64,000 nt of DNA from Saliphagus infecundisoli (lineage in GTDB: Archaea > Halobacteriota > Halobacteria > Halobacteriales > Natrialbaceae), in assembly GCF_020177375.1 (NCBI RefSeq), contig NZ_JAIWHV010000001.1:496001-560000 (forward strand), read 5' to 3'. Numbering within the stretch: the first letter of the stretch is position 1; each line of letters starts with the position of its first letter. A program made the position numbers and the translations under genes. The notes under the pieces were generated by a model. That model ran no database searches. It was not told where the DNA came from and saw only the letters and a program-made list of their open reading frames with translations. This document shows, one piece after another, positions 1 through 64,000 of this stretch.

Positions 1-2559
1 GGCGCTCGCGATCTCTTCGGTGACCTCGCGAACGCGCGCGAGAGTGTCCTCCGAGAGCGACCGGGGCGGGATCATACACGCCGAGTCGCCGGAGTGGACG
101 CCCGCGCTCTCGACGTGTTCCATGATCCCGCCGATGAGGACGTCCTCGCCGTCGGCGACGGCGTCGACGTCGAGTTCGACGGCGTCTTCCAGGAACTCGT
201 CCACCAGGATCGGCTTGTCCGGGCTGACGCGGACGGCCTCCTCGATGTAGCGCTCGAGTTCCTCGTCGTCGTAGACGACCTCCATCGCGCGCCCGCCGAG
301 TACGTACGACGGTCTGACGAGCACCGGGTAGCCGATCCCGTGGGCGAGTTCCATCGCCTCGTTCTCGCTGTAGGCGGCCCCGCCATCGGGCTGGGCGATC
401 CCCAACTCGTCCATCAGGGCGTTGAAGCGGTCGCGGTCCTCCGCCAGGTCCATCGCCTCGACGCTCGTTCCCATCACCGCACAGTCGAGGCCGCGACGAT
501 CGATCTCGTCCTGGAGGGGTTCGCCGATGTTCACCGAGGTCTGGCCGCCGAACTGGACCATCACGCCGTCGGCGTCCGCGGCCTCGGCGACGTCTGCGAC
601 CTCCTCGGCGGTGATCGGCTCGAAGAACAACCCATCCGAGGTGTCGTAGTCCGTCGAGACCGTCTCGGGGTTGTTGTTGACGACGTGGGCGTCGATCCCC
701 TGCTCGCGCAGGGCCTGGACGGCGTGGACCGAACAGTAGTCGAACTCGACGCCCTGGCCGATCCGGATCGGGCCGCCGCCGACGACGATGACGCTCTCGA
801 CGTCGCGATCGACCTCGAGTTCGCCCGCCGCGGCCGCCCCCAGCAGCGGCCCGGAGTCGAACTCCGACTTGCGCGCCGAGTAGTAGTACGGCGTCTGGGC
901 GGCGAACTCGCCGGCGCAGGTGTCGACCTGTTTGTACGTGCGTCCGGGGACCTCGCTCTCGACGGTGTCGACGTCCGTCCCCGCAGTGGTTGCGATCGAG
1001 GCGTTGGTGTGGCCGGCGATCGCGGCCTCGGTGAAGTCGCCGTCCTGTGCGGCACGGGTCGAGTCGGCGATCCGTTCGAACCGTTCCGCGTACCACTCGA
1101 AGATTCCCGACAGCGAGACGACCTTCTCGAGATCGTAGCCCCGCTCGAAGGCCTCGAACATCGCGTACGGCCGGTCGGGCGAGGGACGTTCTAAGTACTG
1201 TTCCTCGAGCTCGTCGTCGCTCACGTCGGCCCACTCGACGTCCGGGTCGTACTCCGAGGAGCGAAGCGCCTTCAGCAGCGACTCCTCGAAGGTCCGGCCG
1301 ATCGCCATCGCCTCGCCGGTGGACTTCATCGCCGTCGTCAGCTCGAAGTCGACGTCCTCGAACTTGTCCTTGGGCCAGCGCGGGACCTTCGTGACGACGT
1401 AGTCGATCGCGGGCTCGAACGCGGCCGTGGTCTCGCCCGTGATCTCGTTCGTGATCTCGTGGAGGCGCTTTCCGAGGGCGACCTTCGCGGTGACGCGGGC
1501 GATCGGATATCCAGTGGCCTTCGAGGCGAGAGCCGAGGACCGCGAAACCCGGGGGTTGACTTCGACGACCCGGTACTCGCCGCCGGGGGTGCCGTCGTCG
1601 CGCCAGGCGAACTGGATGTTACAGCCACCTTGAATCCCGAGTTCGCGGATGACGTCGAGCGCGGCGGTGCGCATCTCCTGGTGGCCCTCGTCGGGGACGA
1701 TCTGGGAGGGGGTGACGACCGTGGACTCACCGGTGTGGATGCCCATCGGATCGATGTTCTCCATGTTGCAGATGATGATACAGGAGTCGTCCGCGTCGCG
1801 CATGACCTCGTACTCGTACTCGACCCAGCCCGCGATGGACTCGGTGATGAGGACCTCGCTGTTCCGGGAGAGACGAAGCCCCTTGCGGACCCGCGAGAGG
1901 AGCTCGTCGAACTCGCTTACGACGCCCGACCCCGACCCGCCGAGGGTGTACGTCGTCCGGGCGATGACGGGGAGCCCGCCGACCTCGTCGACGGCCTCCT
2001 CGACCCGTTCTTCGAGATCGGCCTCGGTCAGTTCCGACACCGACTCGCCCTCGTCGAGCGAGATGGTCGTCGAGGCGGGAACGGGCTGGCCGATCGACTC
2101 CATGCGCTGGCGGAACAGATCACGGTCCTCGGTCGCGTAGATCGTCTCGAGGGGGGTGCCCATGATCTCGACGTCGTACTCCTCCAGGACGCCCTCCTCG
2201 GCGAGTTCTGCGGTGACGTTGAGCCCCGTCTGGCCGCCCAGGCCGGCGATGACGCCGTCGGGCTCTTCCTTCCGGATGATCTCCCCGATCGCCTCGGTCG
2301 TGATCGGCTCGATGTAGACCCGGTCTGCCATCTCCGGGTCGGTCATGATCGTCGCGGGATTCGAGTTGACTAGCACGACCCGCGCGCCCTCCTCCTGGAG
2401 CGCCCGGCAGGCCTGTGCGCCCGAGTAGTCGAACTCCGCTGCCTGTCCGATCTGGATCGGGCCGCTCCCGATGAGCAGGATCGTGCGTCCGTCCGCCGTG
2501 GCGTCCCCGTCGCCCTGGATGTCCGCGCTCATTTCTCTGTTCGTCCCGAGTTCGCTCAT
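1..2559 (-). CDS. carB: Carbamoyl-phosphate synthase large subunit, C-terminus cut off by window edge
   Basis: This subunit makes carbamoyl phosphate from bicarbonate, ATP and glutamine-derived ammonia for pyrimidine and arginine synthesis. About 853 residues are visible. The two homologous halves show at their starts: GSGPIQIGQAAEFDYSG near residue 30 and GGGPIRIGQGVEFDYCS near residue 590. Between them is the first ATP-grasp domain with the ARTTYTLGGSGSG loop; the second ATP-grasp shows RPSYVLGGRAMEVVYDD. E. coli CarB is about 1070 residues, so the end of the second ATP-grasp domain and the C-terminal allosteric (MGS-like) domain lie beyond position 1. I chose the ATG at 2559; an in-frame ATG at 2532 is possible because the first residues are poorly conserved. 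carA is not on the upstream side, so it should lie beyond the left edge or elsewhere. Confidence 0.97.
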   Translation of the reverse strand, partial: MSELGTNREMSADIQGDGDATADGRTILLIGSGPIQIGQAAEFDYSGAQACRALQEEGARVVLVNSNPATIMTDPEMADRVYIEPITTEAIGEIIRKEEPDGVIAGLGGQTGLNVTAELAEEGVLEEYDVEIMGTPLETIYATEDRDLFRQRMESIGQPVPASTTISLDEGESVSELTEADLEERVEEAVDEVGGLPVIARTTYTLGGSGSGVVSEFDELLSRVRKGLRLSRNSEVLITESIAGWVEYEYEVMRDADDSCIIICNMENIDPMGIHTGESTVVTPSQIVPDEGHQEMRTAALDVIRELGIQGGCNIQFAWRDDGTPGGEYRVVEVNPRVSRSSALASKATGYPIARVTAKVALGKRLHEITNEITGETTAAFEPAIDYVVTKVPRWPKDKFEDVDFELTTAMKSTGEAMAIGRTFEESLLKALRSSEYDPDVEWADVSDDELEEQYLERPSPDRPYAMFEAFERGYDLEKVVSLSGIFEWYAERFERIADSTRAAQDGDFTEAAIAGHTNASIATTAGTDVDTVESEVPGRTYKQVDTCAGEFAAQTPYYYSARKSEFDSGPLLGAAAAGELEVDRDVESVIVVGGGPIRIGQGVEFDYCSVHAVQALREQGIDAHVVNNNPETVSTDYDTSDGLFFEPITAEEVADVAEAADADGVMVQFGGQTSVNIGEPLQDEIDRRGLDCAVMGTSVEAMDLAEDRDRFNALMDELGIAQPDGGAAYSENEAMELAHGIGYPVLVRPSYVLGGRAMEVVYDDEELERYIEEAVRVSPDKPILVDEFLEDAVELDVDAVADGEDVLIGGIMEHVESAGVHSGDSACMIPPRSLSEDTLARVREVTEEIASA

Positions 2560-2691
2560 CGTAATAAGAGCCACGAAACGATACGATTCTCGTAACTCGA
2601 TTTCGAATTTCGTATGCCAGCCCGCGGTGGACGCCCGGCTCGTGGGATCGATCTCAAGGGAGAGGACGATACCGACGGGCGACGACTGCCT

Positions 2692-3222
2692 TCAGACCGG
2701 GCGATCGTGTTCGCTCTCGAACTCGCGGGCCTCCCGGTACTGATCGACGAACTCGCTTACGTCGAACTCGAGCATCTGGGACTCGAACTCCGAGGCGGCG
2801 CCCTCGTCGGCGTGGCTGATCGCGTGCTCCATCAGTTCGACGACGAGTTCGACGACGATCTCGTGGAGCCGGCGGGCGTCGAAGCCGGTCATCCAGAGCA
2901 CGCTGTAGCCAAGCGACCCGCTCTCGCTCGCGTCGTAGACCGCGACCTCCTCGGGGAACTCCTCCATGACGACGCCCAGCAGGTGGGCGGTGCCGAACTC
3001 CTCGAAGTCGTCGTCGGTCTCGATCGTCTCCCGCAGGACCGCCACGAGCGACTCCGGGACGAACCGCGAGGGCGGGTGGACGTCGGTCACGACCGCGTGG
3101 CGTTCGCCACAGTCACACGAGTACTCGCGCATCCCGAGGTCGATCGAGCGGGGGTCGACGGTCTCGCCACACGGAAGCTCCAAATCCTCCGCCTCGCCGC
3201 CCGGAACGCGGGGTTCGGCCAT
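2692..3222 (-). CDS. Conserved haloarchaeal protein, DUF5815 type
   Basis: This 176-residue acidic soluble protein has no assigned function. It resembles the family I remember as DUF5815, with the conserved stretches LELPCGETVDP, MREYSCDCGERHAVV, HPPSRFVPESLVAVLRE and HEIVVELVVELMEHA. The Cys pair in CDCGE near residue 37 and the earlier Cys could bind a metal, but this is not shown. The reading frame opens at an ATG at 3249, but that ATG sits inside a TATA-like box (3245-3252) placed 23-30 bp before the ATG at 3222. I therefore take 3222 as the start of a leaderless gene. It lies between carB and a small leftward pair, in the same direction. Confidence 0.8.
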   Translation of the reverse strand: MAEPRVPGGEAEDLELPCGETVDPRSIDLGMREYSCDCGERHAVVTDVHPPSRFVPESLVAVLRETIETDDDFEEFGTAHLLGVVMEEFPEEVAVYDASESGSLGYSVLWMTGFDARRLHEIVVELVVELMEHAISHADEGAASEFESQMLEFDVSEFVDQYREAREFESEHDRPV

Positions 3223-3244
3223 CGCCGGCGCTTCGGCCGCCGCG

Positions 3245-3252
3245 CCCATAAG
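3245..3252 (-). promoter_or_regulatory. TATA-like box for the DUF5815-type gene
   Basis: Read leftward this is CTTATGGG, 23-30 bp before the ATG at 3222. The spacing fits a leaderless haloarchaeal transcript and argues against the upstream ATG at 3249. Confidence 0.5.
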
Positions 3253-3261
3253 GGCCGCGGC

Positions 3262-4071
3262 TCAGGGGAGGAGTTCGTCGTCGATCCCCTCCCACTTCGC
3301 CTCGCGTTCGGCCCGGTGCTCCTCGACCCGGTCGAAGGCGGCCGCGAGGATCGAGAGCGCGACCAGCCAGCCGACGGCCCCGAACGCGACGTTGACGAGT
3401 TCGGCGGCGACGGGGATTCCCCCGACCGCGACCGCGAACAGGGCGCCGACGGTCGTCACCGCGTAGAACGCGAGGACGGTCACGGCGAGGATCGCGAAGA
3501 CCCGGATGCGGTGTCCCTTCGTCAGCTCGTAGCTCCGGCCCATCGCCTCGACGACCCCGAGGCGATCGGTCGCGATGTAAGGGTGGGTGAACGCGAAGAG
3601 GGTCGCGACGACGAGTCCCGGCACGACGAGCGCGGCCAGTCCGATCCCGACGGCGAACAGCCCGACCATCGACGCGGCGACTCCCGAGAGGATCATCCCG
3701 ACGAGCGCCCCCGCGTCGAGCGGTTCTCGCTCGCGGCCCTCGCCCTCGGTCGGCTCCCCGCCCGGGCCGGCGCGTTCCGAGAGCGCCCGGAAGGCCAGCA
3801 GCGAGACGGCGACGAACGAGACCACGCCCGCGAGCCAGACGAGCCAGGCCGCCCCCAGCGAGAGGTCGACCGCGAGGGGCAGCTCTTCTACGAACGCGTC
3901 GGTCACGAGCGGGACGTCCGCGATCACGTCGGGCGACTGGGCGGCGAGCTGGCTCTGGGTGCCGACCTGGACGAGGAGGATCACGGCGAACAGCCCGAGC
4001 AGGTGCGGGATGAGCCGTCCGCCGAGGCGGTCGAGCCCCTCCGAGATCGAGCCCCCGACGGCGAGGACCAT
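3262..4071 (-). CDS. Multi-pass membrane protein of unknown function
   Basis: The product has about 269 residues and roughly five to six hydrophobic segments: near residue 15 (HLLGLFAVILLVQV), 75 (AAWLVWLAGVVSFVAVSLLAF), 130-165, 205 (RIRVFAILAVTVLAFYAVTT) and 235. Between them is the motif THPYIATDRLGVVEAMGRSY followed by ELTKGHR. That motif resembles haloarchaeal membrane proteins of the glycerophosphodiesterase-membrane-domain (DUF7847-like) type; this family link is recalled, not checked. The frame is open back to 4209, but the ATG at 4071 lies one base from the stop of the preceding gene (4073), so the two are probably co-transcribed and translationally linked. No catalytic motif is seen. 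Confidence 0.75.
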   Translation of the reverse strand: MVLAVGGSISEGLDRLGGRLIPHLLGLFAVILLVQVGTQSQLAAQSPDVIADVPLVTDAFVEELPLAVDLSLGAAWLVWLAGVVSFVAVSLLAFRALSERAGPGGEPTEGEGREREPLDAGALVGMILSGVAASMVGLFAVGIGLAALVVPGLVVATLFAFTHPYIATDRLGVVEAMGRSYELTKGHRIRVFAILAVTVLAFYAVTTVGALFAVAVGGIPVAAELVNVAFGAVGWLVALSILAAAFDRVEEHRAEREAKWEGIDDELLP

Positions 4072-4072
4072 C

Positions 4073-4480
4073 CTACGGCCAGTCCTCGCGGACGGGTTCG
4101 GACTCCGCCTCGTCGCCTCCCTCGCCGGCGAGTTCCCAGCCGGCGGCCTCGGCGGCGTCCTCGAGAGCGAGGTACTCCCAGCCGACCGCCTCGGCCAGGT
4201 CCTCGTCATCGGGGCCAGTGCCGACGAAGACGTGGCGGTCGGTATCGAACTGGTCGCCGACGCTCTCCAGGCTCTCCCGTTTCCCGCGCGGGCCCGAGAA
4301 GAAGTCCTGGCGGATCCGGTTCTTGCGCGTGAAGTTGGTGACGACGTAGGTGGGTTTCTCCGAGACGACCCCGACGTACGTGCTCCACTGGCGGGCGTCG
4401 CCGAAGACGCCCTCCGGGGAGGCCAGTCCCTGGAGCGCCTCGAGCTCGAACGCGAGGATCATGTCACTGCCGCCGTTCAT
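4073..4480 (-). CDS. Conserved haloarchaeal protein, DUF7124-like
   Basis: This 135-residue soluble acidic protein contains the strongly conserved-looking core ARQWSTYVGVVSEKPTYVV, then TNFTRKNRIRQDFFSGPRGK and DTDRHVFVGT. I recall this as a haloarchaeal family (DUF7124-like); the function is unknown. The ATG at 4480 is favoured over one at 4462 because a TTTTCC box lies about 24-29 bp upstream of 4480 (leaderless). It is the first gene of a two-gene unit with the membrane protein ending at 3262. The basic TRKNRIRQ patch might contact nucleic acid, but that is speculation. Confidence 0.75.
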   Translation of the reverse strand: MNGGSDMILAFELEALQGLASPEGVFGDARQWSTYVGVVSEKPTYVVTNFTRKNRIRQDFFSGPRGKRESLESVGDQFDTDRHVFVGTGPDDEDLAEAVGWEYLALEDAAEAAGWELAGEGGDEAESEPVREDWP

Positions 4481-4672
4481 GGCCGATATTGGGGCAGGAC
4501 GGGGGAAAACGGCTTCGATCGTACCGCCTTAGAACGGTCCCCGCACGCCGTCCGCCACCAGCCCCGTCACGCTCAATATAGGGTGCTTACGTCGCACTTG
4601 GTTTTCAACTGGTGGAGTTTCCGTGAACGCAATTTCCTCCAAACACCGATGCTAGTAGTTAATGAGAAGACA

Positions 4673-4678
4673 TTTATC
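4673..4678 (+). promoter_or_regulatory. TATA box for the lipoprotein gene
   Basis: TTTATC lies 24-29 bp before the GTG start at 4702, in an AT-rich stretch (4560-4700) that is itself unusual for this chromosome. Confidence 0.5.
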
Positions 4679-4701
4679 GAATCAGCCCCCACCTATCCCG
4701 C

Positions 4702-5577
4702 GTGTCGCGTCTCGGGATCGTCCTCCTTGTCCTCCTCGTTCTCATGGCAGGTTGTAGTGGCTTCTCGGACGGAAATGGCGCGCCCGACCGCGAGCCGTAC
4801 GGCGTCGACGAACAGATCAACGCCTCTATCGATGAGGACGAAGAAGAACTCCTTCCCGGGCTCACGACGGAAGGAGTGACGAACACGAACTCACTTCGCG
4901 AGGTCCATGAAGAGGCGATCGGAAACCAATCGTATACGATCGAGAGCAAAACCGAATACTTGACCGAAGACGGAAACGAGACAATACGTGAGCAGGTCGA
5001 AGTGACGACATACGTTGATCCCGAGGCTGAGGTCATCTATGAGGTTCAAGAGTATTACACTAATGATGGCGAGACGGACGGGTACGTTGGAATCCAACGG
5101 AATCAAACCATCAAACAGTGGATTGGAGAGAAAGTCTTCGTCCGGATAGAGTACGAGGACGGGACCATCGAGTACATGCCGGCCCCAAGCGACCCGGTTT
5201 CGGTCGAGGACCGCCTCGATCAGACGTCTATACGACTTCTTGATCCGTTACAATACCCCCAGGAGACAACAACTATCGGGGTTGTCGATTCCGAAGAGGG
5301 AACCTACTACGTCGTCGAGGACCGCGAAAACCGTTCGAACGAGACTTCGCAGGTGATCGGTGGCCAACTCGAAGAAATCGACGTACGTACGCTCGTTCGC
5401 GACGACGGACTCATACGCCAGACCATAGCAGAACGGCTCATCACCCAAAACGACGAGCAGACCACCATTGAGCAGACGATCGAGATCACTGCGATCAACG
5501 AGACGACCGTTGAACGGCCCAACTGGGACGACGAGGCCCTCAAGGCTCAATCTCAGAACTCAACACAAAATCGTTAG
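4702..5577 (+). CDS. Secreted lipoprotein, haloarchaeal, low GC
   Basis: The 291-residue product has a short hydrophobic N-terminal segment ending in the lipobox LMAGC, with the lipid-modified Cys at residue 18, so it should be anchored outside the cell membrane. After an acidic linker comes a repeat-poor beta-rich region with LLPGLTTEGVTNTNSLREVH and NQSYTIESKTEYLTEDG. This is reminiscent of haloarchaeal lipoproteins of the DUF7537 type (recalled family, not checked). The start is GTG, supported by the TATA box 24-29 bp upstream. GC content is visibly lower than in its neighbours (about half, versus roughly two thirds) and codon choice follows, for example many AAC/AAA/GAA and TAT codons. 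This suggests recent transfer or relaxed selection. Confidence 0.75.
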   Translation: MSRLGIVLLVLLVLMAGCSGFSDGNGAPDREPYGVDEQINASIDEDEEELLPGLTTEGVTNTNSLREVHEEAIGNQSYTIESKTEYLTEDGNETIREQVEVTTYVDPEAEVIYEVQEYYTNDGETDGYVGIQRNQTIKQWIGEKVFVRIEYEDGTIEYMPAPSDPVSVEDRLDQTSIRLLDPLQYPQETTTIGVVDSEEGTYYVVEDRENRSNETSQVIGGQLEEIDVRTLVRDDGLIRQTIAERLITQNDEQTTIEQTIEITAINETTVERPNWDDEALKAQSQNSTQNR

Positions 5578-5597
5578 ACTTGCACTTGAAGTGAGCA

Positions 5598-5620
5598 CAC
5601 GGTACACCGAGTACCCCGTG
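5598..5620. terminator. Possible hairpin between convergent genes
   Basis: GGTAC-accga-GTACC with flanking CAC/GTG pairing across a two-base bulge. It lies between the lipoprotein stop (5577) and the oxidoreductase stop (5655). No clear T-run follows. Confidence 0.3.
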
Positions 5621-5654
5621 AAAACAAACCCGAGTGGTTCTATGATGCCCTGGA

Positions 5655-6896
5655 CTAGGACTGTTCTTGAACCGGCGCAAGCTCCTCGAGATCGACGGTC
5701 TCGGCGAGCAGGACCTCCTTCTGGTCGGCGACCGACCGCTGTTCGCGCATCAGCTGCTTGAACTTGCTCTGGGGGGCGAGGTCGCCGATGAGGACGCCGC
5801 CGACGATCTTGCCGTCCTTGAACGCGACCCGGCGCCACTCGGTGTCGCTGTACTTTCGCTCTGCGTGGTCGTCGCCCAGCGTGGGGTGGCCAAAGGAGAG
5901 GAAGGGGAAGTCGAAGTGCGTGATCGAGTACGAGGAGACCCACTCGAAGCCCTCGCTTTCGTCGCCGGCGGCCATGTTGACGCCGGCGATCCGCCCTTGC
6001 TCCTTGGCGGAGCCCCACGAGCCGTTCTGGGCGTGTTCGCCGAGCAGAACGTCGTAGAAGCGGGTGATGTCGCCCGCGGCGTACACGTCGTCGAGATTGG
6101 TCTGCATGTACTCGTCGACGACGATCCCGTTGTCCATCTCGAGGGGGACGTCGTGGAGGTACTCGGTGTTGAAGTCGAGGCCGATCGCGACGCCCGCGAA
6201 GTCACACGGGAAGCGGTCGCCGTCCGGGGCGACCGCGGCGGCGACGCGACCGTCGTCGTCTACCTCGAAGCGATCGACGCCGCTGTCGAAGACGGGTTCG
6301 ACGCCGACCTCGCGCATGCCCTCGTGCATGATCTCGGCGCCCTCTCCCGAGAGCGCGTAGCGCCACCACCGATCGCCCCGCATGAGGTAGCTGCCGTCGA
6401 TCCCCTGGGCGCCACAGACGGCGGCGAAGTCGATCCCGAGCAGGCCGGCGCCGACGATCGCCGCCCGGTCTGCGTCCTCGGCGTACTCCTTGATCGCCCG
6501 GGCGTCCTGGAACGTCCAGAAGTGGAGGACTCCCTCGGCGTCGCTGTTGTCGACGGGGAGCTGGGTCGGGGTCCCCCCGGTCGCGATCAGGAGCTTGTCG
6601 TAGGGAACGTCGGCCCCGTCGTGGACCCGGACGACCTTCCCGTCGGTGTCGACGGTCGTGACGTGGGTGTTCAAGGAGAGCTCGATGTCCCGCTCCTCGT
6701 ACCACTCCTCGTCGTGGATCGAGATGGGCGCCTCGGGAAGCTTCCCCTTCGCGTGTTCTTTGATCAGGATGCGGTTGTAGAGAGCTTCCCCCTCATCGGT
6801 GATGACGGTGATCGACGACTCCGGGTCCTCCTCCCGGAGCGTCTCGGCAGCCGAGCTGCCCGAGATGCCGTCACCGATGATGACGTACTCGGTCAT
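5655..6896 (-). CDS. FAD-dependent pyridine-nucleotide oxidoreductase
   Basis: This 413-residue protein is of the NADH:rubredoxin-reductase/nitrite-reductase-NirB-like class. It shows the N-terminal FAD dinucleotide motif VIIGDGISGSSAAETL (residues 5-20), ATGGTP near residue 107, the second dinucleotide site AAIVGAGLLGIDFA near residue 145, and the C-terminal FAD motif DVYAAGDITRF near residue 270. The redox-active Cys pair of disulfide reductases is absent, which fits the ferredoxin/rubredoxin reductase group. The electron acceptor is unknown and no ferredoxin or nitrite reductase gene is adjacent. It has its own leaderless promoter (6920-6927). Calling it a general NAD(P)H:acceptor oxidoreductase is as far as the sequence allows. 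Confidence 0.88.
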   Translation of the reverse strand: MTEYVIIGDGISGSSAAETLREEDPESSITVITDEGEALYNRILIKEHAKGKLPEAPISIHDEEWYEERDIELSLNTHVTTVDTDGKVVRVHDGADVPYDKLLIATGGTPTQLPVDNSDAEGVLHFWTFQDARAIKEYAEDADRAAIVGAGLLGIDFAAVCGAQGIDGSYLMRGDRWWRYALSGEGAEIMHEGMREVGVEPVFDSGVDRFEVDDDGRVAAAVAPDGDRFPCDFAGVAIGLDFNTEYLHDVPLEMDNGIVVDEYMQTNLDDVYAAGDITRFYDVLLGEHAQNGSWGSAKEQGRIAGVNMAAGDESEGFEWVSSYSITHFDFPFLSFGHPTLGDDHAERKYSDTEWRRVAFKDGKIVGGVLIGDLAPQSKFKQLMREQRSVADQKEVLLAETVDLEELAPVQEQS

Positions 6897-6919
6897 GTAC
6901 GGTCCGTTCGTAACGAGGG

Positions 6920-6927
6920 GTAAAGTG
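6920..6927 (-). promoter_or_regulatory. TATA-like box for the FAD oxidoreductase
   Basis: Read leftward it is a CACTTTAC box 24-31 bp before the ATG at 6896, divergent from the DUF6149-type gene. Confidence 0.45.
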
Positions 6928-6996
6928 GATTGCTATCTCGTCTATTCTCCGCGAACGGTGTACGAACGTCTATCCCCTCCCGGCGGCCGAACCGCT

Positions 6997-7003
6997 CTTT
7001 ACG
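6997..7003 (+). promoter_or_regulatory. TATA-like box for the DUF6149-type gene
   Basis: CTTTACG lies 22-28 bp before the ATG at 7025, the leaderless arrangement. It forms a divergent pair with the box at 6920. Confidence 0.45.
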
Positions 7004-7024
7004 GTGGCGCCCCCAGCCTCACGC

Positions 7025-7630
7025 ATGAAGATCAGCCAGAACGCACGCCATTTCGCCTCCCGGAAGGCCCTCGAGACGCCCGTCGTCCGCTCGCTCGCCG
7101 TCGCCGGCCTCGTCCGTCTCCACACCCGAGTCTTCACGAAGAAGGCAGACCCCGCCCACGCCGAGGAGCGCAAGGACCACCTCGACGGCCTCTTCGAGGC
7201 GACGATGGACACCTACCTCGAGGCCCTCCGTGCGGGCTACTCCGAGGCCGAGGCCCGCGAGATCACCCACGTCCAGGCGAACTTCGACTTCTACAACCAC
7301 GGCTGGACCGAGATGATGGAGTTCCCCGGCGACGAACTCGAAGAACACTACGACCGCCACGCCGAGTTCTTCTCGACGTGGGGGATCACGATCGCCGACC
7401 CGTTGGGCGAGTTCGAACCCGAGGGCGGGATTCCCGAGGCGCCGTCGACCCCCGAGAAACTCGACGACCCCGAGCACCCACACGCCGAGGGCGGGTTCGC
7501 CGACGACGTCTACGTCGAGACCGAGGACGGCGACCTCGTCGTCGGCGGCCAGGAGGGTCCGGCGGAGGTGGACGTCTCGAGGGCCGTCGGCGTCGACGGT
7601 GACGACGTGGGCGATCGCCCCTCGAAGTGA
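7025..7630 (+). CDS. Conserved haloarchaeal protein, DUF6149 type
   Basis: This soluble 201-residue protein of unknown function is mostly helical in appearance. The conserved parts are the start MKISQNARHFASRKALETPV, the middle EITHVQANFDFYNHGWTEMM and the C-terminal DDPEHPHAEGGFADDVYVET. I recognise this as the haloarchaeal DUF6149 family. The ATG at 7025 is preferred over an in-frame ATG at 7004, because the latter would lie too close to the TATA box at 6997. The last 30 residues are low-complexity and acidic. The inverted-repeat element at 7636 begins only five bases after its stop codon. Confidence 0.85.
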   Translation: MKISQNARHFASRKALETPVVRSLAVAGLVRLHTRVFTKKADPAHAEERKDHLDGLFEATMDTYLEALRAGYSEAEAREITHVQANFDFYNHGWTEMMEFPGDELEEHYDRHAEFFSTWGITIADPLGEFEPEGGIPEAPSTPEKLDDPEHPHAEGGFADDVYVETEDGDLVVGGQEGPAEVDVSRAVGVDGDDVGDRPSK

Positions 7631-7635
7631 CTCGT

Positions 7636-7711
7636 AGGGTCGGAGACGGCGATGTCCCGTTCGGTCGGGGTACCGTCGCGACCGATGGCGCACTGACTCG
7701 TCTCCGCCCCT
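7636..7711 (+). repeat. Dispersed inverted-repeat element, copy A
   Basis: The 76-bp element is bounded by AGGGTCGGAGACG (7636-7648) and CGTCTCCGCCCCT (7699-7711), which are inverted repeats with one mismatch in 13. Inside is a second inverted pair, TCGGTCG and CGACCGA. A second copy lies at 41457-41534 in the opposite orientation, about 80% identical over its length. Both copies start within five bases of the stop codon of the preceding gene. It could be a miniature inverted-repeat transposable element, a structured 3' RNA or a terminator. The rest of the gap to the aldo/keto reductase (7712-7802) shows no clear feature. Confidence 0.7.
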
Positions 7712-7802
7712 CTCACACCCGGCCCGCCGGACTTGAGGACAGGTCGGGGCGCGATCGACCGGGACCCAAAGAGCCACGTCCCGGCGGACGCCCCCGTCGA
7801 GT

Positions 7803-8624
7803 ATGCCACTCGAGGAGCTACCCAAGATCGGACTGGGAACCTATTCGGAGGGAGACCGCGAGCAGTGGGGCGAACGCGTACGGACCGCACTCGACCTGGG
7901 ATATCGCCACGTCGACACCGCCCAGGACTACGGAAACGAAGCCTATCTCGGCGAGGGGATCGAGGCTGCCGACGTCCCCCGCGAGGAGCTCTTTCTCGCG
8001 ACGAAGGTCTCGTCGGGCGCTCTCGCGTACGACGACGTGCTCGACACCGTCGAGCGAAGCCTCGAAAACCTGCGGACGGAGTACCTCGATCTGCTCTACG
8101 TCCACTGGCCGACCGACGCCTACGACCCCGAGGAGACGCTGTCGGCGTTCGACGAGCTCCGCGATCGGGGAGCGATCCGACACGTCGGCGTCTCGAACTT
8201 CGAGTCCGACCAGCTCGACCGCGCCCGCGACGCTCTCGACGCGCCGATCGTCGCGAACCAGGTCGAGTGCCATCCCTTCCTTCCTCAGGAGGAGCTTCGC
8301 GCATATGCCCGCGAACACGACCACTGGCTGGTCGCCTACTGTCCGCTCGCCCAGGGTGCGGTGTTCGAGGACGCGGAATCCGGGGACTCGGTCGTCGCCG
8401 AGATCGCCGAAACACACGACGTCTCGCCCGCCCAGGTCGCCCTGGCCTGGCTGATCGGGAAGGAGAACGTTGCGGCGATCCCGAAAGCGAGCAGCGAGAG
8501 CCACATGCGCGACAACCTGTCATCTCAGCGCCTCGAACTCACCGACGAGGAGGCGGCGCGCATCGACGCGATCGAACGCGAACACCGCGTCATCGATCCC
8601 GACTTCGGTCCCTGGAACCGGTAG
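7803..8624 (+). CDS. Aldo/keto reductase
   Basis: This 273-residue cytosolic NADPH-dependent carbonyl reductase belongs to the 2,5-diketo-gluconate-reductase-like branch. The AKR tetrad is present: Asp38 and Tyr43 in HVDTAQDYGNE, Lys68 in FLATKVSS and His101 in LLYVHWPTD. The family signature GVSNFESDQL follows near residue 125, and the cofactor phosphate region IPKASSESHMRDNL lies near residue 225. The substrate cannot be named. It is followed by an SDR gene on the same strand, 66 bp away and with its own promoter. Confidence 0.92.
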   Translation: MPLEELPKIGLGTYSEGDREQWGERVRTALDLGYRHVDTAQDYGNEAYLGEGIEAADVPREELFLATKVSSGALAYDDVLDTVERSLENLRTEYLDLLYVHWPTDAYDPEETLSAFDELRDRGAIRHVGVSNFESDQLDRARDALDAPIVANQVECHPFLPQEELRAYAREHDHWLVAYCPLAQGAVFEDAESGDSVVAEIAETHDVSPAQVALAWLIGKENVAAIPKASSESHMRDNLSSQRLELTDEEAARIDAIEREHRVIDPDFGPWNR

Positions 8625-8662
8625 ATCGTGTCGATCGGCCGATCCGGCCGGTTCCCGAGGCG

Positions 8663-8668
8663 TTATCC
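8663..8668 (+). promoter_or_regulatory. TATA-like box for the SDR gene
   Basis: TTATCC lies 23-28 bp before the ATG at 8691. Confidence 0.4.
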
Positions 8669-8690
8669 GTTCCCGGTATAGACCCCTGCC

Positions 8691-9707
8691 ATGGACGTAC
8701 TCGTCATCGGCGGCACGGGCCTGATCAGCACCGGCATCGTCCGCCAGCTGATCGGTGAGGGACACGATGTGACCGCCGTCCACCGCGGGGAGACCGACGC
8801 CGACCTTCCCGGCTCGGTCGACCACCTGATCGCCGATCGGACGGAGTACGCCGCCTTCGAGTCCCGGATGGCCGACCTCGCTCCCGACTGCGTGATCGAC
8901 ATGGTCTGTTTCGATCCCGCCGACGCCGAGAGCGCGATCCGCGCGTTCGAGGGCCGGACCGACCAGTTCGTCTTCTGTAGCACCGAGTCGGTGTACAGCC
9001 GGCCGGCCGACTCGCTCCCGATCGACGAGGACGGCCCGCGCTCGCCGCCGACCGACTACGGCACCAAGAAAGCCCGCTGTGAGGACCTGTTCATGGAGGC
9101 CCACCGCGAGGAGGCCTTCGAGACGACGATCCTCCGTCCGTGGTCTACCTACGGCGAGGGCGGGACGATCCTCCACACCCTCGGGAGCGACACGGCCTAC
9201 ATCGACCGGATCCGTCGCGGGAAGCCGATCGTCGTCCACGGCGACGGCTCGGGACTGTGGGGCCCCTGCCACCGGGACGACGTCGCCCGTGCGTTCGTCA
9301 ACGCGGTCGGCAACGAGCGCGCCTACGGCGAGGACTACCTCGTCACGAGCGAGGAGGTGATGACCTGGGAGGTCTACCACCGGAAGGTCGCCGACGCCCT
9401 CGACGCCCCCGAGCCCGATCTCGTCTCGATCCCGACCGACGTCCTCATCGAGGCCGCGCCCGAGCGGACGGATCTCCTCGAGGACTTCCTCCAGTACAGC
9501 ACGCTGTTCGACAACTCGAAGGCCGAACGCGACCTCGACTTCGAGTACACGATCGACTGGGAGCGCGGCGTCGAGCGAACCGTAACCTATCTCGACGAGC
9601 ACGACCGGATCGACGACGCCGAGGCGGATCCTTTCTACGACCGTCTGATCGAGGCCTGGCGGGGATCCCGAGAGGAGTTCCTCGAGTCGTTCGACGGCGG
9701 TTCGTAG
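8691..9707 (+). CDS. NAD-dependent epimerase/dehydratase family protein (extended SDR)
   Basis: The 338-residue protein has a Rossmann start, VLVIGGTGLISTGIVRQL (residues 3-20), an active-site Ser in FCSTESVYS near residue 103 and the YxxxK pair in TDYGTKKARCED near residue 125. The region IVVHGDGSGLWGPCHRDDVA near residue 185 is typical of extended SDRs that act on nucleotide sugars and of plastid RNA-binding-like (CSP41-type) members. The substrate is unknown. It sits between an AKR and an MFS transporter, but the spacing and separate promoters do not force a common pathway. Confidence 0.88.
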   Translation: MDVLVIGGTGLISTGIVRQLIGEGHDVTAVHRGETDADLPGSVDHLIADRTEYAAFESRMADLAPDCVIDMVCFDPADAESAIRAFEGRTDQFVFCSTESVYSRPADSLPIDEDGPRSPPTDYGTKKARCEDLFMEAHREEAFETTILRPWSTYGEGGTILHTLGSDTAYIDRIRRGKPIVVHGDGSGLWGPCHRDDVARAFVNAVGNERAYGEDYLVTSEEVMTWEVYHRKVADALDAPEPDLVSIPTDVLIEAAPERTDLLEDFLQYSTLFDNSKAERDLDFEYTIDWERGVERTVTYLDEHDRIDDAEADPFYDRLIEAWRGSREEFLESFDGGS

Positions 9708-9804
9708 CCAGGTGCCGGCCACGAGCCGGTCGGCCCCCGAAAGCGCCGCCGGCTATCCGAGCCGCTAAGTAGTTCCGGGGGCGTTTCTGGCCCAAGACCC
9801 ACTC

Positions 9805-11076
9805 GTGGCACTCGATTCGAACGACCGGTCGATCGCCGGCTTCACGATGACGGGCCACGCGCTCGTCCACTGGTTCGAGACGTCGATCCCGATCTTCCTG
9901 GTCGTCTGGCTCGCCGAGTTCGACGTCGGCGTCGCCCTCGTCGGGGTCGTCGTCGCGCTCGGCTACGCCCCCTTCGGCCTGGGCGCGCTCCCCGGGGGGA
10001 TCCTCGCCGATCGCTTCGGCACCAAGCGGCTCATTCTCTCGTGTCTCGCCGGAATGAGCCTCGCCTTCCTCGCGATCGCCGCCGCCGCTCTCGTGGAGTC
10101 GATCTACGCGATCGCCGTCGGCCTCGTGCTGTGGGGAGTCGCCGCCAGCGTCTACCACCCCGCCGGCCTCTCGCTGATCTCGACGGGGGTCGAAGAGCGC
10201 GGGACGGTGTTCGCCTGGCACGGGATCGCCGGCAACGTCGGCATCGCCCTCGGCCCGTTCGTCGCCGCGACGCTCCTGATCGTCCTCGAGTGGCAGTACG
10301 TCGCCGCCCTCCTCGCCCTTCCGGGGCTGGTCGCGGTCGCCTACGGGCTACGAGCCGAGTTCGACCCCCAGGCCGCCGCCGAGACCACCGACGAGGAATC
10401 GACCAAGTCGCTCTCGCCCGCGGAACTGCTCGGGAGCTCCCGGGCGCTCTTTGCGAGCGCGTTCGCGATCGTCTTCGTCCTCGTCACCTTCGAGGGCCTG
10501 TTCTACCGCGGGACGCTCACCTACCTCCCCGAGATCCTCCAGGGGCTGCCCGCGATGGACGGCGTCGATCTCGGCGCCGGCCTCGAGGGCATCGAACCCG
10601 GCCAGTACGTCTACGTCGCCCTCCTGGTCGTCGGGATGGCCGGCCAGTACGCGGGCGGGAAGCTGACCGACCGGGTCCGGGCGGCCCGCGGACTCGCCGC
10701 CATCTTCGCGATCCTCGCTCTCCTCGCGCTCGCGTTCGTCCCCGTCTCGGGGCTCGGACTTCCCGTGATCGTGGCCTACTGTGCCGTGCTGGGCTTCTTT
10801 CTCTTTGCCATCCAGCCGTTCTACCAGGAAGCCGTCGCGGTCTACACCCCGCCGGACGGCCGCGGGCTCTCCTACGGTTACACCTATCTCGGCGAGTTCG
10901 GCTTCGGCGCCGCGAGCATCGCCATCGGCGGCTTCGTCCTCGGGAGTTCGCTCGAACTGTTCTTCGCGATGCTCGCGGGCTTCGCACTCGTCGGCGCCTC
11001 GCTGGCGGTCGCCCTCGCCGCCGGCGTCGATTGGGTGCTCTGGAGCGTCGGCGAGGAGGCGACGGCCGACGACTGA
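9805..11076 (+). CDS. MFS transporter
   Basis: The 423-residue membrane protein has about 12 hydrophobic segments. The MFS loop signature GGILADRFGTKRLIL lies near residue 68 and a second-half counterpart, GGKLTDRVRAARGLA, near residue 290. A central hydrophilic linker (AEFDPQAAAETTDEESTKSL) separates the two halves around residue 195. The start is GTG at 9805. The substrate is not indicated. The stop lies three bases from the stop of the convergent M23-like gene. Confidence 0.9.
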   Translation: MALDSNDRSIAGFTMTGHALVHWFETSIPIFLVVWLAEFDVGVALVGVVVALGYAPFGLGALPGGILADRFGTKRLILSCLAGMSLAFLAIAAAALVESIYAIAVGLVLWGVAASVYHPAGLSLISTGVEERGTVFAWHGIAGNVGIALGPFVAATLLIVLEWQYVAALLALPGLVAVAYGLRAEFDPQAAAETTDEESTKSLSPAELLGSSRALFASAFAIVFVLVTFEGLFYRGTLTYLPEILQGLPAMDGVDLGAGLEGIEPGQYVYVALLVVGMAGQYAGGKLTDRVRAARGLAAIFAILALLALAFVPVSGLGLPVIVAYCAVLGFFLFAIQPFYQEAVAVYTPPDGRGLSYGYTYLGEFGFGAASIAIGGFVLGSSLELFFAMLAGFALVGASLAVALAAGVDWVLWSVGEEATADD

Positions 11077-11079
11077 TTC

Positions 11080-12555
11080 CTATGCGTTCGATCCCGCTCG
11101 TCGTCGGGATTCCCGGGCCGTCTCGCCGGTCCCGAAGGCCCGTTTCAGCCGGTAGCGATCGACCGTCGCGACCAGCGTGTAGACCGCGAACCCGGCCAGG
11201 ACGAGCCCGGCCGGCGACCGGACCGTCGCCGGGCCGACCGTCCAGAGCGCGGCGACCAGCCCGAGCCCCAGCGGGGCACCGAGCCCGCCGGGTCGCCGGA
11301 CCCGATCGGTCCCGGCGAGGACTCGGATGGCGAGGCCGACGACCGCGAGCCCGGCGAGCCCGATCCCGACCGCGATCCTCGGGACGGCGAGGCCGGCTGC
11401 GAACGCTACGACGCCGCCGACGGCGACCCCGAACGCCGCCCGCTCCGCGGCGGCGACGGCTTCGCGTCCGGCCGTCGTCGCGCCGTCGACGTCGTCCTCG
11501 GGGCCCTCGTCGGCCCTCGAGGTCACGCGCTGTCCGGCAGTGATCGTGGTCGCGTCGTCGGGAGGTCTCTCCCCGTCGGGACCGGCGGCGGACGCTCCGG
11601 CAGCGTCGTCGGTCCACGGCGACTCGACGGTGACGTTCTCGAACAGCGGGGGGTGGCCGGCGGCCATCTCGAAGACGGGGTGGTCCTGGAACTGGCAGTG
11701 GAGGTGTGGCTCCGAGGAGTTCCCGGAGTGGCCGACCCGCCCGACCGGCTGGCCGCGGGCGACGCGCTCGCCGGGGGAAGCGGCGACGCTGCCGGGGACG
11801 AGGTGGGCCAGACAGCTGTACTCCTCCGGGCCGTGCTGGATCGTGACGTAGTTGCCCCGGATGTCCCGTTTCAGCGGGTGAGCAAACCCCCCCGCACGCG
11901 CCGGCTCGAGGTCGGTGTCGAGGGCGTCGACGACGACGCCGTCCGCCGGCGCGAGGACGGGTTCGTCGTAGCAGTAGTAGTCGGCCGTCGCCGGGTCGGT
12001 TCCCTCGGGGCGCGTCCGGCCGTCGTCGTCGGTGACGACGAGGTCGTAGGCGTAGCGCTGGTTCGCGGGGAACCAGGAGTGGGAGTGGTCCTTCTCGGTA
12101 CTGCCGTTGACGACGGTCCAGGTGCCGGCAACGGGGAGGCGATACGCCGACCGCGGGCTCGCGGGGATCGACCCGCGATACCGCACGATGGCGACGGCCG
12201 ACCCGGCCAGCTGAAACAGGTCCTGGACCATCGCGAGGGGGTTCAGGACGGCCAGCGGGATCGAGAGGTAGGCGACGAGCCACTCCCGGCCGTCGCCCAT
12301 GTGGATCCAGTCGGTCGGCTCTGCCGGCCCGTCGGCGCGGCGTGCCAGAGCGTAGTCGACGAGCGGTCCGATCCACACCCAGAAGAACGCGAGGAAACAG
12401 AGCGCCAACGGCCGCATGAACTTGAGCGACTCGAACAGGTAGCCCGGTGCCGAGAGCACGCCCAGGAAGCCGACCCGGGCGGGGTCGAGTTCCCGGAGCC
12501 GCCGTCGAACTTCGGTCGCCCGGTCTCCCGACGGCTCCCTGTCGGCACCCGTCAT
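11080..12555 (-). CDS. Membrane-anchored M23-like peptidase-domain protein
   Basis: In this 491-residue protein, hydrophobic segments at about 40-65 and 95-125 are followed by an extracytoplasmic-type domain. That domain carries lysostaphin/M23 features: HSHSWFPANQRYAYDLV (first metal His and Asp), ADGVVVDA, NYVTIQHGPEEYSCLAHL and the HxH motif in NSSEPHLHCQF. After an acidic linker come about four C-terminal hydrophobic segments. Haloarchaea lack peptidoglycan, so the substrate is unclear; a role on S-layer or other surface proteins is inference only. The frame is open to 12750, but the ATG at 12555 begins the conserved part. Confidence 0.78.
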   Translation of the reverse strand: MTGADREPSGDRATEVRRRLRELDPARVGFLGVLSAPGYLFESLKFMRPLALCFLAFFWVWIGPLVDYALARRADGPAEPTDWIHMGDGREWLVAYLSIPLAVLNPLAMVQDLFQLAGSAVAIVRYRGSIPASPRSAYRLPVAGTWTVVNGSTEKDHSHSWFPANQRYAYDLVVTDDDGRTRPEGTDPATADYYCYDEPVLAPADGVVVDALDTDLEPARAGGFAHPLKRDIRGNYVTIQHGPEEYSCLAHLVPGSVAASPGERVARGQPVGRVGHSGNSSEPHLHCQFQDHPVFEMAAGHPPLFENVTVESPWTDDAAGASAAGPDGERPPDDATTITAGQRVTSRADEGPEDDVDGATTAGREAVAAAERAAFGVAVGGVVAFAAGLAVPRIAVGIGLAGLAVVGLAIRVLAGTDRVRRPGGLGAPLGLGLVAALWTVGPATVRSPAGLVLAGFAVYTLVATVDRYRLKRAFGTGETARESRRRAGSNA

Positions 12556-12753
12556 CGCCGCCTCCCCCCGTCCGGTTCCCGGCCAGTCCCGTCCAGTCGA
12601 GTTCTCGGTTCTCCCTCCACGCTCGTCCGACGCGACGGCCGATCTGCGCGTCCGGGCCGTCCGTGCGGTTCCCGCCGGTTCATGGGTCGACGGACGACGG
12701 TCGGCAACGTAACCGTTCTGTGAACTCCGTTTCACGTGAGGCCGTGTCACGAC

Positions 12754-12792
12754 GATCCGGAATCGTCATCCGGATCGCGGCGTATCGCCGCG
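12754..12792 (+). promoter_or_regulatory. Two palindromes before the HTH regulator (operator candidates)
   Basis: GATCCGG-N9-CCGGATC (12754-12776) abuts CGCGGCG-TAT-CGCCGCG (12776-12792), which ends one base before the ATG at 12794. Both are perfect 7-bp inverted repeats. The position fits autoregulation by the downstream winged-helix protein. The second could also hide the start codon region in an RNA hairpin. Confidence 0.45.
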
Positions 12793-12793
12793 T

Positions 12794-13648
12794 ATGGGAA
12801 CGGACGAGGACCTCCTCGCGGACGCCCGCGAGGCGTTCGCCCTCCTCGGGCACGACCTCCGCCTCGAGATCCTGCTGGCCCTGCTCGCCGAGTGGGAAGC
12901 GATCTACACCGAGCCCGTGGGGTACGCCGAGTTGATGGCCGCCGTCGGGGTCGAGGACAGCGGCCGGTTCAACTACCACCTCCAGCGGCTGCGTGGCGCG
13001 TACGTCCGCAAGGTCGAGGGCGGCTACGTCCCCACCGCGAGCGCGACGGCGCTCTACCGGGCGGTGCTGGCCCACCGGCCGACCAGTTCTATCGAACCCG
13101 ATCCTGGCTCGATCGACGCCGCCTGTCCGGCCTGTGGGTCGGCCCTCGCTCTCGAGTACGAGCGCGGGTTCGCCTCGCTCGACTGCGACGCCTGCGAGCG
13201 GTGGCCGGGGTTCACGTACCCGTTCCCGCGAAACGGGTTCGAGGGCCGGGACGGCGAGGCGGTGCTCGAGGCGCTCTCCGATCGCGTCCGCCACCACCTC
13301 GAACTCGCCCGCGGGGGCCAGTGTCCTCACTGTGCGGGATCGACGACCGTCGATCTCCGCCCGGATGCGGTCGGCTCGGAGGCCCACTACGTCGGGATCG
13401 CCTGCGACGTCTGTCCGTTCGTCGTCGGGATCGACGCCCTCGCGGCGATCCGGGGGGACGAACGGGTCGCCTCCGTCCTCCGGGAGGCGGGCGTCGAGAC
13501 CGGGAGGTACTGCTGGGAGCTCCCCGAGACGACGGCGCGGGTCGAGTCCCGGGAGCCGCCGCTGCTCGCCGTCGAGATCGAGGCGGCGTCCGTGACGGTC
13601 GTGATCGACGAGGCTCTCGCGGTCCGCGAGGTTCGGTCGGCGGAGTAG
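12794..13648 (+). CDS. ArsR-like winged-helix regulator with zinc-ribbon C-terminal domain
   Basis: The N-terminal winged helix (residues 1-90) shows AFALLGHDLRLEILLALL and SGRFNYHLQRL, the haloarchaeal ArsR/DUF7347-type fold. It is followed by a Cys-rich region: CPACGS near residue 113 with CDACER near 133, and CPHCAG near 178 with CDVCPF near 206. These could form two zinc sites. The last 60 residues contain no obvious ligand-binding motif. I recall this layout in haloarchaeal DUF7351-type regulators of unknown signal. The palindromes directly upstream suggest it controls its own gene. Confidence 0.85.
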   Translation: MGTDEDLLADAREAFALLGHDLRLEILLALLAEWEAIYTEPVGYAELMAAVGVEDSGRFNYHLQRLRGAYVRKVEGGYVPTASATALYRAVLAHRPTSSIEPDPGSIDAACPACGSALALEYERGFASLDCDACERWPGFTYPFPRNGFEGRDGEAVLEALSDRVRHHLELARGGQCPHCAGSTTVDLRPDAVGSEAHYVGIACDVCPFVVGIDALAAIRGDERVASVLREAGVETGRYCWELPETTARVESREPPLLAVEIEAASVTVVIDEALAVREVRSAE

Positions 13649-13665
13649 GCGTCCGTCCCGCGCCT

Positions 13666-14973
13666 TTAGTGCCCGAGGATCCGATCCGCACACGCAAACC
13701 CCGCCTCGATCGCCCCGTTCAGGCTCCGCTCGGGATACTGCGCCCGGCTTGCCATCCCGGCGTAGTAGACGCCGTCTGCGACCTCTTCCGCGAGGTCGTA
13801 CGGAACCACCCGGTCGAGATAACCCAGGTCGTAGATCGGCGCGGTTTGGGGGTTCCTCGCGGTCCGAACCCAGTTCGTGCTCTCGGGATCGAACTCGGGA
13901 AAGAGGTCGGCGACGCCGCGGAGCCACCGGCGCTCGACTTCCCTGTTCGAGAGCCCCCAGAGCTCCTCGTCGGGGTTCTGGACGTAGCTCGCGAGGTAGT
14001 AGAGGTGTTCGCCGCCGTAGCGCTCGGGCGGGATGAAGTTCGTGTGCTCGACGAAGAGGCCGAAGGGGGTTTCGTCGGCGAGGTTGAGCCAGTAGGTATC
14101 GGTGAGCGACTGCTCGGCGCTCACGACCGAACAGATCGTCCCCTGGAACTCGATCCCGCACTCGTAGCCCGTCAGGCTCTCGAGGACGGAGGGCATCGCG
14201 GCGATGATGACCCCGTCGACCTCGTGGCGTTCCCGCTTCCCGCCGCGCTCGACGGTCAGGGATTCGACCGCGTCGCCAGGAGAGAGGCAGGTCACTCGCG
14301 CGCCCGTCTCGATGGTCTCCCGGCCCACGGCGTCGATCAGGGCGTCGACGAGGACGCCGATCCCGCCGTCGGGATAGCCCAGGATCTCGCCCCGGAGGAG
14401 GTCCCGCTCGCCCCGGAAACGGACCCGGCCGAGCAGCCAGGCCGCGCTCACTTCGCCGGCCCGCGAGCCGAACTTCGCCTCGAGGAGGGGCGCCCAGAAG
14501 TTCTCGTAGACCCGGTCGGTGGTCCGCTCGCGGAGGAACCGTTCGGCGGGGACGTCGTCGTACTCCTCCAGGTCGCCGTAGCGCTCGACTCTCGGTACCA
14601 TGCCGTCGAACCGGACGTCGATCTCGCTCACGAGCGCGGCGAGGTGAAGCTTGTCGATCGTCGAGAGCCGGGGGTAGGCGAGGATCTGCCAGGGCGTGTC
14701 GAGGGGATGGACGACGCCGTCGGCGTACGTCGCCGTCCGGCCGACGCGCCACTCGACCTTGACGCCGAGCCCGTCGGCGAGCTCGAGGATCGTCTCCTCG
14801 GCCCTCGAGAGGTGGTGATAGAAGGCCTCGATGGGGTCGCCGGCGGTCTCGTAGCTCCGGGCGAGGCCGCCGATCTCGTCGCCGGCCTCGAACACCCGGA
14901 CCTCGCGGCCGGCTTCCCGGAGGCGGTAGGCCGCCGCGAGCCCCGCGAGGCCGCCGCCGACGACGCCGATCAT
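13666..14973 (-). CDS. FAD-dependent amine-oxidase/protoporphyrinogen-oxidase-like protein
   Basis: The 435-residue flavoprotein has a GMC/amine-oxidase-like N-terminus MIGVVGGGLAGLAAAYRL, a GGLARSYE motif near residue 39 and FYHHLSRAEET near 53. The C-terminal FAD contact YYAGMASRAQYPERSLNGA lies near residue 405. The pattern with a YHHLSR motif is typical of the NAD(P)-binding/FAD family near UDP-galactopyranose mutase and HemY-like proteins that often sit in polysaccharide or lipid gene sets. No such partners are adjacent here. The ATG at 14973 is right at the nucleotide-binding motif. It is convergent with the HTH gene, with a 17-bp gap. Confidence 0.85.
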   Translation of the reverse strand: MIGVVGGGLAGLAAAYRLREAGREVRVFEAGDEIGGLARSYETAGDPIEAFYHHLSRAEETILELADGLGVKVEWRVGRTATYADGVVHPLDTPWQILAYPRLSTIDKLHLAALVSEIDVRFDGMVPRVERYGDLEEYDDVPAERFLRERTTDRVYENFWAPLLEAKFGSRAGEVSAAWLLGRVRFRGERDLLRGEILGYPDGGIGVLVDALIDAVGRETIETGARVTCLSPGDAVESLTVERGGKRERHEVDGVIIAAMPSVLESLTGYECGIEFQGTICSVVSAEQSLTDTYWLNLADETPFGLFVEHTNFIPPERYGGEHLYYLASYVQNPDEELWGLSNREVERRWLRGVADLFPEFDPESTNWVRTARNPQTAPIYDLGYLDRVVPYDLAEEVADGVYYAGMASRAQYPERSLNGAIEAGFACADRILGH

Positions 14974-15117
14974 GGTCGCCGTTTCGGGGGGCGGTCCTTG
15001 GGGGTTGCGAAGCGGGGGCGCCGCCGGGGCGGGAGCCGCCCAGTGTTTGGCGGGGATCGTCTCCGGGACTCCGGGAGGCGGTAGCGACGCCCGGAGCCGA
15101 AGTTCGGCCGCTGTCGC

Positions 15118-15127
15118 TACCTTTTTT
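15118..15127 (+). promoter_or_regulatory. TATA-like box for thrB
   Basis: TACCTTTTTT lies 24-33 bp before the ATG at 15151. Confidence 0.4.
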
Positions 15128-15150
15128 GCCACACTGTCTGAACAGCGGGT

Positions 15151-16029
15151 ATGCTCACCGTGCGGGCCCCCGCGACGAGCGCGAACCTCGGAAGCGGCTT
15201 CGACGTCTTCGGGATCGCGCTCGACCGGCCCGCCGACGTGATCCGGGTCGAACGCGCCCCCGAGACCACGATCACGGTCACCGGGGTCGGCAGCCAGTAC
15301 ATCCCCGAGGACCCCGCAAAGAACACCGTCGGGGCCGTCGCCGACGCCCTTGACGCGCCGGCCCACATCGAGATCGACAAGGGCGTCAGACCCTCCTCCG
15401 GGCTGGGCTCCTCCGCCGCAAGCGCGGCGGGCGCCGCGGTCGCGCTGAACGAACTCTACGATCGGGGACGCTCGCGGGAGGAACTCGTCCCGATCGCTGC
15501 CGAGGGCGAGGAGGTCGTCTCGGGGATCGCCCACGCCGACAACGTCGCGCCCGCCCTGCTCGGAGGGTTCACGATCGTCGCGGGCGGCGAGGTCGTCCGC
15601 GTCGACGCCTCGCTCCCGATCGTGGCCTGTCTCCCCGAGGCATCGGTCTCGACTCGGGACGCCCGCGAGGTCGTCCCGCGGTCGGCGCCGATCGAGGACG
15701 TCGTCGAGACGGTCGGCCACGCCTCGACGCTCGCGGTCGGGATGACCAGGGACGACCCGAAGCTCGTCGGCCGCGGGATGGACGGCGGGATCGTCACTCC
15801 CGAACGGGTCGCGCTGATCGAGGGCTACGGGGACGCCCGCGAGGCGGCCCTCGACGCGGGGGCGACCGGCGTCACCGTAAGCGGCGCGGGCCCGACCCTG
15901 CTCGCGGTCTGCCGGGAGGGAAACCGCCGGAGCGTCGCCGGCGCGATGCTCGATGCGTTCGACGCCCGCGGCGTCGAGAGCCGGGCCTACCAGACCGCGA
16001 TCGGCGAGGGCGCCCGGCTCTACGAGTGA
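15151..16029 (+). CDS. thrB: Homoserine kinase
   Basis: This GHMP-family kinase phosphorylates homoserine in the threonine pathway. The 292-residue product has the usual length. The substrate-side motif RAPATSANLGSGFDVFGIAL is at residues 5-24, the ATP loop RPSSGLGSSAASAAGAAV near 80-97, and the C-terminal GHMP motif GATGVTVSGAGPTLLAVCRE near 237. The small membrane protein gene that follows overlaps it by four bases (GTGA), so the two are probably translated together. No thrC or hom gene is in the window. Confidence 0.96.
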   Translation: MLTVRAPATSANLGSGFDVFGIALDRPADVIRVERAPETTITVTGVGSQYIPEDPAKNTVGAVADALDAPAHIEIDKGVRPSSGLGSSAASAAGAAVALNELYDRGRSREELVPIAAEGEEVVSGIAHADNVAPALLGGFTIVAGGEVVRVDASLPIVACLPEASVSTRDAREVVPRSAPIEDVVETVGHASTLAVGMTRDDPKLVGRGMDGGIVTPERVALIEGYGDAREAALDAGATGVTVSGAGPTLLAVCREGNRRSVAGAMLDAFDARGVESRAYQTAIGEGARLYE

Positions 16030-16367
16030 CCGCCCGGCGGGACGCCGCCCTCGCCGGGGCGGTGCTGGTCGCGGCCGTGGTCGTCCTCGCCGCCGTCGGG
16101 GCCAGGCTCACCCCCGGCTGGCTGGCCCTCGGCGCGCTCGGAACGGTCGGCTTCGAGCTCGTCGCGTCGCGGGACCCGGAAGCGGTCCGGCGTCGCTGGG
16201 AGCGCCCGGTCGTGCAGGCGGCCTCGGTCGTTCTCGCGCTTTCGGGCGTCGCTCTCGGGGCCGTCCTCGCGCCGTCGGTGGTCCTCCCTGCGGTCGTCGG
16301 GGCGCTGGCGGCGTATCTCCTCGTTCTGGCCGGGAGCGCCGCGGTCGGACGTTCCGGTCGACGCTGA
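16026..16367 (+). CDS. Small membrane protein coupled to thrB
   Basis: The 113-residue product has four hydrophobic segments separated by a basic loop (RDPEAVRRRWERPV). It starts with the GTG that overlaps the thrB stop. No family is recognised. The overlap suggests co-expression, but a role in threonine synthesis is not implied by its sequence. Confidence 0.65.
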   Translation: MTARRDAALAGAVLVAAVVVLAAVGARLTPGWLALGALGTVGFELVASRDPEAVRRRWERPVVQAASVVLALSGVALGAVLAPSVVLPAVVGALAAYLLVLAGSAAVGRSGRR

Positions 16368-16379
16368 GAGCGGGCTGAG

Positions 16380-16386
16380 TTATTTA
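16380..16386 (+). promoter_or_regulatory. TATA box for the 90-residue membrane protein
   Basis: TTATTTA lies 24-30 bp before the ATG at 16410. Confidence 0.5.
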
Positions 16387-16409
16387 CCGGAGGCGATACG
16401 AGTCGGCGT

Positions 16410-16682
16410 ATGGCGGATCGCTCGATTCCCCGGCCGAACGCTTACGGCACGATCGCGCTCGTCTGTCTGGTCGGAAGCGTCGTTTCGGCGTTCCTGGGAG
16501 CTCCCCTCTCCGTCCGCGGCGGGTTCGGCGCGCTCGCGGTCGTCACGGTCGCCGCCGCGATGTACCGGTCCCGCTCGCCGCGCCCCTCGCGGGACGAGGA
16601 TGCCGATTCCGGCGATGGCGACGATGACGACGAACGGGAGGGCGAACTCGAGGGACAGAAAGGCGCGACGGGGTTCAGCTAG
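16410..16682 (+). CDS. Small two-helix membrane protein with acidic tail
   Basis: The 90-residue product has hydrophobic segments at about 12-30 and 36-52. A short basic stretch (MYRSRSPRPSRDE) follows and then a strongly acidic tail (DADSGDGDDDDERE). No family is recognised. A clear TATA box at leaderless distance supports that it is expressed. Confidence 0.6.
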   Translation: MADRSIPRPNAYGTIALVCLVGSVVSAFLGAPLSVRGGFGALAVVTVAAAMYRSRSPRPSRDEDADSGDGDDDDEREGELEGQKGATGFS

Positions 16683-16702
16683 CGACGAAGCGGGGAAAGA
16701 GA

Positions 16703-16734
16703 ACCGCCCCCGTGAGTGGCATGTCGGGGGCGGT
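16703..16734. terminator. Perfect 10-bp hairpin between convergent genes
   Basis: ACCGCCCCCG and CGGGGGCGGT form a perfect 10-bp stem around a 12-base loop. It lies 21 bp past the stop of the small membrane protein (16682) and 80 bp past the stop of the permease (16814). No T-run follows on either side, so a terminator role is uncertain. Confidence 0.45.
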
Positions 16735-16813
16735 CGTGCGACGCGAGAGTGACGCCGGCCGCAGCGGGCCGACGTATGGTACATAGTGCCACGGACGCAT
16801 AAGCGTATCGCCC

Positions 16814-19141
16814 CTACTCGTCGTCGCTCTCGAGGGCGGCCGCCGGGGACTCTCCACCGGCGGTCTCCGGGGGGGTCTTGGTTCGTCGCCCGGAGCCGAC
16901 GAGCCGGTCGATCATGCCACGGTCGTGTTTCTTCTCGGCGAGCAGGACCGAACAGTCGACGTCCTCGAGGACGCCGAGTACCAGCGAGCCCCGGAACAGC
17001 CGGGAAAGAAAGCCGGTCTCGGTCGCGCCGATGATGAGCAGGGTCGCGTCCTCGGCGGCCCGTTCGATGTGGCGCTCGACGTCGCCGGTCTCGACGCGGA
17101 GCTCGGCGTCGGGGAGGCCGTGTTCGCCGGCCCACTCCGAGAGGAACGCCCGGCCGTCGTCGGCGTCGTCGGCGACGTGCAACAGGGTCACCTCGGCGTC
17201 GAACTCGGCGGCGAGGGTGCGGGCGATCGCGGCCGAGAGGTCGGAGTCGGGGCCGCCGGCGGTCGGAACCAGGATCCGGGAGGGGTCGAAGCCCCGATCC
17301 CGGACCACGAGGAAGTCGGCGGGCAGCGAGTGGGCGAGTTCGTCGATCGCCGACTCCGCACGCCCGGGCGCGCCGTGGGAGTCCTCGCCCCACCCCATCA
17401 CGACGAGGTCGGCGCCGTAGGTGCGTGCCGCGTCGAACACCTCCTCGAACGTGCGGTGAGAGAGGACGACGTGGGTCTCGACGTCGACGCCGAACGTCTC
17501 GGCGTCCGCCTGGGCCCGCTCGAGGAGGTCGCGGGCGGCGTCGTGTGCGCCCCGGTCGCGGGCGGCCGAGAGCGTCGTCTGATCGGGGACGTTCGCGACG
17601 TTGACCGCGACGACGGTCCCGTTTCGCCGGCCGGCGATCGCCGACGCGAGCGTGATGAGGTGTTTCTCCGTCGCCGGGTTCGAGAGCGGCACCATGACGC
17701 GGTAGTCGTCGCCGCCGGGCTGGACGGACGTCGTCACCGACACCGCGGGGTCGGGGAGGTCCTCGGAACGGTCGAGCACCCAGCCCGCGAGCACGCCCGG
17801 GCTCTCGACGCGAGCGCGGGCGTAGACGAAGTACCAGAGCGCGGCGAAGCCGACGAGTCCCGCCGAGAGCCCGATCACGAGGGGTTCGATGTACGCGATC
17901 AGCGCGAACGACGTCACCGCGCCGACGATCGGGACGACCGGGTACAGCGGCACCTCGAAGTCGGGATCGTAGCCCGCCGGATCGGCCTCCCGCATCACGA
18001 TCAGGGCGAGGTTCAACAGGCCGTAGACGATCAGGTGGAGCACGGAGCCCGCCGTCGCCAGCAGCTCGAGGTTGCCGACGAGCAAGAACAGGAGGATGAG
18101 CGCGCCCGTGATCGCGATCGACTTGTAGGGCGTGCCGAATCGGGGGTGGATCTCGTTCAACGACGGCGTCACGATCTTCTCGCGGCCCATCGCGAAGTTG
18201 ATCCGCGACGACGAGAGGATCGAGGCGTTCGCCGAGGAGGCCGTCGCGAGCAACCCGCCGAACAACAACAGCGCCCAACCGACGGCGCCGAAGTCGAACC
18301 CGAAGAGGCTGTACTGCCCGAACAGCAGCCGTGCGGCGTCGACGACGGCGGTCTCGTTGTTCGCGACGAGGTCGGTCGGCACCGCCGCGAGGAGCACGAC
18401 CAGAAACAGCGCGTAGACCGCCGTGACGATGAGGACAGAGCCGATGACCGCCCGGGGGAGGTTGCGTCCCGGATCCTTGATCTCCTCTGCGACCGAGGTG
18501 ATCTGGACGAACCCGAGGTAGGAGACGAAGACGACGGCGGTCACCGGCAGCACCTCCCCGGTCGCTCCCGGCGGCGCGATCGGGGTGAGGCTCTCGAGGT
18601 CGGCGTTCGCGAGCCCGATAACGGTGAATATCGCGAGGATCGCCATCAGGAGGGTCACGATGACGATCTGGAGGCCTCCCGTCTCCTTGGCCCCGAAGTA
18701 GTTGACGGCGATGAAAACCAGGGCTCCGACCAGCCCGATGAGCTGGGCGGCCTGGAGGACGACCGGGCCGAGTTCGAGCGCCGAGAGGCCGACGAAGCTG
18801 TTGACGTACTCACCGAGGCCGTACATGTAAAAGGCGGAGGCGAAGGCCAGTCCCAGCCAGTTGGCCCAGCCGCTGATCGAGCCGAACAGCGGCCCGAGCG
18901 CGTGGTTGATGTAGAAGTACGCGCCGCCGGATTTGGGCATCGCCGTCCCCAGCTCGGAGGCCGAAAGCGCCGTGAACAGGGCGATGACGCCCCCGAGGAC
19001 GAACGTGGCCGCCGCCAGCGGGCCGGCCCGGGCGACCGCCGTCCCGGGGAGGACGAAGATCCCGGCGCCGATCATCGTCCCGATCCCGATCGTCAGCGCC
19101 GCCAGCGGGCCGAGGTCCTTGGCGAGTTCCTCGTCGCTCAT
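16814..19141 (-). CDS. APC-family amino-acid permease fused to two universal-stress domains
   Basis: The 775-residue protein starts with an APC-superfamily transporter of about 12 membrane segments (residues 15-440). It opens with GPLAALTIGIGTMIGAGIFV and has the family-typical GGAYFYINHALGP near residue 71. A hydrophilic C-terminal half follows with two UspA-like domains, near 470-615 (DLVVMGWGEDSHGAPGR) and 620-745 (LLIIGATETGFLSRLFRGSL). Such permease-USP fusions are known in haloarchaea. The cytosolic domains probably sense nucleotide state and gate transport, but this is inference. It is transcribed toward the 16703 hairpin. The upstream gap (19142-19432) carries nested inverted repeats. 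Confidence 0.92.
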   Translation of the reverse strand: MSDEELAKDLGPLAALTIGIGTMIGAGIFVLPGTAVARAGPLAAATFVLGGVIALFTALSASELGTAMPKSGGAYFYINHALGPLFGSISGWANWLGLAFASAFYMYGLGEYVNSFVGLSALELGPVVLQAAQLIGLVGALVFIAVNYFGAKETGGLQIVIVTLLMAILAIFTVIGLANADLESLTPIAPPGATGEVLPVTAVVFVSYLGFVQITSVAEEIKDPGRNLPRAVIGSVLIVTAVYALFLVVLLAAVPTDLVANNETAVVDAARLLFGQYSLFGFDFGAVGWALLLFGGLLATASSANASILSSSRINFAMGREKIVTPSLNEIHPRFGTPYKSIAITGALILLFLLVGNLELLATAGSVLHLIVYGLLNLALIVMREADPAGYDPDFEVPLYPVVPIVGAVTSFALIAYIEPLVIGLSAGLVGFAALWYFVYARARVESPGVLAGWVLDRSEDLPDPAVSVTTSVQPGGDDYRVMVPLSNPATEKHLITLASAIAGRRNGTVVAVNVANVPDQTTLSAARDRGAHDAARDLLERAQADAETFGVDVETHVVLSHRTFEEVFDAARTYGADLVVMGWGEDSHGAPGRAESAIDELAHSLPADFLVVRDRGFDPSRILVPTAGGPDSDLSAAIARTLAAEFDAEVTLLHVADDADDGRAFLSEWAGEHGLPDAELRVETGDVERHIERAAEDATLLIIGATETGFLSRLFRGSLVLGVLEDVDCSVLLAEKKHDRGMIDRLVGSGRRTKTPPETAGGESPAAALESDDE

Positions 19142-19432
19142 CGCGCGGCGTTCCGTCTGAGGGGGTTCGTGTCGCGGAACACGCGTCTCACGGGCGCGAT
19201 TGCCCGGGTGACGTCGGTTTCGGGGTAACTCGAGCTACGCGGTGATCCGTCATGCGTCGTGGTCTCGGCTCGGAGGCCATAAGTGGGGCTGGTTCACCCG
19301 CGAGCACGGTTTCCTCCGCCTAGTGGGAGGACGTCGACTCCGGAACCCGACTCATACGGACCGGTATAAGTCATTACCGGCGAAACCGTGACCGTTCCGC
19401 GTTTCGCCGGTAAATCGTTACAGCAATCCGTA
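19142..19432. other. 291-bp gap between pdxS and the permease gene
   Basis: No gene is seen. The left two thirds holds TATA-like boxes on the minus strand (CTTATGG near 19278 and TTATACC near 19365) that could serve the permease, with a leader of about 100-200 bases. The right third holds the inverted repeats described separately. Confidence 0.5.
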
Positions 19433-19433
19433 T
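19354..19433. repeat. Nested inverted repeats downstream of pdxS
   Basis: A perfect 13-bp pair, TTACCGGCGAAAC (19374-19386) and GTTTCGCCGGTAA (19401-19413), has a 14-base loop. An outer 7-bp pair is ATACGGA (19354-19360) and TCCGTAT (19427-19433), which touches the pdxS stop codon. A competing pair is CCGGTA (19361-19366) and TACCGG (19375-19380). The two inner hairpins cannot form together. This could be a terminator or a regulatory site for the permease downstream. Confidence 0.6.
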
Positions 19434-20371
19434 CAGACGCCCCGCCCCTGGAGCTTCTCCTCCTCGGGAAGGTCGACGTTCGCGTCGCCGCGCATTCCCT
19501 TGCCGAGGCCCGCCGAGATCTCCGCGAGGGCCTCGGGGTCGTCCCAGGAGTTCACCGCCCGAACGATTGCGTCGGCCATCGCCTTGGGGTTCTCGGCGCC
19601 GAAGATGCCGCTGCCGACGAAGATGCCGTCACACTGGTGGTGCATCATCAGCGCCGCGTCGGCGGGCGTCGCGATCCCGCCCGCGGCGAAGTTCACCACG
19701 GGGAGCCGCCCCATCTCGCTCGCCTCGTGGACCAGTTCGGCGGGCGCCTCGATCTCGCGGGCGTAGGCTTCCCGTTCCTCGTGGCTCTTGCCCTCGAGTT
19801 CGGCGATCGCTCCTCGAATGGTTCGCTGGTGGTGGACCGCCTGGTTGACGTCGCCGGTGCCCGCCTCGCCCTTGGTGCGGATCATCGCCGCGCCCTCGCC
19901 GATCCGCCGGAGGGCCTCGCCCAGATCGCGGGCGCCACAGACGAACGGCGCGGTGAACTCCCGCTTGTCGATGTGGTAGGCGTCGTCCGCCGGCGTGAGG
20001 ACTTCGCTCTCGTCGATCATGTCCACGCCCACGGCCTCGAGGATCTCGGCTTCCTTCCGGTGGCCGATCCGGGACTTGCCCATCACCGGAATCGAGACCT
20101 CCTCGACGATTTCCCTTACTTGCCCGGGGTCGGCCATCCGGGCGACGCCGCCGCGCTTGCGGATGTCCGCGGGCACCGCCTCCAGGGCCATTACCGCGAC
20201 CGCACCGGCGTCCTCGGCGATCCGGGCCTGTTCGGGGGTCACGACGTCCATGATGACGCCGCCTTTCTGCATCCGGGCGAACCCGCGCTTGACGAGGTCG
20301 GTCCCGCGTCGCAGCCCCTCGAGATCCAGGTCGGAGTCGGCGTCGGCGCCGGCGCCGGTTTCCTCTGACAT
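19433..20371 (-). CDS. pdxS: Pyridoxal 5'-phosphate synthase, PdxS subunit
   Basis: PdxS builds PLP from ribose 5-phosphate, glyceraldehyde 3-phosphate and ammonia delivered by the glutaminase PdxT. The 312-residue (beta/alpha)8 protein shows [20 protein letters not shown] near residue 28, [20 protein letters not shown] near 93 (catalytic Lys), [11 protein letters not shown] near 160 and the phosphate-binding [18 protein letters not shown] near 220. The start at 20371 is preferred over a more upstream ATG because a GTAAGTG box lies 22-29 bp before it. An acidic haloarchaeal N-terminal extension of about 15 residues precedes the conserved part. pdxT is not in the window. Confidence 0.97.
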
Positions 20372-20392
20372 ACCTACGGCTTGGACCGGGCG

Positions 20393-20400
20393 CACTTACG
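20393..20400 (-). promoter_or_regulatory. TATA-like box for pdxS
   Basis: Read leftward it is CGTAAGTG, 22-29 bp before the ATG at 20371. Confidence 0.35.
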
Positions 20401-20490
20401 CGTGTCCGTTCCGTGCGTGTCAGGATCATCCGTTCCGTCGATCGGGGGAAACGGCGTTTTGCGGTGGTTTCCGGCTCCCTTGCCCGGTCG

Positions 20491-20838
20491 CTACGCCTCG
20501 ATCTCCTCGTGGACCGAGGTTCCGCTGCCGGACTTCGACTCCCACTCCCACTCGTCCTCGACGCGGACGCGGCCGTCCTCGAGCCGGGAGACGACCCCGA
20601 CCGAGTGTCCGGTCGCGGTCTCGCCGTCGGCGGTCACCTGGACGTACCGGACGTCCCATCGGTCCTCCTCGATCGTTCCGAGGAGGTGGCCCTCGACGAC
20701 GCTCCCTCCGGAGTAGGTGGCAGAGAGGCGGTTTCCGTCCTGTTCGAACTCGAATACGGTGTCCGGACCGACGTTCCCCGCCGCGTCGTTTTCGACGGCG
20801 ACGAGGGTCCGTCCGTCCAGCGAGACGGGTTCGGCCAT
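20491..20838 (-). CDS. Small conserved protein of the family often mislabelled N-acetylglutamate synthase
   Basis: The 115-residue beta-rich protein has the pattern VFEFEQDGNRLSATYSGGSV, then VEGHLLGTIEEDRWDVRYVQ and RVRVEDEWEWESKSGSGTSV. I recall bacterial proteins of this length and pattern carrying the label n-acetylglutamate synthase without any acetyltransferase domain; no GNAT motif is present here. The function is unknown. Either the ATG at 20838 or a GTG six bases upstream could be the start. The gap of about 120 bp to pdxS holds that gene's promoter. Confidence 0.75.
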   Translation of the reverse strand: MAEPVSLDGRTLVAVENDAAGNVGPDTVFEFEQDGNRLSATYSGGSVVEGHLLGTIEEDRWDVRYVQVTADGETATGHSVGVVSRLEDGRVRVEDEWEWESKSGSGTSVHEEIEA

Positions 20839-20968
20839 CGACACGCGATTTCCGCCGGGGGCTGATACGGGTTCGGTCTCACGCCGTCGGCGGTTCGATC
20901 TTCGGCGGGGGTTCCCCTCGAGCGCCCAATCGCCATCGTTTTGGCCCGACCCGTCCTCGCTCCCGACG

Positions 20969-21664
20969 ATGCAGGTTCTCGACGGACGGGTTCCCGACCG
21001 GGACCCGCTCCCGCGATACCTCGCTCCGGTCCCGAAACGTATCGAGGACCTCGGGCTTCGCCTGGTCTGGCTCGTCGTCGCGATCAACCTCGCGGGGACG
21101 GCCTTCGGCTTCTGGTACTACCGGGCTCAGTTCGCCGCCGAGCCGGCGGTGATGTGGCCGTTCGTCCCCGACAGTCCGCTGGCGACGCTGCTGATCGCCT
21201 GTGCCTTCGCGGCCTGGCGCCTGGGATACGACCTCCCCTGGCTGGCCGCGCTCGCCTTCTTCGGGAACGTCATCCTGGGGCTGTGGACCCCCTACACCCT
21301 GCTGGTCTTTTACGAGACCTACACCGCCCAAACGCATCCTCTCATGTTCCTGTTCCTGTTCTGTAGCCACCTCGCGATGGTCGTCCAGGCGCTCGTGCTC
21401 CACCGGATCACCGACTTTCCGGTCTGGGCCGTCGCCGTCGCCCTCGCGTGGTACGCGACCGATCTGGTCGTGGACTTCTTCGTCCCGATCGTTGGCAGCT
21501 ACCACCACACGGCGATCCCGGTCGCCCGCGAGACGGAGATGGGGTTCGGTGCGACCGCCCTCGGTGCCGTCGCCGCGGGCGCGACCCTCTTTACGCTGCT
21601 GGCGCTCTTTCTCGCGCTCGCGACTCGAGTGAAGAAGCTCGAGGCTCGCGGCACGAAGCCGTGA
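20969..21664 (+). CDS. DUF1405 family membrane protein
   Basis: The 231-residue protein has about six membrane segments, beginning with LRLVWLVVAINLAGTAFGFW near residue 30. Motifs typical of DUF1405 are WYYRAQF near 48, the region around LWTPYTLLVFYETY near 112 and CSHLAMVVQALVL near 133. Many conserved aromatic and His residues (SYHHTAIP) face the membrane. The function is unknown in general. The start is the ATG at 20969. It runs toward thiI, which has its own promoter. Confidence 0.85.
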   Translation: MQVLDGRVPDRDPLPRYLAPVPKRIEDLGLRLVWLVVAINLAGTAFGFWYYRAQFAAEPAVMWPFVPDSPLATLLIACAFAAWRLGYDLPWLAALAFFGNVILGLWTPYTLLVFYETYTAQTHPLMFLFLFCSHLAMVVQALVLHRITDFPVWAVAVALAWYATDLVVDFFVPIVGSYHHTAIPVARETEMGFGATALGAVAAGATLFTLLALFLALATRVKKLEARGTKP

Positions 21665-21669
21665 CCCCC

Positions 21670-21675
21670 TTATAG
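21670..21675 (+). promoter_or_regulatory. TATA box for thiI
   Basis: TTATAG lies 23-28 bp before the ATG at 21698. Confidence 0.5.
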
Positions 21676-21697
21676 CTCCCACCGTCTATCGCTCTCC

Positions 21698-22882
21698 ATG
21701 TATCCGCCGGGAGCCGACACCGTCCTCGTCCGTCACGGGGACGTCAACACGAAGAGCCGCCGCGTCAAGCGGCGCATGGAGGGGTTCCTCGCGGAGAACG
21801 TCGAAGCGCTGCTCGCCGATCGGGGGATCCCAGGGGAGGTCGAACGCCGGTGGAATCGTCCGCTGGTCCACACCGATCCCGACCGGGTTGCCGAGGCCCG
21901 CGGGGCTGCGAGCGACGCCTTCGGCGTGGTCTCGGCGAGCGCCTGTCTGACCACCGAACCCGATCTCGACGCGATCACCGACGCGCTCGCGGAGGTCGCC
22001 CGAGAGCGCTACGAGGAGGGGAGCTTCGCGATCGACGCCCGCCGGGCGAACAAGGAGCTCCCGTTTACGAGCCAGGACGTCGCCCGCGAGGGCGGCGACG
22101 CCGTCTGGCGAGTAGTCGAGGATGAAGGCGAGTTCGAACCAGAGGTCGATCTCGACGACCCGGATCTCACGTTCGCGGTCGAGGTCCACGGCGACGTCGC
22201 CTTCCTCTCGCTGGACGTCGAGGAGGGTCCCGGCGGACTCCCGCTTCGGACCCAGGCACCCCTGGTCGCGCTCGTCAGCGGCGGGATCGACTCGCCGGTC
22301 GCGGCCTACGAGGCCATGCGCAGGGGGAGCCCCGTCGTCCCGGTGTACGTCGATCTGGGCGACTACGGCGGCCCCGATCACGAGGCCCGCGCGATCGAGA
22401 CCGTCTCCCGGCTCGCGGAGTACGCGCCCAACACGGACCTGAGCGTCTACCGGGTTCCCGGCGGCGAGACGGTCGCCCACCTCGCCGAGACGATGGAGCA
22501 GGGGCGGATGCTCTCTCTCAGACGGTTCTTCTACCTCATCGCCGAACGGGTCGCCGGGCGGACGGGCGCCCGCGGGATCGTCACCGGAGAGGCGATCGGC
22601 CAGAAGTCGAGCCAGACGGTCCGGAACCTAGCCGTGACCGACGAAGTGACCGACCTCCCGATCCACCGGCCGCTGCTGGCGTGGGACAAACAGGAGATCA
22701 TCGCCACGGCCCGCGAGATCGGCACGTTCGAGGAGTCGACGATCGACGCGGGCTGCAACCGGATCGCGCCCGACCAGGCCGAGACCAACGCCCGCCTCGA
22801 TCGGCTGCTCGAGGTCGAACCCGACGACCTCGCGGCGCGCGCCGAGCGGGCGGCCAGCGAGGCCACCGTCGTTGAGCCCTGA
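21698..22882 (+). CDS. thiI: tRNA 4-thiouridine synthetase ThiI, without rhodanese domain
   Basis: ThiI adenylates U8 of tRNA and exchanges it for sulfur. In this 394-residue protein an N-terminal ferredoxin-like and THUMP region (residues 10-170) is followed by the PP-loop ALVSGGIDSPVAAYEAM near 190-206 and the conserved TGEAIGQKSSQTVRNL near 300. A Cys lies in DAGCNRIAPDQAET near 350. The C-terminal rhodanese domain of E. coli ThiI is absent, as in most archaeal forms, so sulfur must be delivered another way. NcsA, the U54 thiolase, is also encoded in this window. Confidence 0.94.
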   Translation: MYPPGADTVLVRHGDVNTKSRRVKRRMEGFLAENVEALLADRGIPGEVERRWNRPLVHTDPDRVAEARGAASDAFGVVSASACLTTEPDLDAITDALAEVARERYEEGSFAIDARRANKELPFTSQDVAREGGDAVWRVVEDEGEFEPEVDLDDPDLTFAVEVHGDVAFLSLDVEEGPGGLPLRTQAPLVALVSGGIDSPVAAYEAMRRGSPVVPVYVDLGDYGGPDHEARAIETVSRLAEYAPNTDLSVYRVPGGETVAHLAETMEQGRMLSLRRFFYLIAERVAGRTGARGIVTGEAIGQKSSQTVRNLAVTDEVTDLPIHRPLLAWDKQEIIATAREIGTFEESTIDAGCNRIAPDQAETNARLDRLLEVEPDDLAARAERAASEATVVEP

Positions 22883-22927
22883 CTGGCGAGCGAAACCCCC
22901 ATTACGCCGCCGGCCCCACCTCGGGGC

Positions 22928-23455
22928 GTGACGCGCGTCTGTCTCCTCGGGAAGGACGATCTCGATCTGCGCTACGAACTCCTCTCCCGAGAGACCTCGC
23001 GGGAGGCGCTTGCGACCTATGGCCGCTCCCGTCCCTACGAGAACTCGATCGCGGTCCGGACGGTCAGCGTCGGTGGCGCGGTCTCCTTTCTCAACGACCT
23101 CGACTGGTACCTCGTCAGGTTCGTCGAGGAGGCGATCGTCCAGGAACCGAGCGTCGACCCCGACGAGTGGCTCTCGCGGCCGCTGGCGGAGGCGCTGCGG
23201 GACGGCCGAATCGAGCCCGGGGAGACGGGGGAGTACTTGAAGATCTACGGCGTCGAACGCGCCGACAACGGGGCGGACGGCGACGGGAGACGAGAGGACG
23301 CGGGTGAGGCGGCCGGAACGGTCGTCGAGACGGCCCCGCGGCTCGTCGAACCGCTCTACGTCCGCCGAACCGACGGCGACCTGCCGGAGTACGACCTCCG
23401 GGAGGTCGAGGACACCCTCGTCGTCCGGCTCACCGAGGAGGAGTTCTCCCAGTGA
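22928..23455 (+). CDS. Conserved haloarchaeal protein, DUF5804 type
   Basis: The 175-residue soluble protein begins with GTG (MTRVCLLGKDDLDLRYELLS) and contains SVGGAVSFLNDLDWYLVRFV near residue 46 and LVEPLYVRRTDGDLPEYDLR near 137. I recognise this haloarchaeal pattern as DUF5804; the function is unknown. A low-complexity Gly/Asp insert (residues 110-130) interrupts the usual sequence. The following hydrolase gene overlaps by four bases (GTGA), so the two are probably translated together. Confidence 0.8.
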   Translation: MTRVCLLGKDDLDLRYELLSRETSREALATYGRSRPYENSIAVRTVSVGGAVSFLNDLDWYLVRFVEEAIVQEPSVDPDEWLSRPLAEALRDGRIEPGETGEYLKIYGVERADNGADGDGRREDAGEAAGTVVETAPRLVEPLYVRRTDGDLPEYDLREVEDTLVVRLTEEEFSQ

Positions 23456-24333
23456 GCCGCCCGAACGACGGCGCCGCCGGCGACGGACCAGGCGTCGGTA
23501 GCGGCACGACCACGATCGACGGGGCGCGACTGGCTTACCGGCGCGCGGGGACCGAGGGACCGCCCGTCGTCCTCCTCCACGGCGGCGGGATAGACGACGC
23601 CGAGCTCTCCTGGCGCCACGCGATCGACGACCTCGCGGCCGACCACCGTGTGTACGCCCCCGACTGGCCGGGCTACGGCGACAGCCCGGATCGGGAGGAA
23701 CACTCGACTGTGGCCTACGCCCGGCTTCTGGAGGGATTTCTGGAGCGGGTCGTTCCCGACGAGCCGGTCGCCCTCGCGGGGATCTCGATGGGCGGGGCGG
23801 CCGCGCTCGGCTACGCTCTCGAGAATCCGGGGCGGGTCGATCGGCTCGTCCTCGTCGGGAGCTACGGGCTCGGCCCGCGGGTCCCGGCGGGATCGCTCTG
23901 GAAGTCCCTCGCGCACGTTCCCGGAGCGAACGCCGCCGGCTGGGCGGCGCTTGGCACCTCGCGGGCGGCCGCCCGGATGGGCCTCGGCAACGTCGTCGCG
24001 GATCCCGGCGGGCTCCCGCCGGAGTTCGTCGAGAGCGTCGTCTCCCGCGCCCGCGAGCCGGGTGCGGGCCGGGCGTTCGAGGCCTTCGTCCGGGCCGAAC
24101 TCCGCCCCGATGGAAGCGTCGGGACCGACTACACCGACCGCCTCGGCGACCTCCGGGTTCCGACGCTGCTCGTCCACGGCCGGGCGGACCCGCTGTTTCC
24201 TGTCGCCTGGTCGGAGCGTGCGGCCGAACGGATCCCGGACGCCAGGCTCGAGACCCTCGATTGTGGCCACTGGGTGCCCCGCGAGCGGCCCGACGAGTTC
24301 GTCGGGATCCTTCGGACCTTCCTCGAGCCCTAA
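23452..24333 (+). CDS. Alpha/beta hydrolase
   Basis: The 293-residue protein has the oxyanion-hole motif VVLLHGGGIDD near residue 38, the nucleophile elbow LAGISMGGAAALGYAL with Ser near residue 108, an Asp in LLVHGRADPLFP near 245 and the His in LDCGHWVP near 272. This completes the Ser-Asp-His triad. The substrate is unknown. It starts with the GTG that overlaps the DUF5804-type gene. Its TAA stop shares bases with the TAG stop of the convergent PLP enzyme. Confidence 0.88.
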   Translation: MSRPNDGAAGDGPGVGSGTTTIDGARLAYRRAGTEGPPVVLLHGGGIDDAELSWRHAIDDLAADHRVYAPDWPGYGDSPDREEHSTVAYARLLEGFLERVVPDEPVALAGISMGGAAALGYALENPGRVDRLVLVGSYGLGPRVPAGSLWKSLAHVPGANAAGWAALGTSRAAARMGLGNVVADPGGLPPEFVESVVSRAREPGAGRAFEAFVRAELRPDGSVGTDYTDRLGDLRVPTLLVHGRADPLFPVAWSERAAERIPDARLETLDCGHWVPRERPDEFVGILRTFLEP

Positions 24334-25328
24334 TCGAACATGCCCGTCGAGAGGTAGCGCTCGCCGCTGTCCCAGAAGACGGTGACGACCAGCGGGCAGT
24401 CCTCGACCTCCCCGCCGTCGGTCTCCGTTTCGGTCCCCGTCCCTGGCCCGCCCGCAGCGCCCATCGCCTCGTAGGCGTCGGGGACCTGCGGACACTCCCG
24501 TTCGGGATCGGCGATCGCGTCGGCCTCGCTTCGGGCGACGAGGCTCGTCGCGCCGCTCGATTGGCCCACGAGGACGCCCTCGTCGTGGGCTAGCCGGCGA
24601 CACTCGGCCTCTGCGTCCTCCAACTTCACCGTCTCGACGCGGTCGATGAGCGAGGTGTCCAGGTTCTCGCTGACGAACCCGGGACCCATCCCCTGGAACT
24701 CGTCCTCGCCGGACTCGCCCGTCGAGAGAACCGGGTTGCGGGCGGGTTCGACCGCGACGATCTCCATCTCGGGGAACTCCTCGCGCAGGCGACGGCCGAC
24801 CCCAGTGAGGGTGCCGCCCGTTCCGACGCCCGCGACGAAGGTATCGACCTCGCGCTCGCCGACCTGTTCGACGACCTCCTCGCCGGTCGTCCGGTAGTGG
24901 GCCTCGGGGTTGGCGGGGTTCTCGAACTGGCCGAGTTGGACCGCGCCCGCGGCCTCGATCTCGTCGGCGCGCTCGCGGGCGGCGTCGATCCCGCCCTCGA
25001 CGAGTTCGATCTCGGCGCCGTAGGCCGCCATGATCCGGCGGCGTTCCTCGGACTTCGAGGCCGGCATCACGACCGTGAGGTCGTAGTCCCGGGCGGCGGC
25101 GACGAGCGCCAGCCCGATCCCCGTGTTTCCGCTGGTGGGCTCGACGAGGCTGTCGCCGGGCTCGAGACGGCCCTCGCGCTCGGCGGCGCGGATCATCGCC
25201 ATCGCGGGCCGATCCTTCGCCGAGCCGCCCGGGTTGAACGACTCGATCTTCGCGGCGACCGTCGCGCCCTCGGGCGAGCCGACCTCGACGAGGGGCGACC
25301 CGATCGTCCCCAGAATGCTGGCGTCCAT
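24330..25328 (-). CDS. PLP-dependent cysteine synthase family protein
   Basis: The 332-residue fold-type II PLP enzyme resembles O-acetylserine sulfhydrylase/cystathionine-beta-synthase. It has the Schiff-base Lys38 in SFNPGGSAKDRPAM, the substrate loop PTSGNTGIGLALVAAA near residue 66, the phosphate-binding GVGTGGTLTGVGRRL near 172 and VGQSSGATSLVA near 265. A haloarchaeal Gly/Thr-rich insert precedes the C-terminus. Cysteine synthase is the likeliest role (OAS or phosphoserine as acceptor), but cystathionine synthase cannot be excluded. The frame is open to 25493; the ATG at 25328 starts the conserved region. Confidence 0.88.
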   Translation of the reverse strand: MDASILGTIGSPLVEVGSPEGATVAAKIESFNPGGSAKDRPAMAMIRAAEREGRLEPGDSLVEPTSGNTGIGLALVAAARDYDLTVVMPASKSEERRRIMAAYGAEIELVEGGIDAARERADEIEAAGAVQLGQFENPANPEAHYRTTGEEVVEQVGEREVDTFVAGVGTGGTLTGVGRRLREEFPEMEIVAVEPARNPVLSTGESGEDEFQGMGPGFVSENLDTSLIDRVETVKLEDAEAECRRLAHDEGVLVGQSSGATSLVARSEADAIADPERECPQVPDAYEAMGAAGGPGTGTETETDGGEVEDCPLVVTVFWDSGERYLSTGMFD

Positions 25329-25418
25329 CGCCGCCGGGTAGGCGGTCGAAACGGAAAGCCGTGGCGGACCCCGGCAGGGCGTGCCGGCGTCGGCGTTCGC
25401 CGGCGTCGGGAGCGTCGC

Positions 25419-25426
25419 GGTTAAGC
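25419..25426 (+). promoter_or_regulatory. TATA-like box for the thioredoxin-fold gene
   Basis: GGTTAAGC lies 24-31 bp before the ATG at 25450, in the divergent gap with the PLP enzyme. Confidence 0.4.
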
Positions 25427-25449
25427 CAGCACGGCGAGAAGACGGTGAC

Positions 25450-25827
25450 ATGAGCCTCGAGACGATGCGTCCGACGCCGACGTGGGACGCCACGGCCTAC
25501 GAATCGACCGTCGATACCCTCGCCGCCCACCGCGAGGACCTCACCTACCGGATCTGGGGCGGCGACTGGTGCAAGGACTGCCGGGCGCTCCTTCCGGACT
25601 TCGGCGCCGCCCTCGCGGCGGCCGAGATCCCCGACGATCGGATCGTCGAGATCGATCTCGACCGGGAGAAACGCGGCGAGGGCGTCGAGGAGTACGACAT
25701 CGAGTACATTCCGACGATCGTCGTCGAGGACGACGCGGGCCGGGAGGTGACCCGGTTCGTCGAGGAGGAGGAGCTTCCGCCGGCGGTCTGGCTCGCCGAG
25801 GAGATCGACGCCGAGCTCGAGGGTTAG
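25450..25827 (+). CDS. Small thioredoxin-fold protein with WCKDC site
   Basis: The 125-residue protein has the active site [16 protein letters not shown] (Cys41 and Cys44) and the cis-Pro loop [12 protein letters not shown] near residue 85. The W-C-K-D-C motif differs from the W-C-G-P-C of classical thioredoxin. The conserved core [20 protein letters not shown] is typical of a haloarchaeal thioredoxin group. It probably acts as a cytosolic dithiol reductant. It converges on, and shares stop bases with, another thioredoxin-fold gene (25824-28028). Confidence 0.85.
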
Positions 25828-28028
25828 AACGGACTTTCGGGACCGTCCTCGCTCGGATCCTCCCCGCTCGCGTCGTCGCCCGGTCCGGCTCCGCCGCCGA
25901 CGTCGATTCCGCTCTCGGCCCACTCGAGAGCGTCCCCGACGTCATGCAGGGGCGCCGAACAGGTCCGGTCGCGGCAGGCGTAGATCGTCGCCCCGCCCTC
26001 GCGGGCCTCCCGCCCGGCCCAGATCGGCGGCGTCTCCGAGAGTCCGAGGTCGTCGAGCCACGCCTCGAGGCCCTTCTCGGTGGGGGGCCGCCGGGTGAGC
26101 AGCCGGTCGGGGAGGTAGGTTTCGCCGATTCGGCGCCGCCATTCTTCGGGTACGGCGTCCGCGGCGACGGTCAGCTCGAGGGCACCCTGCTCGAGGCGGT
26201 CGGCGACGAGCGAGAGCGTGACGTGTTCGAGGGAATTGGCCTCCAAGCGATTCCGGTGGGTCGCGAGGACGGTCTCGGCGATCCCCGAAAAGTCGTCGTC
26301 AGCGAAGGGATCGAGCGCGCACAGGAGCTCGCAGGCGACGCCGGTCGCCGACGGGGTGGACTGGTCGCCCAGTTCCTGGGGTCGGGTCACCAGCGACTCG
26401 CCGCTCTCGGGGGTGAAGTAGAGCGTTCCCCGGTCGGCGTCGAAGAACTCCGCCTCGATCGTCCGGGCGAGGTCGAGGGCGAAGGCCAGGTGCTCGGGGT
26501 CGCCAGTGGCCTGATAGCAGTCGAGTGCCCCGCGTCCGAGGAAGGCGTAGTCCTCGAGGTAGCCGTCGATTCCCACGGACCCGTCCCTGTATCGTCTGGC
26601 GAGCCGGCCCGTGTCGGCGTTCCAGAGCTCCTCACGGACGAACTCGCAGGCCTCGACGGCCCGATCGACGAACTCCTCGGCGTCGAGGGCGAGGCCCGCG
26701 TCGGCGAACGCCGAGATCATCAGGCCGTTCCAGCCCGCGAGCACCTTCTCGTCGCGGGGCGGTCGGGGTCGGTTCTCGCGGGCGAGAAACAGCGTCTGGC
26801 GGGCCGACTCGAGGCGTTCCTCGACCTCCGTAGGCGTGAGGTCGAACTCCTCTCCGAGCTCCTCGACTCCCTTCGAGATCGTCAGCACGGTTTGACCCTC
26901 GAAGTTGCCCGACTCGGTGATCCCGTAGCGGGCGCAGGCGAGGTCGGCCTCGAGGTCGTCCTCGATCGCTTCCCCGACCGTTTCAGGCGTCCAGACGTAG
27001 AAGGCGCCTTCCTCGCGGTCGCCGCTCTCGTCCTCGCTCTCGGCGTCGAGGGTGCTGAAGAAGCCCCCGTCGTCGTGGCTCATCTCGCGTTCGACAAACT
27101 CGAGGCTCTCGCGGACGACCTCGGCGTACCGGCGCTCGCCCGTCAGCCGGTAGCCCTCAACGAACGCCCGGGGGATCTCGGCGTTGTCGTACAGCATCTT
27201 CTCGAAGTGGGGCACCGTCCAGTCGGCATCCACGCAGTAGCGATGGAAGCCGCCGCCGACGTGGTCGTAGAGTCCCCCGGCGGCCATCGCCTCTAAGGCC
27301 TCGAGACCCACTTCCTTGAAGGGCTCACGGCCGGTCCGCTCGGAGGCGCGAAACAGCGCCCGGATCCGGGCGGGCTGGGGGAACTTCGGGCCGCCCGAGG
27401 AGAAGCCGCCGTGCTCGCGGTCGGCGCTCTGCAGGGCTGCCTCGGCGACGGACTCGAGCAGGTCGCTCGTCGGCGGTTCGGTGCCGTCGTCGGCGCCGGG
27501 GGTCTCCTCCAACCGGTCGCGGGCCGCGTCGGTCCACTGCTCGGCGCGGTTCTCGACCTCCTCGCGCTCTCGCTCCCAGGAGCGGCCGATGTCGGAGAGG
27601 AGCTCGAGAAAGCCCGGTTGCCCCTGGCGGGCCTCCTTCGGGAAGTAGGTGCCGACGTAGAACGGCTTTCTCTCGGGGGTGAGCCACGCCGAGAGCGGCC
27701 AGCCGCCCCTGCCGGTGACGAGCTGACAGACCGTCATGTAGATCGAATCGACGTCCGGCCGTTCCTCCCGATCGACCTTGATCGGGACGAAGTTCTCGTT
27801 CAAAGCGTCGGCGACCTCGTCGTCCGAAAAACTCTCCTCCTCCATGACGTGACACCAGTGACAGGCCGAGTAGCCGATCGAGAGGAAGATCGGGACGTCG
27901 CGCTCGCGGGCGGCTTCGAAGGCCACCTCGTCCCAGGGCTGCCAGTTCACCGGGTTGTCGGCGTGCTGGCGCAGGTAGGGGCTCTCCTCTTCGTCGAGGC
28001 GGTTCCGGTCGGTCGGCGAGGATTCCAT
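25824..28028 (-). CDS. Thioredoxin-domain/glucosidase-like protein (DUF255, YyaL/SSP411 type)
   Basis: The 734-residue protein begins with the DUF255 thioredoxin-fold domain: [17 protein letters not shown] near residue 16 and the [14 protein letters not shown] site with Cys56 and Cys59. [13 protein letters not shown] lies near 105. The rest is an (alpha/alpha)6-like region with [20 protein letters not shown] near 250, [10 protein letters not shown] and the [14 protein letters not shown] motif near 450. Family members include eukaryotic SSP411/SPATA20; the biochemical role is not settled. The ATG at 28028 is chosen over one nine codons upstream because a GGCTTTTGG box lies about 25-30 bp before it. 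The C-terminal 35 residues are an acidic Gly-rich tail. Confidence 0.9.
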
Positions 28029-28251
28029 GGCCGGCCCTACGACCGTGGTACCCAAAAGCCCGCGGCCGACGGGATCGTTTGGGACGCTTGCCGTTGCTCC
28101 CGATATCTATTCAGCCTTTCGTTGACTGTAGTGAACCGCCAGACGGCGTTGACGCGGGCCGGGTAACATGGTCAACTCTCCGAGCGATAGCGGGCCACAA
28201 TCCACCGAAACCCGACGTCGTCCCGTCAATCGGAATCGACCGGAAACGGAG
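28029..28251. other. Gap between the DUF255 gene and tRNA-Tyr
   Basis: Near 28029-28065 it holds the leftward promoter of the DUF255 gene. The rest is a stretch of lower GC with no convincing gene; a short rightward frame that runs into the tRNA is treated as spurious. Confidence 0.5.
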
Positions 28252-28325
28252 TCCGCTCTCCCCGATTTGAACGGGGGACAAGTCGATCTACAGTCGACTG
28301 CTCTACCAGGCTGAGCTAAGAGCGG
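28252..28325 (-). tRNA. tRNA-Tyr (anticodon GTA)
   Basis: Read on the minus strand the 74-base gene folds completely. It has an acceptor stem CCGCTCT/AGAGCGG with discriminator A, a D stem GCTC/GAGC, an anticodon stem GTCGA/TCGAC with loop CTGTAGA, a five-base variable loop and a T stem CCCCG/CGGGG with loop TTCAAAT. The first pair C1-G72 is the archaeal tRNA-Tyr identity pair. No intron is present and CCA is not encoded. Confidence 0.97.
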
Positions 28326-28348
28326 TCACCCACAGCTAACCGGTGAGA

Positions 28349-28357
28349 CGGACATAA
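28349..28357 (-). promoter_or_regulatory. TATA-like box for tRNA-Tyr
   Basis: Read leftward it is CCCTTATG-like, roughly 25-30 bp before the 5' end of the tRNA at 28325. Confidence 0.4.
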
Positions 28358-28455
28358 GGGTTGTCATTCGAATCGACGACGATGTGTTACGAACGTCGGA
28401 CGCGAGAGAATGATTGATATGGGAGGCGCTGAAATGGAGGGGTATCGAACCGCCG

Positions 28456-29010
28456 ATGAGTAAGATCACGTTCCGCGCGGACGACGACCTCGTCGAGGGG
28501 ATCGAGACCTTCGACGCCTCCAAAAGCGAGGTCATGCGCGAGGCGCTGCGTGCGTACCTCGAGGACGCCTCCCGCGTGGAATCGCGCACGGAGGTCGGCA
28601 CGTCGCCGTCGATCGACGACCTCGTCCGCGAGCGCGTCGACGAACGCGTCGAGGACCGCCTCGACGAACGGGTCGGACGACGTGCGCCCGACGTCGACGT
28701 CTCGATCTCCCTGGAGGGACTCGAGGGGGTCGTTCGCGAGGACGCTGCGGGTGGGGAGACGAACACGACCGTGCGTAAGACGGAGCCCGCCGACGAAGCG
28801 TCCGACGGCGCGACGCCGGTGGGGTGTACCCAGTGTGGGGAGACCCTCGCCGGGGATCACGTCTACTGTCCCAACTGCGGCGAGAAGGCGTCCCGTCGGG
28901 CGTTCTGTGAGTGTGGAGACGAGCTCAGATCGGACTGGTCGTTCTGTCCGGGCTGTGGGCGTCGGACGCCGGCGGCGGACGTGCTCGACCCGGACCGCCG
29001 GCCCGGGTGA
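28456..29010 (+). CDS. cdrL: CdrL-like ribbon-helix-helix regulator with zinc ribbons
   Basis: In this 184-residue protein the N-terminal ribbon-helix-helix domain (residues 1-40, MSKITFRADDDLVEGIE and SEVMREALRAYLED) should bind DNA as a dimer. A charged linker with DERVEDRLDERVGRR follows. The C-terminus has two zinc-ribbon-like units: CTQCGE/CPNCGE near residues 123-141 and CECGDE/CPGCGR near 149-167. The place directly before cdrS-ftsZ2 and the fold match CdrL, described in haloarchaea as a regulator of the cdrS-ftsZ2 unit (established family knowledge). The heptamers found in the gap behind it are the natural candidate sites. Confidence 0.88.
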   Translation: MSKITFRADDDLVEGIETFDASKSEVMREALRAYLEDASRVESRTEVGTSPSIDDLVRERVDERVEDRLDERVGRRAPDVDVSISLEGLEGVVREDAAGGETNTTVRKTEPADEASDGATPVGCTQCGETLAGDHVYCPNCGEKASRRAFCECGDELRSDWSFCPGCGRRTPAADVLDPDRRPG

Positions 29011-29014
29011 CGGT

Positions 29015-29181
29015 GTAAGACACGGACGTTCACCGGGGCCGAAACGTTTATTATGTATGACGGAGTTGTGGGTATCAGCGTAAGACGATTGTCTTACAGA
29101 CCGATCATGCACGGTACAGGGGAGCGCCTTCGTGCGATTCGGGCGTAAGACAGAACGCGTCTGACAGGGCGCGCGTCTTAC
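29015..29181 (+). promoter_or_regulatory. Cluster of GTAAGAC/GTCTTAC sites in the cdrS-ftsZ2 promoter
   Basis: GTAAGAC occurs at 29015-29021, 29080-29086 and 29145-29151, exactly 65 bp apart. GTCTTAC occurs at 29091-29097 and 29175-29181. The 29080 and 29091 copies form a perfect palindrome with a 4-bp spacer. A near copy, GTCTGAC (29159-29165), pairs with the 29145 copy. The palindrome lies where the transcript should start, about 25-30 bp after the TATA box at 29047. Candidate binding sites for the RHH proteins CdrL or CdrS. Confidence 0.7.
29047..29054 (+). promoter_or_regulatory. TATA box (with BRE-like CGAAAC) for cdrS-ftsZ2
   Basis: TTTATTAT follows the purine-rich CGAAAC at 29040-29045. 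The expected start is near 29075-29080, giving a leader of about 120 bases before cdrS. That is long for this chromosome, where most genes look leaderless. Confidence 0.6.
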
Positions 29182-29199
29182 CCAACAGGGTATACAACA

Positions 29200-29382
29200 A
29201 TGGAGCGTGTGACACTGCGGATTCCGAAACAGCAGATCGAGGAGGTCGAACGGATGGTCGAGACGGGCGAGTACCCCAACCGGAGCGAGGCGATCCGGGC
29301 GGCCGTCCGCGAGATGATCAACGAACAGGAGGGTCGCCGGGAGGAGTCCCAACCGGGCAAACGCGGCTGGGCGAAGGCATAA
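29200..29382 (+). CDS. cdrS: CdrS, small ribbon-helix-helix cell-division regulator
   Basis: The 60-residue protein is almost entirely one ribbon-helix-helix domain: the beta strand [12 protein letters not shown], helix 1 [12 protein letters not shown], the turn [10 protein letters not shown] and helix 2 [12 protein letters not shown], with a basic tail. In Haloferax and Halobacterium the homologue is cotranscribed with ftsZ2 and controls cell-division genes (established). Here ftsZ2 begins three bases after its stop, consistent with one transcript. The heptamer cluster upstream suggests autoregulation, CdrL control, or both. Confidence 0.93.
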
Positions 29383-29385
29383 TCC

Positions 29386-30564
29386 ATGCAGGATATCGTC
29401 CAGGACGCCCTCGAGAACGCCGAGGAGGAGGCCCGCGAGATGGATGCGGCCCTCGACGACGAGGAGTTCGGTGACCCCCGGATCGTCATCGTCGGCTGTG
29501 GCGGCGCCGGCAACAACACCGTAAACCGGCTGTACAACATCGGGGTCGACGGCGCCGACACCGTCGCGATCAACACCGACAAGCAGCACCTGAAGATGAT
29601 CGAGGCCGACACCAAGGTCCTCGTGGGCAAGTCGCTCACGAACGGGCTCGGTGCCGGCGGCGACCCCCAGATGGGCGAACGCGCGACCGAGATGGCCCAG
29701 AGCACGATCAAGGAGGTCCTGGGCGATGCGGACCTCGTCTTCGTCACCGCCGGGATGGGTGGCGGGACCGGCACCGGCGCGGCGCCGGTCGTCTCCCGGA
29801 TCGCCAAAGACCAGGGTGCGATCGTCGTCGGGATGGTCTCGACGCCGTTCAACGTCGAGCGTGCCCGCACGGTGAAAGCCGAGGAAGGCCTCGAGAGCCT
29901 CCGCGAGGAGGCCGACTCGATCATCGTGCTGGACAACAACCGGCTGCTCGATTACGTCCCCAATCTCCCGATCGGGAAGGCGTTCTCGGTGATGGACCAG
30001 ATCATCGCCGAGACGGTAAAGGGGATCAGCGAGACGATCACCCAGCCCTCGCTGATCAATCTGGACTACGCGGACATGACCTCGATCATGAACCAGGGCG
30101 GGGTCGCGGTCATGCTCGTCGGGGAGACCCAGGACAAGAACAAAAGCGAGGAGGTCGTCAAGGACGCGCTGAACCACCCGCTGCTCGACGTCGATTACCG
30201 CGGGGCGTCCGGCGGCTTGGTCCACATTACGGGCGGACCCGACCTCACCCTGAAGGAGGCAGAGGGGATCGCCGACTCCATCACCGAACGCCTCGAGGCG
30301 AGCGCGAACGTGATCTGGGGCGCCCGGATCCGGGAGTCCTACAAGGGCAAGGTCCGCGTGATGGCGATCATGACGGGCGTCCAGAGCGCCCAGGTGCTGG
30401 GTCCGACGACCCAGAAGCAGGCCGACCGCTCCCGGGAGAGCCTCGAGAGCGAGACCGAGTTCGACGCCAGCGAGCGCGCGGCGGAGTCGGCGACCGGCGT
30501 CGCCCAGAGCGACGGCGGCCGCGACGAGGCCGGCCGCGAGAACGGCGTCGACGTCATCCGCTGA
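29386..30564 (+). CDS. ftsZ2: Cell-division tubulin homologue FtsZ2
   Basis: The 392-residue GTPase forms part of the mid-cell constriction machinery; haloarchaea use FtsZ1 and FtsZ2 in distinct assembly and constriction steps. It shows [20 protein letters not shown] near residue 32, the tubulin signature [15 protein letters not shown] at about 122-136, and the T7 region [20 protein letters not shown] near 222 with synergy-loop acids. The N-terminal [18 protein letters not shown] and the cdrS link identify it as FtsZ2 rather than FtsZ1. The C-terminal 50 residues are a variable linker rich in Glu, Ser and Ala. Confidence 0.96.
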
Positions 30565-30687
30565 CGTTCCATCGCCCCGGTCCCCCGGCCCTCCACGAAC
30601 GCGACTGACGCACGGACGGACCCGGCCAGTTCCCGGCGGGAAGGCCTTTTTCTCCGCCAGAGAGAGCGATCCCGCTCTCGAGGGGGT
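30565..30687. terminator. Terminator region between ftsZ2 and ncsA
   Basis: The 123-bp convergent gap contains a T-run (CTTTTTCT, near 30647-30654) that would end the rightward ftsZ2 transcript. It also holds a hairpin AGAGCG-atcc-CGCTCT near 30664-30679 that could serve the leftward ncsA transcript. No gene is seen. Confidence 0.45.
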
Positions 30688-31653
30688 TCATACGGCCTCG
30701 ATCGACTCGAGCAGCGAACACTTCCGGCAGATCTCGCGGGTCGTCGTCGAGCCACACTCCGCACAGTCCCGGAGATCGGCGCCGCCCTCGCTGTTGTATT
30801 CGCCGGCGGCAATCCCGGCGAGTTCCTCGTAGCCCGAGATGATCGAGTGGCGGGTGCCGGGATGGTTCTCCTCGAGTCCGTAGAGCAACTGCTGGATCTC
30901 GCCCCTGTAGGCCTCGCTGGCGTGGGGACACTCGGTGATGTGGGCGGGCAGGTCCCGGAGGTGGGCGTAGAGGGCGACTTCCTTCTCGGGGACGTCCCTG
31001 AGGGGTTTGGCGCGGGGGACGAACTCCTCGCTTTCCTCGCGCTCGGAGAGGGGACCGAGGCTCGCGTCGAAGTGTTTGGCGATCTGGGCGACGTCACCTT
31101 CTAGAATATTCATCAGGGCGGTCTGGGCCTCGTCGTCGAGATTGTGGCCCGTCAACAGGAGGTCGGCGCCCAGCTTTTCGGCGTACTCCGAGAGGAGGTC
31201 CCGTCGGAAGACCCCACAGTAGGCACAGGCGGCCATGTTCTCGGGGTCGTCCTCGACGACGTCGTCCATCCTGATCCCGAACTCCTCTTCGTAACTCACG
31301 AGTTCGTGGCGGATTCCGAGGTCGTCGGCGAGTTCGACGCAGGCCTCGACCGATTTGTCGCGGTAGCCCTCGATCCCCTCGTGGATCGTTAACCCTACTA
31401 GTTCGATCCGGGGATCCTCGGCGAACGTCTCGTGGAGGACCTGCGTGAGGACGACGCTGTCCTTTCCTCCCGAAAGGCCGATCACCCAGGTCTGGGGGTT
31501 CTCGGGGGTCGCCTCGCGGGAGACGAGGTCGTCCCGGCGGACCCGGCGGCGCACCCGCTTTTCGACCGACTCCCGGAGGTGGTCGCCACAGAGATGAGCG
31601 CCCGAGTAGGCGGCGTGGACCACCGCCTCCCCGCCGCAGCGATCGCAATCCAT
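30688..31653 (-). CDS. ncsA: tRNA thiolation protein NcsA (Ncs6/TtuA family)
   Basis: The 321-residue PP-loop enzyme has an N-terminal zinc site (CDRCGG and HLCGDH), the ATP loop VIGLSGGKDSVVL near residue 57, catalytic-region Cys in ACAYCGVFRRDLL near 140, the GHNLDDEAQTALMN motif near 167 and a C-terminal zinc site CAECGSTTTREICRKC. The family activates tRNA for 2-thiolation with sulfur from ubiquitin-like SAMP proteins (established in Haloferax). Placement next to ftsZ2 matches the order I remember in Haloferax volcanii. Position 34 of tRNA is the likely target; position 54 cannot be excluded. Confidence 0.92.
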   Translation of the reverse strand: MDCDRCGGEAVVHAAYSGAHLCGDHLRESVEKRVRRRVRRDDLVSREATPENPQTWVIGLSGGKDSVVLTQVLHETFAEDPRIELVGLTIHEGIEGYRDKSVEACVELADDLGIRHELVSYEEEFGIRMDDVVEDDPENMAACAYCGVFRRDLLSEYAEKLGADLLLTGHNLDDEAQTALMNILEGDVAQIAKHFDASLGPLSEREESEEFVPRAKPLRDVPEKEVALYAHLRDLPAHITECPHASEAYRGEIQQLLYGLEENHPGTRHSIISGYEELAGIAAGEYNSEGGADLRDCAECGSTTTREICRKCSLLESIEAV

Positions 31654-31695
31654 CGCCTCCCGATAGCGGGGGAGCGCGGAAGGGGGTTTCGCTCC

Positions 31696-32415
31696 TCAGA
31701 CCGCGACCAGGGGCCGTTCCTCGACGGCGCTCGCGCCTGCCTCGAGCGCCGAGAGGACGGCGTCTACGTACTGGTCGCGGGCGGAAGAGGAGAACAGTTC
31801 GTGGCCGCCGTCGTAGAGGACGACGTGGGAGGCGGGGACGCGCTCGCCGATCGGGCGAAGCGAGATCACGGGGTCGCGAAGCGAACAGAAGACGACGGCG
31901 TCGTGGTCGATCGCGAGCAGGTCCCGTTGGGCGTGGCGGGTTTCGCGGACGAACGCGGGCGAGATCCACCCCGGCGCCGTCGAGAGCTGGTGGTCGGTCG
32001 TCCGTTCGCCGAGGTCCTCGCGGTCGAATCCGCCGGTGGGGAGGAAGGGGAAATCCGTTCGAACCCGGCCGACGAGGTCGAGCAGGCGGTCGGGGAAGGC
32101 GTCGCCGTAGCCCCACCACGGGCTCAGATAGACGTGGTTCTCGGCGCCGTCGAGGAAGGGGGCGACGAGGGCACCCGCGCTGTGGGCCAGCAACTGGTAG
32201 GCATCGAGATCGCGGACGTATTCGGCGATCGGCTCGAGCCAGTCGGCCTTGAAGTCGTCGATGTTGGTGGGAAGCTCGAAGGCGTGGACCCGGTAGCCGG
32301 CGTTCGCACAGCTCCCGATCAGCCAGCTCACGTTCTCGTGGGTCCAGCGGTTGCCCCAGCCCATCACGAAGACGAGGTCCTCGTCGGCCTCGTCGTTGAA
32401 GATCCGGTGTCTCAT
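31696..32415 (-). CDS. Alpha/beta-hydrolase-fold protein
   Basis: The 239-residue protein has strand motifs DLVFVMGWGNRWTHENVSWL near residue 11, a nucleophile-elbow-like QLLAHSAGALVAPF near 73 (Ser in HSAGA) and a C-terminal SHVVLYDGGHELFSS near 200 with a candidate His. The MGWGN opening is unusual for the oxyanion loop (normally HG). The substrate is unknown. The frame allows an ATG nine codons upstream, but a GTTTTTGACC box about 25-30 bp upstream of 32415 supports a leaderless start there. It may be cotranscribed with ncsA (gap 42 bp). Confidence 0.78.
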   Translation of the reverse strand: MRHRIFNDEADEDLVFVMGWGNRWTHENVSWLIGSCANAGYRVHAFELPTNIDDFKADWLEPIAEYVRDLDAYQLLAHSAGALVAPFLDGAENHVYLSPWWGYGDAFPDRLLDLVGRVRTDFPFLPTGGFDREDLGERTTDHQLSTAPGWISPAFVRETRHAQRDLLAIDHDAVVFCSLRDPVISLRPIGERVPASHVVLYDGGHELFSSSARDQYVDAVLSALEAGASAVEERPLVAV

Positions 32416-32609
32416 ACCTCCGCGTTCGTCGTGTGGGGTCAAAAACGTGCCTGAGCGAACCGGACTCCCTCGAGAGGGCGGAGTCGGTAGACCGCGTTTA
32501 CACCGTCGACCTCGTCAATGGAGACCGTCCACGTGATCGATGCGACGAGAACGGGCCTCGCGTCGCGACTGAGAAACCGCTTTGGGCGTCGGCGCCGTAC
32601 GGTCGCCGG

Positions 32610-33266
32610 ATGAGCGAACTCGCCCGACACGACGCCGTCGATCGCCTCGAGGAACTCGTCGAACGGGTCGAGGACGAGCGGATGCCGGTCCCGGTCCGCG
32701 AGATCTGGGCCTACGGCGACGTCACCCTCGGCGTGGACCCGGTCGAGCGCCTCGATGTCTACCTCACGAAGGACGTACTCGTCGGCGAGGACGACCCGGA
32801 TGCCGGCGAGGCGTTTCGCGATTCGCACGGAATCGCCGGCGTCGGCAAGTCGGTCCGGGCCGACTGGGCGAGAGCGTATCCCGACTCGCTCCGGGCGAAC
32901 GCCAACGGCCACGCCGCCCCCGAGAAGTGCCTCGCGGCCCACCTGCTGGTGGAGGACGAACCGATCCACCTCGAGGTCTGTAACGCCTCCTTCGAGGACA
33001 ACGTGACCCAGCGCCTGCGGGGCGCGCGGATGCGCGAGGACTACACCCAGTTGTTGGACCCTCGTGGAGCCTGTCTCTGGGTCGATGGCACCCGAAGCGA
33101 CGAAGCGTTCCGCAAGCTCCGGGAGAGCGAACTCGCGCTCCCGACGCTGTCGGCGGCCCTCGAGATGCTCGGGATGGACGACGACGAGGCCGGCGAGGCC
33201 GCCCGCGAGGTCCACGCCTGGCGGGAGAGTCAGGAGGGCGTGACGGTGCGGGGCGACGTCGTCTAG
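32610..33266 (+). CDS. Conserved haloarchaeal protein, DUF7095-like
   Basis: The 218-residue acidic protein has no function I can assign. Conserved-looking stretches are VREIWAYGDVTLGVDPVERL near residue 29, YLTKDVLVG, the NGHAAPEKCLAAHLL region near 96 and HLEVCNASFEDNVTQRL near 115. I recall this as a haloarchaea-specific family (DUF7095-like). The ATG at 32610 is supported by a GCTTTGGG box about 25-32 bp upstream. Its TAG stop shares bases with the stop of the convergent aminopeptidase. Confidence 0.75.
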   Translation: MSELARHDAVDRLEELVERVEDERMPVPVREIWAYGDVTLGVDPVERLDVYLTKDVLVGEDDPDAGEAFRDSHGIAGVGKSVRADWARAYPDSLRANANGHAAPEKCLAAHLLVEDEPIHLEVCNASFEDNVTQRLRGARMREDYTQLLDPRGACLWVDGTRSDEAFRKLRESELALPTLSAALEMLGMDDDEAGEAAREVHAWRESQEGVTVRGDVV

Positions 33267-34348
33267 TTGTCGTCCTCGAAGACGAAAGTTCCGTCCTCTT
33301 GGACGACATCTCCGTCGACCTCGATTTTCGAGTCCTCGCTCATGTCGACGATCATGTCGACGTGGACCGCGCTCTCGTTTCCGGATCCGCCGTCGGGAAC
33401 CGTCTCGTCGATCGTTCGGCCGACGGCCATATGGACGGTGTCGCCCATCTTCTCGTCGAACAGCATGTTGTGCGTGAAACGGTCGATGCCGCGGTTCATC
33501 CCGATCCCGAGTTCGCCCAGCCGCCGGGCGCCGTCGTCGGTCCCGAGGATCTCGGTCAGCAGCTCCTCGTTTTTCGCCGCCGAGTGGGCGACGACCTCGC
33601 CCGCTTCGAACTCGAGGGAGGCGTCGGTGATCTCCCGGCCCCGGGTCACCAGCGGCTTGTCGAAGAGGACCTCGCCCTCGACGCTGTCGGGGACCGGCGC
33701 GGTGAAGACCTCGCCGCCGGGCAGGTTCTTCTCGCCGTAGTCGTTGACCGCGACCATCCCCTCGACGCTCATCGTCAGGTCGGTGGTGTTGCCGCTCTCG
33801 ATGCGCACCTCGCTTGCGGGGTCGAGGAGCTCGACGAGCCGGGACTGGAACTCCCGCTGGGCCTCCCAGTCGCGGTTTACCGCGTCGTAGACGAACTCCT
33901 CGTAGGCTGCCGTGCTCATCTCGGCCTCCTGGGCGTTTCCCGGCGCGGGGTACTGCGTACCGACCCACCGTTTCTCGGTGTACTCGTCGCTGATCGGCTT
34001 CTGGACCCGGCCGAAGGCCGCGATCGTTCCGGGGTCGACGTCGCCGAGTTCGTTCGTGTTTGTCCCGCCCCTGATACCGATCGCGACGTCGGTCTCCTCG
34101 ATCCGTGCGAGCGAGTGTTCGTTCAGTCCGAACTCCTCGGGGTCGCTCGCGCGCAGGAACGCGCGCCTGGCGCGGTCAGAACGCATCGACAGCGTCGGCC
34201 GGGCGCCGATCTCGCCGAGTTTCTCGTAGAGGGCGACGACGAGGTCCTCGGCGACCGGGGGCGCGGAGACCAACACCTTGTCCCCGGGCTCGACCCGGGT
34301 CGAGTGCTCGACGAGTATCGACGCGTGGCGTTCGATCCGTGGATCCAT
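33263..34348 (-). CDS. Aminopeptidase, M29 (thermophilic aminopeptidase T) family
   Basis: The 361-residue metallo-aminopeptidase has VEPGDKVLVSAPPVAEDLVV near residue 18 and the metal-site stretches SGNTTDLTMSVEG near 184, NLPGGEVFTAPVPDSVEGEV near 207 and RFTHNMLFDEKMGDTVHMAV near 290. The C-terminal HVDMIVDMS is also typical of M29. These supply the Glu, His, Tyr and Asp ligands of the two-metal centre. It probably trims peptides in the cytosol. Length and motifs fit the archaeal group. The start ATG at 34348 is divergent from the 69-residue membrane protein. Confidence 0.92.
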   Translation of the reverse strand: MDPRIERHASILVEHSTRVEPGDKVLVSAPPVAEDLVVALYEKLGEIGARPTLSMRSDRARRAFLRASDPEEFGLNEHSLARIEETDVAIGIRGGTNTNELGDVDPGTIAAFGRVQKPISDEYTEKRWVGTQYPAPGNAQEAEMSTAAYEEFVYDAVNRDWEAQREFQSRLVELLDPASEVRIESGNTTDLTMSVEGMVAVNDYGEKNLPGGEVFTAPVPDSVEGEVLFDKPLVTRGREITDASLEFEAGEVVAHSAAKNEELLTEILGTDDGARRLGELGIGMNRGIDRFTHNMLFDEKMGDTVHMAVGRTIDETVPDGGSGNESAVHVDMIVDMSEDSKIEVDGDVVQEDGTFVFEDDN

Positions 34349-34502
34349 ACGCCCACGATACCCCGCGGGGAGAACAAACTGTTGGAACTTCGACTCCGGC
34401 CGATCACGCGAACGAGGGGGCCGGCCCGATTCGGCATTGTGGTCTCAGTGGGTTGCGTGAGACGGCACCAGGGTTTCCCCTGTTTCGCTCGAATCGGTCC
34501 GT

Positions 34503-34712
34503 ATGGGTGATATCGGAAACCCCTTCGGCGTCGATCTGGCGACGACGATCTTCGGCGCGGGGGTTTCGCTGCTCGTTTCGGCCGGGGTGATGCGCTATGG
34601 CTACCGGATCCCCGAGTGGACCTCGGCGGAACTGATCGGGATGGCCGGGGCCGGCCTGGTCGTGATCGGCGCGCTCTTCGGGGTCGTCATGGTGCTGTCG
34701 GGTCTCCGGTAG
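34503..34712 (+). CDS. Small two-helix membrane protein
   Basis: The 69-residue product has hydrophobic stretches at 13-28 (TTIFGAGVSLLVSAGV) and 43-66 (LIGMAGAGLVVIGALFGVVM), joined by RYGYRIPEWTSAE. I recall similar haloarchaeal one-line proteins but no function. A start codon with an upstream GTTTCCCC/TGTTTCG region is present, but the TATA box is not convincing. Confidence 0.6.
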   Translation: MGDIGNPFGVDLATTIFGAGVSLLVSAGVMRYGYRIPEWTSAELIGMAGAGLVVIGALFGVVMVLSGLR

Positions 34713-34726
34713 TCGGCCGCGACCGG

Positions 34727-35539
34727 TTACTCCCCGGGCGAGGCTCCCGCAACCCGCCCGACGGTGACGTGGAACGGGACGACCTCCCGACGACGGTACG
34801 CCCCGTCGCCCATCCGATCTATCACCTCTCGCCCCATCTCGCGCCACTCCCCCCGGAGCTCGTCGTAGTCCTCCTCGTCCATCGGCCCCGAAAGCAGCGT
34901 CGCCCGGTCGCTCTCGAGCCCTGCCCCCGTCGCCTTCCGGCGGGCGTCGGCGAGGGCCGCCTCGCCGTAGGGTGGCTCGATCCGGCGCTCGTGGTCGTAC
35001 CGGCGGCTCTCGAGGACCTCGAGGGCCGCCTCTGCGAAGAGTTCGCGGGCGTCGGCGCCGAGGGAGACGTCGGTCTCGACGCCCTCGACGTAGGCCTCTC
35101 GGGCGCGGGCCGAGAGGGCGGACTCGCTCGCGACGCTCGACTCGACTCTCACCTGGGCGTTGTCGGGTTCGATCGCCGCGACGAGCTCCCGGGAGACGCG
35201 GGCAAACTCGGAGAGGGCGGCCGCAGGCTCCGGGAGGTTGATCAGCAGGGCCTGGCAGACGACGAGATCGAAGCTGTCGTCGGGAAAGGGAAGTCTAAGG
35301 GCGTCACCCGCGACGACGGAGACGTGTTCGCGGGCGGTCGCGAGCAGGTCCCGATCGACGTCGCAGCCGACGACGGTTCCGGGACTCTCCTCGACTATCA
35401 CGCGGCTCAGCTCTCCCGTCCCACAGCCGACGTCGAGGACCGACTCGCGGCTCTCGAGCCTGAGGGGAGCCAGTGCGGCCCGGTCGTCCCACATCCCCTC
35501 GCGGGTCCGGCGGAGGTACTCCGCGGAGAACTCGCGCAC
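34727..35539 (-). CDS. SAM-dependent class I methyltransferase
   Basis: The 270-residue Rossmann methyltransferase has motif I SVLDVGCGTGELSRVIVEES near residue 33, motif II VVGCDVDRDLLATA near 55 and the post-motif DDSFDLVVCQALLINLPEP near 85. The C-terminal half has no substrate-defining motif. The start is GTG at 35539, supported by a TTTTTACT box 23-30 bp upstream. The substrate is unknown. Confidence 0.88.
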   Translation of the reverse strand: MREFSAEYLRRTREGMWDDRAALAPLRLESRESVLDVGCGTGELSRVIVEESPGTVVGCDVDRDLLATAREHVSVVAGDALRLPFPDDSFDLVVCQALLINLPEPAAALSEFARVSRELVAAIEPDNAQVRVESSVASESALSARAREAYVEGVETDVSLGADARELFAEAALEVLESRRYDHERRIEPPYGEAALADARRKATGAGLESDRATLLSGPMDEEDYDELRGEWREMGREVIDRMGDGAYRRREVVPFHVTVGRVAGASPGE

Positions 35540-35561
35540 GGCTTCGGATTCGAGGGATCCG

Positions 35562-35569
35562 AGTAAAAA
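35562..35569 (-). promoter_or_regulatory. TATA box for the methyltransferase at 34727
   Basis: Read leftward it is TTTTTACT, 23-30 bp before the GTG at 35539. It supports the GTG start. Confidence 0.55.
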
Positions 35570-35645
35570 CGGGTCGGTTTCCCGGGGCTCTCGGGCGGTG
35601 AAATCGACCCCGAACCCTTTCGGCTCGCCCGTCGTAGCCGGTCGA

Positions 35646-36080
35646 GTGACCTCCCGATCCGCGACGAGTTCCGTTCGCCCGGCGGCCGTCGTCTATCCCT
35701 TGGGGCTCTGGATCGTGATGGCGGTCGTCGCCGTCGCGAACGGCGTCTTCAGGGAGGTGGCCATCGTCCCGCGGATGGGCGACTACTCCGGTCACCTCCT
35801 CAGCACCGCGCTGTTGATCGCCGCGATCCTCGCTCTCTCCTATGGCTACTTCTCGCGCAGTCGAATCGACTACCGACGAGCGGAACTCCTGGCGGTCGGG
35901 GTGATCTGGGTCGTCCTCACGGTCGGCTTCGAGTTCCTCGTCGGCCATCTCGAGGGGATTCCCGTCGAGGACACCCTCGCCCAGTACGACGTGCTCGCGG
36001 GGCAGGTGTGGGTGCTCGTCCCGCTGGCGCTGTTTCTCGCGCCGCTGGTGTTCGGCTCCGGGGCGCGTAATCCGGCGTAA
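35646..36080 (+). CDS. Small four-helix membrane protein
   Basis: The 144-residue product has four hydrophobic segments: residues 14-32, 45-66, 80-99 and 115-138. Charged loops lie between, including YGYFSRSRIDYRRAE and FEFLVGHLEGIPVEDTLAQY. The GTG at 35646 is proposed because the hydrophobic pattern begins just after it and a CCCTTTCG box lies about 25-30 bp upstream. No family is recognised with confidence. It is convergent with nfo (gap 18 bp). Confidence 0.65.
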   Translation: MTSRSATSSVRPAAVVYPLGLWIVMAVVAVANGVFREVAIVPRMGDYSGHLLSTALLIAAILALSYGYFSRSRIDYRRAELLAVGVIWVVLTVGFEFLVGHLEGIPVEDTLAQYDVLAGQVWVLVPLALFLAPLVFGSGARNPA

Positions 36081-36098
36081 ACGCTCTCGAACAGCCTT

Positions 36099-36971
36099 TC
36101 AGTTCTCCTCGCGCAACTCCTTCGTTCGCGCGATGTTCCAGGCAAAGCCCTTGCCGTCCTCCGTGGGCGTCTCAAGCGCGAACGGAAGTTCTCGAAGATC
36201 GGGGTGGGTGACGATCGCCCGGATCCCATCTTCACCGATGTAGCCCTCGCCGATGAGGGCGTGTTCGTCCTTGTGGGTTCCGACGTCGTGTTTCGAGTCG
36301 TTCAGGTGGATGTACTTCAGGTACTCCAGGCCCACTTCCTCGTCGAACCGCGAGACGGTCTCCTCGACGGCATCGGGCGTCGTCAGATCGTTGCCCGCGA
36401 CGAGCGTGTGGGCGGTGTCGATACAGATCCCGATCTCCTCGTCGGTTCGATCGATGATCCCCGCGAGATGCGAGAACTCCCCGCCCAGTTTGGTTCCGCT
36501 GCCGGCGTCGGACTCGATCAGGATCTCGACGTCCTCGGGGACGTCGAGTTCGTCGATCGCGCTCGCGGCGTTGTCGAGGCCGCCCTCGACGCCGGCGCCC
36601 GTATGCGCCCCGAGGTGAGTGTTTACGTACGGGATCCCCAATTTCTCGGCGGCGTCGAGTTCGGCCTGCATTGACGCCAGCGACTTCTCGCGGAGGTCGT
36701 CCTTGGGCGTACAGAGGTTGACGAGATACGAGGAGTGAATCACCCACGGGCCCTCGAGTTTTTCGTCGCTCTCTTCTCGAAAGCCCGCGGCGGCCGCCTC
36801 GCTTATCTCGGGTTCGGCCCAGACCTGGGGCGAGGTCGTAAACACCTGCCCGCAGTTGCCCCCGAAGGCGAGCTGTCGGGAGACGGCGTTCCTGATGTCG
36901 TCGTACGGTGGAGTCTCCTCGTCGGAGGAGACGCGCGAGCCCGAGATCGAGACGTGTGCGCCGACCTTCAT
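36099..36971 (-). CDS. nfo: Endonuclease IV (AP endonuclease)
   Basis: This zinc-dependent endonuclease cuts 5' of abasic sites in base-excision repair. The 290-residue TIM-barrel shows [11 protein letters not shown] at the start, the metal-ligand stretches [12 protein letters not shown] near residue 110, [17 protein letters not shown] near 148 and [14 protein letters not shown] near 180, and the C-terminal signature [20 protein letters not shown] near 222. All three zinc-site regions are complete. The frame extends further upstream, but the ATG at 36971 begins the conserved fold. It is probably cotranscribed with, or close behind, the lipoate ligase gene upstream (gap 44 bp). Confidence 0.95.
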
Positions 36972-37015
36972 GGCCGGAAGTCGGCATCCCCCCGGCATAG
37001 GTACTTCGAACTCTC

Positions 37016-37834
37016 CTATCCCTCCCGGTCGCGGATCCAGCCCTCGCTCCCGTACTTCCGGTCGGCGAGGTCTCGTGCGGCCTCGAGCTCCTCCTCGCGC
37101 CACTCGCCCTCGACCGCTCCACACCACTCCCCCAGCGCGTCTCCCAGGATCTCGACGGCCTCCTCGCGGTCGATCCCCGCCTGTTCGCGGATGCTCGTCA
37201 CCCGCCTCTCGAACATCTCGGAGGCGACGTCGCCCTCGAAACAGCCGACGTGACGGACCGGTTCGAGATCGAACGATATCGAACCGTGCTGGATGACCAC
37301 GTCGCGCCGGCGGTACTGGGCGTTGCCGCTGATCTTTCTCGCCTCGGTACCCGACCCCGCGGGCGCGACGATGTCGTGGGCGGGATTGATGTCTCGAAGG
37401 TAGCAGGAGGGGTAGTAGATCGCCTCTCGCTTTTCGCCCGCGAAGTCGGCATCGACGCCCATCCGGCCGAGGGCTGCGAGGATCGGCTCACAGAAGAGGG
37501 CATAGCACGCCATCAGATCGCCGGGAACCTCGTCGGCGGGTGCGACGATCGTATACGAGATGTCCCCGTGGCGGTCGTGGTAGATTCCGCCGCCGCCGGT
37601 CTGTCTGCGGGTGACGTCGATCCCCTCCCGGTCGCAGAAGTCCCAGTCAACAGTGTCGGGTTCCTGTCGGTAGCCGAGCGAGAGGGTGCTCGGCTCCCAG
37701 GAGTACGTTCGAACGGTCCGCACTCCCTCCTCGACGGCCGTCCGTCCGGCGACCTCCTCGATGGCCATCTGGGTCGCCCCCTCGCGTGGGTCGTCCCGGA
37801 TCAGGCGCCACTCGCGGTCCGCGAGGTCGGTCAT
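37016..37834 (-). CDS. Lipoate-protein ligase A family protein
   Basis: The 272-residue protein of the BPL/LplA fold has the family signature [20 protein letters not shown] near residue 78 and the adenylate-site Lys in [20 protein letters not shown] near 165. It should attach lipoate (or octanoate) to E2/GcvH proteins. The separate small C-terminal LplA domain of E. coli is replaced by a short helical tail. The start at 37834 ([12 protein letters not shown]) is preferred over an ATG 27 codons upstream because conservation begins here. Octanoyl/lipoyl transferase activity is an alternative. Confidence 0.88.
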
Positions 37835-37971
37835 GGCTCGTCGGAGGTTCCACGGGAAGAAAGCGATTGTGACGGGCGGGAGAGCGCCGGTGTTCGCTCG
37901 CCACGGCAATTTCATATCGCGCCATACGATTTATTGGCCGTGCTACGGGCCGGCTACCGGACGGGAACCCC

Positions 37972-37977
37972 TTTTAC
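37972..37977 (+). promoter_or_regulatory. TATA box for rio2
   Basis: TTTTAC lies 23-28 bp before the ATG at 38000. Confidence 0.5.
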
Positions 37978-37999
37978 GTCCGCGCAGGCTACCCCGCCC

Positions 38000-38908
38000 A
38001 TGGTGCGGAACGTCGCCGATCTCATGCCGGAACTCGAGCAGGACGACTTCTATCTCCTCTCGGGCGTCGAACAGGGAATGCGCTTCTCGGAGTGGGTAAA
38101 CCGGGGGAAGCTTCCGGAGTTTTCGGGACTCTCGCCCGAGAACGTCGAGTACCGACTCGAGCGCGCGCTCAAACGCGGACTGGTCGAGAAGAAAACCCTC
38201 CAGTACGAGGGGTACACCCTCCAGTTCGAGGGGTACGACGCCCTGGCCCTGCGCGCGCTCGCCGAACGCGAGACGATCAGCGAGTTCGGCTCTCCCCTCG
38301 GGGTCGGCAAGGAAAGCGACGTCTACGAGGTCAAATCCTACAAACCGCTGGCGCTGAAGTACCACCGCGAGGGGTACACCAACTTCCGGGCGGTCGACAA
38401 GGAACGCGACTACACCTCCGACAACGACCACGTCTCTTGGATGTACACTGCCCGGAAGGCCGCCGAGCGCGAACTCGAGATTCTAGAGGAGTTATACCCG
38501 GAGGTCAGCGTCCCCCGACCGATCGACGGCAACCGTCACGCCATCGTGATGGAGAAGATGGCCGGGGTCGAGCTCTCGCGGGCGAAACTCGAGGACGAGC
38601 AAGTGGTCGGCGTCCTCGACTTGATCCTCCGGGAGATGGCAGGCGCCTACGACGCGGGCTACGTCCACGCCGACATGAGCGAGTACAACGTCTTCGTCGG
38701 CGAGGAGGGAGTCACGGTGTTCGACTGGCCCCAGGCGGTTCCCACGGATCACGACCACGCCGCGGAGTTCCTCGTGCGCGACGCGGAGAACCTGATCGGC
38801 TACTTCCGCCGGAAGTACCCCCAGTCCGTGCCCGAGATCGACGCCGAGCGGGTCGCGAACGCGATTTCGGAGGGGTCGTTCGAGTCGGTGCGGGCACTAG
38901 CTCGATAA
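38000..38908 (+). CDS. rio2: RIO2-type atypical serine/threonine kinase
   Basis: RIO2 acts in late 40S/30S-type ribosomal subunit maturation. In this 302-residue protein the N-terminal winged-helix domain (residues 1-90, with EYRLERALKRGLVEKKTLQY) is followed by the nucleotide loop GSPLGVGKESDVYEVKSY near 95. The catalytic loop GYVHADMSEYNVFV lies near 218 and the metal motif VFDWPQAVP near 240, matching RIO2 (HADLSEYN/DFPQ). The winged helix distinguishes it from RIO1. It has its own leaderless promoter. It is convergent with the methyltransferase that ends the 38993 cluster. Confidence 0.94.
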   Translation: MVRNVADLMPELEQDDFYLLSGVEQGMRFSEWVNRGKLPEFSGLSPENVEYRLERALKRGLVEKKTLQYEGYTLQFEGYDALALRALAERETISEFGSPLGVGKESDVYEVKSYKPLALKYHREGYTNFRAVDKERDYTSDNDHVSWMYTARKAAERELEILEELYPEVSVPRPIDGNRHAIVMEKMAGVELSRAKLEDEQVVGVLDLILREMAGAYDAGYVHADMSEYNVFVGEEGVTVFDWPQAVPTDHDHAAEFLVRDAENLIGYFRRKYPQSVPEIDAERVANAISEGSFESVRALAR

Positions 38909-38992
38909 ACTCCTGGGTGCTATACGGAATGGATGGGGCCGAGAGCCGGCGAGGTCGAGACGGGTTCGTTCGAACCACGGCGTTCGAGGGCG

Positions 38993-39892
38993 CTATCGGT
39001 TCCTGACCTGACCCAGGAAGTCGAGTTGGTGGGTGAGATAGCTCAACTCGCCCGCCTCGAGCTGGTCGCGTCTCGCGTTCATCCACGACGACAGGGGTTC
39101 GTCTCCATCGATCGTCTCCCCGACGGCGGACTCGACGGTATCGAGGATGTGCCCGAGGAAGTACGCCTCGTCGGCGGGGTAGGCGCCGTCGGACGGCCGG
39201 ACGATCCAGTCCGATCCCGCGACGCCGGTCAGGGCCATCCCCTCCATCGCCCGGAGTCTCTCGAGGACGTCCCCGCCGGCGCGAGCGCTTCCTCCGGGTT
39301 TGTGGTCCATGTGTTCGTGGTAGCGACGTTCGATCACGCCGTCGTCGGGGTGGGCCGGGCGAAACCGCGTCGCCCCGTCGAACGTGATCGGGAAGTAGTA
39401 GTATCCTCCGGGGGCGACCGCTCTGAGCAACGGCTCCAACCCACTGAGGTCGAAGACGTCGAGCAGCGCCGCCCCGATCAGCAGGTCGTGGCTCCGGTCG
39501 TCGCGCTCGACGAACGCGAGGGCGTCGGCGGCGACCGCCTCGACGGCGACCCGCCGGTCGGCCGTCTCGACGACGATTCGATCTCCACGGGTCTCGACGG
39601 TGGCGGCGTCCCCGCGAGCGTACTCCCGAAGATGACTCGTGACGTCCGCGGCCGTCTCCTCGCGGACGTCGACCGCCGTGTAGACGGTCTCGCCGGGCGG
39701 GAGCACCTCCCACTCGAGCAGGCGCATCACCATCGTCCCGATGCCGGCACCGACCTCGAGGACCGAAAGCGGCCCCTCCCGGTCGGCTCGCGCCGCGAGC
39801 CCCTCCCGGAGGGCCGAGAGCAGGCGCCGGTCGAGCGCCCGGTCGTCGACGGTTCGTTTCGCCTCGAGATAGCGCCGGAACGAGCCGCTCAC
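38993..39892 (-). CDS. SAM-dependent methyltransferase, last gene of the leftward cluster
   Basis: The 299-residue protein has a Rossmann motif I PLSVLEVGAGIGTMVMRLLE near residue 41, an acidic strand-2 YTAVDVREETAADV near 70 and a motif HDLLIGAALLDVFDLSGLEP near 135. A long C-terminal part rich in aromatic residues contains GGYYYFPITFDGATRF near 163 and the YHEHMDHKPGG loop, which may hold the substrate. It starts with a GTG that overlaps the stop of the GT4 gene (GTGA), so translation is coupled. Its substrate is probably the product of that glycosyltransferase or of the PTPS-like enzyme (inference). Confidence 0.85.
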   Translation of the reverse strand: MSGSFRRYLEAKRTVDDRALDRRLLSALREGLAARADREGPLSVLEVGAGIGTMVMRLLEWEVLPPGETVYTAVDVREETAADVTSHLREYARGDAATVETRGDRIVVETADRRVAVEAVAADALAFVERDDRSHDLLIGAALLDVFDLSGLEPLLRAVAPGGYYYFPITFDGATRFRPAHPDDGVIERRYHEHMDHKPGGSARAGGDVLERLRAMEGMALTGVAGSDWIVRPSDGAYPADEAYFLGHILDTVESAVGETIDGDEPLSSWMNARRDQLEAGELSYLTHQLDFLGQVRNR

Positions 39893-40947
39893 GTCGCGGC
39901 CCTCGCGACGCCGGCCAGGAGGTCACGGACGCGATCGGTCGTCTCGCTCCATCCGGGGTGGGCCTCGTAGCGCCGTCGGGCGGCCCGCCCCATCGCGGCG
40001 AGTTCCCCGCGGTCGGTCGCCAGTTGATCGAGGGCCGCCGCGACGGCCCCGGGATCGTCCGGGGCCACGAGGAACCCGTTCTCGCCGTCGGTGACGACGT
40101 CGCGTGCGCCCCCCGCGCTCGACGCCACCGCCGGGAGGCCGAAGCTCATCCCCTCGAGATAGACGATCCCGAACCCCTCGTGGCGCGAGGGCACCGCAAC
40201 GACGTGTGAGCGCGCGAGGGTCCCGGCGAGGCGCTCGTCTGCGAGTTCGCCGGTCATCCGGATGCGATCGCCGAGGCCCTGCTCGCGGATCGTACGCGCG
40301 ACCGCCCGGAAGTGGTCCGTATCGACCGGTCGGCCGACAACGGTCACCTCCATCGGGGCGTCCGCGCGGGCGACGGCCTCGACGAGCGTGTCGAGGCCCT
40401 TCCTGGGGGCGACGTTCCCGACGAAGACGACCCGGAGGGGCCCCTCCTCGGCTCGCTCCTCGATGGTCCGGTCGGCGATCTCCGGATCGAACCGGTCGCC
40501 CGCCGGCGGGGCCACGACGCAGGCCCGAGGATCGACGCCGAGATCGACGACGCTGTCGCGGGTCGGGGCGCTGTTACAGATCACGGCGTCTACGGTGTCG
40601 AGGTATCGCCGCTCGACGGCACGGTACAGGGGCGCCAGTCGCCGGGGTTCGCTCGCGCGCAGGTGGTGGACGATGCTGACGATCGGCTGGTCGAGCCGGC
40701 GGTTCGTCGAGACCAGCGAGGGATGTGCGAGTTCGTCCTGGAGCAAGACGTCGGCGCCGGTCTCGAGACGTCGCCGGAACCCCGGGGAGGCGTTGTCCGC
40801 CAGCCCGCGGCCGTACCCCCGCCAGGGCAGTTCGATGACGGTGACGGTATCGCCGGCCCGCCGGAGCCCGGAGACGAGCCGCCGGTCGTACCGAAACCCC
40901 CCCGAACGCCCGTCGATGCTCCCGTACAGCGCCAGGCCGACCCTCAT
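39889..40947 (-). CDS. GT4-family glycosyltransferase
   Basis: The 352-residue GT-B enzyme has an N-terminal acceptor domain, MRVGLALYGSIDGRSGGFRY, with the loop VSIVHHLRASEPRRLAPLY near residue 90. The nucleotide-sugar domain starts at LRVVFVGNVAPRKGLDTLVE near 175 and shows the GT4 ExFG-like motif VVAVPSRHEGFGIVYLEGMS near 252 and GGARDVVTDGENGFLV. It is probably a retaining transferase using a nucleotide-activated hexose. It overlaps the PTPS-like gene upstream by four bases (ATGA) and the methyltransferase downstream by four (GTGA). These overlaps tie the three activities together. No signal or membrane segment is present. Confidence 0.9.
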   Translation of the reverse strand: MRVGLALYGSIDGRSGGFRYDRRLVSGLRRAGDTVTVIELPWRGYGRGLADNASPGFRRRLETGADVLLQDELAHPSLVSTNRRLDQPIVSIVHHLRASEPRRLAPLYRAVERRYLDTVDAVICNSAPTRDSVVDLGVDPRACVVAPPAGDRFDPEIADRTIEERAEEGPLRVVFVGNVAPRKGLDTLVEAVARADAPMEVTVVGRPVDTDHFRAVARTIREQGLGDRIRMTGELADERLAGTLARSHVVAVPSRHEGFGIVYLEGMSFGLPAVASSAGGARDVVTDGENGFLVAPDDPGAVAAALDQLATDRGELAAMGRAARRRYEAHPGWSETTDRVRDLLAGVARAAT

Positions 40948-41321
40948 ACGCTCGCTTCGTAGGCGCCACTCGCCACGTCGTCCTCCCGGACGGTGACGCC
41001 GAGACCCGTGACGGTTTCGTCGCCGACGCGCTCGGTCACCGCCTCGAAGATCACGCGCGCGAACCGCTCGACGCTGGGGTTCGTGCCCTCGAACTCGGGG
41101 TGGTCGTTGAGCAGTTCGTCGCGGTAGCGATCGGCCAGCGCCGACAGCGTCGCCTCCGCGTCGTCGATGTCGACGAGGTAGTCGTACTCGTTCAACTCGG
41201 GGCCCGAGAACGTCAGTTCCACCTCGTAGCGGTGGGAGTGTGGGACGCCTTCCGGCCCGGGATCGGGCACGGTGAGGTAGTGCTGTGCGACGAACGCCAC
41301 GGACACCGTCGTTTCGTACAC
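40944..41321 (-). CDS. 6-pyruvoyltetrahydropterin synthase/QueD-like protein with altered catalytic residues
   Basis: The 125-residue protein has the T-fold and the three zinc His of the PTPS family: His14 in FVAQHYLT, His28 and His30 in VPHSHRYEV. At the place of the catalytic Cys (CxxxHGH in QueD) it has Glu24 (EGVPHSH), which recalls the PTPS-III group. The Asp-His pair of LDHxxLN is replaced by RDELLND (Asp68-Glu69). The family-typical NPSVERFA and VTVREDD remain. It could make a pterin-like or deaza product or do a different reaction. The start is GTG at 41321, supported by a GATTTAGG box 26-33 bp upstream; the frame is open to 41456. Confidence 0.82.
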   Translation of the reverse strand: MYETTVSVAFVAQHYLTVPDPGPEGVPHSHRYEVELTFSGPELNEYDYLVDIDDAEATLSALADRYRDELLNDHPEFEGTNPSVERFARVIFEAVTERVGDETVTGLGVTVREDDVASGAYEASV

Positions 41322-41346
41322 GTCCGAACGGAGGGAGGCCACACAC

Positions 41347-41354
41347 CTAAATCC
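41347..41354 (-). promoter_or_regulatory. TATA box for the PTPS-GT4-methyltransferase unit
   Basis: Read leftward it is GATTTAGG, 26-33 bp before the GTG at 41321. It sits between GGAGG and CCTCC, which could form a small hairpin. Confidence 0.5.
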
Positions 41355-41456
41355 TCCAGGCGGGGTGGCTACGGCGTCCTCGGACGGATCGACCGGCTCC
41401 TGTTGGCCCTTCGAGGGCAGCGCGAAGCGGCCGGTCCCGTTCTCCGACCGTCTCAT

Positions 41457-41534
41457 AGGGACGGAGACGAGTCAGTGCACCGTCGGTCGCAATACGGCGC
41501 TGCGGCCGAACGGTAACTCGTCGTCTCCGACCCT
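41457..41534 (-). repeat. Dispersed inverted-repeat element, copy B
   Basis: The 78-bp element is about 80% identical to the one at 7636-7711 and lies in the opposite orientation. Its ends pair over 16 bp with one mismatch (41455-41470 with 41521-41536). The interior GTTCGG...CGACCGA pairing and the block GTGCACTGACTCG are kept. It directly abuts the stop codon of the MDR dehydrogenase gene and lies in the 214-bp gap before the PTPS-like gene. The rest of the gap (41355-41454) has no clear feature. Confidence 0.7.
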
Positions 41535-41535
41535 A

Positions 41536-42522
41536 TCACTCGTACCTGAACGCGGCCTGTATCACGCCGTCGCGGCGCTCGTCGACCACCCGGTAGGCCC
41601 GCTTTGCGTCCCCGATCTCGAACTCGTGGGTGAGCACGGGAGAGAGGTCGGCGTCGGCCAGCCAGGAGGTGACGTACTCCATCCGGCGCCGTTTGTCCCA
41701 CCGGTCGGCGTGGTCCGGGTCGATCCGGCTCACCTGGCTCGAGCGGACCCTGACGTGGCTGCGGTGGTACTGTTCGTCCAGCCGGAGGCTGACGTCTTTC
41801 GTTTCGTACCACGAGCCGACGATCACCCTCCCCGCGAACCCGGCGACGTCGATCGCCTCGCCGAGCGCCTCGGGATTGCCCGACAGCTCGAGGCTGACGT
41901 CGGCCGGTTCGGAGAGCACCGACTCGACCGCGTCGGGCGAGACCGCCCGATCGGCGCCGAAGGACTCCGAGACGGCCCGCCGTTTCTCGTCGTAGTCGAC
42001 CGTGACCAGCTCCGCGAGGGGGAACTCGGCGAGCAGCGCCGTCGTCAGGCCGATCGATCCCTGGCCGAAGACGACGACCCCGCTTCCGATCCGTGGCCGG
42101 GCGTCCATCACGAAGTTGACCGCCGCCTCGACGGTGGGGACGAACAGCGCCCGTTCGGGTGCGAGCGTCGTCGGGACGAGCGCCTCCGGGTCGGCCGTGA
42201 AGTGGCTCTCGTGGGGATTGAACGCGAACACCCGCCTGTCGAGCCACTCCTCGCCGACGTCCGCGCCCGTCTCGGCGACCCGCCCGACGGCCGCGTACCC
42301 GTACTGGAGCGGGTACGAGAACTCGCCGTCGAGGGCCTCGATCGTCTCGTCGGCCGCCGCCCCGGCGGAGATCTCCCCGCGGTAGACGAGCAGCTCCGTC
42401 CCCGGGCTCATCGCGGTGCGCTCGGTTCGGACGAGCACCTCCCCCGCCTCGGTCTCGGGCACCGGCCGATCGCGGACCTCGACCGACCGCTCGCCGGTGA
42501 AGAAAAGCGATCGCCGGCTCAT
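41536..42522 (-). CDS. MDR-superfamily dehydrogenase lacking zinc ligands
   Basis: The 328-residue protein has the medium-chain dehydrogenase layout: an N-terminal GroES-like part with RTERTAMSPGTELLVYRGE near residue 33 and a Rossmann part with SGVVVFGQGSIGLTTALLAE near 150 and VTVDYDEKRRAVSESFGAD. The sequence has no Cys at all, so neither the catalytic nor the structural zinc site of ADH can form; Ser replaces the catalytic Cys. The SPGTELLVYRGE pattern recalls BchC-like dehydrogenases. The C-terminal VSRIDPDHADRWDKRRRMEY is characteristic. It probably oxidises or reduces an intermediate of the cluster. It is followed by the inverted-repeat element. Confidence 0.87.
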   Translation of the reverse strand: MSRRSLFFTGERSVEVRDRPVPETEAGEVLVRTERTAMSPGTELLVYRGEISAGAAADETIEALDGEFSYPLQYGYAAVGRVAETGADVGEEWLDRRVFAFNPHESHFTADPEALVPTTLAPERALFVPTVEAAVNFVMDARPRIGSGVVVFGQGSIGLTTALLAEFPLAELVTVDYDEKRRAVSESFGADRAVSPDAVESVLSEPADVSLELSGNPEALGEAIDVAGFAGRVIVGSWYETKDVSLRLDEQYHRSHVRVRSSQVSRIDPDHADRWDKRRRMEYVTSWLADADLSPVLTHEFEIGDAKRAYRVVDERRDGVIQAAFRYE

Positions 42523-42637
42523 CGGTCGAGGGGCCTCGGCGGCGCTGTTCGGCCCCTTCGCGGGCGTCTCCGGCGGCGTTCCCGGATTCTCACGTCACCA
42601 CCGCGGGAGCGTCCCGGAATAAGTCTGTTCCCAACCA

Positions 42638-43522
42638 TCAGCGGTATCCGAGCGCCGCCAGGCGCTCGCGGTCGGTCGCCTCGCCGTGGACGCGGGAGAC
42701 GGGCAACGGTTCGGGGGGCACAAGCGAGGGGCTCCGGGTCGAGCGGTCGGTGCCGGTCGTCACCGCCCAGGGAACCTCGAGCAGGGCGGGGACGGGCGTG
42801 TACATCGGATGGCCGTACAGCCCCCACTCCCCGAAGAGGTTGCCGTGGTCGGCAGTGATCGCGACCCGTCCCTCGACGTTTTCGAGCAGGACCTCGACCT
42901 CGCAGAGGACGTACCGGAGGTTCGCCTCGTAGGCCCTCCGGACGCGGCGGCTCCCGATCTCCCCCCGGCGAAGCGAGATCCAGGGGTTCGCCGGGCTGCT
43001 CTCCTCGCCCGACCGGACCATTCCCTCGTCTCCCTCGAGGGGGTCGGGAACGAACGGGTGGTGGGGCTGCATGTAGTGGACGACCAGGAACTCGGGGTCG
43101 CGTTCGCGGGCGAGTGCGATCGCCCGGTCGGTCACCGCCCGCGCCGGGATCGTCCCCGACTCGTCGTCCCAGGCGTACTTCCAGACCTCGTCCATGGCGG
43201 CGAACGCGCCGGCATCGAGGTAGCGGTCGGTCCAGGTGTTGCCGGTGACCATCGCGGTTCGGGCGGTCTCCGGGCGCCCGGGGAACGTGTTCTCGAGCCA
43301 CTCCGACGAACAGCTCCCGACCGACCGCACCGTCTCGACCTCGCCCAGAAACGGGACGTGGGGCGCGACCGACGCGAGCAGGTCCGCCCGGCAGGCGTCG
43401 AGGACGACCAGCACGTCCCACTCGCGCTCGAAGACGTTCTCGCCGTAGTCGAGTCGGCGGCCGACGGCCTGGAGCGTGCGCAGATACGCCGTCCCCAGAG
43501 GTCCCATTCCCGGTTCTCTCAC
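42638..43522 (-). CDS. Alkaline-phosphatase-superfamily (sulfatase-like) protein
   Basis: The 294-residue protein opens its core with WDVLVVLDACRADLLASVAP near residue 35 (first metal Asp). A region VRSVGSCSSEWLENTFPG near 65 could supply the Ser/Thr/Cys nucleophile. FLVVHYMQPHHPFVPD near 150 and the metal motif AITADHGNLFGEWGLYGHPM near 220 follow. There is no signal peptide or membrane anchor, so it may act in the cytosol on phosphate or sulfate esters, or as a transferase. The nucleophile cannot be fixed from sequence alone. The GTG at 43522 is supported by a GGTTTTGC box about 25-30 bp upstream; an ATG at 43507 is the alternative. Confidence 0.8.
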   Translation of the reverse strand: MREPGMGPLGTAYLRTLQAVGRRLDYGENVFEREWDVLVVLDACRADLLASVAPHVPFLGEVETVRSVGSCSSEWLENTFPGRPETARTAMVTGNTWTDRYLDAGAFAAMDEVWKYAWDDESGTIPARAVTDRAIALARERDPEFLVVHYMQPHHPFVPDPLEGDEGMVRSGEESSPANPWISLRRGEIGSRRVRRAYEANLRYVLCEVEVLLENVEGRVAITADHGNLFGEWGLYGHPMYTPVPALLEVPWAVTTGTDRSTRSPSLVPPEPLPVSRVHGEATDRERLAALGYR

Positions 43523-43541
43523 GGCCGTCGTTGGACGGCCG
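43522..43541. promoter_or_regulatory. Perfect 8-bp palindrome in the divergent promoter of the cluster
   Basis: CGGCCGTC and GACGGCCG are separated by four bases. It lies exactly between the GTG of the leftward phosphatase-like gene and its TATA-like box, in the 91-bp region shared with the rightward fusion gene. A regulator bound here could control both arms. Confidence 0.45.
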
Positions 43542-43583
43542 CGGGCAAAACCGCTCCGGCGACATCCCGTTCCCGCCGAACCG

Positions 43584-43589
43584 TATTTG
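43584..43589 (+). promoter_or_regulatory. TATA box for the Gfo-AKR fusion gene
   Basis: TATTTG lies 25-30 bp before the GTG at 43614 and supports that start over the longer open frame. Confidence 0.5.
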
Positions 43590-43613
43590 TCCCTCGGGAC
43601 CTCCCCTCGGAAC

Positions 43614-45587
43614 GTGCACTGCCTGTTCGTCGGAGCCGGGTCGATCGCCGGGGCCTACGCCGACGGCCTCGACGGGAGTCGTCTCGACCCCGCCGGGGTC
43701 TGTGACCTCGACGCCGACAGAGCCGAGACCCTCGCGGCCCGCCTCGGCTGTCCGTCCTTTAGCGACCTCGACGCGGCGCTGTCGGCCGTCGAGGCGCCTC
43801 TCGTCGTGAATCTGACGAGCCACCGCGCCCACGCTTCGGTGACGCGGACCGCGCTGTCGGCCGGGCGCCACGTCTACTCACAGAAGCCCCTCGCGCTCTC
43901 GGCGGAGACGGCCATCGACCTCGTCGAGACGGCCGAGGACCGCGGCCTCGCGCTCGGGTGTGCGCCGGAGTCTCCACGGGGTCCCTCACAGCGCCGGGCG
44001 GCGGGCCTGCTTGCCGACGGCCGACTCGGGGCGGTCCGGCTGGGATACGCCCACGCCCACGTCGGACGGGTGACCGACTGGCACGACCGCCCCGAGTCGT
44101 TCCTCGAGATCGGGCCGCTGTACGACGGCGGCGTCTACCCGCTCACGCTGCTCGTCTCGTGGTTCGGTCCGGTCGAACACGTACGGGTCGCCGACGCGCT
44201 CTCCCCCTGGCCCGGACGCGAGTCCCGGCGGCCGTCGGTTCCCTCCCACGTCGAGGCGACGCTGTCGTTCGCCGACGGCCCGACGGTCAGGCTGACCGCG
44301 AGCTTCTACGCCCCACACCGGGCCAGGGAGTTCTACGGGCTCGAGCTTCACGGCGACGACGGCTCGCTGTATCTCGCGGGCAGCGGCGCGATGGACACCG
44401 ACGAGGACGACCTCCGGTTCGGCCGCCTCGGCCGCGAGTACACCTCCGTTCCCTCACAGTGGCCGACGGAGCCGGCGCGCTACATCGACGGTCCCGACCG
44501 GCTCGCGGCGTCCGTCGAGGCAGGGACCCCCGAGCGAGCGACCGGACGCCGGGGCGCCCACGTCGTCGCGGTCTGTAACGCCATCGAGACGGCCGCCGAC
44601 TCGGGGGGGCCGGTCCCCGTTGCGGGCGTCGGGGCCGCGGCCGACCGGCGCGTCGCTCCGGTGGGGGCGACACCCGCGTCGGGAGGGCACTCCTCCGAGC
44701 GGAGCGCACTCCGTCTCCCGGCGGTCGGCTTCGGCTGTTCGCGCTATCGCGACGGGACGTACGTCGATCGCCGGGAGTCGATCGCGACGGCCCTGGATGC
44801 GGGCTATCGCCTGCTCGATGGCGCCGAGCTCTACGGCAACGAACGCCGGATCGGCGACCTGCTCGCGGCGCCGGGTTCTCCCGACCGCGAGGCCGTCTTC
44901 CTCGTCGGAAAGGTCTGGCGGACGAACCACCGTTCCGATCACCTGCTCGCCGCCTGCGAGGGCAGCCTCTCGGAGCTCGGGATCGACGCCTTCGACTGCT
45001 ACGCCCTCCACTGGCCGGGGGCCTGGGCCCACCGCGGCCCGCTCGAGCGCCTCGCGGACCTGCCCGTCGCGGAGGCCGAACGGCTCGCCTTCCCCGAGAC
45101 CGACGACGGCGACCCCGAGACGGCACCGATCGCGCTGGCCGATGCCTGGCGGACCCTCGAAGAAGTCCACGAACGGGGATGGGCGCGAACCCTCGGAATC
45201 TGCAACGTCTCGCGCGAGCAGGTCGAGACGGTGCTCGAGGCGGGAACGATCGACCCCGCGCTGGTCTCGGTCGAGCGCCACCCCTACCGGCCGCGTTCGG
45301 AGCTGATCGAGTTCTGTCACGAGCGCGGGATCCGGGTCGTCGCCCACGCGCCGCTTTCGGCCCCCGGACTGCTCGATGAGCCCGTACTCGCCGAGATCGG
45401 CGCCGAGTACGGGCTGTCGCCCACCGGCGTCGTCGTCGCCTGGAACCGGAGCGAGGGCGTCGTTCCGATCCCCTCGAGCACCACGACCGAACACGTCGTG
45501 GCGAACCTGGCCGCAGGGGCCACCCGGCTCTCCGACCGCGACCGCGACCGCGTCGCCTCGCTCGCCGATCCCGGCTTCGAGCGGTGA
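43614..45587 (+). CDS. Fusion of a Gfo/Idh/MocA oxidoreductase and an aldo/keto reductase
   Basis: In this 657-residue protein the first part (1-330) is a Gfo/Idh/MocA enzyme: CLFVGAGSIAGAYADGL at residues 3-19, SQKPLALSAETAIDLV near 87 (Lys of the EKP motif) and FLEIGPLYDGGVYPLTLLVS near 164. A Gly/Ala/Pro-rich linker (about 335-365) leads to a complete AKR domain. That domain has LPAVGFGCSRYRDGTY near 366, Asp and Tyr in LLDGAELYGNERR near 402-407, Lys in FLVGKVWRTN near 432, His in ALHWPGAW near 466 and the PSSTTTEHVVANL cofactor site near 620. Both active sites look intact. It probably carries out two linked redox steps on one sugar or polyol. The start is GTG. Confidence 0.88.
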   Translation: MHCLFVGAGSIAGAYADGLDGSRLDPAGVCDLDADRAETLAARLGCPSFSDLDAALSAVEAPLVVNLTSHRAHASVTRTALSAGRHVYSQKPLALSAETAIDLVETAEDRGLALGCAPESPRGPSQRRAAGLLADGRLGAVRLGYAHAHVGRVTDWHDRPESFLEIGPLYDGGVYPLTLLVSWFGPVEHVRVADALSPWPGRESRRPSVPSHVEATLSFADGPTVRLTASFYAPHRAREFYGLELHGDDGSLYLAGSGAMDTDEDDLRFGRLGREYTSVPSQWPTEPARYIDGPDRLAASVEAGTPERATGRRGAHVVAVCNAIETAADSGGPVPVAGVGAAADRRVAPVGATPASGGHSSERSALRLPAVGFGCSRYRDGTYVDRRESIATALDAGYRLLDGAELYGNERRIGDLLAAPGSPDREAVFLVGKVWRTNHRSDHLLAACEGSLSELGIDAFDCYALHWPGAWAHRGPLERLADLPVAEAERLAFPETDDGDPETAPIALADAWRTLEEVHERGWARTLGICNVSREQVETVLEAGTIDPALVSVERHPYRPRSELIEFCHERGIRVVAHAPLSAPGLLDEPVLAEIGAEYGLSPTGVVVAWNRSEGVVPIPSSTTTEHVVANLAAGATRLSDRDRDRVASLADPGFER

Positions 45588-45629
45588 GCCGACGGTGTGA
45601 CTATGTGTCCCTACCACGTTGTGGGTGCC

Positions 45630-46016
45630 ATGAGCACGGCCACGACCCGCGAAACGGCATCCGGTATCGACGCACTCGGCGCGATCCACTGGCTCGGCGT
45701 CCTCGCTGCCCTCGTCTCGGCCGGCGTCCACCTCCTGTTGGGGGTACGAATGATCCCCTCGGCGCTCGGCATCAGTTTCGTCCTCGCCGGCCTCGGCTTC
45801 GTCGGGGGGGTCGTCCTCGTCCTCGCCGGCGTCCGGCGCCGGGCGGTGTACGCCGTCGGCATCCCGTTCACCGCGATCCAGATCGTCCTCTGGTACGCGG
45901 TCAACTTCGCGGGGACGGACGCCTCGATCCCCGGCGACGTCGGCACCCTGGGCGCGGTGGACAAGATCGCACAGGTCGTCCTCCTCGCCGTGTTGGTGGT
46001 CCTGGTGCGCCGATAA
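45630..46016 (+). CDS. Four-helix membrane protein
   Basis: The 128-residue product has hydrophobic segments near residues 18-36, 42-62, 68-85 and 108-126, with a short polar N-terminus (MSTATTRETASGIDALGAIH). It resembles small haloarchaeal membrane proteins (DUF7475-like, recalled only). The ATG at 45630 is preferred over one 11 codons upstream because an ACTATGTG box lies about 24-31 bp before it. It sits between the fusion gene and the CDP-alcohol phosphatidyltransferase, but its role is unknown. Confidence 0.7.
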   Translation: MSTATTRETASGIDALGAIHWLGVLAALVSAGVHLLLGVRMIPSALGISFVLAGLGFVGGVVLVLAGVRRRAVYAVGIPFTAIQIVLWYAVNFAGTDASIPGDVGTLGAVDKIAQVVLLAVLVVLVRR

Positions 46017-46142
46017 CCGGCGCCCGCGTGCTTATGGCTCTCCGGTCCTCGACGTGGGGACGAACGTGTCGATGGCGCCGGCGAACCGGGGTCGTGTGAA
46101 CGGCGAGGGTCGGTCGCGCGAGCGCCGCCTGGGGGGAGGGTG

Positions 46143-46892
46143 ATGGCCAACAGCGAGCCCAGCGCCCGCGTCCGGTCCGGCGTCTTCCTCGTCGGGCCGG
46201 CGGTCGCCGCGGGCTGTCTGATGGCTATCCTCTGGCCGCTGTTCGCTCTCGGCGACACACCGACGATCCTCCCGGTGCTCGTCGTCGGGGTGGCCTGGAC
46301 GGGTCAGCTCTGGTACGTCAACTACGCCGTCGGGGCGAAATCGACCCTCGGCAGGCTCGGCCTGGCGAACGCGCTGACGATCCTCCGGGGGGCGCTGTAC
46401 GCGGTCGTCGCGGGGTTCGTCGTCGTCCCCGCGGGGACGGCGCTGGCGTGGGTCCCCGCGGCGTGTTACGGTGCCGGCGTCCTCGTGGACAGACTCGACG
46501 GCGCCGTCGCGCGCACGGTCGGCCGGGAGACGGAACTCGGGCGGCGCCTGGACATGGCGTTCGACACGTTCGGGTTCGCCGCCGCGCCCCTCGTCGCGGT
46601 GCTCTGGGGCCTGTTGCCGGCGTACTACCTCGTCCTTTCGGCTGCGCGGTACGTCTTTGTCGCCGCCGTCGGACTCCACCGCCGGCGGGGCGGGCAGGTC
46701 CACCCGCTTCCGGACAGCGACCTCGGGAAGTACCTCGCGGGCGGCCAGATGGCGTTCGTGACCGTCGCGCTCGCGCCGCCCGCACCGACCGGCCTCGTCC
46801 ACGCCGTCGCACCCGTCGTCCTCGCGCCCTCGCTTGCCGTCTTCGCGCGCGACTACCTCTACGCCACCGGCCGGCTCGGCGCCGAGGACTGA
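46143..46892 (+). CDS. CDP-alcohol phosphatidyltransferase family protein
   Basis: The 249-residue membrane protein has about six to seven hydrophobic segments. The complete CDP-alcohol phosphotransferase signature D-x2-D-G-x2-A-R-x8-G-x3-D-x3-D lies near residues 117-140, seen as DRLDGAVAR followed by GRRLDMAFD. It should transfer a phosphatidyl-type group from a CDP-lipid (CDP-archaeol in archaea) to an alcohol. The acceptor cannot be read from sequence. The ATG at 46143 directly follows a possible GTG at 46140. A short upstream frame (46072-46143) ends across this start. It is followed by the YdjM-like and PAP2 genes on the same strand. Confidence 0.9.
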   Translation: MANSEPSARVRSGVFLVGPAVAAGCLMAILWPLFALGDTPTILPVLVVGVAWTGQLWYVNYAVGAKSTLGRLGLANALTILRGALYAVVAGFVVVPAGTALAWVPAACYGAGVLVDRLDGAVARTVGRETELGRRLDMAFDTFGFAAAPLVAVLWGLLPAYYLVLSAARYVFVAAVGLHRRRGGQVHPLPDSDLGKYLAGGQMAFVTVALAPPAPTGLVHAVAPVVLAPSLAVFARDYLYATGRLGAED

Positions 46893-46917
46893 TCCCCTTT
46901 CGAACCCCACGAACGGT

Positions 46918-47385
46918 ATGCTCTTTCCGACCCACCTCCTCGCGGCGGCGTTGCTCTCCCGGGTCACGCGGCTGCCGGCGGCGTGGCTCGTCGTCGGCGC
47001 GGCGGTTCCCGACCTCGTCGACAAGCCACTGGGGGTCCTCGGCGTGACCGCCTTGTTTCACTCCGTGGGCCACTCGCTGGTCCTGGCCGTCGTCGTCGTG
47101 CCGATCGCGCTCTCGGGGCGGGCCGGCCTGGCGGTCGCGACGGGATGGGCGTCCCATCTCGCCCTCGACGTGACCCACGTCGTCGTCAACGGCCGGCCCG
47201 CCGACGCGTTGTTCGCGTTCTGGCCCCTGATCTCGCCGCCGGATCCGCTCGGGCTCCCGCCGGGCGCGTTCGTCGGGTACTATCTCGGTTCGCCCGCGTT
47301 CTTCATCGAGGTCGCCGTCTGGACGACGCTGGCGGCCGTCGCTCTCCGGAGTCGTCTCCGGGCTCGCCGGGCCGACGCGGGGTGA
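46918..47385 (+). CDS. Membrane-bound YdjM-like (DUF457) metal-dependent hydrolase family protein
   Basis: The 155-residue product opens with MLFPTHLLAAALLSRVTRLP, where an early His is typical of the YdjM family. VVGAAVPDLVDKPLGVL near residue 25 (Asp-rich motif), LFHSVGHSLVLAVVVVP near 46 (two His) and GWASHLALDVTHVVVNG near 78 (His, Asp, His) follow. These form the family's metal-site pattern inside about four membrane helices. The family is annotated as membrane-bound hydrolases, but substrates are poorly known. It starts 25 bp after the phosphatidyltransferase stop, so it is probably cotranscribed. Confidence 0.85.
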   Translation: MLFPTHLLAAALLSRVTRLPAAWLVVGAAVPDLVDKPLGVLGVTALFHSVGHSLVLAVVVVPIALSGRAGLAVATGWASHLALDVTHVVVNGRPADALFAFWPLISPPDPLGLPPGAFVGYYLGSPAFFIEVAVWTTLAAVALRSRLRARRADAG

Positions 47386-47412
47386 TCGATCGCGGGGTGG
47401 CCGACCAGTGAG

Positions 47413-47418
47413 ACTAAT
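47413..47418 (+). promoter_or_regulatory. TATA-like box for the PAP2 gene
   Basis: ACTAAT lies 25-30 bp before the ATG at 47443, so the PAP2 gene may also be transcribed on its own. Confidence 0.4.
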
Positions 47419-47442
47419 CCCGCGCGGCCGTAGCGTCGGTGC

Positions 47443-48009
47443 ATGGACGCCGTTCTCGTCGAACTGCTGGAGGTCGTCGTGTGGCTCGACCACCGCGCGG
47501 TCGAACTGATGCTCGCGATTCGACACCCGGTGGTGACGAAGTTGCTGACGTCGGTGACGGGCCTCGGGTCGGCAACCGCGGCGCTCGTCTTCCTCGGCGT
47601 GTGCAGGCTCGCGGGGTGGACCGACGAACTCCGGTCGGCCGGGATCGCCCTCGGGCTCGCCGGCATCGCCGTCCTGGCGTTGATGTGGACGATCCGGCGC
47701 CCGTTCCCCCCGGAGCCGGTCTGTCTGACCGACGGGTCCCCCACGGTCGCCACCTCCTTTCCGTCCGGACACGCCGCCGTCGTGGCGGTGTACGCGATGA
47801 CGGCCCGTCGCTCGGCCGTAGTGCCGGTCGCCCCGGTCGCCGTCCTGGCGGGGGCGGTCGCGGTCTCCCGGGTCTATCTGGGGACCCACTACGCCTCGGA
47901 TACGCTCGCGGGGCTCGTGATCGGCGTCTGTGCGTTCGTCCTCGCCCTCCGGCTCCGCGAGCGTTTCGACCTTGACGCCGCCGTCGCGGGGCTTCGGTCC
48001 CGTCAATGA
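47443..48009 (+). CDS. PAP2-family membrane phosphatase
   Basis: The 188-residue protein has about five membrane helices. It carries the three PAP2 motifs: an Arg-Pro-containing MWTIRRPFPPEPV near residue 85 (motif 1, with the Lys position replaced), TSFPSGHAAVVAVY near 103 (motif 2) and VSRVYLGTHYASDTLAGLV near 144 (motif 3 with SR...H...D). It should dephosphorylate a lipid phosphate or polyprenyl diphosphate at the membrane. It closes the rightward arm of the 38993-48009 cluster, where a lipid-phosphate phosphatase fits the lipid-head-group idea. Confidence 0.9.
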   Translation: MDAVLVELLEVVVWLDHRAVELMLAIRHPVVTKLLTSVTGLGSATAALVFLGVCRLAGWTDELRSAGIALGLAGIAVLALMWTIRRPFPPEPVCLTDGSPTVATSFPSGHAAVVAVYAMTARRSAVVPVAPVAVLAGAVAVSRVYLGTHYASDTLAGLVIGVCAFVLALRLRERFDLDAAVAGLRSRQ

Positions 48010-48033
48010 CTCCCGCCGTCGGGGTTCGAAGCC

Positions 48034-48040
48034 CTTATAC
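48034..48040 (+). promoter_or_regulatory. TATA box for rpl15e with about 98-base leader
   Basis: CTTATAC lies about 125 bp before the ATG. The expected start near 48065 gives a leader of roughly 98 bases, which includes an imperfect hairpin near 48080-48100 (CGGG...CCCG). Most genes here look leaderless, so this is unusual. Confidence 0.45.
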
Positions 48041-48163
48041 TCACAAACCGGATAGCTGGGGGCAACTACTGGACGGCGGGCACCAGTGGGCACCCGTTCG
48101 GAATCGGCCACGGGTCGGCATGTGACCTCTCGGGGTTGAACCGGAAACGCCCGCAGGTACACC

Positions 48164-48754
48164 ATGGCAAAGAGCTTCTACTCACACATCAAGGAGGCAT
48201 GGAAGGACCCCGGCGACGGAAAGCTCGGGGAGCTCCAGTGGCAACGAAAACAGGAGTGGCGCGACCAGGGCGCCATCGAGCGCATCGAGCGCCCGACCCG
48301 CCTCGACAAGGCCCGCGGACTGGGCTACAAGGCAAAACAGGGCGTCGTCGTCGCACGCGTCGCCGTCCGGAAGGGCACTGCCCGCAAGCAACGCCACAAG
48401 GCGGGCCGGCGATCGAAGCGCCAGGGCGTCAACCGGATCGGCCGCCGGAAGAACATCCAGCGCATCGGTGAGGAGCGCGTCACCCGGAAGTATCCCAACC
48501 TGCGGGTGCTCAACAGTTACTGGGTCGGGGAGGACGGCTCCCAGAAGTGGTTCGAAGTGATCCTCGTCGATCCGAACCACCCGGCGATCGAGAACGACGA
48601 CGACCTGGGCTGGATCTGTGGCGACGACCACGAGAACCGCGCGCTGCGCGGACTCACCGGGGCCGGCAAGAAGAACCGTGGTCTCGACAACCGCGGCACG
48701 GGCGCCGAGAAGGTCCGTCCGAGCAACAACGGCGACCGCGGCCGCGGGAAGTAA
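48164..48754 (+). CDS. rpl15e: 50S ribosomal protein L15e
   Basis: The 196-residue archaeal/eukaryotic-type ribosomal protein begins MAKSFYSHIKEAWKDPGDGK. The basic core ARVAVRKGTARKQRHKAGRR near residue 65, NRIGRRKNIQRIGEERVTRK near 88 and LRVLNSYWVGEDGSQKWFEV near 112 are all typical of L15e. The C-terminal GLTGAGKKNRGLDNRGTGAE is the family end. It is unusually basic compared with neighbouring acidic proteins, as expected for an rRNA binder. Confidence 0.97.
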   Translation: MAKSFYSHIKEAWKDPGDGKLGELQWQRKQEWRDQGAIERIERPTRLDKARGLGYKAKQGVVVARVAVRKGTARKQRHKAGRRSKRQGVNRIGRRKNIQRIGEERVTRKYPNLRVLNSYWVGEDGSQKWFEVILVDPNHPAIENDDDLGWICGDDHENRALRGLTGAGKKNRGLDNRGTGAEKVRPSNNGDRGRGK

Positions 48755-48794
48755 CGGCTTGCGTCGTCGGGAACCTTGTGACGCGTGGCGGGCA

Positions 48795-48800
48795 CTTATT
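48795..48800 (+). promoter_or_regulatory. TATA box for the USP gene at 48825
   Basis: CTTATT lies 25-30 bp before the ATG at 48825. Confidence 0.45.
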
Positions 48801-48824
48801 CCGGTGGCGACCGTATCGCCAACC

Positions 48825-49259
48825 ATGGCGTCACACGTACTCGTCCCGGTCGACGACTCGGAGCGATCCGCAGACGCCCTCGAGTTCGCCCTGAACGAAC
48901 ACCCCGACGCCCGGATCACCGCGATCCACGTGATCGATCCCTCGGACTTCTACGCGGCGACGAGCGTCGAGACCGGCGGGATGGTGGACTACGAGCAGCT
49001 CCGCCAGAGCCACGAGACCCGCGCGGACGGGATCCTCAAGGACGCCCGCGAGCAGGCAGCCGAGCACGGCATAGAGATCGAGACCGACGACGTCGTCGGC
49101 AGCGTCCCGGGGTCGATCGTCGACTACGCCGAGGAGGAGGGCGTCGACCACGTCGTGATCGGTAGTCACGGCCGGACCGGTGCGAGCAGGATTCTCCTGG
49201 GAAGCGTCGCCGAAACCGTCGCCCGGCGGTCGCCGGTGCCGGTGACGATCGTCCGCTAG
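48825..49259 (+). CDS. Universal stress protein, UspA-like
   Basis: The 144-residue single-domain USP starts MASHVLVPVDDSERSADALE. The ATP-binding pattern G-x2-G-x9-G-S occurs in VVIGSHGRTGASRILLGSVA near residue 110, so it is the nucleotide-binding type. It probably acts as a cytosolic homodimer. Its TAG stop shares bases with the stop of the convergent PNPOx-like gene. Confidence 0.93.
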   Translation: MASHVLVPVDDSERSADALEFALNEHPDARITAIHVIDPSDFYAATSVETGGMVDYEQLRQSHETRADGILKDAREQAAEHGIEIETDDVVGSVPGSIVDYAEEEGVDHVVIGSHGRTGASRILLGSVAETVARRSPVPVTIVR

Positions 49260-49723
49260 CGCTCCGGAACCGACGCGAGACTTCCCGCGTACGACTGGTC
49301 GCGGGCGACGACGGTCTCCGGTTCGAAGCGGATCAGTCCCCAGCGGTCGGGATCGAGGTCGTGGAACATCGGATCCCATTCCTCGCGGTCGGGGCCGAGA
49401 TACTTTCCGAGCAGGTGCTCGACGCGTTTGCCGTCGAGCGGGACGATCGAGGCCTCTCCGCGCATCCCGACGTGTCTGACCAGTCCCTCCGTCGGATCGA
49501 AGTCGACGACCGCAAGCGCCGTCTCCGGACGCTCGCGGACGCGTTTCGCATAGGACTTCTCGACGGTGTCGGCGATGATCCAGACGCACTCGTCCTCCCA
49601 GAGAAACCACAGCGGTGATATCCGGGGACGGCCCTCCGGGGTCGCGGCTCCCAGGAAACAGAACAGCGGACGGTCGAGCACCGCCTCGATCCCCTTCTCG
49701 AGGGTGTTCTCGACGATCTCCAT
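49256..49723 (-). CDS. Pyridoxamine 5'-phosphate oxidase-like split-barrel protein
   Basis: The 155-residue product shows GATPEGRPRISPLWFLWEDE near residue 27 and ETALAVVDFDP near 67, the flavin-binding split-barrel pattern, followed by GMRGEASIVPL near 87. The family includes F420- or FMN-dependent reductases and haem-degrading proteins. The cofactor is unknown; F420 is plausible in haloarchaea. A CCTATTCG box lies about 25-30 bp upstream of the ATG at 49723. Confidence 0.85.
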   Translation of the reverse strand: MEIVENTLEKGIEAVLDRPLFCFLGAATPEGRPRISPLWFLWEDECVWIIADTVEKSYAKRVRERPETALAVVDFDPTEGLVRHVGMRGEASIVPLDGKRVEHLLGKYLGPDREEWDPMFHDLDPDRWGLIRFEPETVVARDQSYAGSLASVPER

Positions 49724-49771
49724 GGACCCAACGATGGGCCGGGGGGACGAATAGGTTTCCCGAACCGAGTT

Positions 49772-51139
49772 TCAGGAGTCGCCGACCAGGCAGTAGGCGT
49801 GGCCCGGGACGTCGACGATCACGTCGGCGTCCTCGCCGTCGTAGTTCGAGACGACCGCGCGTTCGGCGTAGTAGATCCGGCCGTCGCGGGGGACGACCTC
49901 GCTCGTGACGGTGCCCCGGTTCCCCACGCGCCACCGCCGGTCTCCGGTCTCCGCGTCGAGGGCGTAGGCGCCCGTGTCGTAGGAGCCGACGAGGACCGTC
50001 TCCCCCGTGGTGGCGAGTGCGCCGATGACGTCGCCGCCGACGTCGGCCCGCCAGACCTCCTCGCCGGTTCCCGCATCGAGCGCGCGGACGGAGTCGTCGT
50101 GGCCGCCCATGTAGACGACGTCGCGCTCGGGGTCGACCGCGGGGTCGCACATCACCCGCTTTCCGGTGTCGATCGACCACTCCTCGCTCCCGTCGGAAAG
50201 CGAGACCCGGTAGAAACGACCGTCCCAGGAGCCGAAAAACGCCGCGCTGTCGTAGAGCGCGGTCGTCCCCTTGAGCTGGGCGCCCCAGGTGAACGCGCCC
50301 CCTTCCTGGGGGTCGCCGTCGGGGCCGTCGGGGCCGCCGGCCTGGAACTCCCAGGCGAACTCCAGGGAGGGGAACTCCCAGGCGTAACAGACGCCGTCGT
50401 TCGAGGCCGTCACCAGCCGCTCGGCGTCGGGATCGATCGCTATCGAGGGGTGGGGCATCCCCCAGATCCGGTCGTCCGACCAGAGGGTCGCGCCCGTCTC
50501 CGCGTCGACGGCCCACAGCGCCCCCTCCTTCGGCCGGCGGTACTCGATGGCGACGTAGAGGACGCCCTCCCAGTAGGCCGGGCTCGAGCCGATCGCGACG
50601 GGGTCGTCGAAGGAATCGGTCCGCCACAGCACCTCGCCACTGGCGACGTCGAAGGCGTACAGCGCCCCGTCGTAGCCGCCGACGTAGGCGACGCCGTCGA
50701 CGACGGCGGGCGTCCCGTGAAACCCCTGGTAGGTCGCCTCGGTCTGTGTGGTCCAGAGGTGGCGCCCTTTCGGATCGCGGGCGTGGACCCGGCCGCTGTC
50801 GGCCGGAATGATGACCGTCTCGCCGTCGGGGGTCGGAAGCGGCGTCGACTTCGCGGCGGTGTGGCCGATGTAGTTCGCCGGGATCGCCCAGTTCTTCGAG
50901 ACGGAGTCCGGAACGGTTTCGTCGGGGTAGTAGCCCAGCCGCCGGAGCCCGCCCCGGTACATCGTGATCGCGTCGTCGTCGGGGTACGTTTCGGTGTAGG
51001 GAAGCGGGTCGTGGGCGAGGTCGCCCTGGTCGCGGTCGTAGGTATGGGAGTCCGCCCTGGGCGAGGTACAGCCCGCGAGCCCGACCAGACCGGCAGCACT
51101 GACGGCCTCGAGGAGCCGGCGGCGGTCGGGAACCGGCAC
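49772..51139 (-). CDS. Lipid-anchored PQQ-type beta-propeller protein
   Basis: The 455-residue product has the N-terminus DRRRLLEAVSAAGLVGLAGC, with a twin-arginine-like start and a lipobox Cys at residue 24. It is therefore exported and membrane-anchored. The rest consists of repeated PQQ-like blades, for example VDGVAYVGGYDGALYAFDVA and SGEVLWRTDS, ALWAVDAETGATLW, and VYMGGHDDSVRALDAGTG. The cofactor is not proven; many such proteins are BamB-like scaffolds without PQQ. The start is GTG at 51139, two bases after the stop of the PRTase gene, so the two are probably cotranscribed. Confidence 0.87.
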   Translation of the reverse strand: MPVPDRRRLLEAVSAAGLVGLAGCTSPRADSHTYDRDQGDLAHDPLPYTETYPDDDAITMYRGGLRRLGYYPDETVPDSVSKNWAIPANYIGHTAAKSTPLPTPDGETVIIPADSGRVHARDPKGRHLWTTQTEATYQGFHGTPAVVDGVAYVGGYDGALYAFDVASGEVLWRTDSFDDPVAIGSSPAYWEGVLYVAIEYRRPKEGALWAVDAETGATLWSDDRIWGMPHPSIAIDPDAERLVTASNDGVCYAWEFPSLEFAWEFQAGGPDGPDGDPQEGGAFTWGAQLKGTTALYDSAAFFGSWDGRFYRVSLSDGSEEWSIDTGKRVMCDPAVDPERDVVYMGGHDDSVRALDAGTGEEVWRADVGGDVIGALATTGETVLVGSYDTGAYALDAETGDRRWRVGNRGTVTSEVVPRDGRIYYAERAVVSNYDGEDADVIVDVPGHAYCLVGDS

Positions 51140-51141
51140 GG

Positions 51142-51852
51142 TCAGACCCTCGTCAGCGCGCCGACGGGCGCGTCGGTTCGCGCGCGGGCGCGTTCGATCC
51201 CCTCCTCGCCGGCGGCGATCAGCGCAAAGACGCCCGCGACGGAGGCGTCCGCGCTCCCGACGATGTCCAAGAGGAGCTCCTGGGTCTCGCCCGAGCGGAT
51301 GAGGTCGTCGACGACGAGCACCGAATCGCCGGGCTCGATCGCCTCCGCGGGGAGGTAGTAGGTGAGTTCGATCCCCGACTCGAGGCGCTTGCGGGCCTCG
51401 ATGAACTCCTCGACGGCGGTCTCCTTGCTTTTTTTCGCGTAGGCACACCGGACCCCGGCGTCGCTCGCCAGCGAGGCCGCGAGCGTGATCCCGTCGGTCG
51501 CCGCGGTGAGCACGACGTCCGGGCGGTCGAACTCGAATGCCGTCGAGACGACGGGCGCGACGAGGTCCAAAAAGGGCTGGTCGAAGACGGCCCCCGAGTT
51601 GTCGACGTAACCCTCGCCGTCGACCCGGATCCGGGCCTCGAGTTCACGCTCGATTGCGGCCCGGCCGACGTCCTCGACGATCCGCTCTGCGCGGTCTACC
51701 CCCGGGAGGACGTGGCCGTTAACGTATCTGTTGAGATCCCCCGCCGGCAGGCCGGTCTCCGCTGCGAGCTCGTCGTAGGTCCGCGTCTCCTTCAGCACGG
51801 AGAGCACGTCGACGGCCCGCAACTGGAGGACGGCCTTCTCGGCTCTGTTCAT
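51142..51852 (-). CDS. HTH-phosphoribosyltransferase-domain protein (predicted purine-type regulator)
   Basis: In this 236-residue protein the N-terminal helix-turn-helix region reads LKETRTYDELAAETGLPAGD and LNRYVNGHVLPG (residues 20-50). A type I PRTase domain follows with FDRPDVVLTAATDGITLAAS near residue 107, AYAKKSKETAVEEFIE near 133 and the PRPP loop SVLVVDDLIRSGETQELLLD near 170. The combination suggests a regulator that senses PRPP or a purine. It differs in its N-terminus from the Haloferax GfcR I remember, so I do not use that name. A 7-bp palindrome lies 58-73 bp upstream. Confidence 0.87.
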   Translation of the reverse strand: MNRAEKAVLQLRAVDVLSVLKETRTYDELAAETGLPAGDLNRYVNGHVLPGVDRAERIVEDVGRAAIERELEARIRVDGEGYVDNSGAVFDQPFLDLVAPVVSTAFEFDRPDVVLTAATDGITLAASLASDAGVRCAYAKKSKETAVEEFIEARKRLESGIELTYYLPAEAIEPGDSVLVVDDLIRSGETQELLLDIVGSADASVAGVFALIAAGEEGIERARARTDAPVGALTRV

Positions 51853-51909
51853 GCCCGTTCTGGGCCTCTCCACGGCCATGTGGGTTTCGATCGCGAGCGT
51901 CCCGGGGAT

Positions 51910-51925
51910 GGCCACGTTCGTGGCC
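51910..51925. promoter_or_regulatory. Palindrome between the two regulator genes
   Basis: GGCCACG-TT-CGTGGCC is a perfect 7-bp inverted repeat with a 2-bp centre, 58-73 bp before the PRTase gene and touching the stop of the bat-like gene at 51926. It could be an operator or a small terminator. Confidence 0.4.
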
Positions 51926-52600
51926 TCACGAACGGTGCCCGCGCCGCTCGACCAGCCGGCGGACGACCCGCGCTTGTCCCTTCTGGAGCAGGGTCGCGGC
52001 CGTACTCGGGGCACAACCCAGCTCGTCGGCCACGTCCTCGACGCCCGCCTCGCGGGGGACCTCGAAGTAGCCGAGGTCGGCTCCCGCCGAGAGCGCCTCG
52101 AGCTGGCGGTCCGTGAGCTCGCCCCCGATCGGCGCCGACCGGGCGTCGTACTCCCCGATCGTCCGGACCGTGACGCCGATCTCGTCGGGGAGGCCCTCCA
52201 TCATCGCCTGGAGGTCCGTACCCGAGCCGACGACGGTCATCGAGAAGTCCGCGTTCGCGTCGTAGACGATCGGCGGGACGACCAGCAGGTTCAGGGCGGC
52301 AAACGCCCCGCGCCACCGGACGTCCTCCGTGCGGGTCTCCTGGCAGACGTAGACGTAGAACGCGTCGTCGTCGATCGGCGTCAGGTCGTACCACCGGACC
52401 GACTCGACGCCCTCGATCGCCTCCCGGTAGGGGTCGAGGTCGGCCTCCGTGTAGAACAGCTCGTACTCCACTCCCTCCCTGCCGGCGACGTTCCAGGCGA
52501 CGAGCTCCTCGCGGCGGACGACCTCCCGCTCGCGAATGAACCGCTGCATCGGGTGGAGCATCTGCTCCGGTTGCGAGAGGTGGACGTCGAGATACTTCAT
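51926..52600 (-). CDS. Bat-like HTH-10 transcription regulator
   Basis: The 224-residue protein has the C-terminal HTH-10 domain typical of bacterioopsin-activator-like regulators: GGELTDRQLEALSAGADLGY near residue 158, then FEVPREAGVEDVADELGCAP and STAATLLQKGQARVV. The N-terminal part (residues 1-140) is a beta-rich ligand domain starting MKYLDVHLSQPEQMLHPMQR. The signal is unknown. A strong TATA box (52623) gives a leaderless start at 52600. Confidence 0.93.
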   Translation of the reverse strand: MKYLDVHLSQPEQMLHPMQRFIREREVVRREELVAWNVAGREGVEYELFYTEADLDPYREAIEGVESVRWYDLTPIDDDAFYVYVCQETRTEDVRWRGAFAALNLLVVPPIVYDANADFSMTVVGSGTDLQAMMEGLPDEIGVTVRTIGEYDARSAPIGGELTDRQLEALSAGADLGYFEVPREAGVEDVADELGCAPSTAATLLQKGQARVVRRLVERRGHRS

Positions 52601-52622
52601 GGCGGTTCCTGACCGCGCTTTG

Positions 52623-52630
52623 TTATAAAT
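52623..52630 (-). promoter_or_regulatory. TATA box for the bat-like regulator
   Basis: Read leftward it is ATTTATAA, 23-30 bp before the ATG at 52600. This is one of the clearest TATA boxes in the window. Confidence 0.6.
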
Positions 52631-52683
52631 GATCTAGTGAGTCCGCGAGAAGCTCCAGGCCTCCCGCGACCCGACGATCGGAC

Positions 52684-53298
52684 ATGATCGGAGATGGTTT
52701 CGCGTCCGTGTCGCTGACGACGGCCGCGTTCGCCGTCGCCCTCGTCCTCGTCGTCGCCAACCTGTCCGCCATCGTCGCCAGCGCCGTCGGGGTCGCCGAC
52801 CTTTGGCCGCCCGGCGAGCGGGGCTGGTACTTCTACGCCCACTGGGGGCTCTCCCAGGTCGTCAACGTCGCCCTGTTCGCGCTGGCGATCGGAGACTGGG
52901 GCTCGCTCGGCCTGCCGATCCCCGTGGTGGCCGCCGGTGGCATCCTCTTCATCGGCGGGATGGCCGCCGCGCTGGCCGCGGGCTACGACCTCGGCGTCTC
53001 CGAAACCTCGGGACTCGAGGGCGACCTCCGGACCGGCGGCTGGTATCGCTACTCGCGGAACCCCCAGTACGTCGCCTACGTCGTCGCGACCGTCGGCTTC
53101 GCCGTCGTGGCGAACTCGGTCCTGGTGGCCGCCGTCTGTCTCCCCCTCTTCGGCTGGTGGCTCGCGCTCCCTCTCGCCGAGGAACCCTGGCTCCGCGAGC
53201 AGTATGGAAGAGCGTACGAGCGGTATGCCGAGCAAACGCCGCGATTCGTCGGCCGGAAAACGTTCCGGGAACTCGCTGGATCGCGCTCGTCCGTTTAA
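52684..53298 (+). CDS. Isoprenylcysteine carboxylmethyltransferase-like membrane protein
   Basis: The 204-residue protein has about five membrane helices and ends with the ICMT/PEMT-type SAM site: [18 protein letters not shown] near residue 118 and [20 protein letters not shown] near 165, which is followed by TPRF. The substrate is not necessarily isoprenylcysteine; lipid or small-molecule methylation is possible. Its TAA stop shares bases with the stop of thrS. Confidence 0.88.
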
Positions 53299-55244
53299 TC
53301 GGCGAGGAAGTCAGGCTCCGACCGCTTCTCCGCGCGTTCGGCCTCGAGATGTTCGCGGAACTCGCCGGTTCCGACGTCGAACTCCTGGTCCTCGAAGCGG
53401 TCCCGGACCGAGATCGTTCCCTCGTCCTCCTCGTCGTCGCCGACGATGATCTGGTAGGGAACCCGGTCGTCGTGGGCCGCCCGGATCTTCCGTTCGAGGG
53501 TCGCGTCCCGGTCGTCGACCTCGATCCGGAAGCCCTCGAACTCGTTTGCGACGCGGTGGGCGTAGCCGAGGTTGTCGTCGCTGATCGGCAACACCCGGAC
53601 CTGTTCGGGCGCGAGCCAGAGCGGGAACCGGCCCTCGTAGTGCTCGATGAGCATCATGAAGAAGCGCTCGTAGGAGCCATACAGCGCGCGGTGGATCATC
53701 ACCGGCTCGTGTTCCTCGTTGTCCTCGCCGACGTAGGAGAGATCGAAGCGGTCGGGCATGTTGAAGTCGAGTTGGACGGTGGGGCCATCCCACCCCCGGC
53801 CGATGGCGTCCTCGAACTCGAAGTCGATCTTCGGGCCGTAGAATGCGCCGTCGCCCTCCTCTACGTCGTAGTCGTAGTTTCGCTTCTCGAGGACGCTCTC
53901 GAGTTGGTCCTCGGCGCGCTCCCAGATCTCGTCGCCGCCGACGGACTTCTCGGGGCGGGTCGCAAGCGCCATCCCGTAGTCGAGGTCGAACGTCTCCAGG
54001 ACCTCGATGATCACGTCCATGATCGCCTCGACCTCGCGTTCGATCCCCTCGGGGGTGAGAAAGAGGTGGCCGTCATCGATCGTGAACGCCCAGGTCCGCG
54101 AGAGTCCCGAAAGCTCGCCGCGCTGTTCCTTGCGATACACTTTGCCGTTTTCTGCATAGCGGATCGGGAGGTCCCGGTAGCTCCAGGAGTGGTCCTGGAA
54201 GATCGCGGCGTGTCCGGGACAGTTCATGGGTTTGAGGCCGAACTCGTCGTCGTCGACGTCGAAGACGAACATGTCGTCGACGTAGTTCTCGTAGTGGCCC
54301 GACTTGTGCCAGAGGTCCGTCTTGAACACGTGGGGCGTCTCGACGTAGTCGTAGCCCGCGTCCTCGTTGAGCTCCTCGACGAAGCGTTCGAGTTCGCGCA
54401 GGACGGTCTTCCCGGCCGGGTGATAGAGCGGGAGTCCCGGCCCCGTCACGTCCTGGATCGAGAAGAGGTCCATCTCCGCGCCGATCTTGCGGTGATCGCG
54501 CTCTTCGGCCTCCTCCATCCGCGTGAGGAACGCCTCGAGGTCGGTCTCGCTCTCGAACGCGGTCCCGTAAATCCGGGTTTGCATCGGATTCTCTTCGTCG
54601 CCGCGCCAGTAAGCGCCCGCGATCTCGAGGAGCTTTACCACGCCGACCTCGCCGGTCGATTCGACGTGGGGGCCCGCACAGAGGTCCGCCCACTCGCCCT
54701 GGCCGTAGAACGTGACCTGCTCGCCCTCCTCGGCGAGCTCTTCGAGGAGTTCGAGCTTGTAGGGTTCGTCCGCGAGCCGGTCGCGGGCTTCCTCGATCGA
54801 CACCTCCTCGCGTTCGATCTCGTAATCGGCGGCGACGATCTCCTCGATTTCGGCCTCGAGGGCGGCGAAGTCGTCTTCGTCTACGTCGAGGTCGTCGAAG
54901 TCGTAGTAGAAGCCGTCGTCGGTCGGTGGGCCGATGGCGAGCTTCGGGTCGTCGAACTGGCGTTCGACGGCCTGGGCGAGACAGTGGGCCGCCGAGTGGC
55001 GCATCACCCGGAGGTACTCCTCGCTGTCCTCGGTGACGATCTCGAGACGGGCGCCGTCGTACACCGGCTCTTCTTTGGCGACGAGCTCGCCGTCGAGTTT
55101 GCCCGCGACGGTGTCGCTGCCGAGACCGGGACCGATCTCGTAGGCGCAGTCCTCGACGGTCGCGCCCGCCTCGACGGCGAGCTCCGAGCCGTCCGGCAGG
55201 ACGACGGCGATCTCCGATCGTGACTCCGAATCTGGTTCTGACAT
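53295..55244 (-). CDS. thrS: Threonyl-tRNA synthetase, bacterial-type
   Basis: The 649-residue protein has an N-terminal TGS domain (residues 1-70), the editing domain with [11 protein letters not shown] near 83 and [20 protein letters not shown] near 185, and the class II core. The core has [14 protein letters not shown] (zinc Cys) near 340, motif 2 near 366-385 ([16 protein letters not shown]), [20 protein letters not shown] near 515 and a C-terminal anticodon domain. The HxxxH editing domain is the bacterial/eukaryotic form, not the DTD-like archaeal one. This is usual in haloarchaea. A leader of roughly 100 bases or more is likely. Confidence 0.97.
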
Positions 55245-55436
55245 GGCTGTAGGGTGGTCAGGGTGGTCCGTTCGCGGGCCCGCGCTCGCGGTCGCTTCCC
55301 GTGCCGTCGGCTGGTCGATCGAGAGAGACGGGACGGGGTAGGTGTGGGTTAGAAGCGGGCGCGGACCCCTGTAAAACGGACACCTACCATCGTGGCTACG
55401 GGTAGTTCCGACCGGGATAAAAGCGTTGTGATGCCC
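55245..55436 (-). promoter_or_regulatory. Promoter and leader region of thrS
   Basis: Read leftward there are three AT-rich boxes: CTTTTATC near 55415, GTTTTACA near 55373 and CTTCTAAC near 55352. The first transcript start would be near 55385 and the last near 55325. All leave a leader of 80-140 bases with several GC-rich inverted segments (GCGAGCGCGGGCCCGCG). No gene is seen. Confidence 0.45.
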
Positions 55437-55952
55437 TCACTGTGCGTCGAGCAGGTCGCTCGCGGTCACGAGCGCCTCCATCTCGACGCCGGCGTCCTCG
55501 ACGGCCTCGCGGCCACCCTCCTCGCGGTCGACGACGACGAGGGCGCGCTCGACGGTTGCGCCCGCGGATCGGAGGGCCTCGACGGCATCGACCAGGCTCG
55601 TTCCCGTGGTGACGACGTCCTCGACGACGACGACCTCCTCGCCGGCTTCCAGGTCGCCCTCGATTACGTTCCCCGTGCCGTACTCCTTGCGCTGTTTGCG
55701 CGCGATGACGTAGGGGAGGCCGCCGGCGACGCTCGCGGCCGCCGCGAGGGGGACGCCGCCCAGGGCGACGCCCGCGAGTTTCGTCCCGCGAGCACGCTCG
55801 GCGAAGGCGTCGGCGATCGCACGCAGGCAGTCGGGATCGGTCTCGAAGCGGTACTTGTCGACGTAGTAGTCACTGGTGCCCCCGTGGGAGAGCTCGAACT
55901 CGCCGTAGCGGACGGCGTCGGCCGCCCGGAGTGCGTCGAGTATGTCGGTCAT
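55437..55952 (-). CDS. pyrE: Orotate phosphoribosyltransferase
   Basis: PyrE converts orotate and PRPP to OMP in pyrimidine synthesis. The 171-residue protein shows [20 protein letters not shown] near residue 19, [20 protein letters not shown] near 63, [11 protein letters not shown] near 85 and the PRPP loop [20 protein letters not shown] near 104. The length is normal for archaeal PyrE. A GTTTATCC box about 25-33 bp upstream supports a leaderless ATG at 55952. carB, also pyrimidine pathway, is at the other end of the window. Confidence 0.96.
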
Positions 55953-56026
55953 CGCTCGGAGGCGCGGGCCCGACGGGGATAAACGGTCCGGAGCACGCCC
56001 GTCGTAGCCAGGCTGGCGCGGCCCGA

Positions 56027-56572
56027 TTACCAGGGTTCGTCCTTCAGCCCCAACCGATAGGCGACGGCGTTCGTCGAGACGTGGAGCAGGGGCGTGATGA
56101 CCAGGATCACGGCAAGCACCGGCAGGGTGAACGTCTCCACGAACCAGTCGGGGGCGGCGAGGAAGGCGAGCAACAGGGAGACGACGACGAAGTCCAGTTG
56201 ATCGAGCCCGGGAAAGGCGGCCCCGCGCTCGCGGCCCGTCCGGCGCTTGAGAAAGGAGGCGAGGACGTCGCCGAGCATCGCGCCGAACGGAAGCGCGAGG
56301 ATCACTGCGGGGGGAAACGTCGGCAGGTCGGCGCCGAGAGCGGCCCCGACGTCGCCGGCGACGGCGTTCAGGGCGACGGCGAGGAGGGCGCCGGCGGCGG
56401 TGCCGACGGCGGTCCCTCGCCAGCTCTTCCCGTCGCCCAAGATCCGCCGCCCGCCCCAGGTCCGCCCGCCGTCGATCGGGCGCCCGCCGCCGGCGAGCAC
56501 CGCCGCGTTGTTGGGGACGTAGGCGGGAAGCATCGCCCAGACGGCGACGGCGATCGTCTCGAGTACGGTCAT
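56027..56572 (-). CDS. carS: CDP-archaeol synthase
   Basis: The enzyme transfers CMP from CTP to unsaturated archaetidic acid, giving the CDP-lipid used for all archaeal phospholipid head groups. The 181-residue protein has five membrane segments and conserved loops [20 protein letters not shown] near residue 15, [20 protein letters not shown] near 42, [20 protein letters not shown] near 96 and [18 protein letters not shown] near 119. The length and layout match CarS. A GCTTTAAG box precedes the ATG at leaderless distance. The PTPS/GT cluster encodes a CDP-alcohol transferase that would use its product (inference). Confidence 0.94.
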
Positions 56573-56596
56573 GGCGGGCCGAACGGACGGTCCCCT

Positions 56597-56604
56597 CTTA
56601 AAGC
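56597..56604 (-). promoter_or_regulatory. TATA box for carS
   Basis: Read leftward it is GCTTTAAG, 25-32 bp before the ATG at 56572. Confidence 0.5.
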
Positions 56605-56633
56605 GGCCGGTAGCCGCGGTGGCCGTCGTCCGG

Positions 56634-57113
56634 TTACGACGGCGTTCCGAGGGCGGCGATGTCGTAGCTCGCGATGGCAGTGGGGGCCTGGAGGACGACG
56701 ACCGTGAACGACCAGCGCTCGCCGCCGTCCAGGTCGCCGGCCCGGGCGAGATACCAGCCGAGGTAGTCGCCGGCGTCGTCGTACACCCGGACCCGGACCT
56801 CGGCGATGTCGATCGGGTCGCCGGTATTCTCGACGACGCCCTGGACCGTCGAGCCGAGGTAGCCGTCCTCGAGGACGAACTCGTGCTCGCGGAGCTTGAT
56901 CGCCTCGAGGGCGGTCGCCGACTGGTGGGGGCTGGTGATCGCGACCCCCTCGGCGGCGATCAGCTCCTCGACGGAGCGGCCCTCGCCGTCGGCGTCGATC
57001 TCGCCGTCCTCGTAGGTCGGGTCCCCGCCGCCGTCGCTACAGCCGGCGAGAGCGGTCGCGGTTCCGGCGCCGACGGCGGCAAGCAGGCGGCGACGGCTCG
57101 TCGCGGGCGTCAT
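56634..57113 (-). CDS. Tat-exported lipoprotein with FxLYD-like domain
   Basis: The 159-residue product has a twin-arginine signal with SRRRLLAAVGAG and the lipobox TALAGCSDG (Cys25), so it is exported folded and lipid-anchored. After a short acidic linker comes a single beta-sandwich. It contains GSTVQGVVENTGDPIDIAEV and RVRVYDDAGDYLGWYLA, then DLDGGERWSF, the FxLYD pattern. No catalytic residues are seen; such domains are usually structural. The ATG at 57113 starts the signal peptide; a longer frame upstream is not needed. Confidence 0.85.
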   Translation of the reverse strand: MTPATSRRRLLAAVGAGTATALAGCSDGGGDPTYEDGEIDADGEGRSVEELIAAEGVAITSPHQSATALEAIKLREHEFVLEDGYLGSTVQGVVENTGDPIDIAEVRVRVYDDAGDYLGWYLARAGDLDGGERWSFTVVVLQAPTAIASYDIAALGTPS

Positions 57114-57258
57114 CGGGAGCGATCCCTCGTACGGACGGCGGTTCCGGTCATGGTCGTCCGGAGGAGGCGGCTCCATTTCAGTGTGATCCTTGAATCCGCT
57201 CCCCGGGGGCGGAGCCGCCGGGCTCCGAGGGCGCGAACCGACTGCGCAACGCGGGACG

Positions 57259-57266
57259 TTTTTACT
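57259..57266 (+). promoter_or_regulatory. TATA box for the membrane protein at 57288
   Basis: TTTTTACT lies 22-29 bp before the ATG at 57288. Confidence 0.5.
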
Positions 57267-57287
57267 CCGTACGCGAAACGGGAGGAC

Positions 57288-58331
57288 ATGAGCGACGTCG
57301 AACCCGGTGACGGGAACCCGTATGCCCTCGATGAGGGGGAGCCGGGTGTGGTCGCCAGGCTCCGGGACTGGATCCTGCTCGACGGGGACCGGCTGGTCCT
57401 CGCGGCGATGCTCTCAGCGGCGATCTTCGTTCTCTTTCTCGGACTGAACGCCCTCGACGTGATCGCCTTTACTAACGACAACTCGATCACCCGAGCGGCG
57501 AGCGGGATGGTCGCAGGGACGTTCTCGCTCGTGACGCTCGTCGTCTCGATCAACCAGCTCATCCTCTCGCGGGAGTTCTCGGCCGTCGGCGAGGCCCGCG
57601 AGCGGCTTGAGGGCGTCATGGACCTCCGTCGCGAGGTCGAAGCGGCCGCCGAGGTCCCGGCGAGCCCGACCGCCCCGGCGCGCCTGCTCAAGCTCCTCCT
57701 CGAGACGATCCACGCCAGGGCGGGAACGCTCGCGGAGAGCGTGGAGGGCCAGGAGAACGAGGAGGTCCGGGAGGCGGTCGGGGAGTACGCCGACTATGTC
57801 CGGGAGAGTACCGACCGGATCGACCGACGCATCGACGGCGCCCGTTCGGACACGTTCGAGGCGCTTTCGGCCTCGGTCCGCTACGACGACGCCTGGCAGT
57901 TCTACCTCGCAAGACGCCTTCGGAACCGACACGAGGAGGAGCTCAACCGGGGAAGTATCGAGGCGTTCGACGACCTGGTCGAGGCCGTAGAGCGCTTCGG
58001 CGTCGCCCGCGAGCAGTTCAAGACGACGTACCTCCAGCGCGAACTCACCCGTTTCTCCCAGCTGACGATCCTCTGTGGGGTGCCGGCGATCCTCTCGGCG
58101 CTGCTGATCGGCTTTCTGTACGCCGACGTCGGCGGCCCCGCGATCGCCGTCGATCGCCTCCCGGTCGTCGTCTGTGCGTTGCTCACGGTCATCGTCTCGC
58201 CGCTCGCGCTGATGGCGTCGTACATCCTCCGGACCGCGACGATCACGCGCCGGACCGCCTCGACCGGGCCGATGCTGCCCGGCAAGGAGTTTCGGGACCG
58301 GCCGTTCGAGCGCCGGGACGGCGAGGAGTGA
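57288..58331 (+). CDS. Membrane protein with a large cytosolic helical domain
   Basis: The 347-residue protein has two membrane helices near the N-terminus (38-58 and 70-93) and two near the C-terminus (270-290 and 297-320). Between them is a long charged helical region (about 100-260) with probable coiled-coil character, e.g. EARERLEGVMDLRREVEAAA and EYADYVRESTDRIDRRIDGA. I recognise no family motif. It may be a structural or sensory membrane protein. Its neighbours (HPP, DUF389, USP) suggest a stress or transport setting, but this is weak context. Confidence 0.75.
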   Translation: MSDVEPGDGNPYALDEGEPGVVARLRDWILLDGDRLVLAAMLSAAIFVLFLGLNALDVIAFTNDNSITRAASGMVAGTFSLVTLVVSINQLILSREFSAVGEARERLEGVMDLRREVEAAAEVPASPTAPARLLKLLLETIHARAGTLAESVEGQENEEVREAVGEYADYVRESTDRIDRRIDGARSDTFEALSASVRYDDAWQFYLARRLRNRHEEELNRGSIEAFDDLVEAVERFGVAREQFKTTYLQRELTRFSQLTILCGVPAILSALLIGFLYADVGGPAIAVDRLPVVVCALLTVIVSPLALMASYILRTATITRRTASTGPMLPGKEFRDRPFERRDGEE

Positions 58332-58357
58332 TCCTCGCGGGACCGGGCCCCAGCGGT

Positions 58358-58885
58358 TCACTGTGGCGGCTCGTCGACTCCCGTCGTCGGAAGCACGTGA
58401 TCGGCGACGGCGAGAGCGGAGATGGCGAACATGATGATCGCCGCGTCCAGCAGACTGGTCAGTAGCCCCAGGCCGACGATGAGCGTGGTCGCACACGCCG
58501 GAGCGTGGCGCAGATCGGTTCGAAGCATCGCGGCGGTCGTCAGTCCGACGGCGACGAACCCCGCACCGGTCAGTTGCAGTCCCGGCATCGAAAACGCCGG
58601 CGGGAGGTCGGTGACCGTGAGGCCGGGGGCGATCGTATGGTAGGCGATCAGCCCGCCGATCACGCCGAACAGGTGGCCGCCGATCGTCCGCTGCCACTGG
58701 CTCGTGGCCGCCGACGGGGTCACGGCCAGTGCGTACGCCGAGGGGCCGAGGCTCGGAAACAGGAACGGCTGTCCCGTCGCCCAGGCCAGCAAGACGAGAA
58801 GTACGAGAAGACTCAGCGTCCGCCCCGTCGAGAGCAGCGCCTCGCTCGTGGTCGGACGGTCCCTCAGCGGCTCCAGTACCTCCAT
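58358..58885 (-). CDS. HPP family membrane protein
   Basis: The 175-residue product has about five membrane helices. The family-typical region FLFPSLGPSAYALAVTPSAA near residue 42 and HAPACATTLIVGLGLL near 127 are present. The canonical HPP motif itself is not seen as such, but the layout matches. Members have been linked to nitrite transport in some organisms; no nitrite genes lie here, so the substrate is open. It is convergent with the membrane protein gene (gap 26 bp). Confidence 0.8.
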   Translation of the reverse strand: MEVLEPLRDRPTTSEALLSTGRTLSLLVLLVLLAWATGQPFLFPSLGPSAYALAVTPSAATSQWQRTIGGHLFGVIGGLIAYHTIAPGLTVTDLPPAFSMPGLQLTGAGFVAVGLTTAAMLRTDLRHAPACATTLIVGLGLLTSLLDAAIIMFAISALAVADHVLPTTGVDEPPQ

Positions 58886-59079
58886 ACCGTCAGTTCATAC
58901 TACGGGAGAAAAACGCACTCGCTTGCACACTGATCGGCCCGCGCCGGAATCTAACTGGATACTGTCACGACTCGAACGATCGGGCCAGGGATTCGAGACG
59001 GGAGAGGCGGGCCGGTATCGTGATTCGATGTCGTTGGGGAAGCCGTGAGTTTATTCGATTCATGGGACAAGGAGGCGGC

Positions 59080-60444
59080 ATGCGCCTCGTACAGATCCGG
59101 ATCGCAACGGAGGTGAAAGAACGCGTTCTCGACACGTTCGACGAGGAGAACATCGAGTACGTCATCGCCGATGAAGGCGGCGACGGCGACGGGGTTATCG
59201 CCTACTTCCCGCTTCCCGACGGTGCAGTCGAGAAGGTGTTAGACCGGCTCCGGCGGGACGGGCTCGACGAGGACGCGTTTACCGTCATCACCGACATCCA
59301 ATCGGCGACCACTCCGGCGTTCGACGAACTCGAGAGCCAGTACACCCAGGGACCCGACGACGAAGTCGGGCTCTCACACGCGACGTTGCGGACGAACGCG
59401 AGGGAAGTCACGCCCAGCCGGACGCTGTTCGTCACGTTCGCCGCGCTCAGCGCCATCGTCGCGGCCGCCGGACTCGTCCTCGATTCGGCCATCGTCATCG
59501 TCGGTGCGATGGTGATCTCGCCGTTCGCCGGGTCCTCCCTCTCGGCGAGCGTCGGAATGGTGATCGGGGACCACAGATCGGTCCTCGATAGCTTCAAATC
59601 CCAGCTCCTCGGTCTCGGCGTCGCGATCGGGAGTGCGACCGCTGCAGCGGCCGTCTTCAGATGGGGGTATCTCGTTCCGCCCCGACTCGCCATCGAGAAC
59701 ATCTCGCAGGTCAACGCCTTCTCGATCCCGATCGTGCTCACGTTCGTCATCGCGATCTTCGCCGGGGCCGCAGGCGCGCTCGCGCTCGCGACCGATCTCG
59801 ACGTCTCGCTCGCCGGCGTCGCGGTCGCCGCGGCGATCGTTCCGGCTGCTGCGGCCATCGGGCTCGGTATCGTCTGGGCGAAACCGTCGCTCGCGGTCGG
59901 TGCACTCGTCCTCCTGGTGATGAACGTTCTCCTGATCAACGTCTCCGCGTTCGTCGCCCTCACCCTGTTCGGCTATCGCTCGTCCTCCTCGAGCCGGCTC
60001 CGGGATCACCTCCGATTCGATCTCCGGTCGACCGCATACGCGATTCTGGCTGGCGTCGTTCTCGTCGTTCTCGTCGCGTCGGTCGTGAGCACGATCCAGT
60101 ACCTGATCCTCGTCGAGACTGTCAACCACAACGTCGACGACGTGCTCACCGAGGAGGAGTATCGCCACCTCGAGCTCATCGACGTCCAGACCGATTACAG
60201 CGGGGACTCCCTCTACCCCCGGAACAGCGAGGGCACCGATAGCGTCACCGTCGTCGTCGGCCACCGGACGACCGGGGAGAACCCACAGCTCTCGGCGGCA
60301 CTACAGCGCCGAATCACGGCGGACACGCCGGGAACGGTCTCCGTACGCGTTCAGTTCGTGAACTACCAGGTAACGAACTCGAGTTCCGAGCGCGGATCGG
60401 ATCGACGCTTATCCGGACACCGCATCACCGCTCGAGCCGCGTGA
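59080..60444 (+). CDS. DUF389/TIGR00341 family membrane protein
   Basis: In this 454-residue protein a soluble N-terminal domain (1-115; MRLVQIRIATEVKERVLDTF) is followed by several membrane helices. The family signature IVIVGAMVISPFAGSSLSAS lies near residue 147 and DVSLAGVAVAAAIVPAAAAI near 242. A soluble C-terminal domain (about 340-454) follows. The function is not established. The ATG at 59080 is preferred over one 18 bases upstream because a GGAGG Shine-Dalgarno-like sequence (59071-59075) precedes it at good spacing. That makes it a leadered gene, unlike most here. Confidence 0.9.
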   Translation: MRLVQIRIATEVKERVLDTFDEENIEYVIADEGGDGDGVIAYFPLPDGAVEKVLDRLRRDGLDEDAFTVITDIQSATTPAFDELESQYTQGPDDEVGLSHATLRTNAREVTPSRTLFVTFAALSAIVAAAGLVLDSAIVIVGAMVISPFAGSSLSASVGMVIGDHRSVLDSFKSQLLGLGVAIGSATAAAAVFRWGYLVPPRLAIENISQVNAFSIPIVLTFVIAIFAGAAGALALATDLDVSLAGVAVAAAIVPAAAAIGLGIVWAKPSLAVGALVLLVMNVLLINVSAFVALTLFGYRSSSSSRLRDHLRFDLRSTAYAILAGVVLVVLVASVVSTIQYLILVETVNHNVDDVLTEEEYRHLELIDVQTDYSGDSLYPRNSEGTDSVTVVVGHRTTGENPQLSAALQRRITADTPGTVSVRVQFVNYQVTNSSSERGSDRRLSGHRITARAA

Positions 60445-60576
60445 GTTCCCGATCACGCCCCAACCGGGTTCGTCGGCCGCGACCGTCGTCGTGGCCACGA
60501 ACGCTCGGCTCTCCGCGAGGGGTCCCCGCTGACGAAGGCCGGAGCTACTAACGACGGGGCTCCCGACCAACACCCG

Positions 60577-60753
60577 ATGACCGGCGGGGGAGACGACGAT
60601 GTTCCGGCGTCACAACCCGATCCGACGATCGGCGAAGATGGCCGCCTCGAGGCGCTCGCCCAGTGGGTCTACCTCCATGGCTCCCGGGGCGTCCTCTCGG
60701 CGCTGTTGCTCGGCGTCGTCTTCGTCGCCTGCCCACCGGGATCTGCGCCATAA
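60577..60753 (+). CDS. Possible 58-residue single-helix protein
   Basis: This small frame starts with ATG and encodes an acidic N-terminus (MTGGGDDDVPASQPDPTIGE), then LEALAQWVYLHGSRG and one hydrophobic stretch, VLSALLLGVVFVA. It ends shortly after with CPPGSAP. It may be a real small membrane protein or the broken start of a longer one; the frames that follow do not continue the hydrophobic pattern. The flanking stretches 60445-60576 and 60754-60848 show nothing else clear. Confidence 0.4.
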   Translation: MTGGGDDDVPASQPDPTIGEDGRLEALAQWVYLHGSRGVLSALLLGVVFVACPPGSAP

Positions 60754-60848
60754 CCCCGGCGGTTCGGGGATCGAGTTCCCGACTCCTCCCGTACCGACCG
60801 TCACGAGCCGGGAGCGCGACCGTCTCGAATCGGGTACGGCCGCCGGAC

Positions 60849-61241
60849 TCACCGCGAGGGGCCGACGATCGTTACCGGCACCGGCGAGCCACGGGCGACC
60901 GCCTCGGCGACGCTCCCGAGCAGCATCCGAGAAACCCCGGATCGGCCCGCGCTCCCGATCACGATCTCGTCCATCTCCTCGGCGGCGGCGACGATCGTTT
61001 CGGCGGGCGTTCCCGAAGCGACGCGGGTCCCGATCTCGGTTCCGTGGTCGGCGGCGAGATCCGCGATCGGTTCGAAGAACTCGGGGTCGCCGTCGGCGCG
61101 TTCGCCCCCGTAGTGGGCCTCGAGTTCGTCGACGACGTGGATCGCCGTCAGTTCGGCGTCGGGAAAGACCTCGAAGGCGTATTCGACGGCGGCGATCGAG
61201 GGCTCGGAGCCGTCGACCGCGAGGAGGATCCGGCGAGTCAT
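60849..61241 (-). CDS. Universal stress protein, UspA-like
   Basis: The 130-residue single-domain USP has the start MTRRILLAVDGSEPSIAAVE and the nucleotide-binding pattern in IVIGSAGRSGVSRMLLGSVA near residue 97. It is probably an ATP-binding homodimer. It is related to the USP at 48825, sharing the SPVPVTIV end. An ATTTTAG box gives a leaderless start, divergent from the proline dehydrogenase gene. Confidence 0.93.
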   Translation of the reverse strand: MTRRILLAVDGSEPSIAAVEYAFEVFPDAELTAIHVVDELEAHYGGERADGDPEFFEPIADLAADHGTEIGTRVASGTPAETIVAAAEEMDEIVIGSAGRSGVSRMLLGSVAEAVARGSPVPVTIVGPSR

Positions 61242-61265
61242 GGGCGGCGATAGGGTCCACTCCGG

Positions 61266-61272
61266 CTAAAAT
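61266..61272 (-). promoter_or_regulatory. TATA box for the USP gene at 60849
   Basis: Read leftward it is ATTTTAG, 25-31 bp before the ATG at 61241. Confidence 0.45.
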
Positions 61273-61309
61273 CCCGGGTCCGGCGACGGCGGCCCGATCC
61301 GACAACGCC

Positions 61310-61317
61310 CTTATAAC
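61310..61317 (+). promoter_or_regulatory. TATA box for proline dehydrogenase
   Basis: CTTATAAC lies 21-28 bp before the ATG at 61338. Confidence 0.5.
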
Positions 61318-61337
61318 AGGCGTCCGAACGCTCCGGT

Positions 61338-62174
61338 ATGCTCCCGCCGATCGCGAGCCGGTTCGTCGCCGGCGAGTCGCCCGCGACCGCGCTCCAACGG
61401 ACCCGCGAGCTAAACGACCGGGACGTCGGCGCCATCCTGAACCGCCTCGGGGAACACTACGACGAGCCCGAACCCGCGGCGGAAGACGCCGCGGCCTACC
61501 GCCGGCTCGTCGGCGACATCGCCGACGGCGGCCTCGACGCCTGCATCTCGATCAAGCCCTCACAGCTCGGTCTCGATCTCGGGGAATCGCTCTTTCGAAC
61601 CCATCTCGAGGACGTCGTCGCCCGCGCCGCCGATCGGGGCGTCTTCGTCTGGATCGACATGGAGGATCACACGACGACCGACGCGACGCTCGACGCCTTC
61701 GAGGACCTCGCGCGCGAACACGACGGCGGGGTCGGCGTCTGCGTCCAGGCGAACCTCCGGCGGACCCGCGAGGACGTCGAACGCCTCGCGGGGGTTCCGG
61801 GGAAGGTCCGGTTCGTCAAGGGTGCCTACGATGAACCCGCCGAGATCGCCTACACCGACGGCGAGGCGATCGACCGATCGTACGAGGAACTGCTCTCGTA
61901 CGCGTTCGAGCAGTACGAGGGGGGGATCGCCGTCGGCAGCCACGACCCCGCGATGATCGAGCACGCGACCGATCTCCACGCAACCCACGGCACGCCCTTC
62001 GAGATCCAGATGCTGATGGGCGTCCGCGAGGAGGCCCAGTACGACCTCGCCGCCGACTACCCCGTCTACCAGTACGTCCCTTACGGCGACCGGTGGCTCT
62101 CCTATTTCTACCGGCGGCTTGCCGAGAAGACGGGGAACCTCCGCTTTGCCCTGCGGGCGATCCTCGGCCGGTAG
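61338..62174 (+). CDS. Proline dehydrogenase
   Basis: This flavoenzyme oxidises proline to pyrroline-5-carboxylate. The 278-residue monofunctional type has the FAD/substrate TIM-barrel pieces DACISIKPSQLGLDLGES near residue 67, VFVWIDMEDHTTTDATLDAF near 103, GKVRFVKGAYDEPAEIAY near 156 and the active-site end YVPYGDRWLSYFYRRLAEKT near 248. The last of these carries the paired Arg residues that hold proline. No P5C dehydrogenase gene is adjacent, so the second step is encoded elsewhere. It has its own leaderless promoter. Confidence 0.93.
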   Translation: MLPPIASRFVAGESPATALQRTRELNDRDVGAILNRLGEHYDEPEPAAEDAAAYRRLVGDIADGGLDACISIKPSQLGLDLGESLFRTHLEDVVARAADRGVFVWIDMEDHTTTDATLDAFEDLAREHDGGVGVCVQANLRRTREDVERLAGVPGKVRFVKGAYDEPAEIAYTDGEAIDRSYEELLSYAFEQYEGGIAVGSHDPAMIEHATDLHATHGTPFEIQMLMGVREEAQYDLAADYPVYQYVPYGDRWLSYFYRRLAEKTGNLRFALRAILGR

Positions 62175-62185
62175 AAGGGAAGCGC

Positions 62186-62192
62186 TCATAAT
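62186..62192 (+). promoter_or_regulatory. TATA-like box for the DUF502 gene
   Basis: TCATAAT lies 27-33 bp before the ATG at 62219. Confidence 0.45.
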
Positions 62193-62218
62193 CCCGTGGC
62201 GTGAGGCTGACGACATAG

Positions 62219-62992
62219 ATGTCCTCGTGGAAGCGGGATTTCGCGAGCGGGCTCGTCGTTCTCGGCCCGATCCTCGTCTCGCTGTACCTCCTCTTCTGGC
62301 TCTACGGCTTCGTCGCCGGCTTCACGCCCGCGGTCATCCTCGATGCCGAGGCCCTCCAGTGGTTGGTCCCCGGCAGCGGCGACCAGGCGGCCCAGACCCG
62401 CCGACAGCTCGCCCAGTTCGTCCGGGTCACGACGGTTCTCGTCGTCTTCGCCGCGCTCACGCTCTCGATCGGCTACCTGATGCGGACGACCGTCGGCGGG
62501 CTGGCCGAGCGGATGGTCGACGACGTCGCAAACCGGGTGCCGGGGCTGCGGGTCGTCTACAACGCCTCGAAGATGGCCGCCGAGACCGCCTTCGGCGAAC
62601 AGGACTCGCTGCAGGAACCGGTCAAGCTCGAGGTCTGGGAGGGGCTGCGGATGACCGCCTTCCGGACGGGAAAGACGACCGACGACGACCGCGAAGTGCT
62701 CTTCCTGCCGACCTCGCCGAACATCACCACTGGCTACGTCATCGAGGTCGAGCCCGACCGACTCATGGAGATCGACGAGGACGTCGAGGACGCGCTCACC
62801 CGGATCCTCTCGGCGGGCTTCGGCGACGCCGACAGACACGGCGGGATGGACGCCGGCGTCCCGATCGACGTCGTCGACGACCGGGAGTCGGCCGCGGCCG
62901 TCGCCGACGGCGCGGTACGCGAGGGAACGATCGACGCCGGCGAGAGCACCGATCCCGGCGACGACGGAGGCGGAGGCAGCACCCGAACGTGA
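62219..62992 (+). CDS. DUF502 family membrane protein
   Basis: The 257-residue protein has two membrane helices (residues 8-30 and 68-92). The DUF502 core LVVLGPILVSLYLLFWLY, then VPGLRVVYNASKMAAETAFG near 117, GKTTDDDREVLFLPTSPNIT near 160 and TGYVIEVEPDRLMEID follow. The C-terminal 50 residues are an acidic Gly-rich tail typical of haloarchaea. The function is unknown in general. It is convergent with ilvE (gap 12 bp). Confidence 0.9.
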   Translation: MSSWKRDFASGLVVLGPILVSLYLLFWLYGFVAGFTPAVILDAEALQWLVPGSGDQAAQTRRQLAQFVRVTTVLVVFAALTLSIGYLMRTTVGGLAERMVDDVANRVPGLRVVYNASKMAAETAFGEQDSLQEPVKLEVWEGLRMTAFRTGKTTDDDREVLFLPTSPNITTGYVIEVEPDRLMEIDEDVEDALTRILSAGFGDADRHGGMDAGVPIDVVDDRESAAAVADGAVREGTIDAGESTDPGDDGGGGSTRT

Positions 62993-63004
62993 CGGCCGGT
63001 CGTC

Positions 63005-63934
63005 TCAGACGTACGTGAACCAGTCGTCGTACCCCTCGGCCTCGCCCTCGACGATCTCGAAGAACCGCTGCTGGATCTCCTCGGTGACCGGGCCGCGGGT
63101 ACCCTCGCCGATGACGACGTTGTCGACCTTCCGGATCGGGGTGACCTCCGCCGCCGAACCCGTAAAGAAGAGTTCGTCGGCGGTGTTGAGCTCGCCCCGC
63201 GAGAGCGAGGCGGTGTCGGAGACGGTGTACCCCAGCTCGCGGGCGATTTCGATCACCGAATCGCGGGTGATGCCGTCGAGGATCGACTCCGAGAGCCCGG
63301 GGGTGTAGATGGTGTCGTCGCGGACGAGAAAGAGGTTCTCGCCGGGGCCTTCCGCGACGTTGCCCTCCTTGTTGAGCACGATCGCCTCGGCGTAGCCGTT
63401 CCGGCGGGCCTCCTCGCCCGCGAGCATGCTGTTGACGTAGAGGCCGGTGGTCTTGGCGTTCGTCGGGATCTGGCTCGAGGCGTGTTTGCGCCAGGATGAG
63501 ACCATCACCTCGATCCCCTCCTCCAACGCCTCCTCGCCGAGGTAGGCGCCCCAGGGCCAGACCGCGATCGCGGTCCGGGTCGGGCAGTCGCCCGGGCTCA
63601 CACCCAGGCTCTCGTAGCCGTAGAAGGCGATCGGGCGGACGTAACAGGATGCGAGGTCCTGGCGCTCGATGAGTTCGGTCGTGGCCTCGGTGAGTTCCTC
63701 GAGGTCGTGATCGATCTCCATCTCGTAGGGTTTGGCCGACTGGAACAGCCGTTCTATATGCTCTTCCCACCGGAAGAGCGCGGGGCCGTCGGCGGTGTCG
63801 TAACAGCGCGCGCCCTCGAAGACCCCCGTGCCGTAGTGGAGCCCGTGGGTGAGGACGTGGATTTGGGCCTCGTCCCAGGGCACGAACTCGCCGTCCATCC
63901 AGATCGTGTCGACGTCCATCTCCTCGAATCCCAT
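63005..63934 (-). CDS. ilvE: Branched-chain amino-acid aminotransferase
   Basis: This PLP-dependent class IV aminotransferase acts on Val, Leu and Ile. The 309-residue product has FVPWDEAQIHVLTHGLHYGT near residue 17, GVFEGARCYDT near 39, YVRPIAFYGYESLGV near 98 and the catalytic-Lys region QIPTNAKTTGLYVNSMLAGE near 153. EGPGENLFLVRDDTIYTP near 195 and DELFFTGSAAEVTPIRKVDN near 252 follow. All family landmarks are present and the length is usual. A TATA box precedes it at leaderless distance, close to the window end. Confidence 0.96.
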   Translation of the reverse strand: MGFEEMDVDTIWMDGEFVPWDEAQIHVLTHGLHYGTGVFEGARCYDTADGPALFRWEEHIERLFQSAKPYEMEIDHDLEELTEATTELIERQDLASCYVRPIAFYGYESLGVSPGDCPTRTAIAVWPWGAYLGEEALEEGIEVMVSSWRKHASSQIPTNAKTTGLYVNSMLAGEEARRNGYAEAIVLNKEGNVAEGPGENLFLVRDDTIYTPGLSESILDGITRDSVIEIARELGYTVSDTASLSRGELNTADELFFTGSAAEVTPIRKVDNVVIGEGTRGPVTEEIQQRFFEIVEGEAEGYDDWFTYV

Positions 63935-63957
63935 GCTCTAACGGTTCGGGGAGGTCC

Positions 63958-63967
63958 TCTTTATGAT
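63958..63967 (-). promoter_or_regulatory. TATA box for ilvE
   Basis: Read leftward it is ATCATAAAGA, 24-33 bp before the ATG at 63934. Confidence 0.5.
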
Positions 63968-64000
63968 TGCGGGACCGGTCCCCGTGGAGGTCGCTACGGA

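Follow-up and report, generated by a model that had tools for sequence, protein, structure and literature searches.

The window, by which we mean the whole 64,000-nt stretch of Saliphagus infecundisoli DNA analysed here (NZ_JAIWHV010000001.1, 496,001-560,000), carries ten adjacent genes in two head-to-head arms at 38993-48009 (window coordinates throughout):

38993..39892, minus strand: class I SAM-dependent methyltransferase (MT), from its predicted fold and alignment with MTs of bacterial clusters
39889..40947, minus strand: GT4 glycosyltransferase (PF00534, E 5e-35)
40944..41342, minus strand: PTPS-like T-fold protein (PF01242, E 1e-24); start uncertain, 41321 or 41456 possible
41536..42522, minus strand: MDR-superfamily dehydrogenase, cysteine-free (PF00107)
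42638..43522, minus strand: soluble AP-superfamily (sulfatase-like) enzyme (PF00884, E 1e-5, barely above cut-off; 0 TM)
43614..45587, plus strand: Gfo/Idh/MocA-aldo/keto reductase fusion (Gfo-AKR; PF01408, E 2e-16; PF00248, E 9e-41)
45597..46016, plus strand: DUF7475 4-TM protein (PF24287)
46140..46892, plus strand: CDP-alcohol phosphatidyltransferase of a cluster-specific subfamily (PF01066)
46834..47385, plus strand: small membrane protein (Pfam and NCBIfam, 0 matches)
47443..48009, plus strand: PAP2-family lipid phosphatase (PF01569, E 2e-15)

Open reading frames and Pfam matches agree with the initial annotation on this layout, including the 4-bp overlaps that join the PTPS-like, GT4 and MT genes (40944-40947 and 39889-39892). 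The exception is a single label. The protein at 46834-47385 had been called YdjM-like, a name left unconfirmed because neither database gives it a match. The MDR dehydrogenase is indeed zinc-free: the window protein contains no cysteine at all, and the cluster alignment has a conserved SxGTE where the Cys-containing motif is expected, so the zinc-binding Cys of zinc alcohol dehydrogenases is absent. The GT4 is 34-35% identical to the cluster GT4s of Rhizobium and Methylosinus. The MT reaches PF13649 only below cut-off; its AlphaFold2 model (pLDDT 94) is confidently a class I Rossmann methyltransferase, for which Foldseek matched generic class I methyltransferases only. By alignment, it and the bacterial-cluster MT are homologues.

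The gene arrangement is not a matter of chance. Relatives of the PTPS-like gene are present in 171 of 292 haloarchaeal genomes, and its neighbourhood recurs in 40 sampled haloarchaeal loci. All but nine of those 171 (162/171) also carry the CDP-alcohol transferase; across the 292 genomes the two genes are together in 162 and apart in 13 (phi 0.91), and therefore both arms belong together. Separate phylogenetic profiles for the arms would have spoken against a single biosynthetic set; the profile is shared, which supports the set as first proposed. Nor is it limited to close relatives, since its conservation runs from haloarchaea to bacteria. The outer members vary more in their occurrence. The Gfo-AKR fusion is one component of 15 of the 40 loci, PAP2 is called in 7 and homologues of the small membrane protein lie in 8, while the AP-superfamily enzyme occurs in 12 haloarchaeal loci, every one of which (12/12) also has the CDP-alcohol transferase.

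A core of MDR, PTPS-like, GT4 and MT genes is found as well in Streptomyces, Microbacterium, Rhizobium, Methylosinus and Thiodictyon, so the PTPS-like, GT4 and MT genes, with MDR, are kept together across haloarchaea and bacteria. Our bacterial pattern scan was based on a bacterial-only PTPS alignment, and the 80 bacterial loci are skewed to Rhizobiales and Rhodobacterales, a bias that an even draw across the phylum corrects within Pseudomonadota only. That draw places the cluster in about 6% of Pseudomonadota genomes, with MDR and GT4 in 18 of 18 loci and MT and a RibD-type reductase in 16 of 18. Bacterial clusters contain GTP cyclohydrolase II (RibA), the RibD reductase and at times a creatininase-type deformylase. 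Scored against the archaeal ArfC model TIGR01508, their RibD_C protein reaches E 2e-33, which falls short of that model's cut-off. Cytochrome b561 is often present too.

What do these enzymes begin with? Judging from gene content, the clusters of relatives point to GTP: they hold GTP cyclohydrolase III or II, a RibD-type reductase and a creatininase-type deformylase. GTP cyclohydrolase III (ArfA) is non-homologous to GTP cyclohydrolase II, and both routes yield the same ribosylamino-pyrimidine. In 15 of the 40 haloarchaeal loci ArfA sits no more than 10 kb from the PTPS gene, and there is one fragment besides (about 40%); in-cluster copies often sit immediately upstream of MDR. Second ArfA copies are enriched in PTPS-positive haloarchaea (31/171 vs 6/121; Fisher p 6e-4, shared ancestry ignored). 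Within the genus we label g45, ArfA remains only in the two cluster-carrying genomes, as the in-cluster copy in one (G050) and as a fragment only in the other (G269). In the Saliphagus genome ArfA is 190 kb from the cluster. There is no cyclohydrolase in the window and no RibD_C gene in the sampled haloarchaeal clusters, so the first steps here would rely on housekeeping enzymes.

From established PTPS/QueD enzymology come the roles of the PTPS-like protein's zinc-binding histidines and of the Glu that anchors the ring. The window protein retains these (H21, H35 and H37; E120) and shares the T-fold with QueD (PTPS-I), but unlike QueD it lacks the catalytic Cys. E31 occupies that position and is invariant in 38 of 38 proteins (haloarchaeal alignment, 38-39 sequences). 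Its motif is GPEGVPHSH; by the subfamily definitions of PMC5041015 and PMC5445326, the PTPS-I motif CxxxHGH is absent, as are PTPS-II CxxxxxHGH and PTPS-III ExxHGH. Against the NCBIfam QueD model TIGR03367 it scores 46.5 bits (cut-off 89), a weak discriminator on which typical haloarchaeal QueD itself reaches only 65-80. The nearest solved chain is 3d7j, SCO6650, and haloarchaeal PTPS-like and SCO6650-type proteins form a joint clade (100/95) apart from QueD, albeit on long branches. On sequence and tree, then, the haloarchaeal protein is the sister of bacterial PTPS-IV. The relationship extends to the PTPS-IV neighbourhood (SCO6650, PDB 3d7j, AGeNNT cluster 62, PMC5445326), which shares MDR, GT4, MT and CDP-alcohol transferase; a riboflavin-route GTP cyclohydrolase lies nearby in the bacteria and, as the different family ArfA, in about 40% of the haloarchaeal loci. 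The differences are the haloarchaeal GPEGxxHSH in place of FGPAQxLHGA (FGPAQ being the PTPS-IV signature, present in the bacterial cluster PTPS), ArfA in place of RibA, the absence of RibD_C and the additional AP, Gfo-AKR, DUF7475 and PAP2 genes. A deazapurine intermediate, one option originally offered, is disfavoured: the protein lacks the Cys motif, and QueD forms a family of its own alongside it, the two coexisting in 22 of 38 cluster-bearing genomes (59 haloarchaea sampled).

On the lipid side, the CDP-alcohol transferase has six predicted TM segments and the complete DxxDGxxAR(8x)GxxxDxxxD motif, with D117, D120, G121, A124, R125, G134, D138 and D142 invariant in 29 of 29 sequences. Its assignment to a known core phospholipid step would have undermined the proposed pathway; every match to an NCBIfam core phospholipid equivalog (PgsA, archaetidylserine, archaetidylinositol-P, PIP) falls below cut-off, the best at 31.6 bits against cut-offs of 107-240. 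The best of these weak matches are to archaetidylinositol-phosphate/PIP synthase, whose known members take a phosphorylated polyol acceptor and have the same fold and motif; unlike them (31 bits vs cut-offs of 170-180), ours forms a distinct subfamily that goes with the PTPS-like gene. In bacteria the cluster-type family is confined to PTPS-IV carriers (9/19 vs 0/11). Two partners accompany it, one flippase-like and one from the AP superfamily; the counts are 7/7 vs 0/11 for LPG_synthase_TM and 38/42 vs 0/24 for AP-superfamily proteins. The remaining 10 of the 19 PTPS-IV-positive Pseudomonadota are without the transferase, and since it is missing from about half of the cluster-bearing members of that phylum, any lipid attachment is not general but lies outside the core and depends on lineage. 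DUF7475 has a pair of His residues 14 apart in TM1, with His invariant in 26 cluster copies; a Natronorubrum copy has Glu in place of one of the pair. A fold search with this four-helix bundle gave no significant match in the PDB, so the idea of a di-heme cytochrome stays speculation.

We put forward a single conserved pathway from GTP to a glycosylated, methylated pteridine-type compound, joined to lipid in haloarchaea and in about half of cluster-bearing Pseudomonadota, and regard it as having an even chance of being correct; each enzyme step is inferred. ArfA, or RibA in bacteria, would open GTP to 2-amino-5-formylamino-6-ribosylamino-pyrimidinone 5'-phosphate (or the deformylated form). 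ArfB or a creatininase-type formamidase would remove formate, in keeping with the known biochemistry of GCH III, ArfB and that formamidase on the ribosylamino-pyrimidine intermediate (PMC9478397). The sugar-derived side chain would be adjusted by MDR and a RibD/ArfC-type reductase, the latter encoded in bacterial clusters and perhaps replaced in the Saliphagus genome by housekeeping ArfC or the Gfo-AKR fusion. The PTPS-like protein would then bind the 2-amino-4-oxo ring through Glu120 and use its zinc site, rather than QueD Cys-His chemistry, for a ring-closing or side-chain step, a reaction at which we can only guess since the canonical catalytic residues are missing. GT4 would add a sugar and MT a methyl group. 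The CDP-alcohol transferase would use CDP-archaeol, or CDP-diacylglycerol in bacteria, as the lipid partner to which the phosphorylated side chain is coupled, and PAP2 and the AP-superfamily enzyme would process the phosphate or phosphodiester, with DUF7475 and the small membrane protein as possible membrane partners. Supporting the scheme are the conservation of MDR-PTPS-GT4-MT across domains, the presence in clusters of ArfA (haloarchaea) or RibA, RibD_C and creatininase (bacteria), and the retained zinc His and ring-anchoring Glu; the lipid step is supported by the transferase's full catalytic motif and its co-occurrence with PTPS. The presumed first intermediates are those of archaeal riboflavin entry (ArfA, ArfB, ArfC), but in the cluster they are followed by PTPS-like, GT4, MT and CDP-alcohol steps, and lumazine and riboflavin synthase genes are absent.

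The strongest competitor, somewhat unlikely in our estimation, is a soluble pterin carrying a sugar and a methyl group, a pteridine glycoside of the cyanopterin or limipterin kind, with the CDP-alcohol transferase, PAP2 and AP enzymes acting on some other polyol that decorates or exports it. Modified pterins (phosphohalopterin and sulfohalopterin) have been reported from haloarchaea, which counts in its favour, although these names are absent from the literature we searched. The Pseudomonadota without the transferase also fit a soluble product, as do the pteridine glycosides and the pteridine glycosyltransferase known from Chlorobium and cyanobacteria, which likewise put a sugar on a pteridine (PMC5683033, PMC3546692). 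Against it, haloarchaea hardly ever have the PTPS-like gene without the transferase. Known pteridine glycosides, moreover, begin at GTP cyclohydrolase I, not II/III; to our knowledge they involve no lipid step and have no MDR/MT/CDP-alcohol transferase set.

Less probable again is a head group that never cyclises: a ribityl-diaminopyrimidine from the riboflavin branch, with the PTPS-like T-fold protein serving for binding or for an epimerase-type reaction. RibA and RibD_C in bacterial clusters would yield just such a ribitylated pyrimidine, and the protein's lack of QueD/PTPS catalytic residues suits it; yet the T-fold family otherwise acts on pterins, and neither a deaminase domain nor a lumazine synthase-like gene is conserved.

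Three further readings we rejected. A role for PTPS-IV-type proteins in coenzyme F420 synthesis, stated from unpublished work by Zallot et al. 2016 (PMC5041015, section 7), is contradicted by the cluster data and very improbable: of 20 bacterial genomes with the cluster, just 1 has CofH above cut-off, and CofH homologues occur in 58 of 59 haloarchaea, cluster-free ones included. That two unrelated operons lie head to head by chance, as their divergent transcription in the window might suggest, is equally hard to credit given their co-occurrence and the other lineages in which the CDP-alcohol transferase immediately precedes MDR-PTPS within a single operon-like run, or lies beside it in bacteria. 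Least credible of all is an archaeosine/queuosine QueD among unrelated neighbours: annotation pipelines label the gene 6-carboxytetrahydropterin synthase and the Saliphagus genome has no other PTPS-family gene, but motif, tree and the coexistence of both families dispose of it, and the conserved neighbours are not queC/queE.

The claim that no described pathway has this gene set stands in part. The literature we searched gives no description of the pathway, its product, a pterin lipid, SCO6650 or halopterins, but PTPS-IV adjoining PF00925 and PF01872 (RibA/RibD) was reported in 2017, with no pathway described (PMC5445326). The gene set is real and common to haloarchaea and many bacteria, and it probably converts GTP to a methylated, pteridine-like molecule bearing a sugar; its genes stay together in organisms as far apart as haloarchaea, Rhizobium and Streptomyces. 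It also explains the widespread misannotation of PTPS-like proteins as 6-carboxytetrahydropterin synthase, and its carriers include organisms that can be cultured in the laboratory: Haloarcula marismortui, Streptomyces and Methylosinus OB3b. In Haloarcula (H. marismortui, H. sinaiiensis) the cluster is plasmid-borne. More tentatively, and with the balance tilted against it, we suggest a new class of membrane lipid with a GTP-derived, glycosylated and methylated pteridine or ribityl-pyrimidine head group, possibly a lipid-anchored redox cofactor given the frequency of cytochrome b561 in bacterial clusters and the conserved His pair of DUF7475. Should the lipid step prove real, the head group would be of a new type and might act as a membrane-bound pterin cofactor.

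The ten genes between the flanks lie where, and on the strands where, the initial annotation put them, 4-bp overlaps in the leftward arm included. The MDR is indeed zinc-free, a protein without any cysteine; only the label "YdjM-like" fell, as that membrane protein matches no family.

36099-38908, left flank: ordinary genes (xylose-isomerase-like, lipoyl ligase, RIO2 kinase)
38993-48009, leftward arm: AP-superfamily protein (PF00884), MDR (PF00107), PTPS-like protein (PF01242), GT4 (PF00534), methyltransferase (Pfam score under cut-off; predicted structure a confident class I methyltransferase fold)
38993-48009, rightward arm: Gfo/Idh/MocA plus AKR fusion, DUF7475 protein and PAP2 (each Pfam-supported), CDP-alcohol transferase (PF01066), small membrane protein
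48164-51139, right flank: ordinary genes (ribosomal protein L15e, Usp, PNPOx-like, PQQ beta-propeller)

Judged from sequence, the product is best read as a GTP-derived pteridine-type compound that would be tailored and then moved to a CDP-lipid. GTP would give a ribosylamino-pyrimidine, which a PTPS-like step would turn into a pteridine-type ring. Redox tailoring by the MDR, Gfo-AKR or RibD_C proteins would be joined by glycosylation, then methylation, before transfer to the CDP-lipid and a dephosphorylation. A ribityl-pyrimidine is a live alternative as product. The strongest evidence for GTP as starting compound is that two unrelated cyclohydrolases with the same class of product stand beside one gene set. 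Bacterial clusters carry GTP cyclohydrolase II (RibA, PF00925) with a RibD C-terminal reductase (RibD_C, PF01872), to which some add a creatininase-family protein (PF02633). In haloarchaea the enzyme is of a different family: of 40 loci, 15 hold ArfA (GTP cyclohydrolase III, PF05165) no more than 10 kb from the PTPS gene and one more holds a fragment, and ArfA is often directly upstream of the MDR gene. Cyclohydrolase III yields formylamino-ribosylaminopyrimidine phosphate; cyclohydrolase II makes the same intermediate and also deformylates it, a step that creatininase-type and ArfB enzymes perform on the cyclohydrolase III product (PMC9478397). Cluster carriers more often have two ArfA genes than the other genomes do (31/171 vs 6/121), and the window genome has its sole ArfA 190 kb from the cluster. 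The enzyme was found in 287 of 292 haloarchaea, the exceptions being G044 and all four cluster-free genomes of one genus, g45 (G079, G089, G140, G145); these five are possibly riboflavin auxotrophs or hold a replacement enzyme. The g45 carriers have ArfA in the cluster, intact in G050 and as a fragment in G269.

The PTPS-like protein has relatives in 171 of the 292 genomes. Around it, in 40 loci picked for diversity, MDR, GT4, methyltransferase, CDP-alcohol transferase and DUF7475 genes recur; the AP, Gfo-AKR, small membrane protein and PAP2 genes form a recurrent subset. The transferase is within 10 kb in 29 of the 40; many lineages have it immediately upstream of MDR-PTPS and reading in the same direction, which makes the head-to-head arrangement one among several layouts of one set. 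Nor do the two arms have separate genomic profiles: PTPS-like and transferase genes occur together in 162 genomes, PTPS alone in 9, transferase alone in 4 and neither in 117 (phi 0.91, with a p-value inflated by relatedness of the genomes).

MDR, PTPS-like, GT4 and methyltransferase genes recur together in bacteria too. The closest solved structure to the PTPS-like protein is the uncharacterised SCO6650 of Streptomyces coelicolor (3d7j), and tblastn against plasmids placed the core in Thiodictyon, Streptomyces, Rhizobium, Palleronia (GT4 absent from the immediate gene run), Methylosinus and Microbacterium. Scanning 84,980 genomes with a bacterial PTPS alignment gave at least 572 relatives, of which we read the best 80 loci, mostly alphaproteobacterial. 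The 66 long loci among these held MDR (66), methyltransferase (65), GT4 (59), RibD_C (48), CDP-alcohol transferase (42), AP-superfamily (38), RibA (33), cytochrome b561 (33) and LPG_synthase_TM (32) genes. Of 299 genomes in an even draw across Pseudomonadota, 19 have a gene of the bacterial subfamily, PTPS-IV; the 18 loci newly read from this draw carry MDR (18), GT4 (18), methyltransferase (16), RibD_C (16), and the transferase, LPG_synthase_TM and RibA (7 each). Two 'Aquiluna' MAG contigs binned as Actinomycetota (L125, L156) bear a Rhodobacterales-type cluster, and the L125 PTPS groups with Palleronia, which suggests contaminated bins. A paper of 2017 (PMC5445326) had already noted PTPS-IV beside RibA and RibD; its section 19 calls PF00925 'GTP cyclohydrolase I / FolE2', which Pfam has as GTP cyclohydrolase II. 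Our literature search, covering few subscription journals, found no description of the full gene set, its haloarchaeal occurrence, the ArfA-for-RibA swap or the CDP-alcohol/LPG/AP module.

Across 38-39 haloarchaeal PTPS-like sequences the zinc histidines H21, H35 and H37 and the ring-binding E120 are fully or almost fully conserved, and the place of the QueD cysteine is taken by Glu31. Bacterial cluster proteins keep two of the three histidines and show FGPAQxLHGA, the PTPS-IV signature (PMC5445326). Both groups form one clade separate from QueD (100/95; long branches), and QueD coexists with the cluster protein in 22 of 59 haloarchaeal genomes. The window genome (>99% complete) has no QueD above E 1e-6 apart from the cluster protein, and may either lack de novo synthesis of archaeosine or reach it by another route. 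PTPS-IV has been linked to F420 in print (PMC5041015), but CofH passes the cut-off in just 1 of 20 cluster-bearing bacteria and has homologues in 58 of 59 haloarchaea with or without the cluster, which rules out F420 synthesis as a general function.

That the product is a redox cofactor is a weak idea, drawn from cytochrome b561 in bacterial clusters and a histidine pair in DUF7475 (45597-46016). Within the first TM helix the two are 14 residues apart, a spacing like that in di-heme cytochromes b, and Q, DK and RR motifs are invariant in cluster copies; against the idea, the first His is replaced by Glu in one cluster copy, and a predicted-structure search gave no PDB match.

The CDP-alcohol transferase keeps a complete catalytic motif in 29/29 haloarchaeal sequences and stays below cut-off for every known equivalog, core phospholipid synthases included. 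In bacteria the cluster type scores >160 bits, against ~30-58 for other family members, and occurs in 9/19 PTPS-IV genomes vs 0/11 others. LPG_synthase_TM accompanies it: 7/7 loci with the transferase vs 0/11 without in the even draw, 31/42 vs 1/24 among the 66 long loci from the best 80 of at least 572. In that Rhizobiales-type set an AP-superfamily protein (5 TM plus AP domain) likewise goes with it (38/42 vs 0/24), and in the 40 haloarchaeal loci the soluble AP protein of window type occurs only with the transferase. A family of ~250 aa without Pfam match, u8, adjoins or lies near the transferase or cluster in six loci (L043, 12320-13066; L052; L059-L061; L071). A soluble pteridine glycoside is a live alternative to the lipid-linked product. 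From the transferase's distribution and its travel with LPG_synthase_TM and AP proteins, the membrane module is joined to the core pathway in many, not all, lineages, and we infer that the transferase's acceptor is the cluster's own product.
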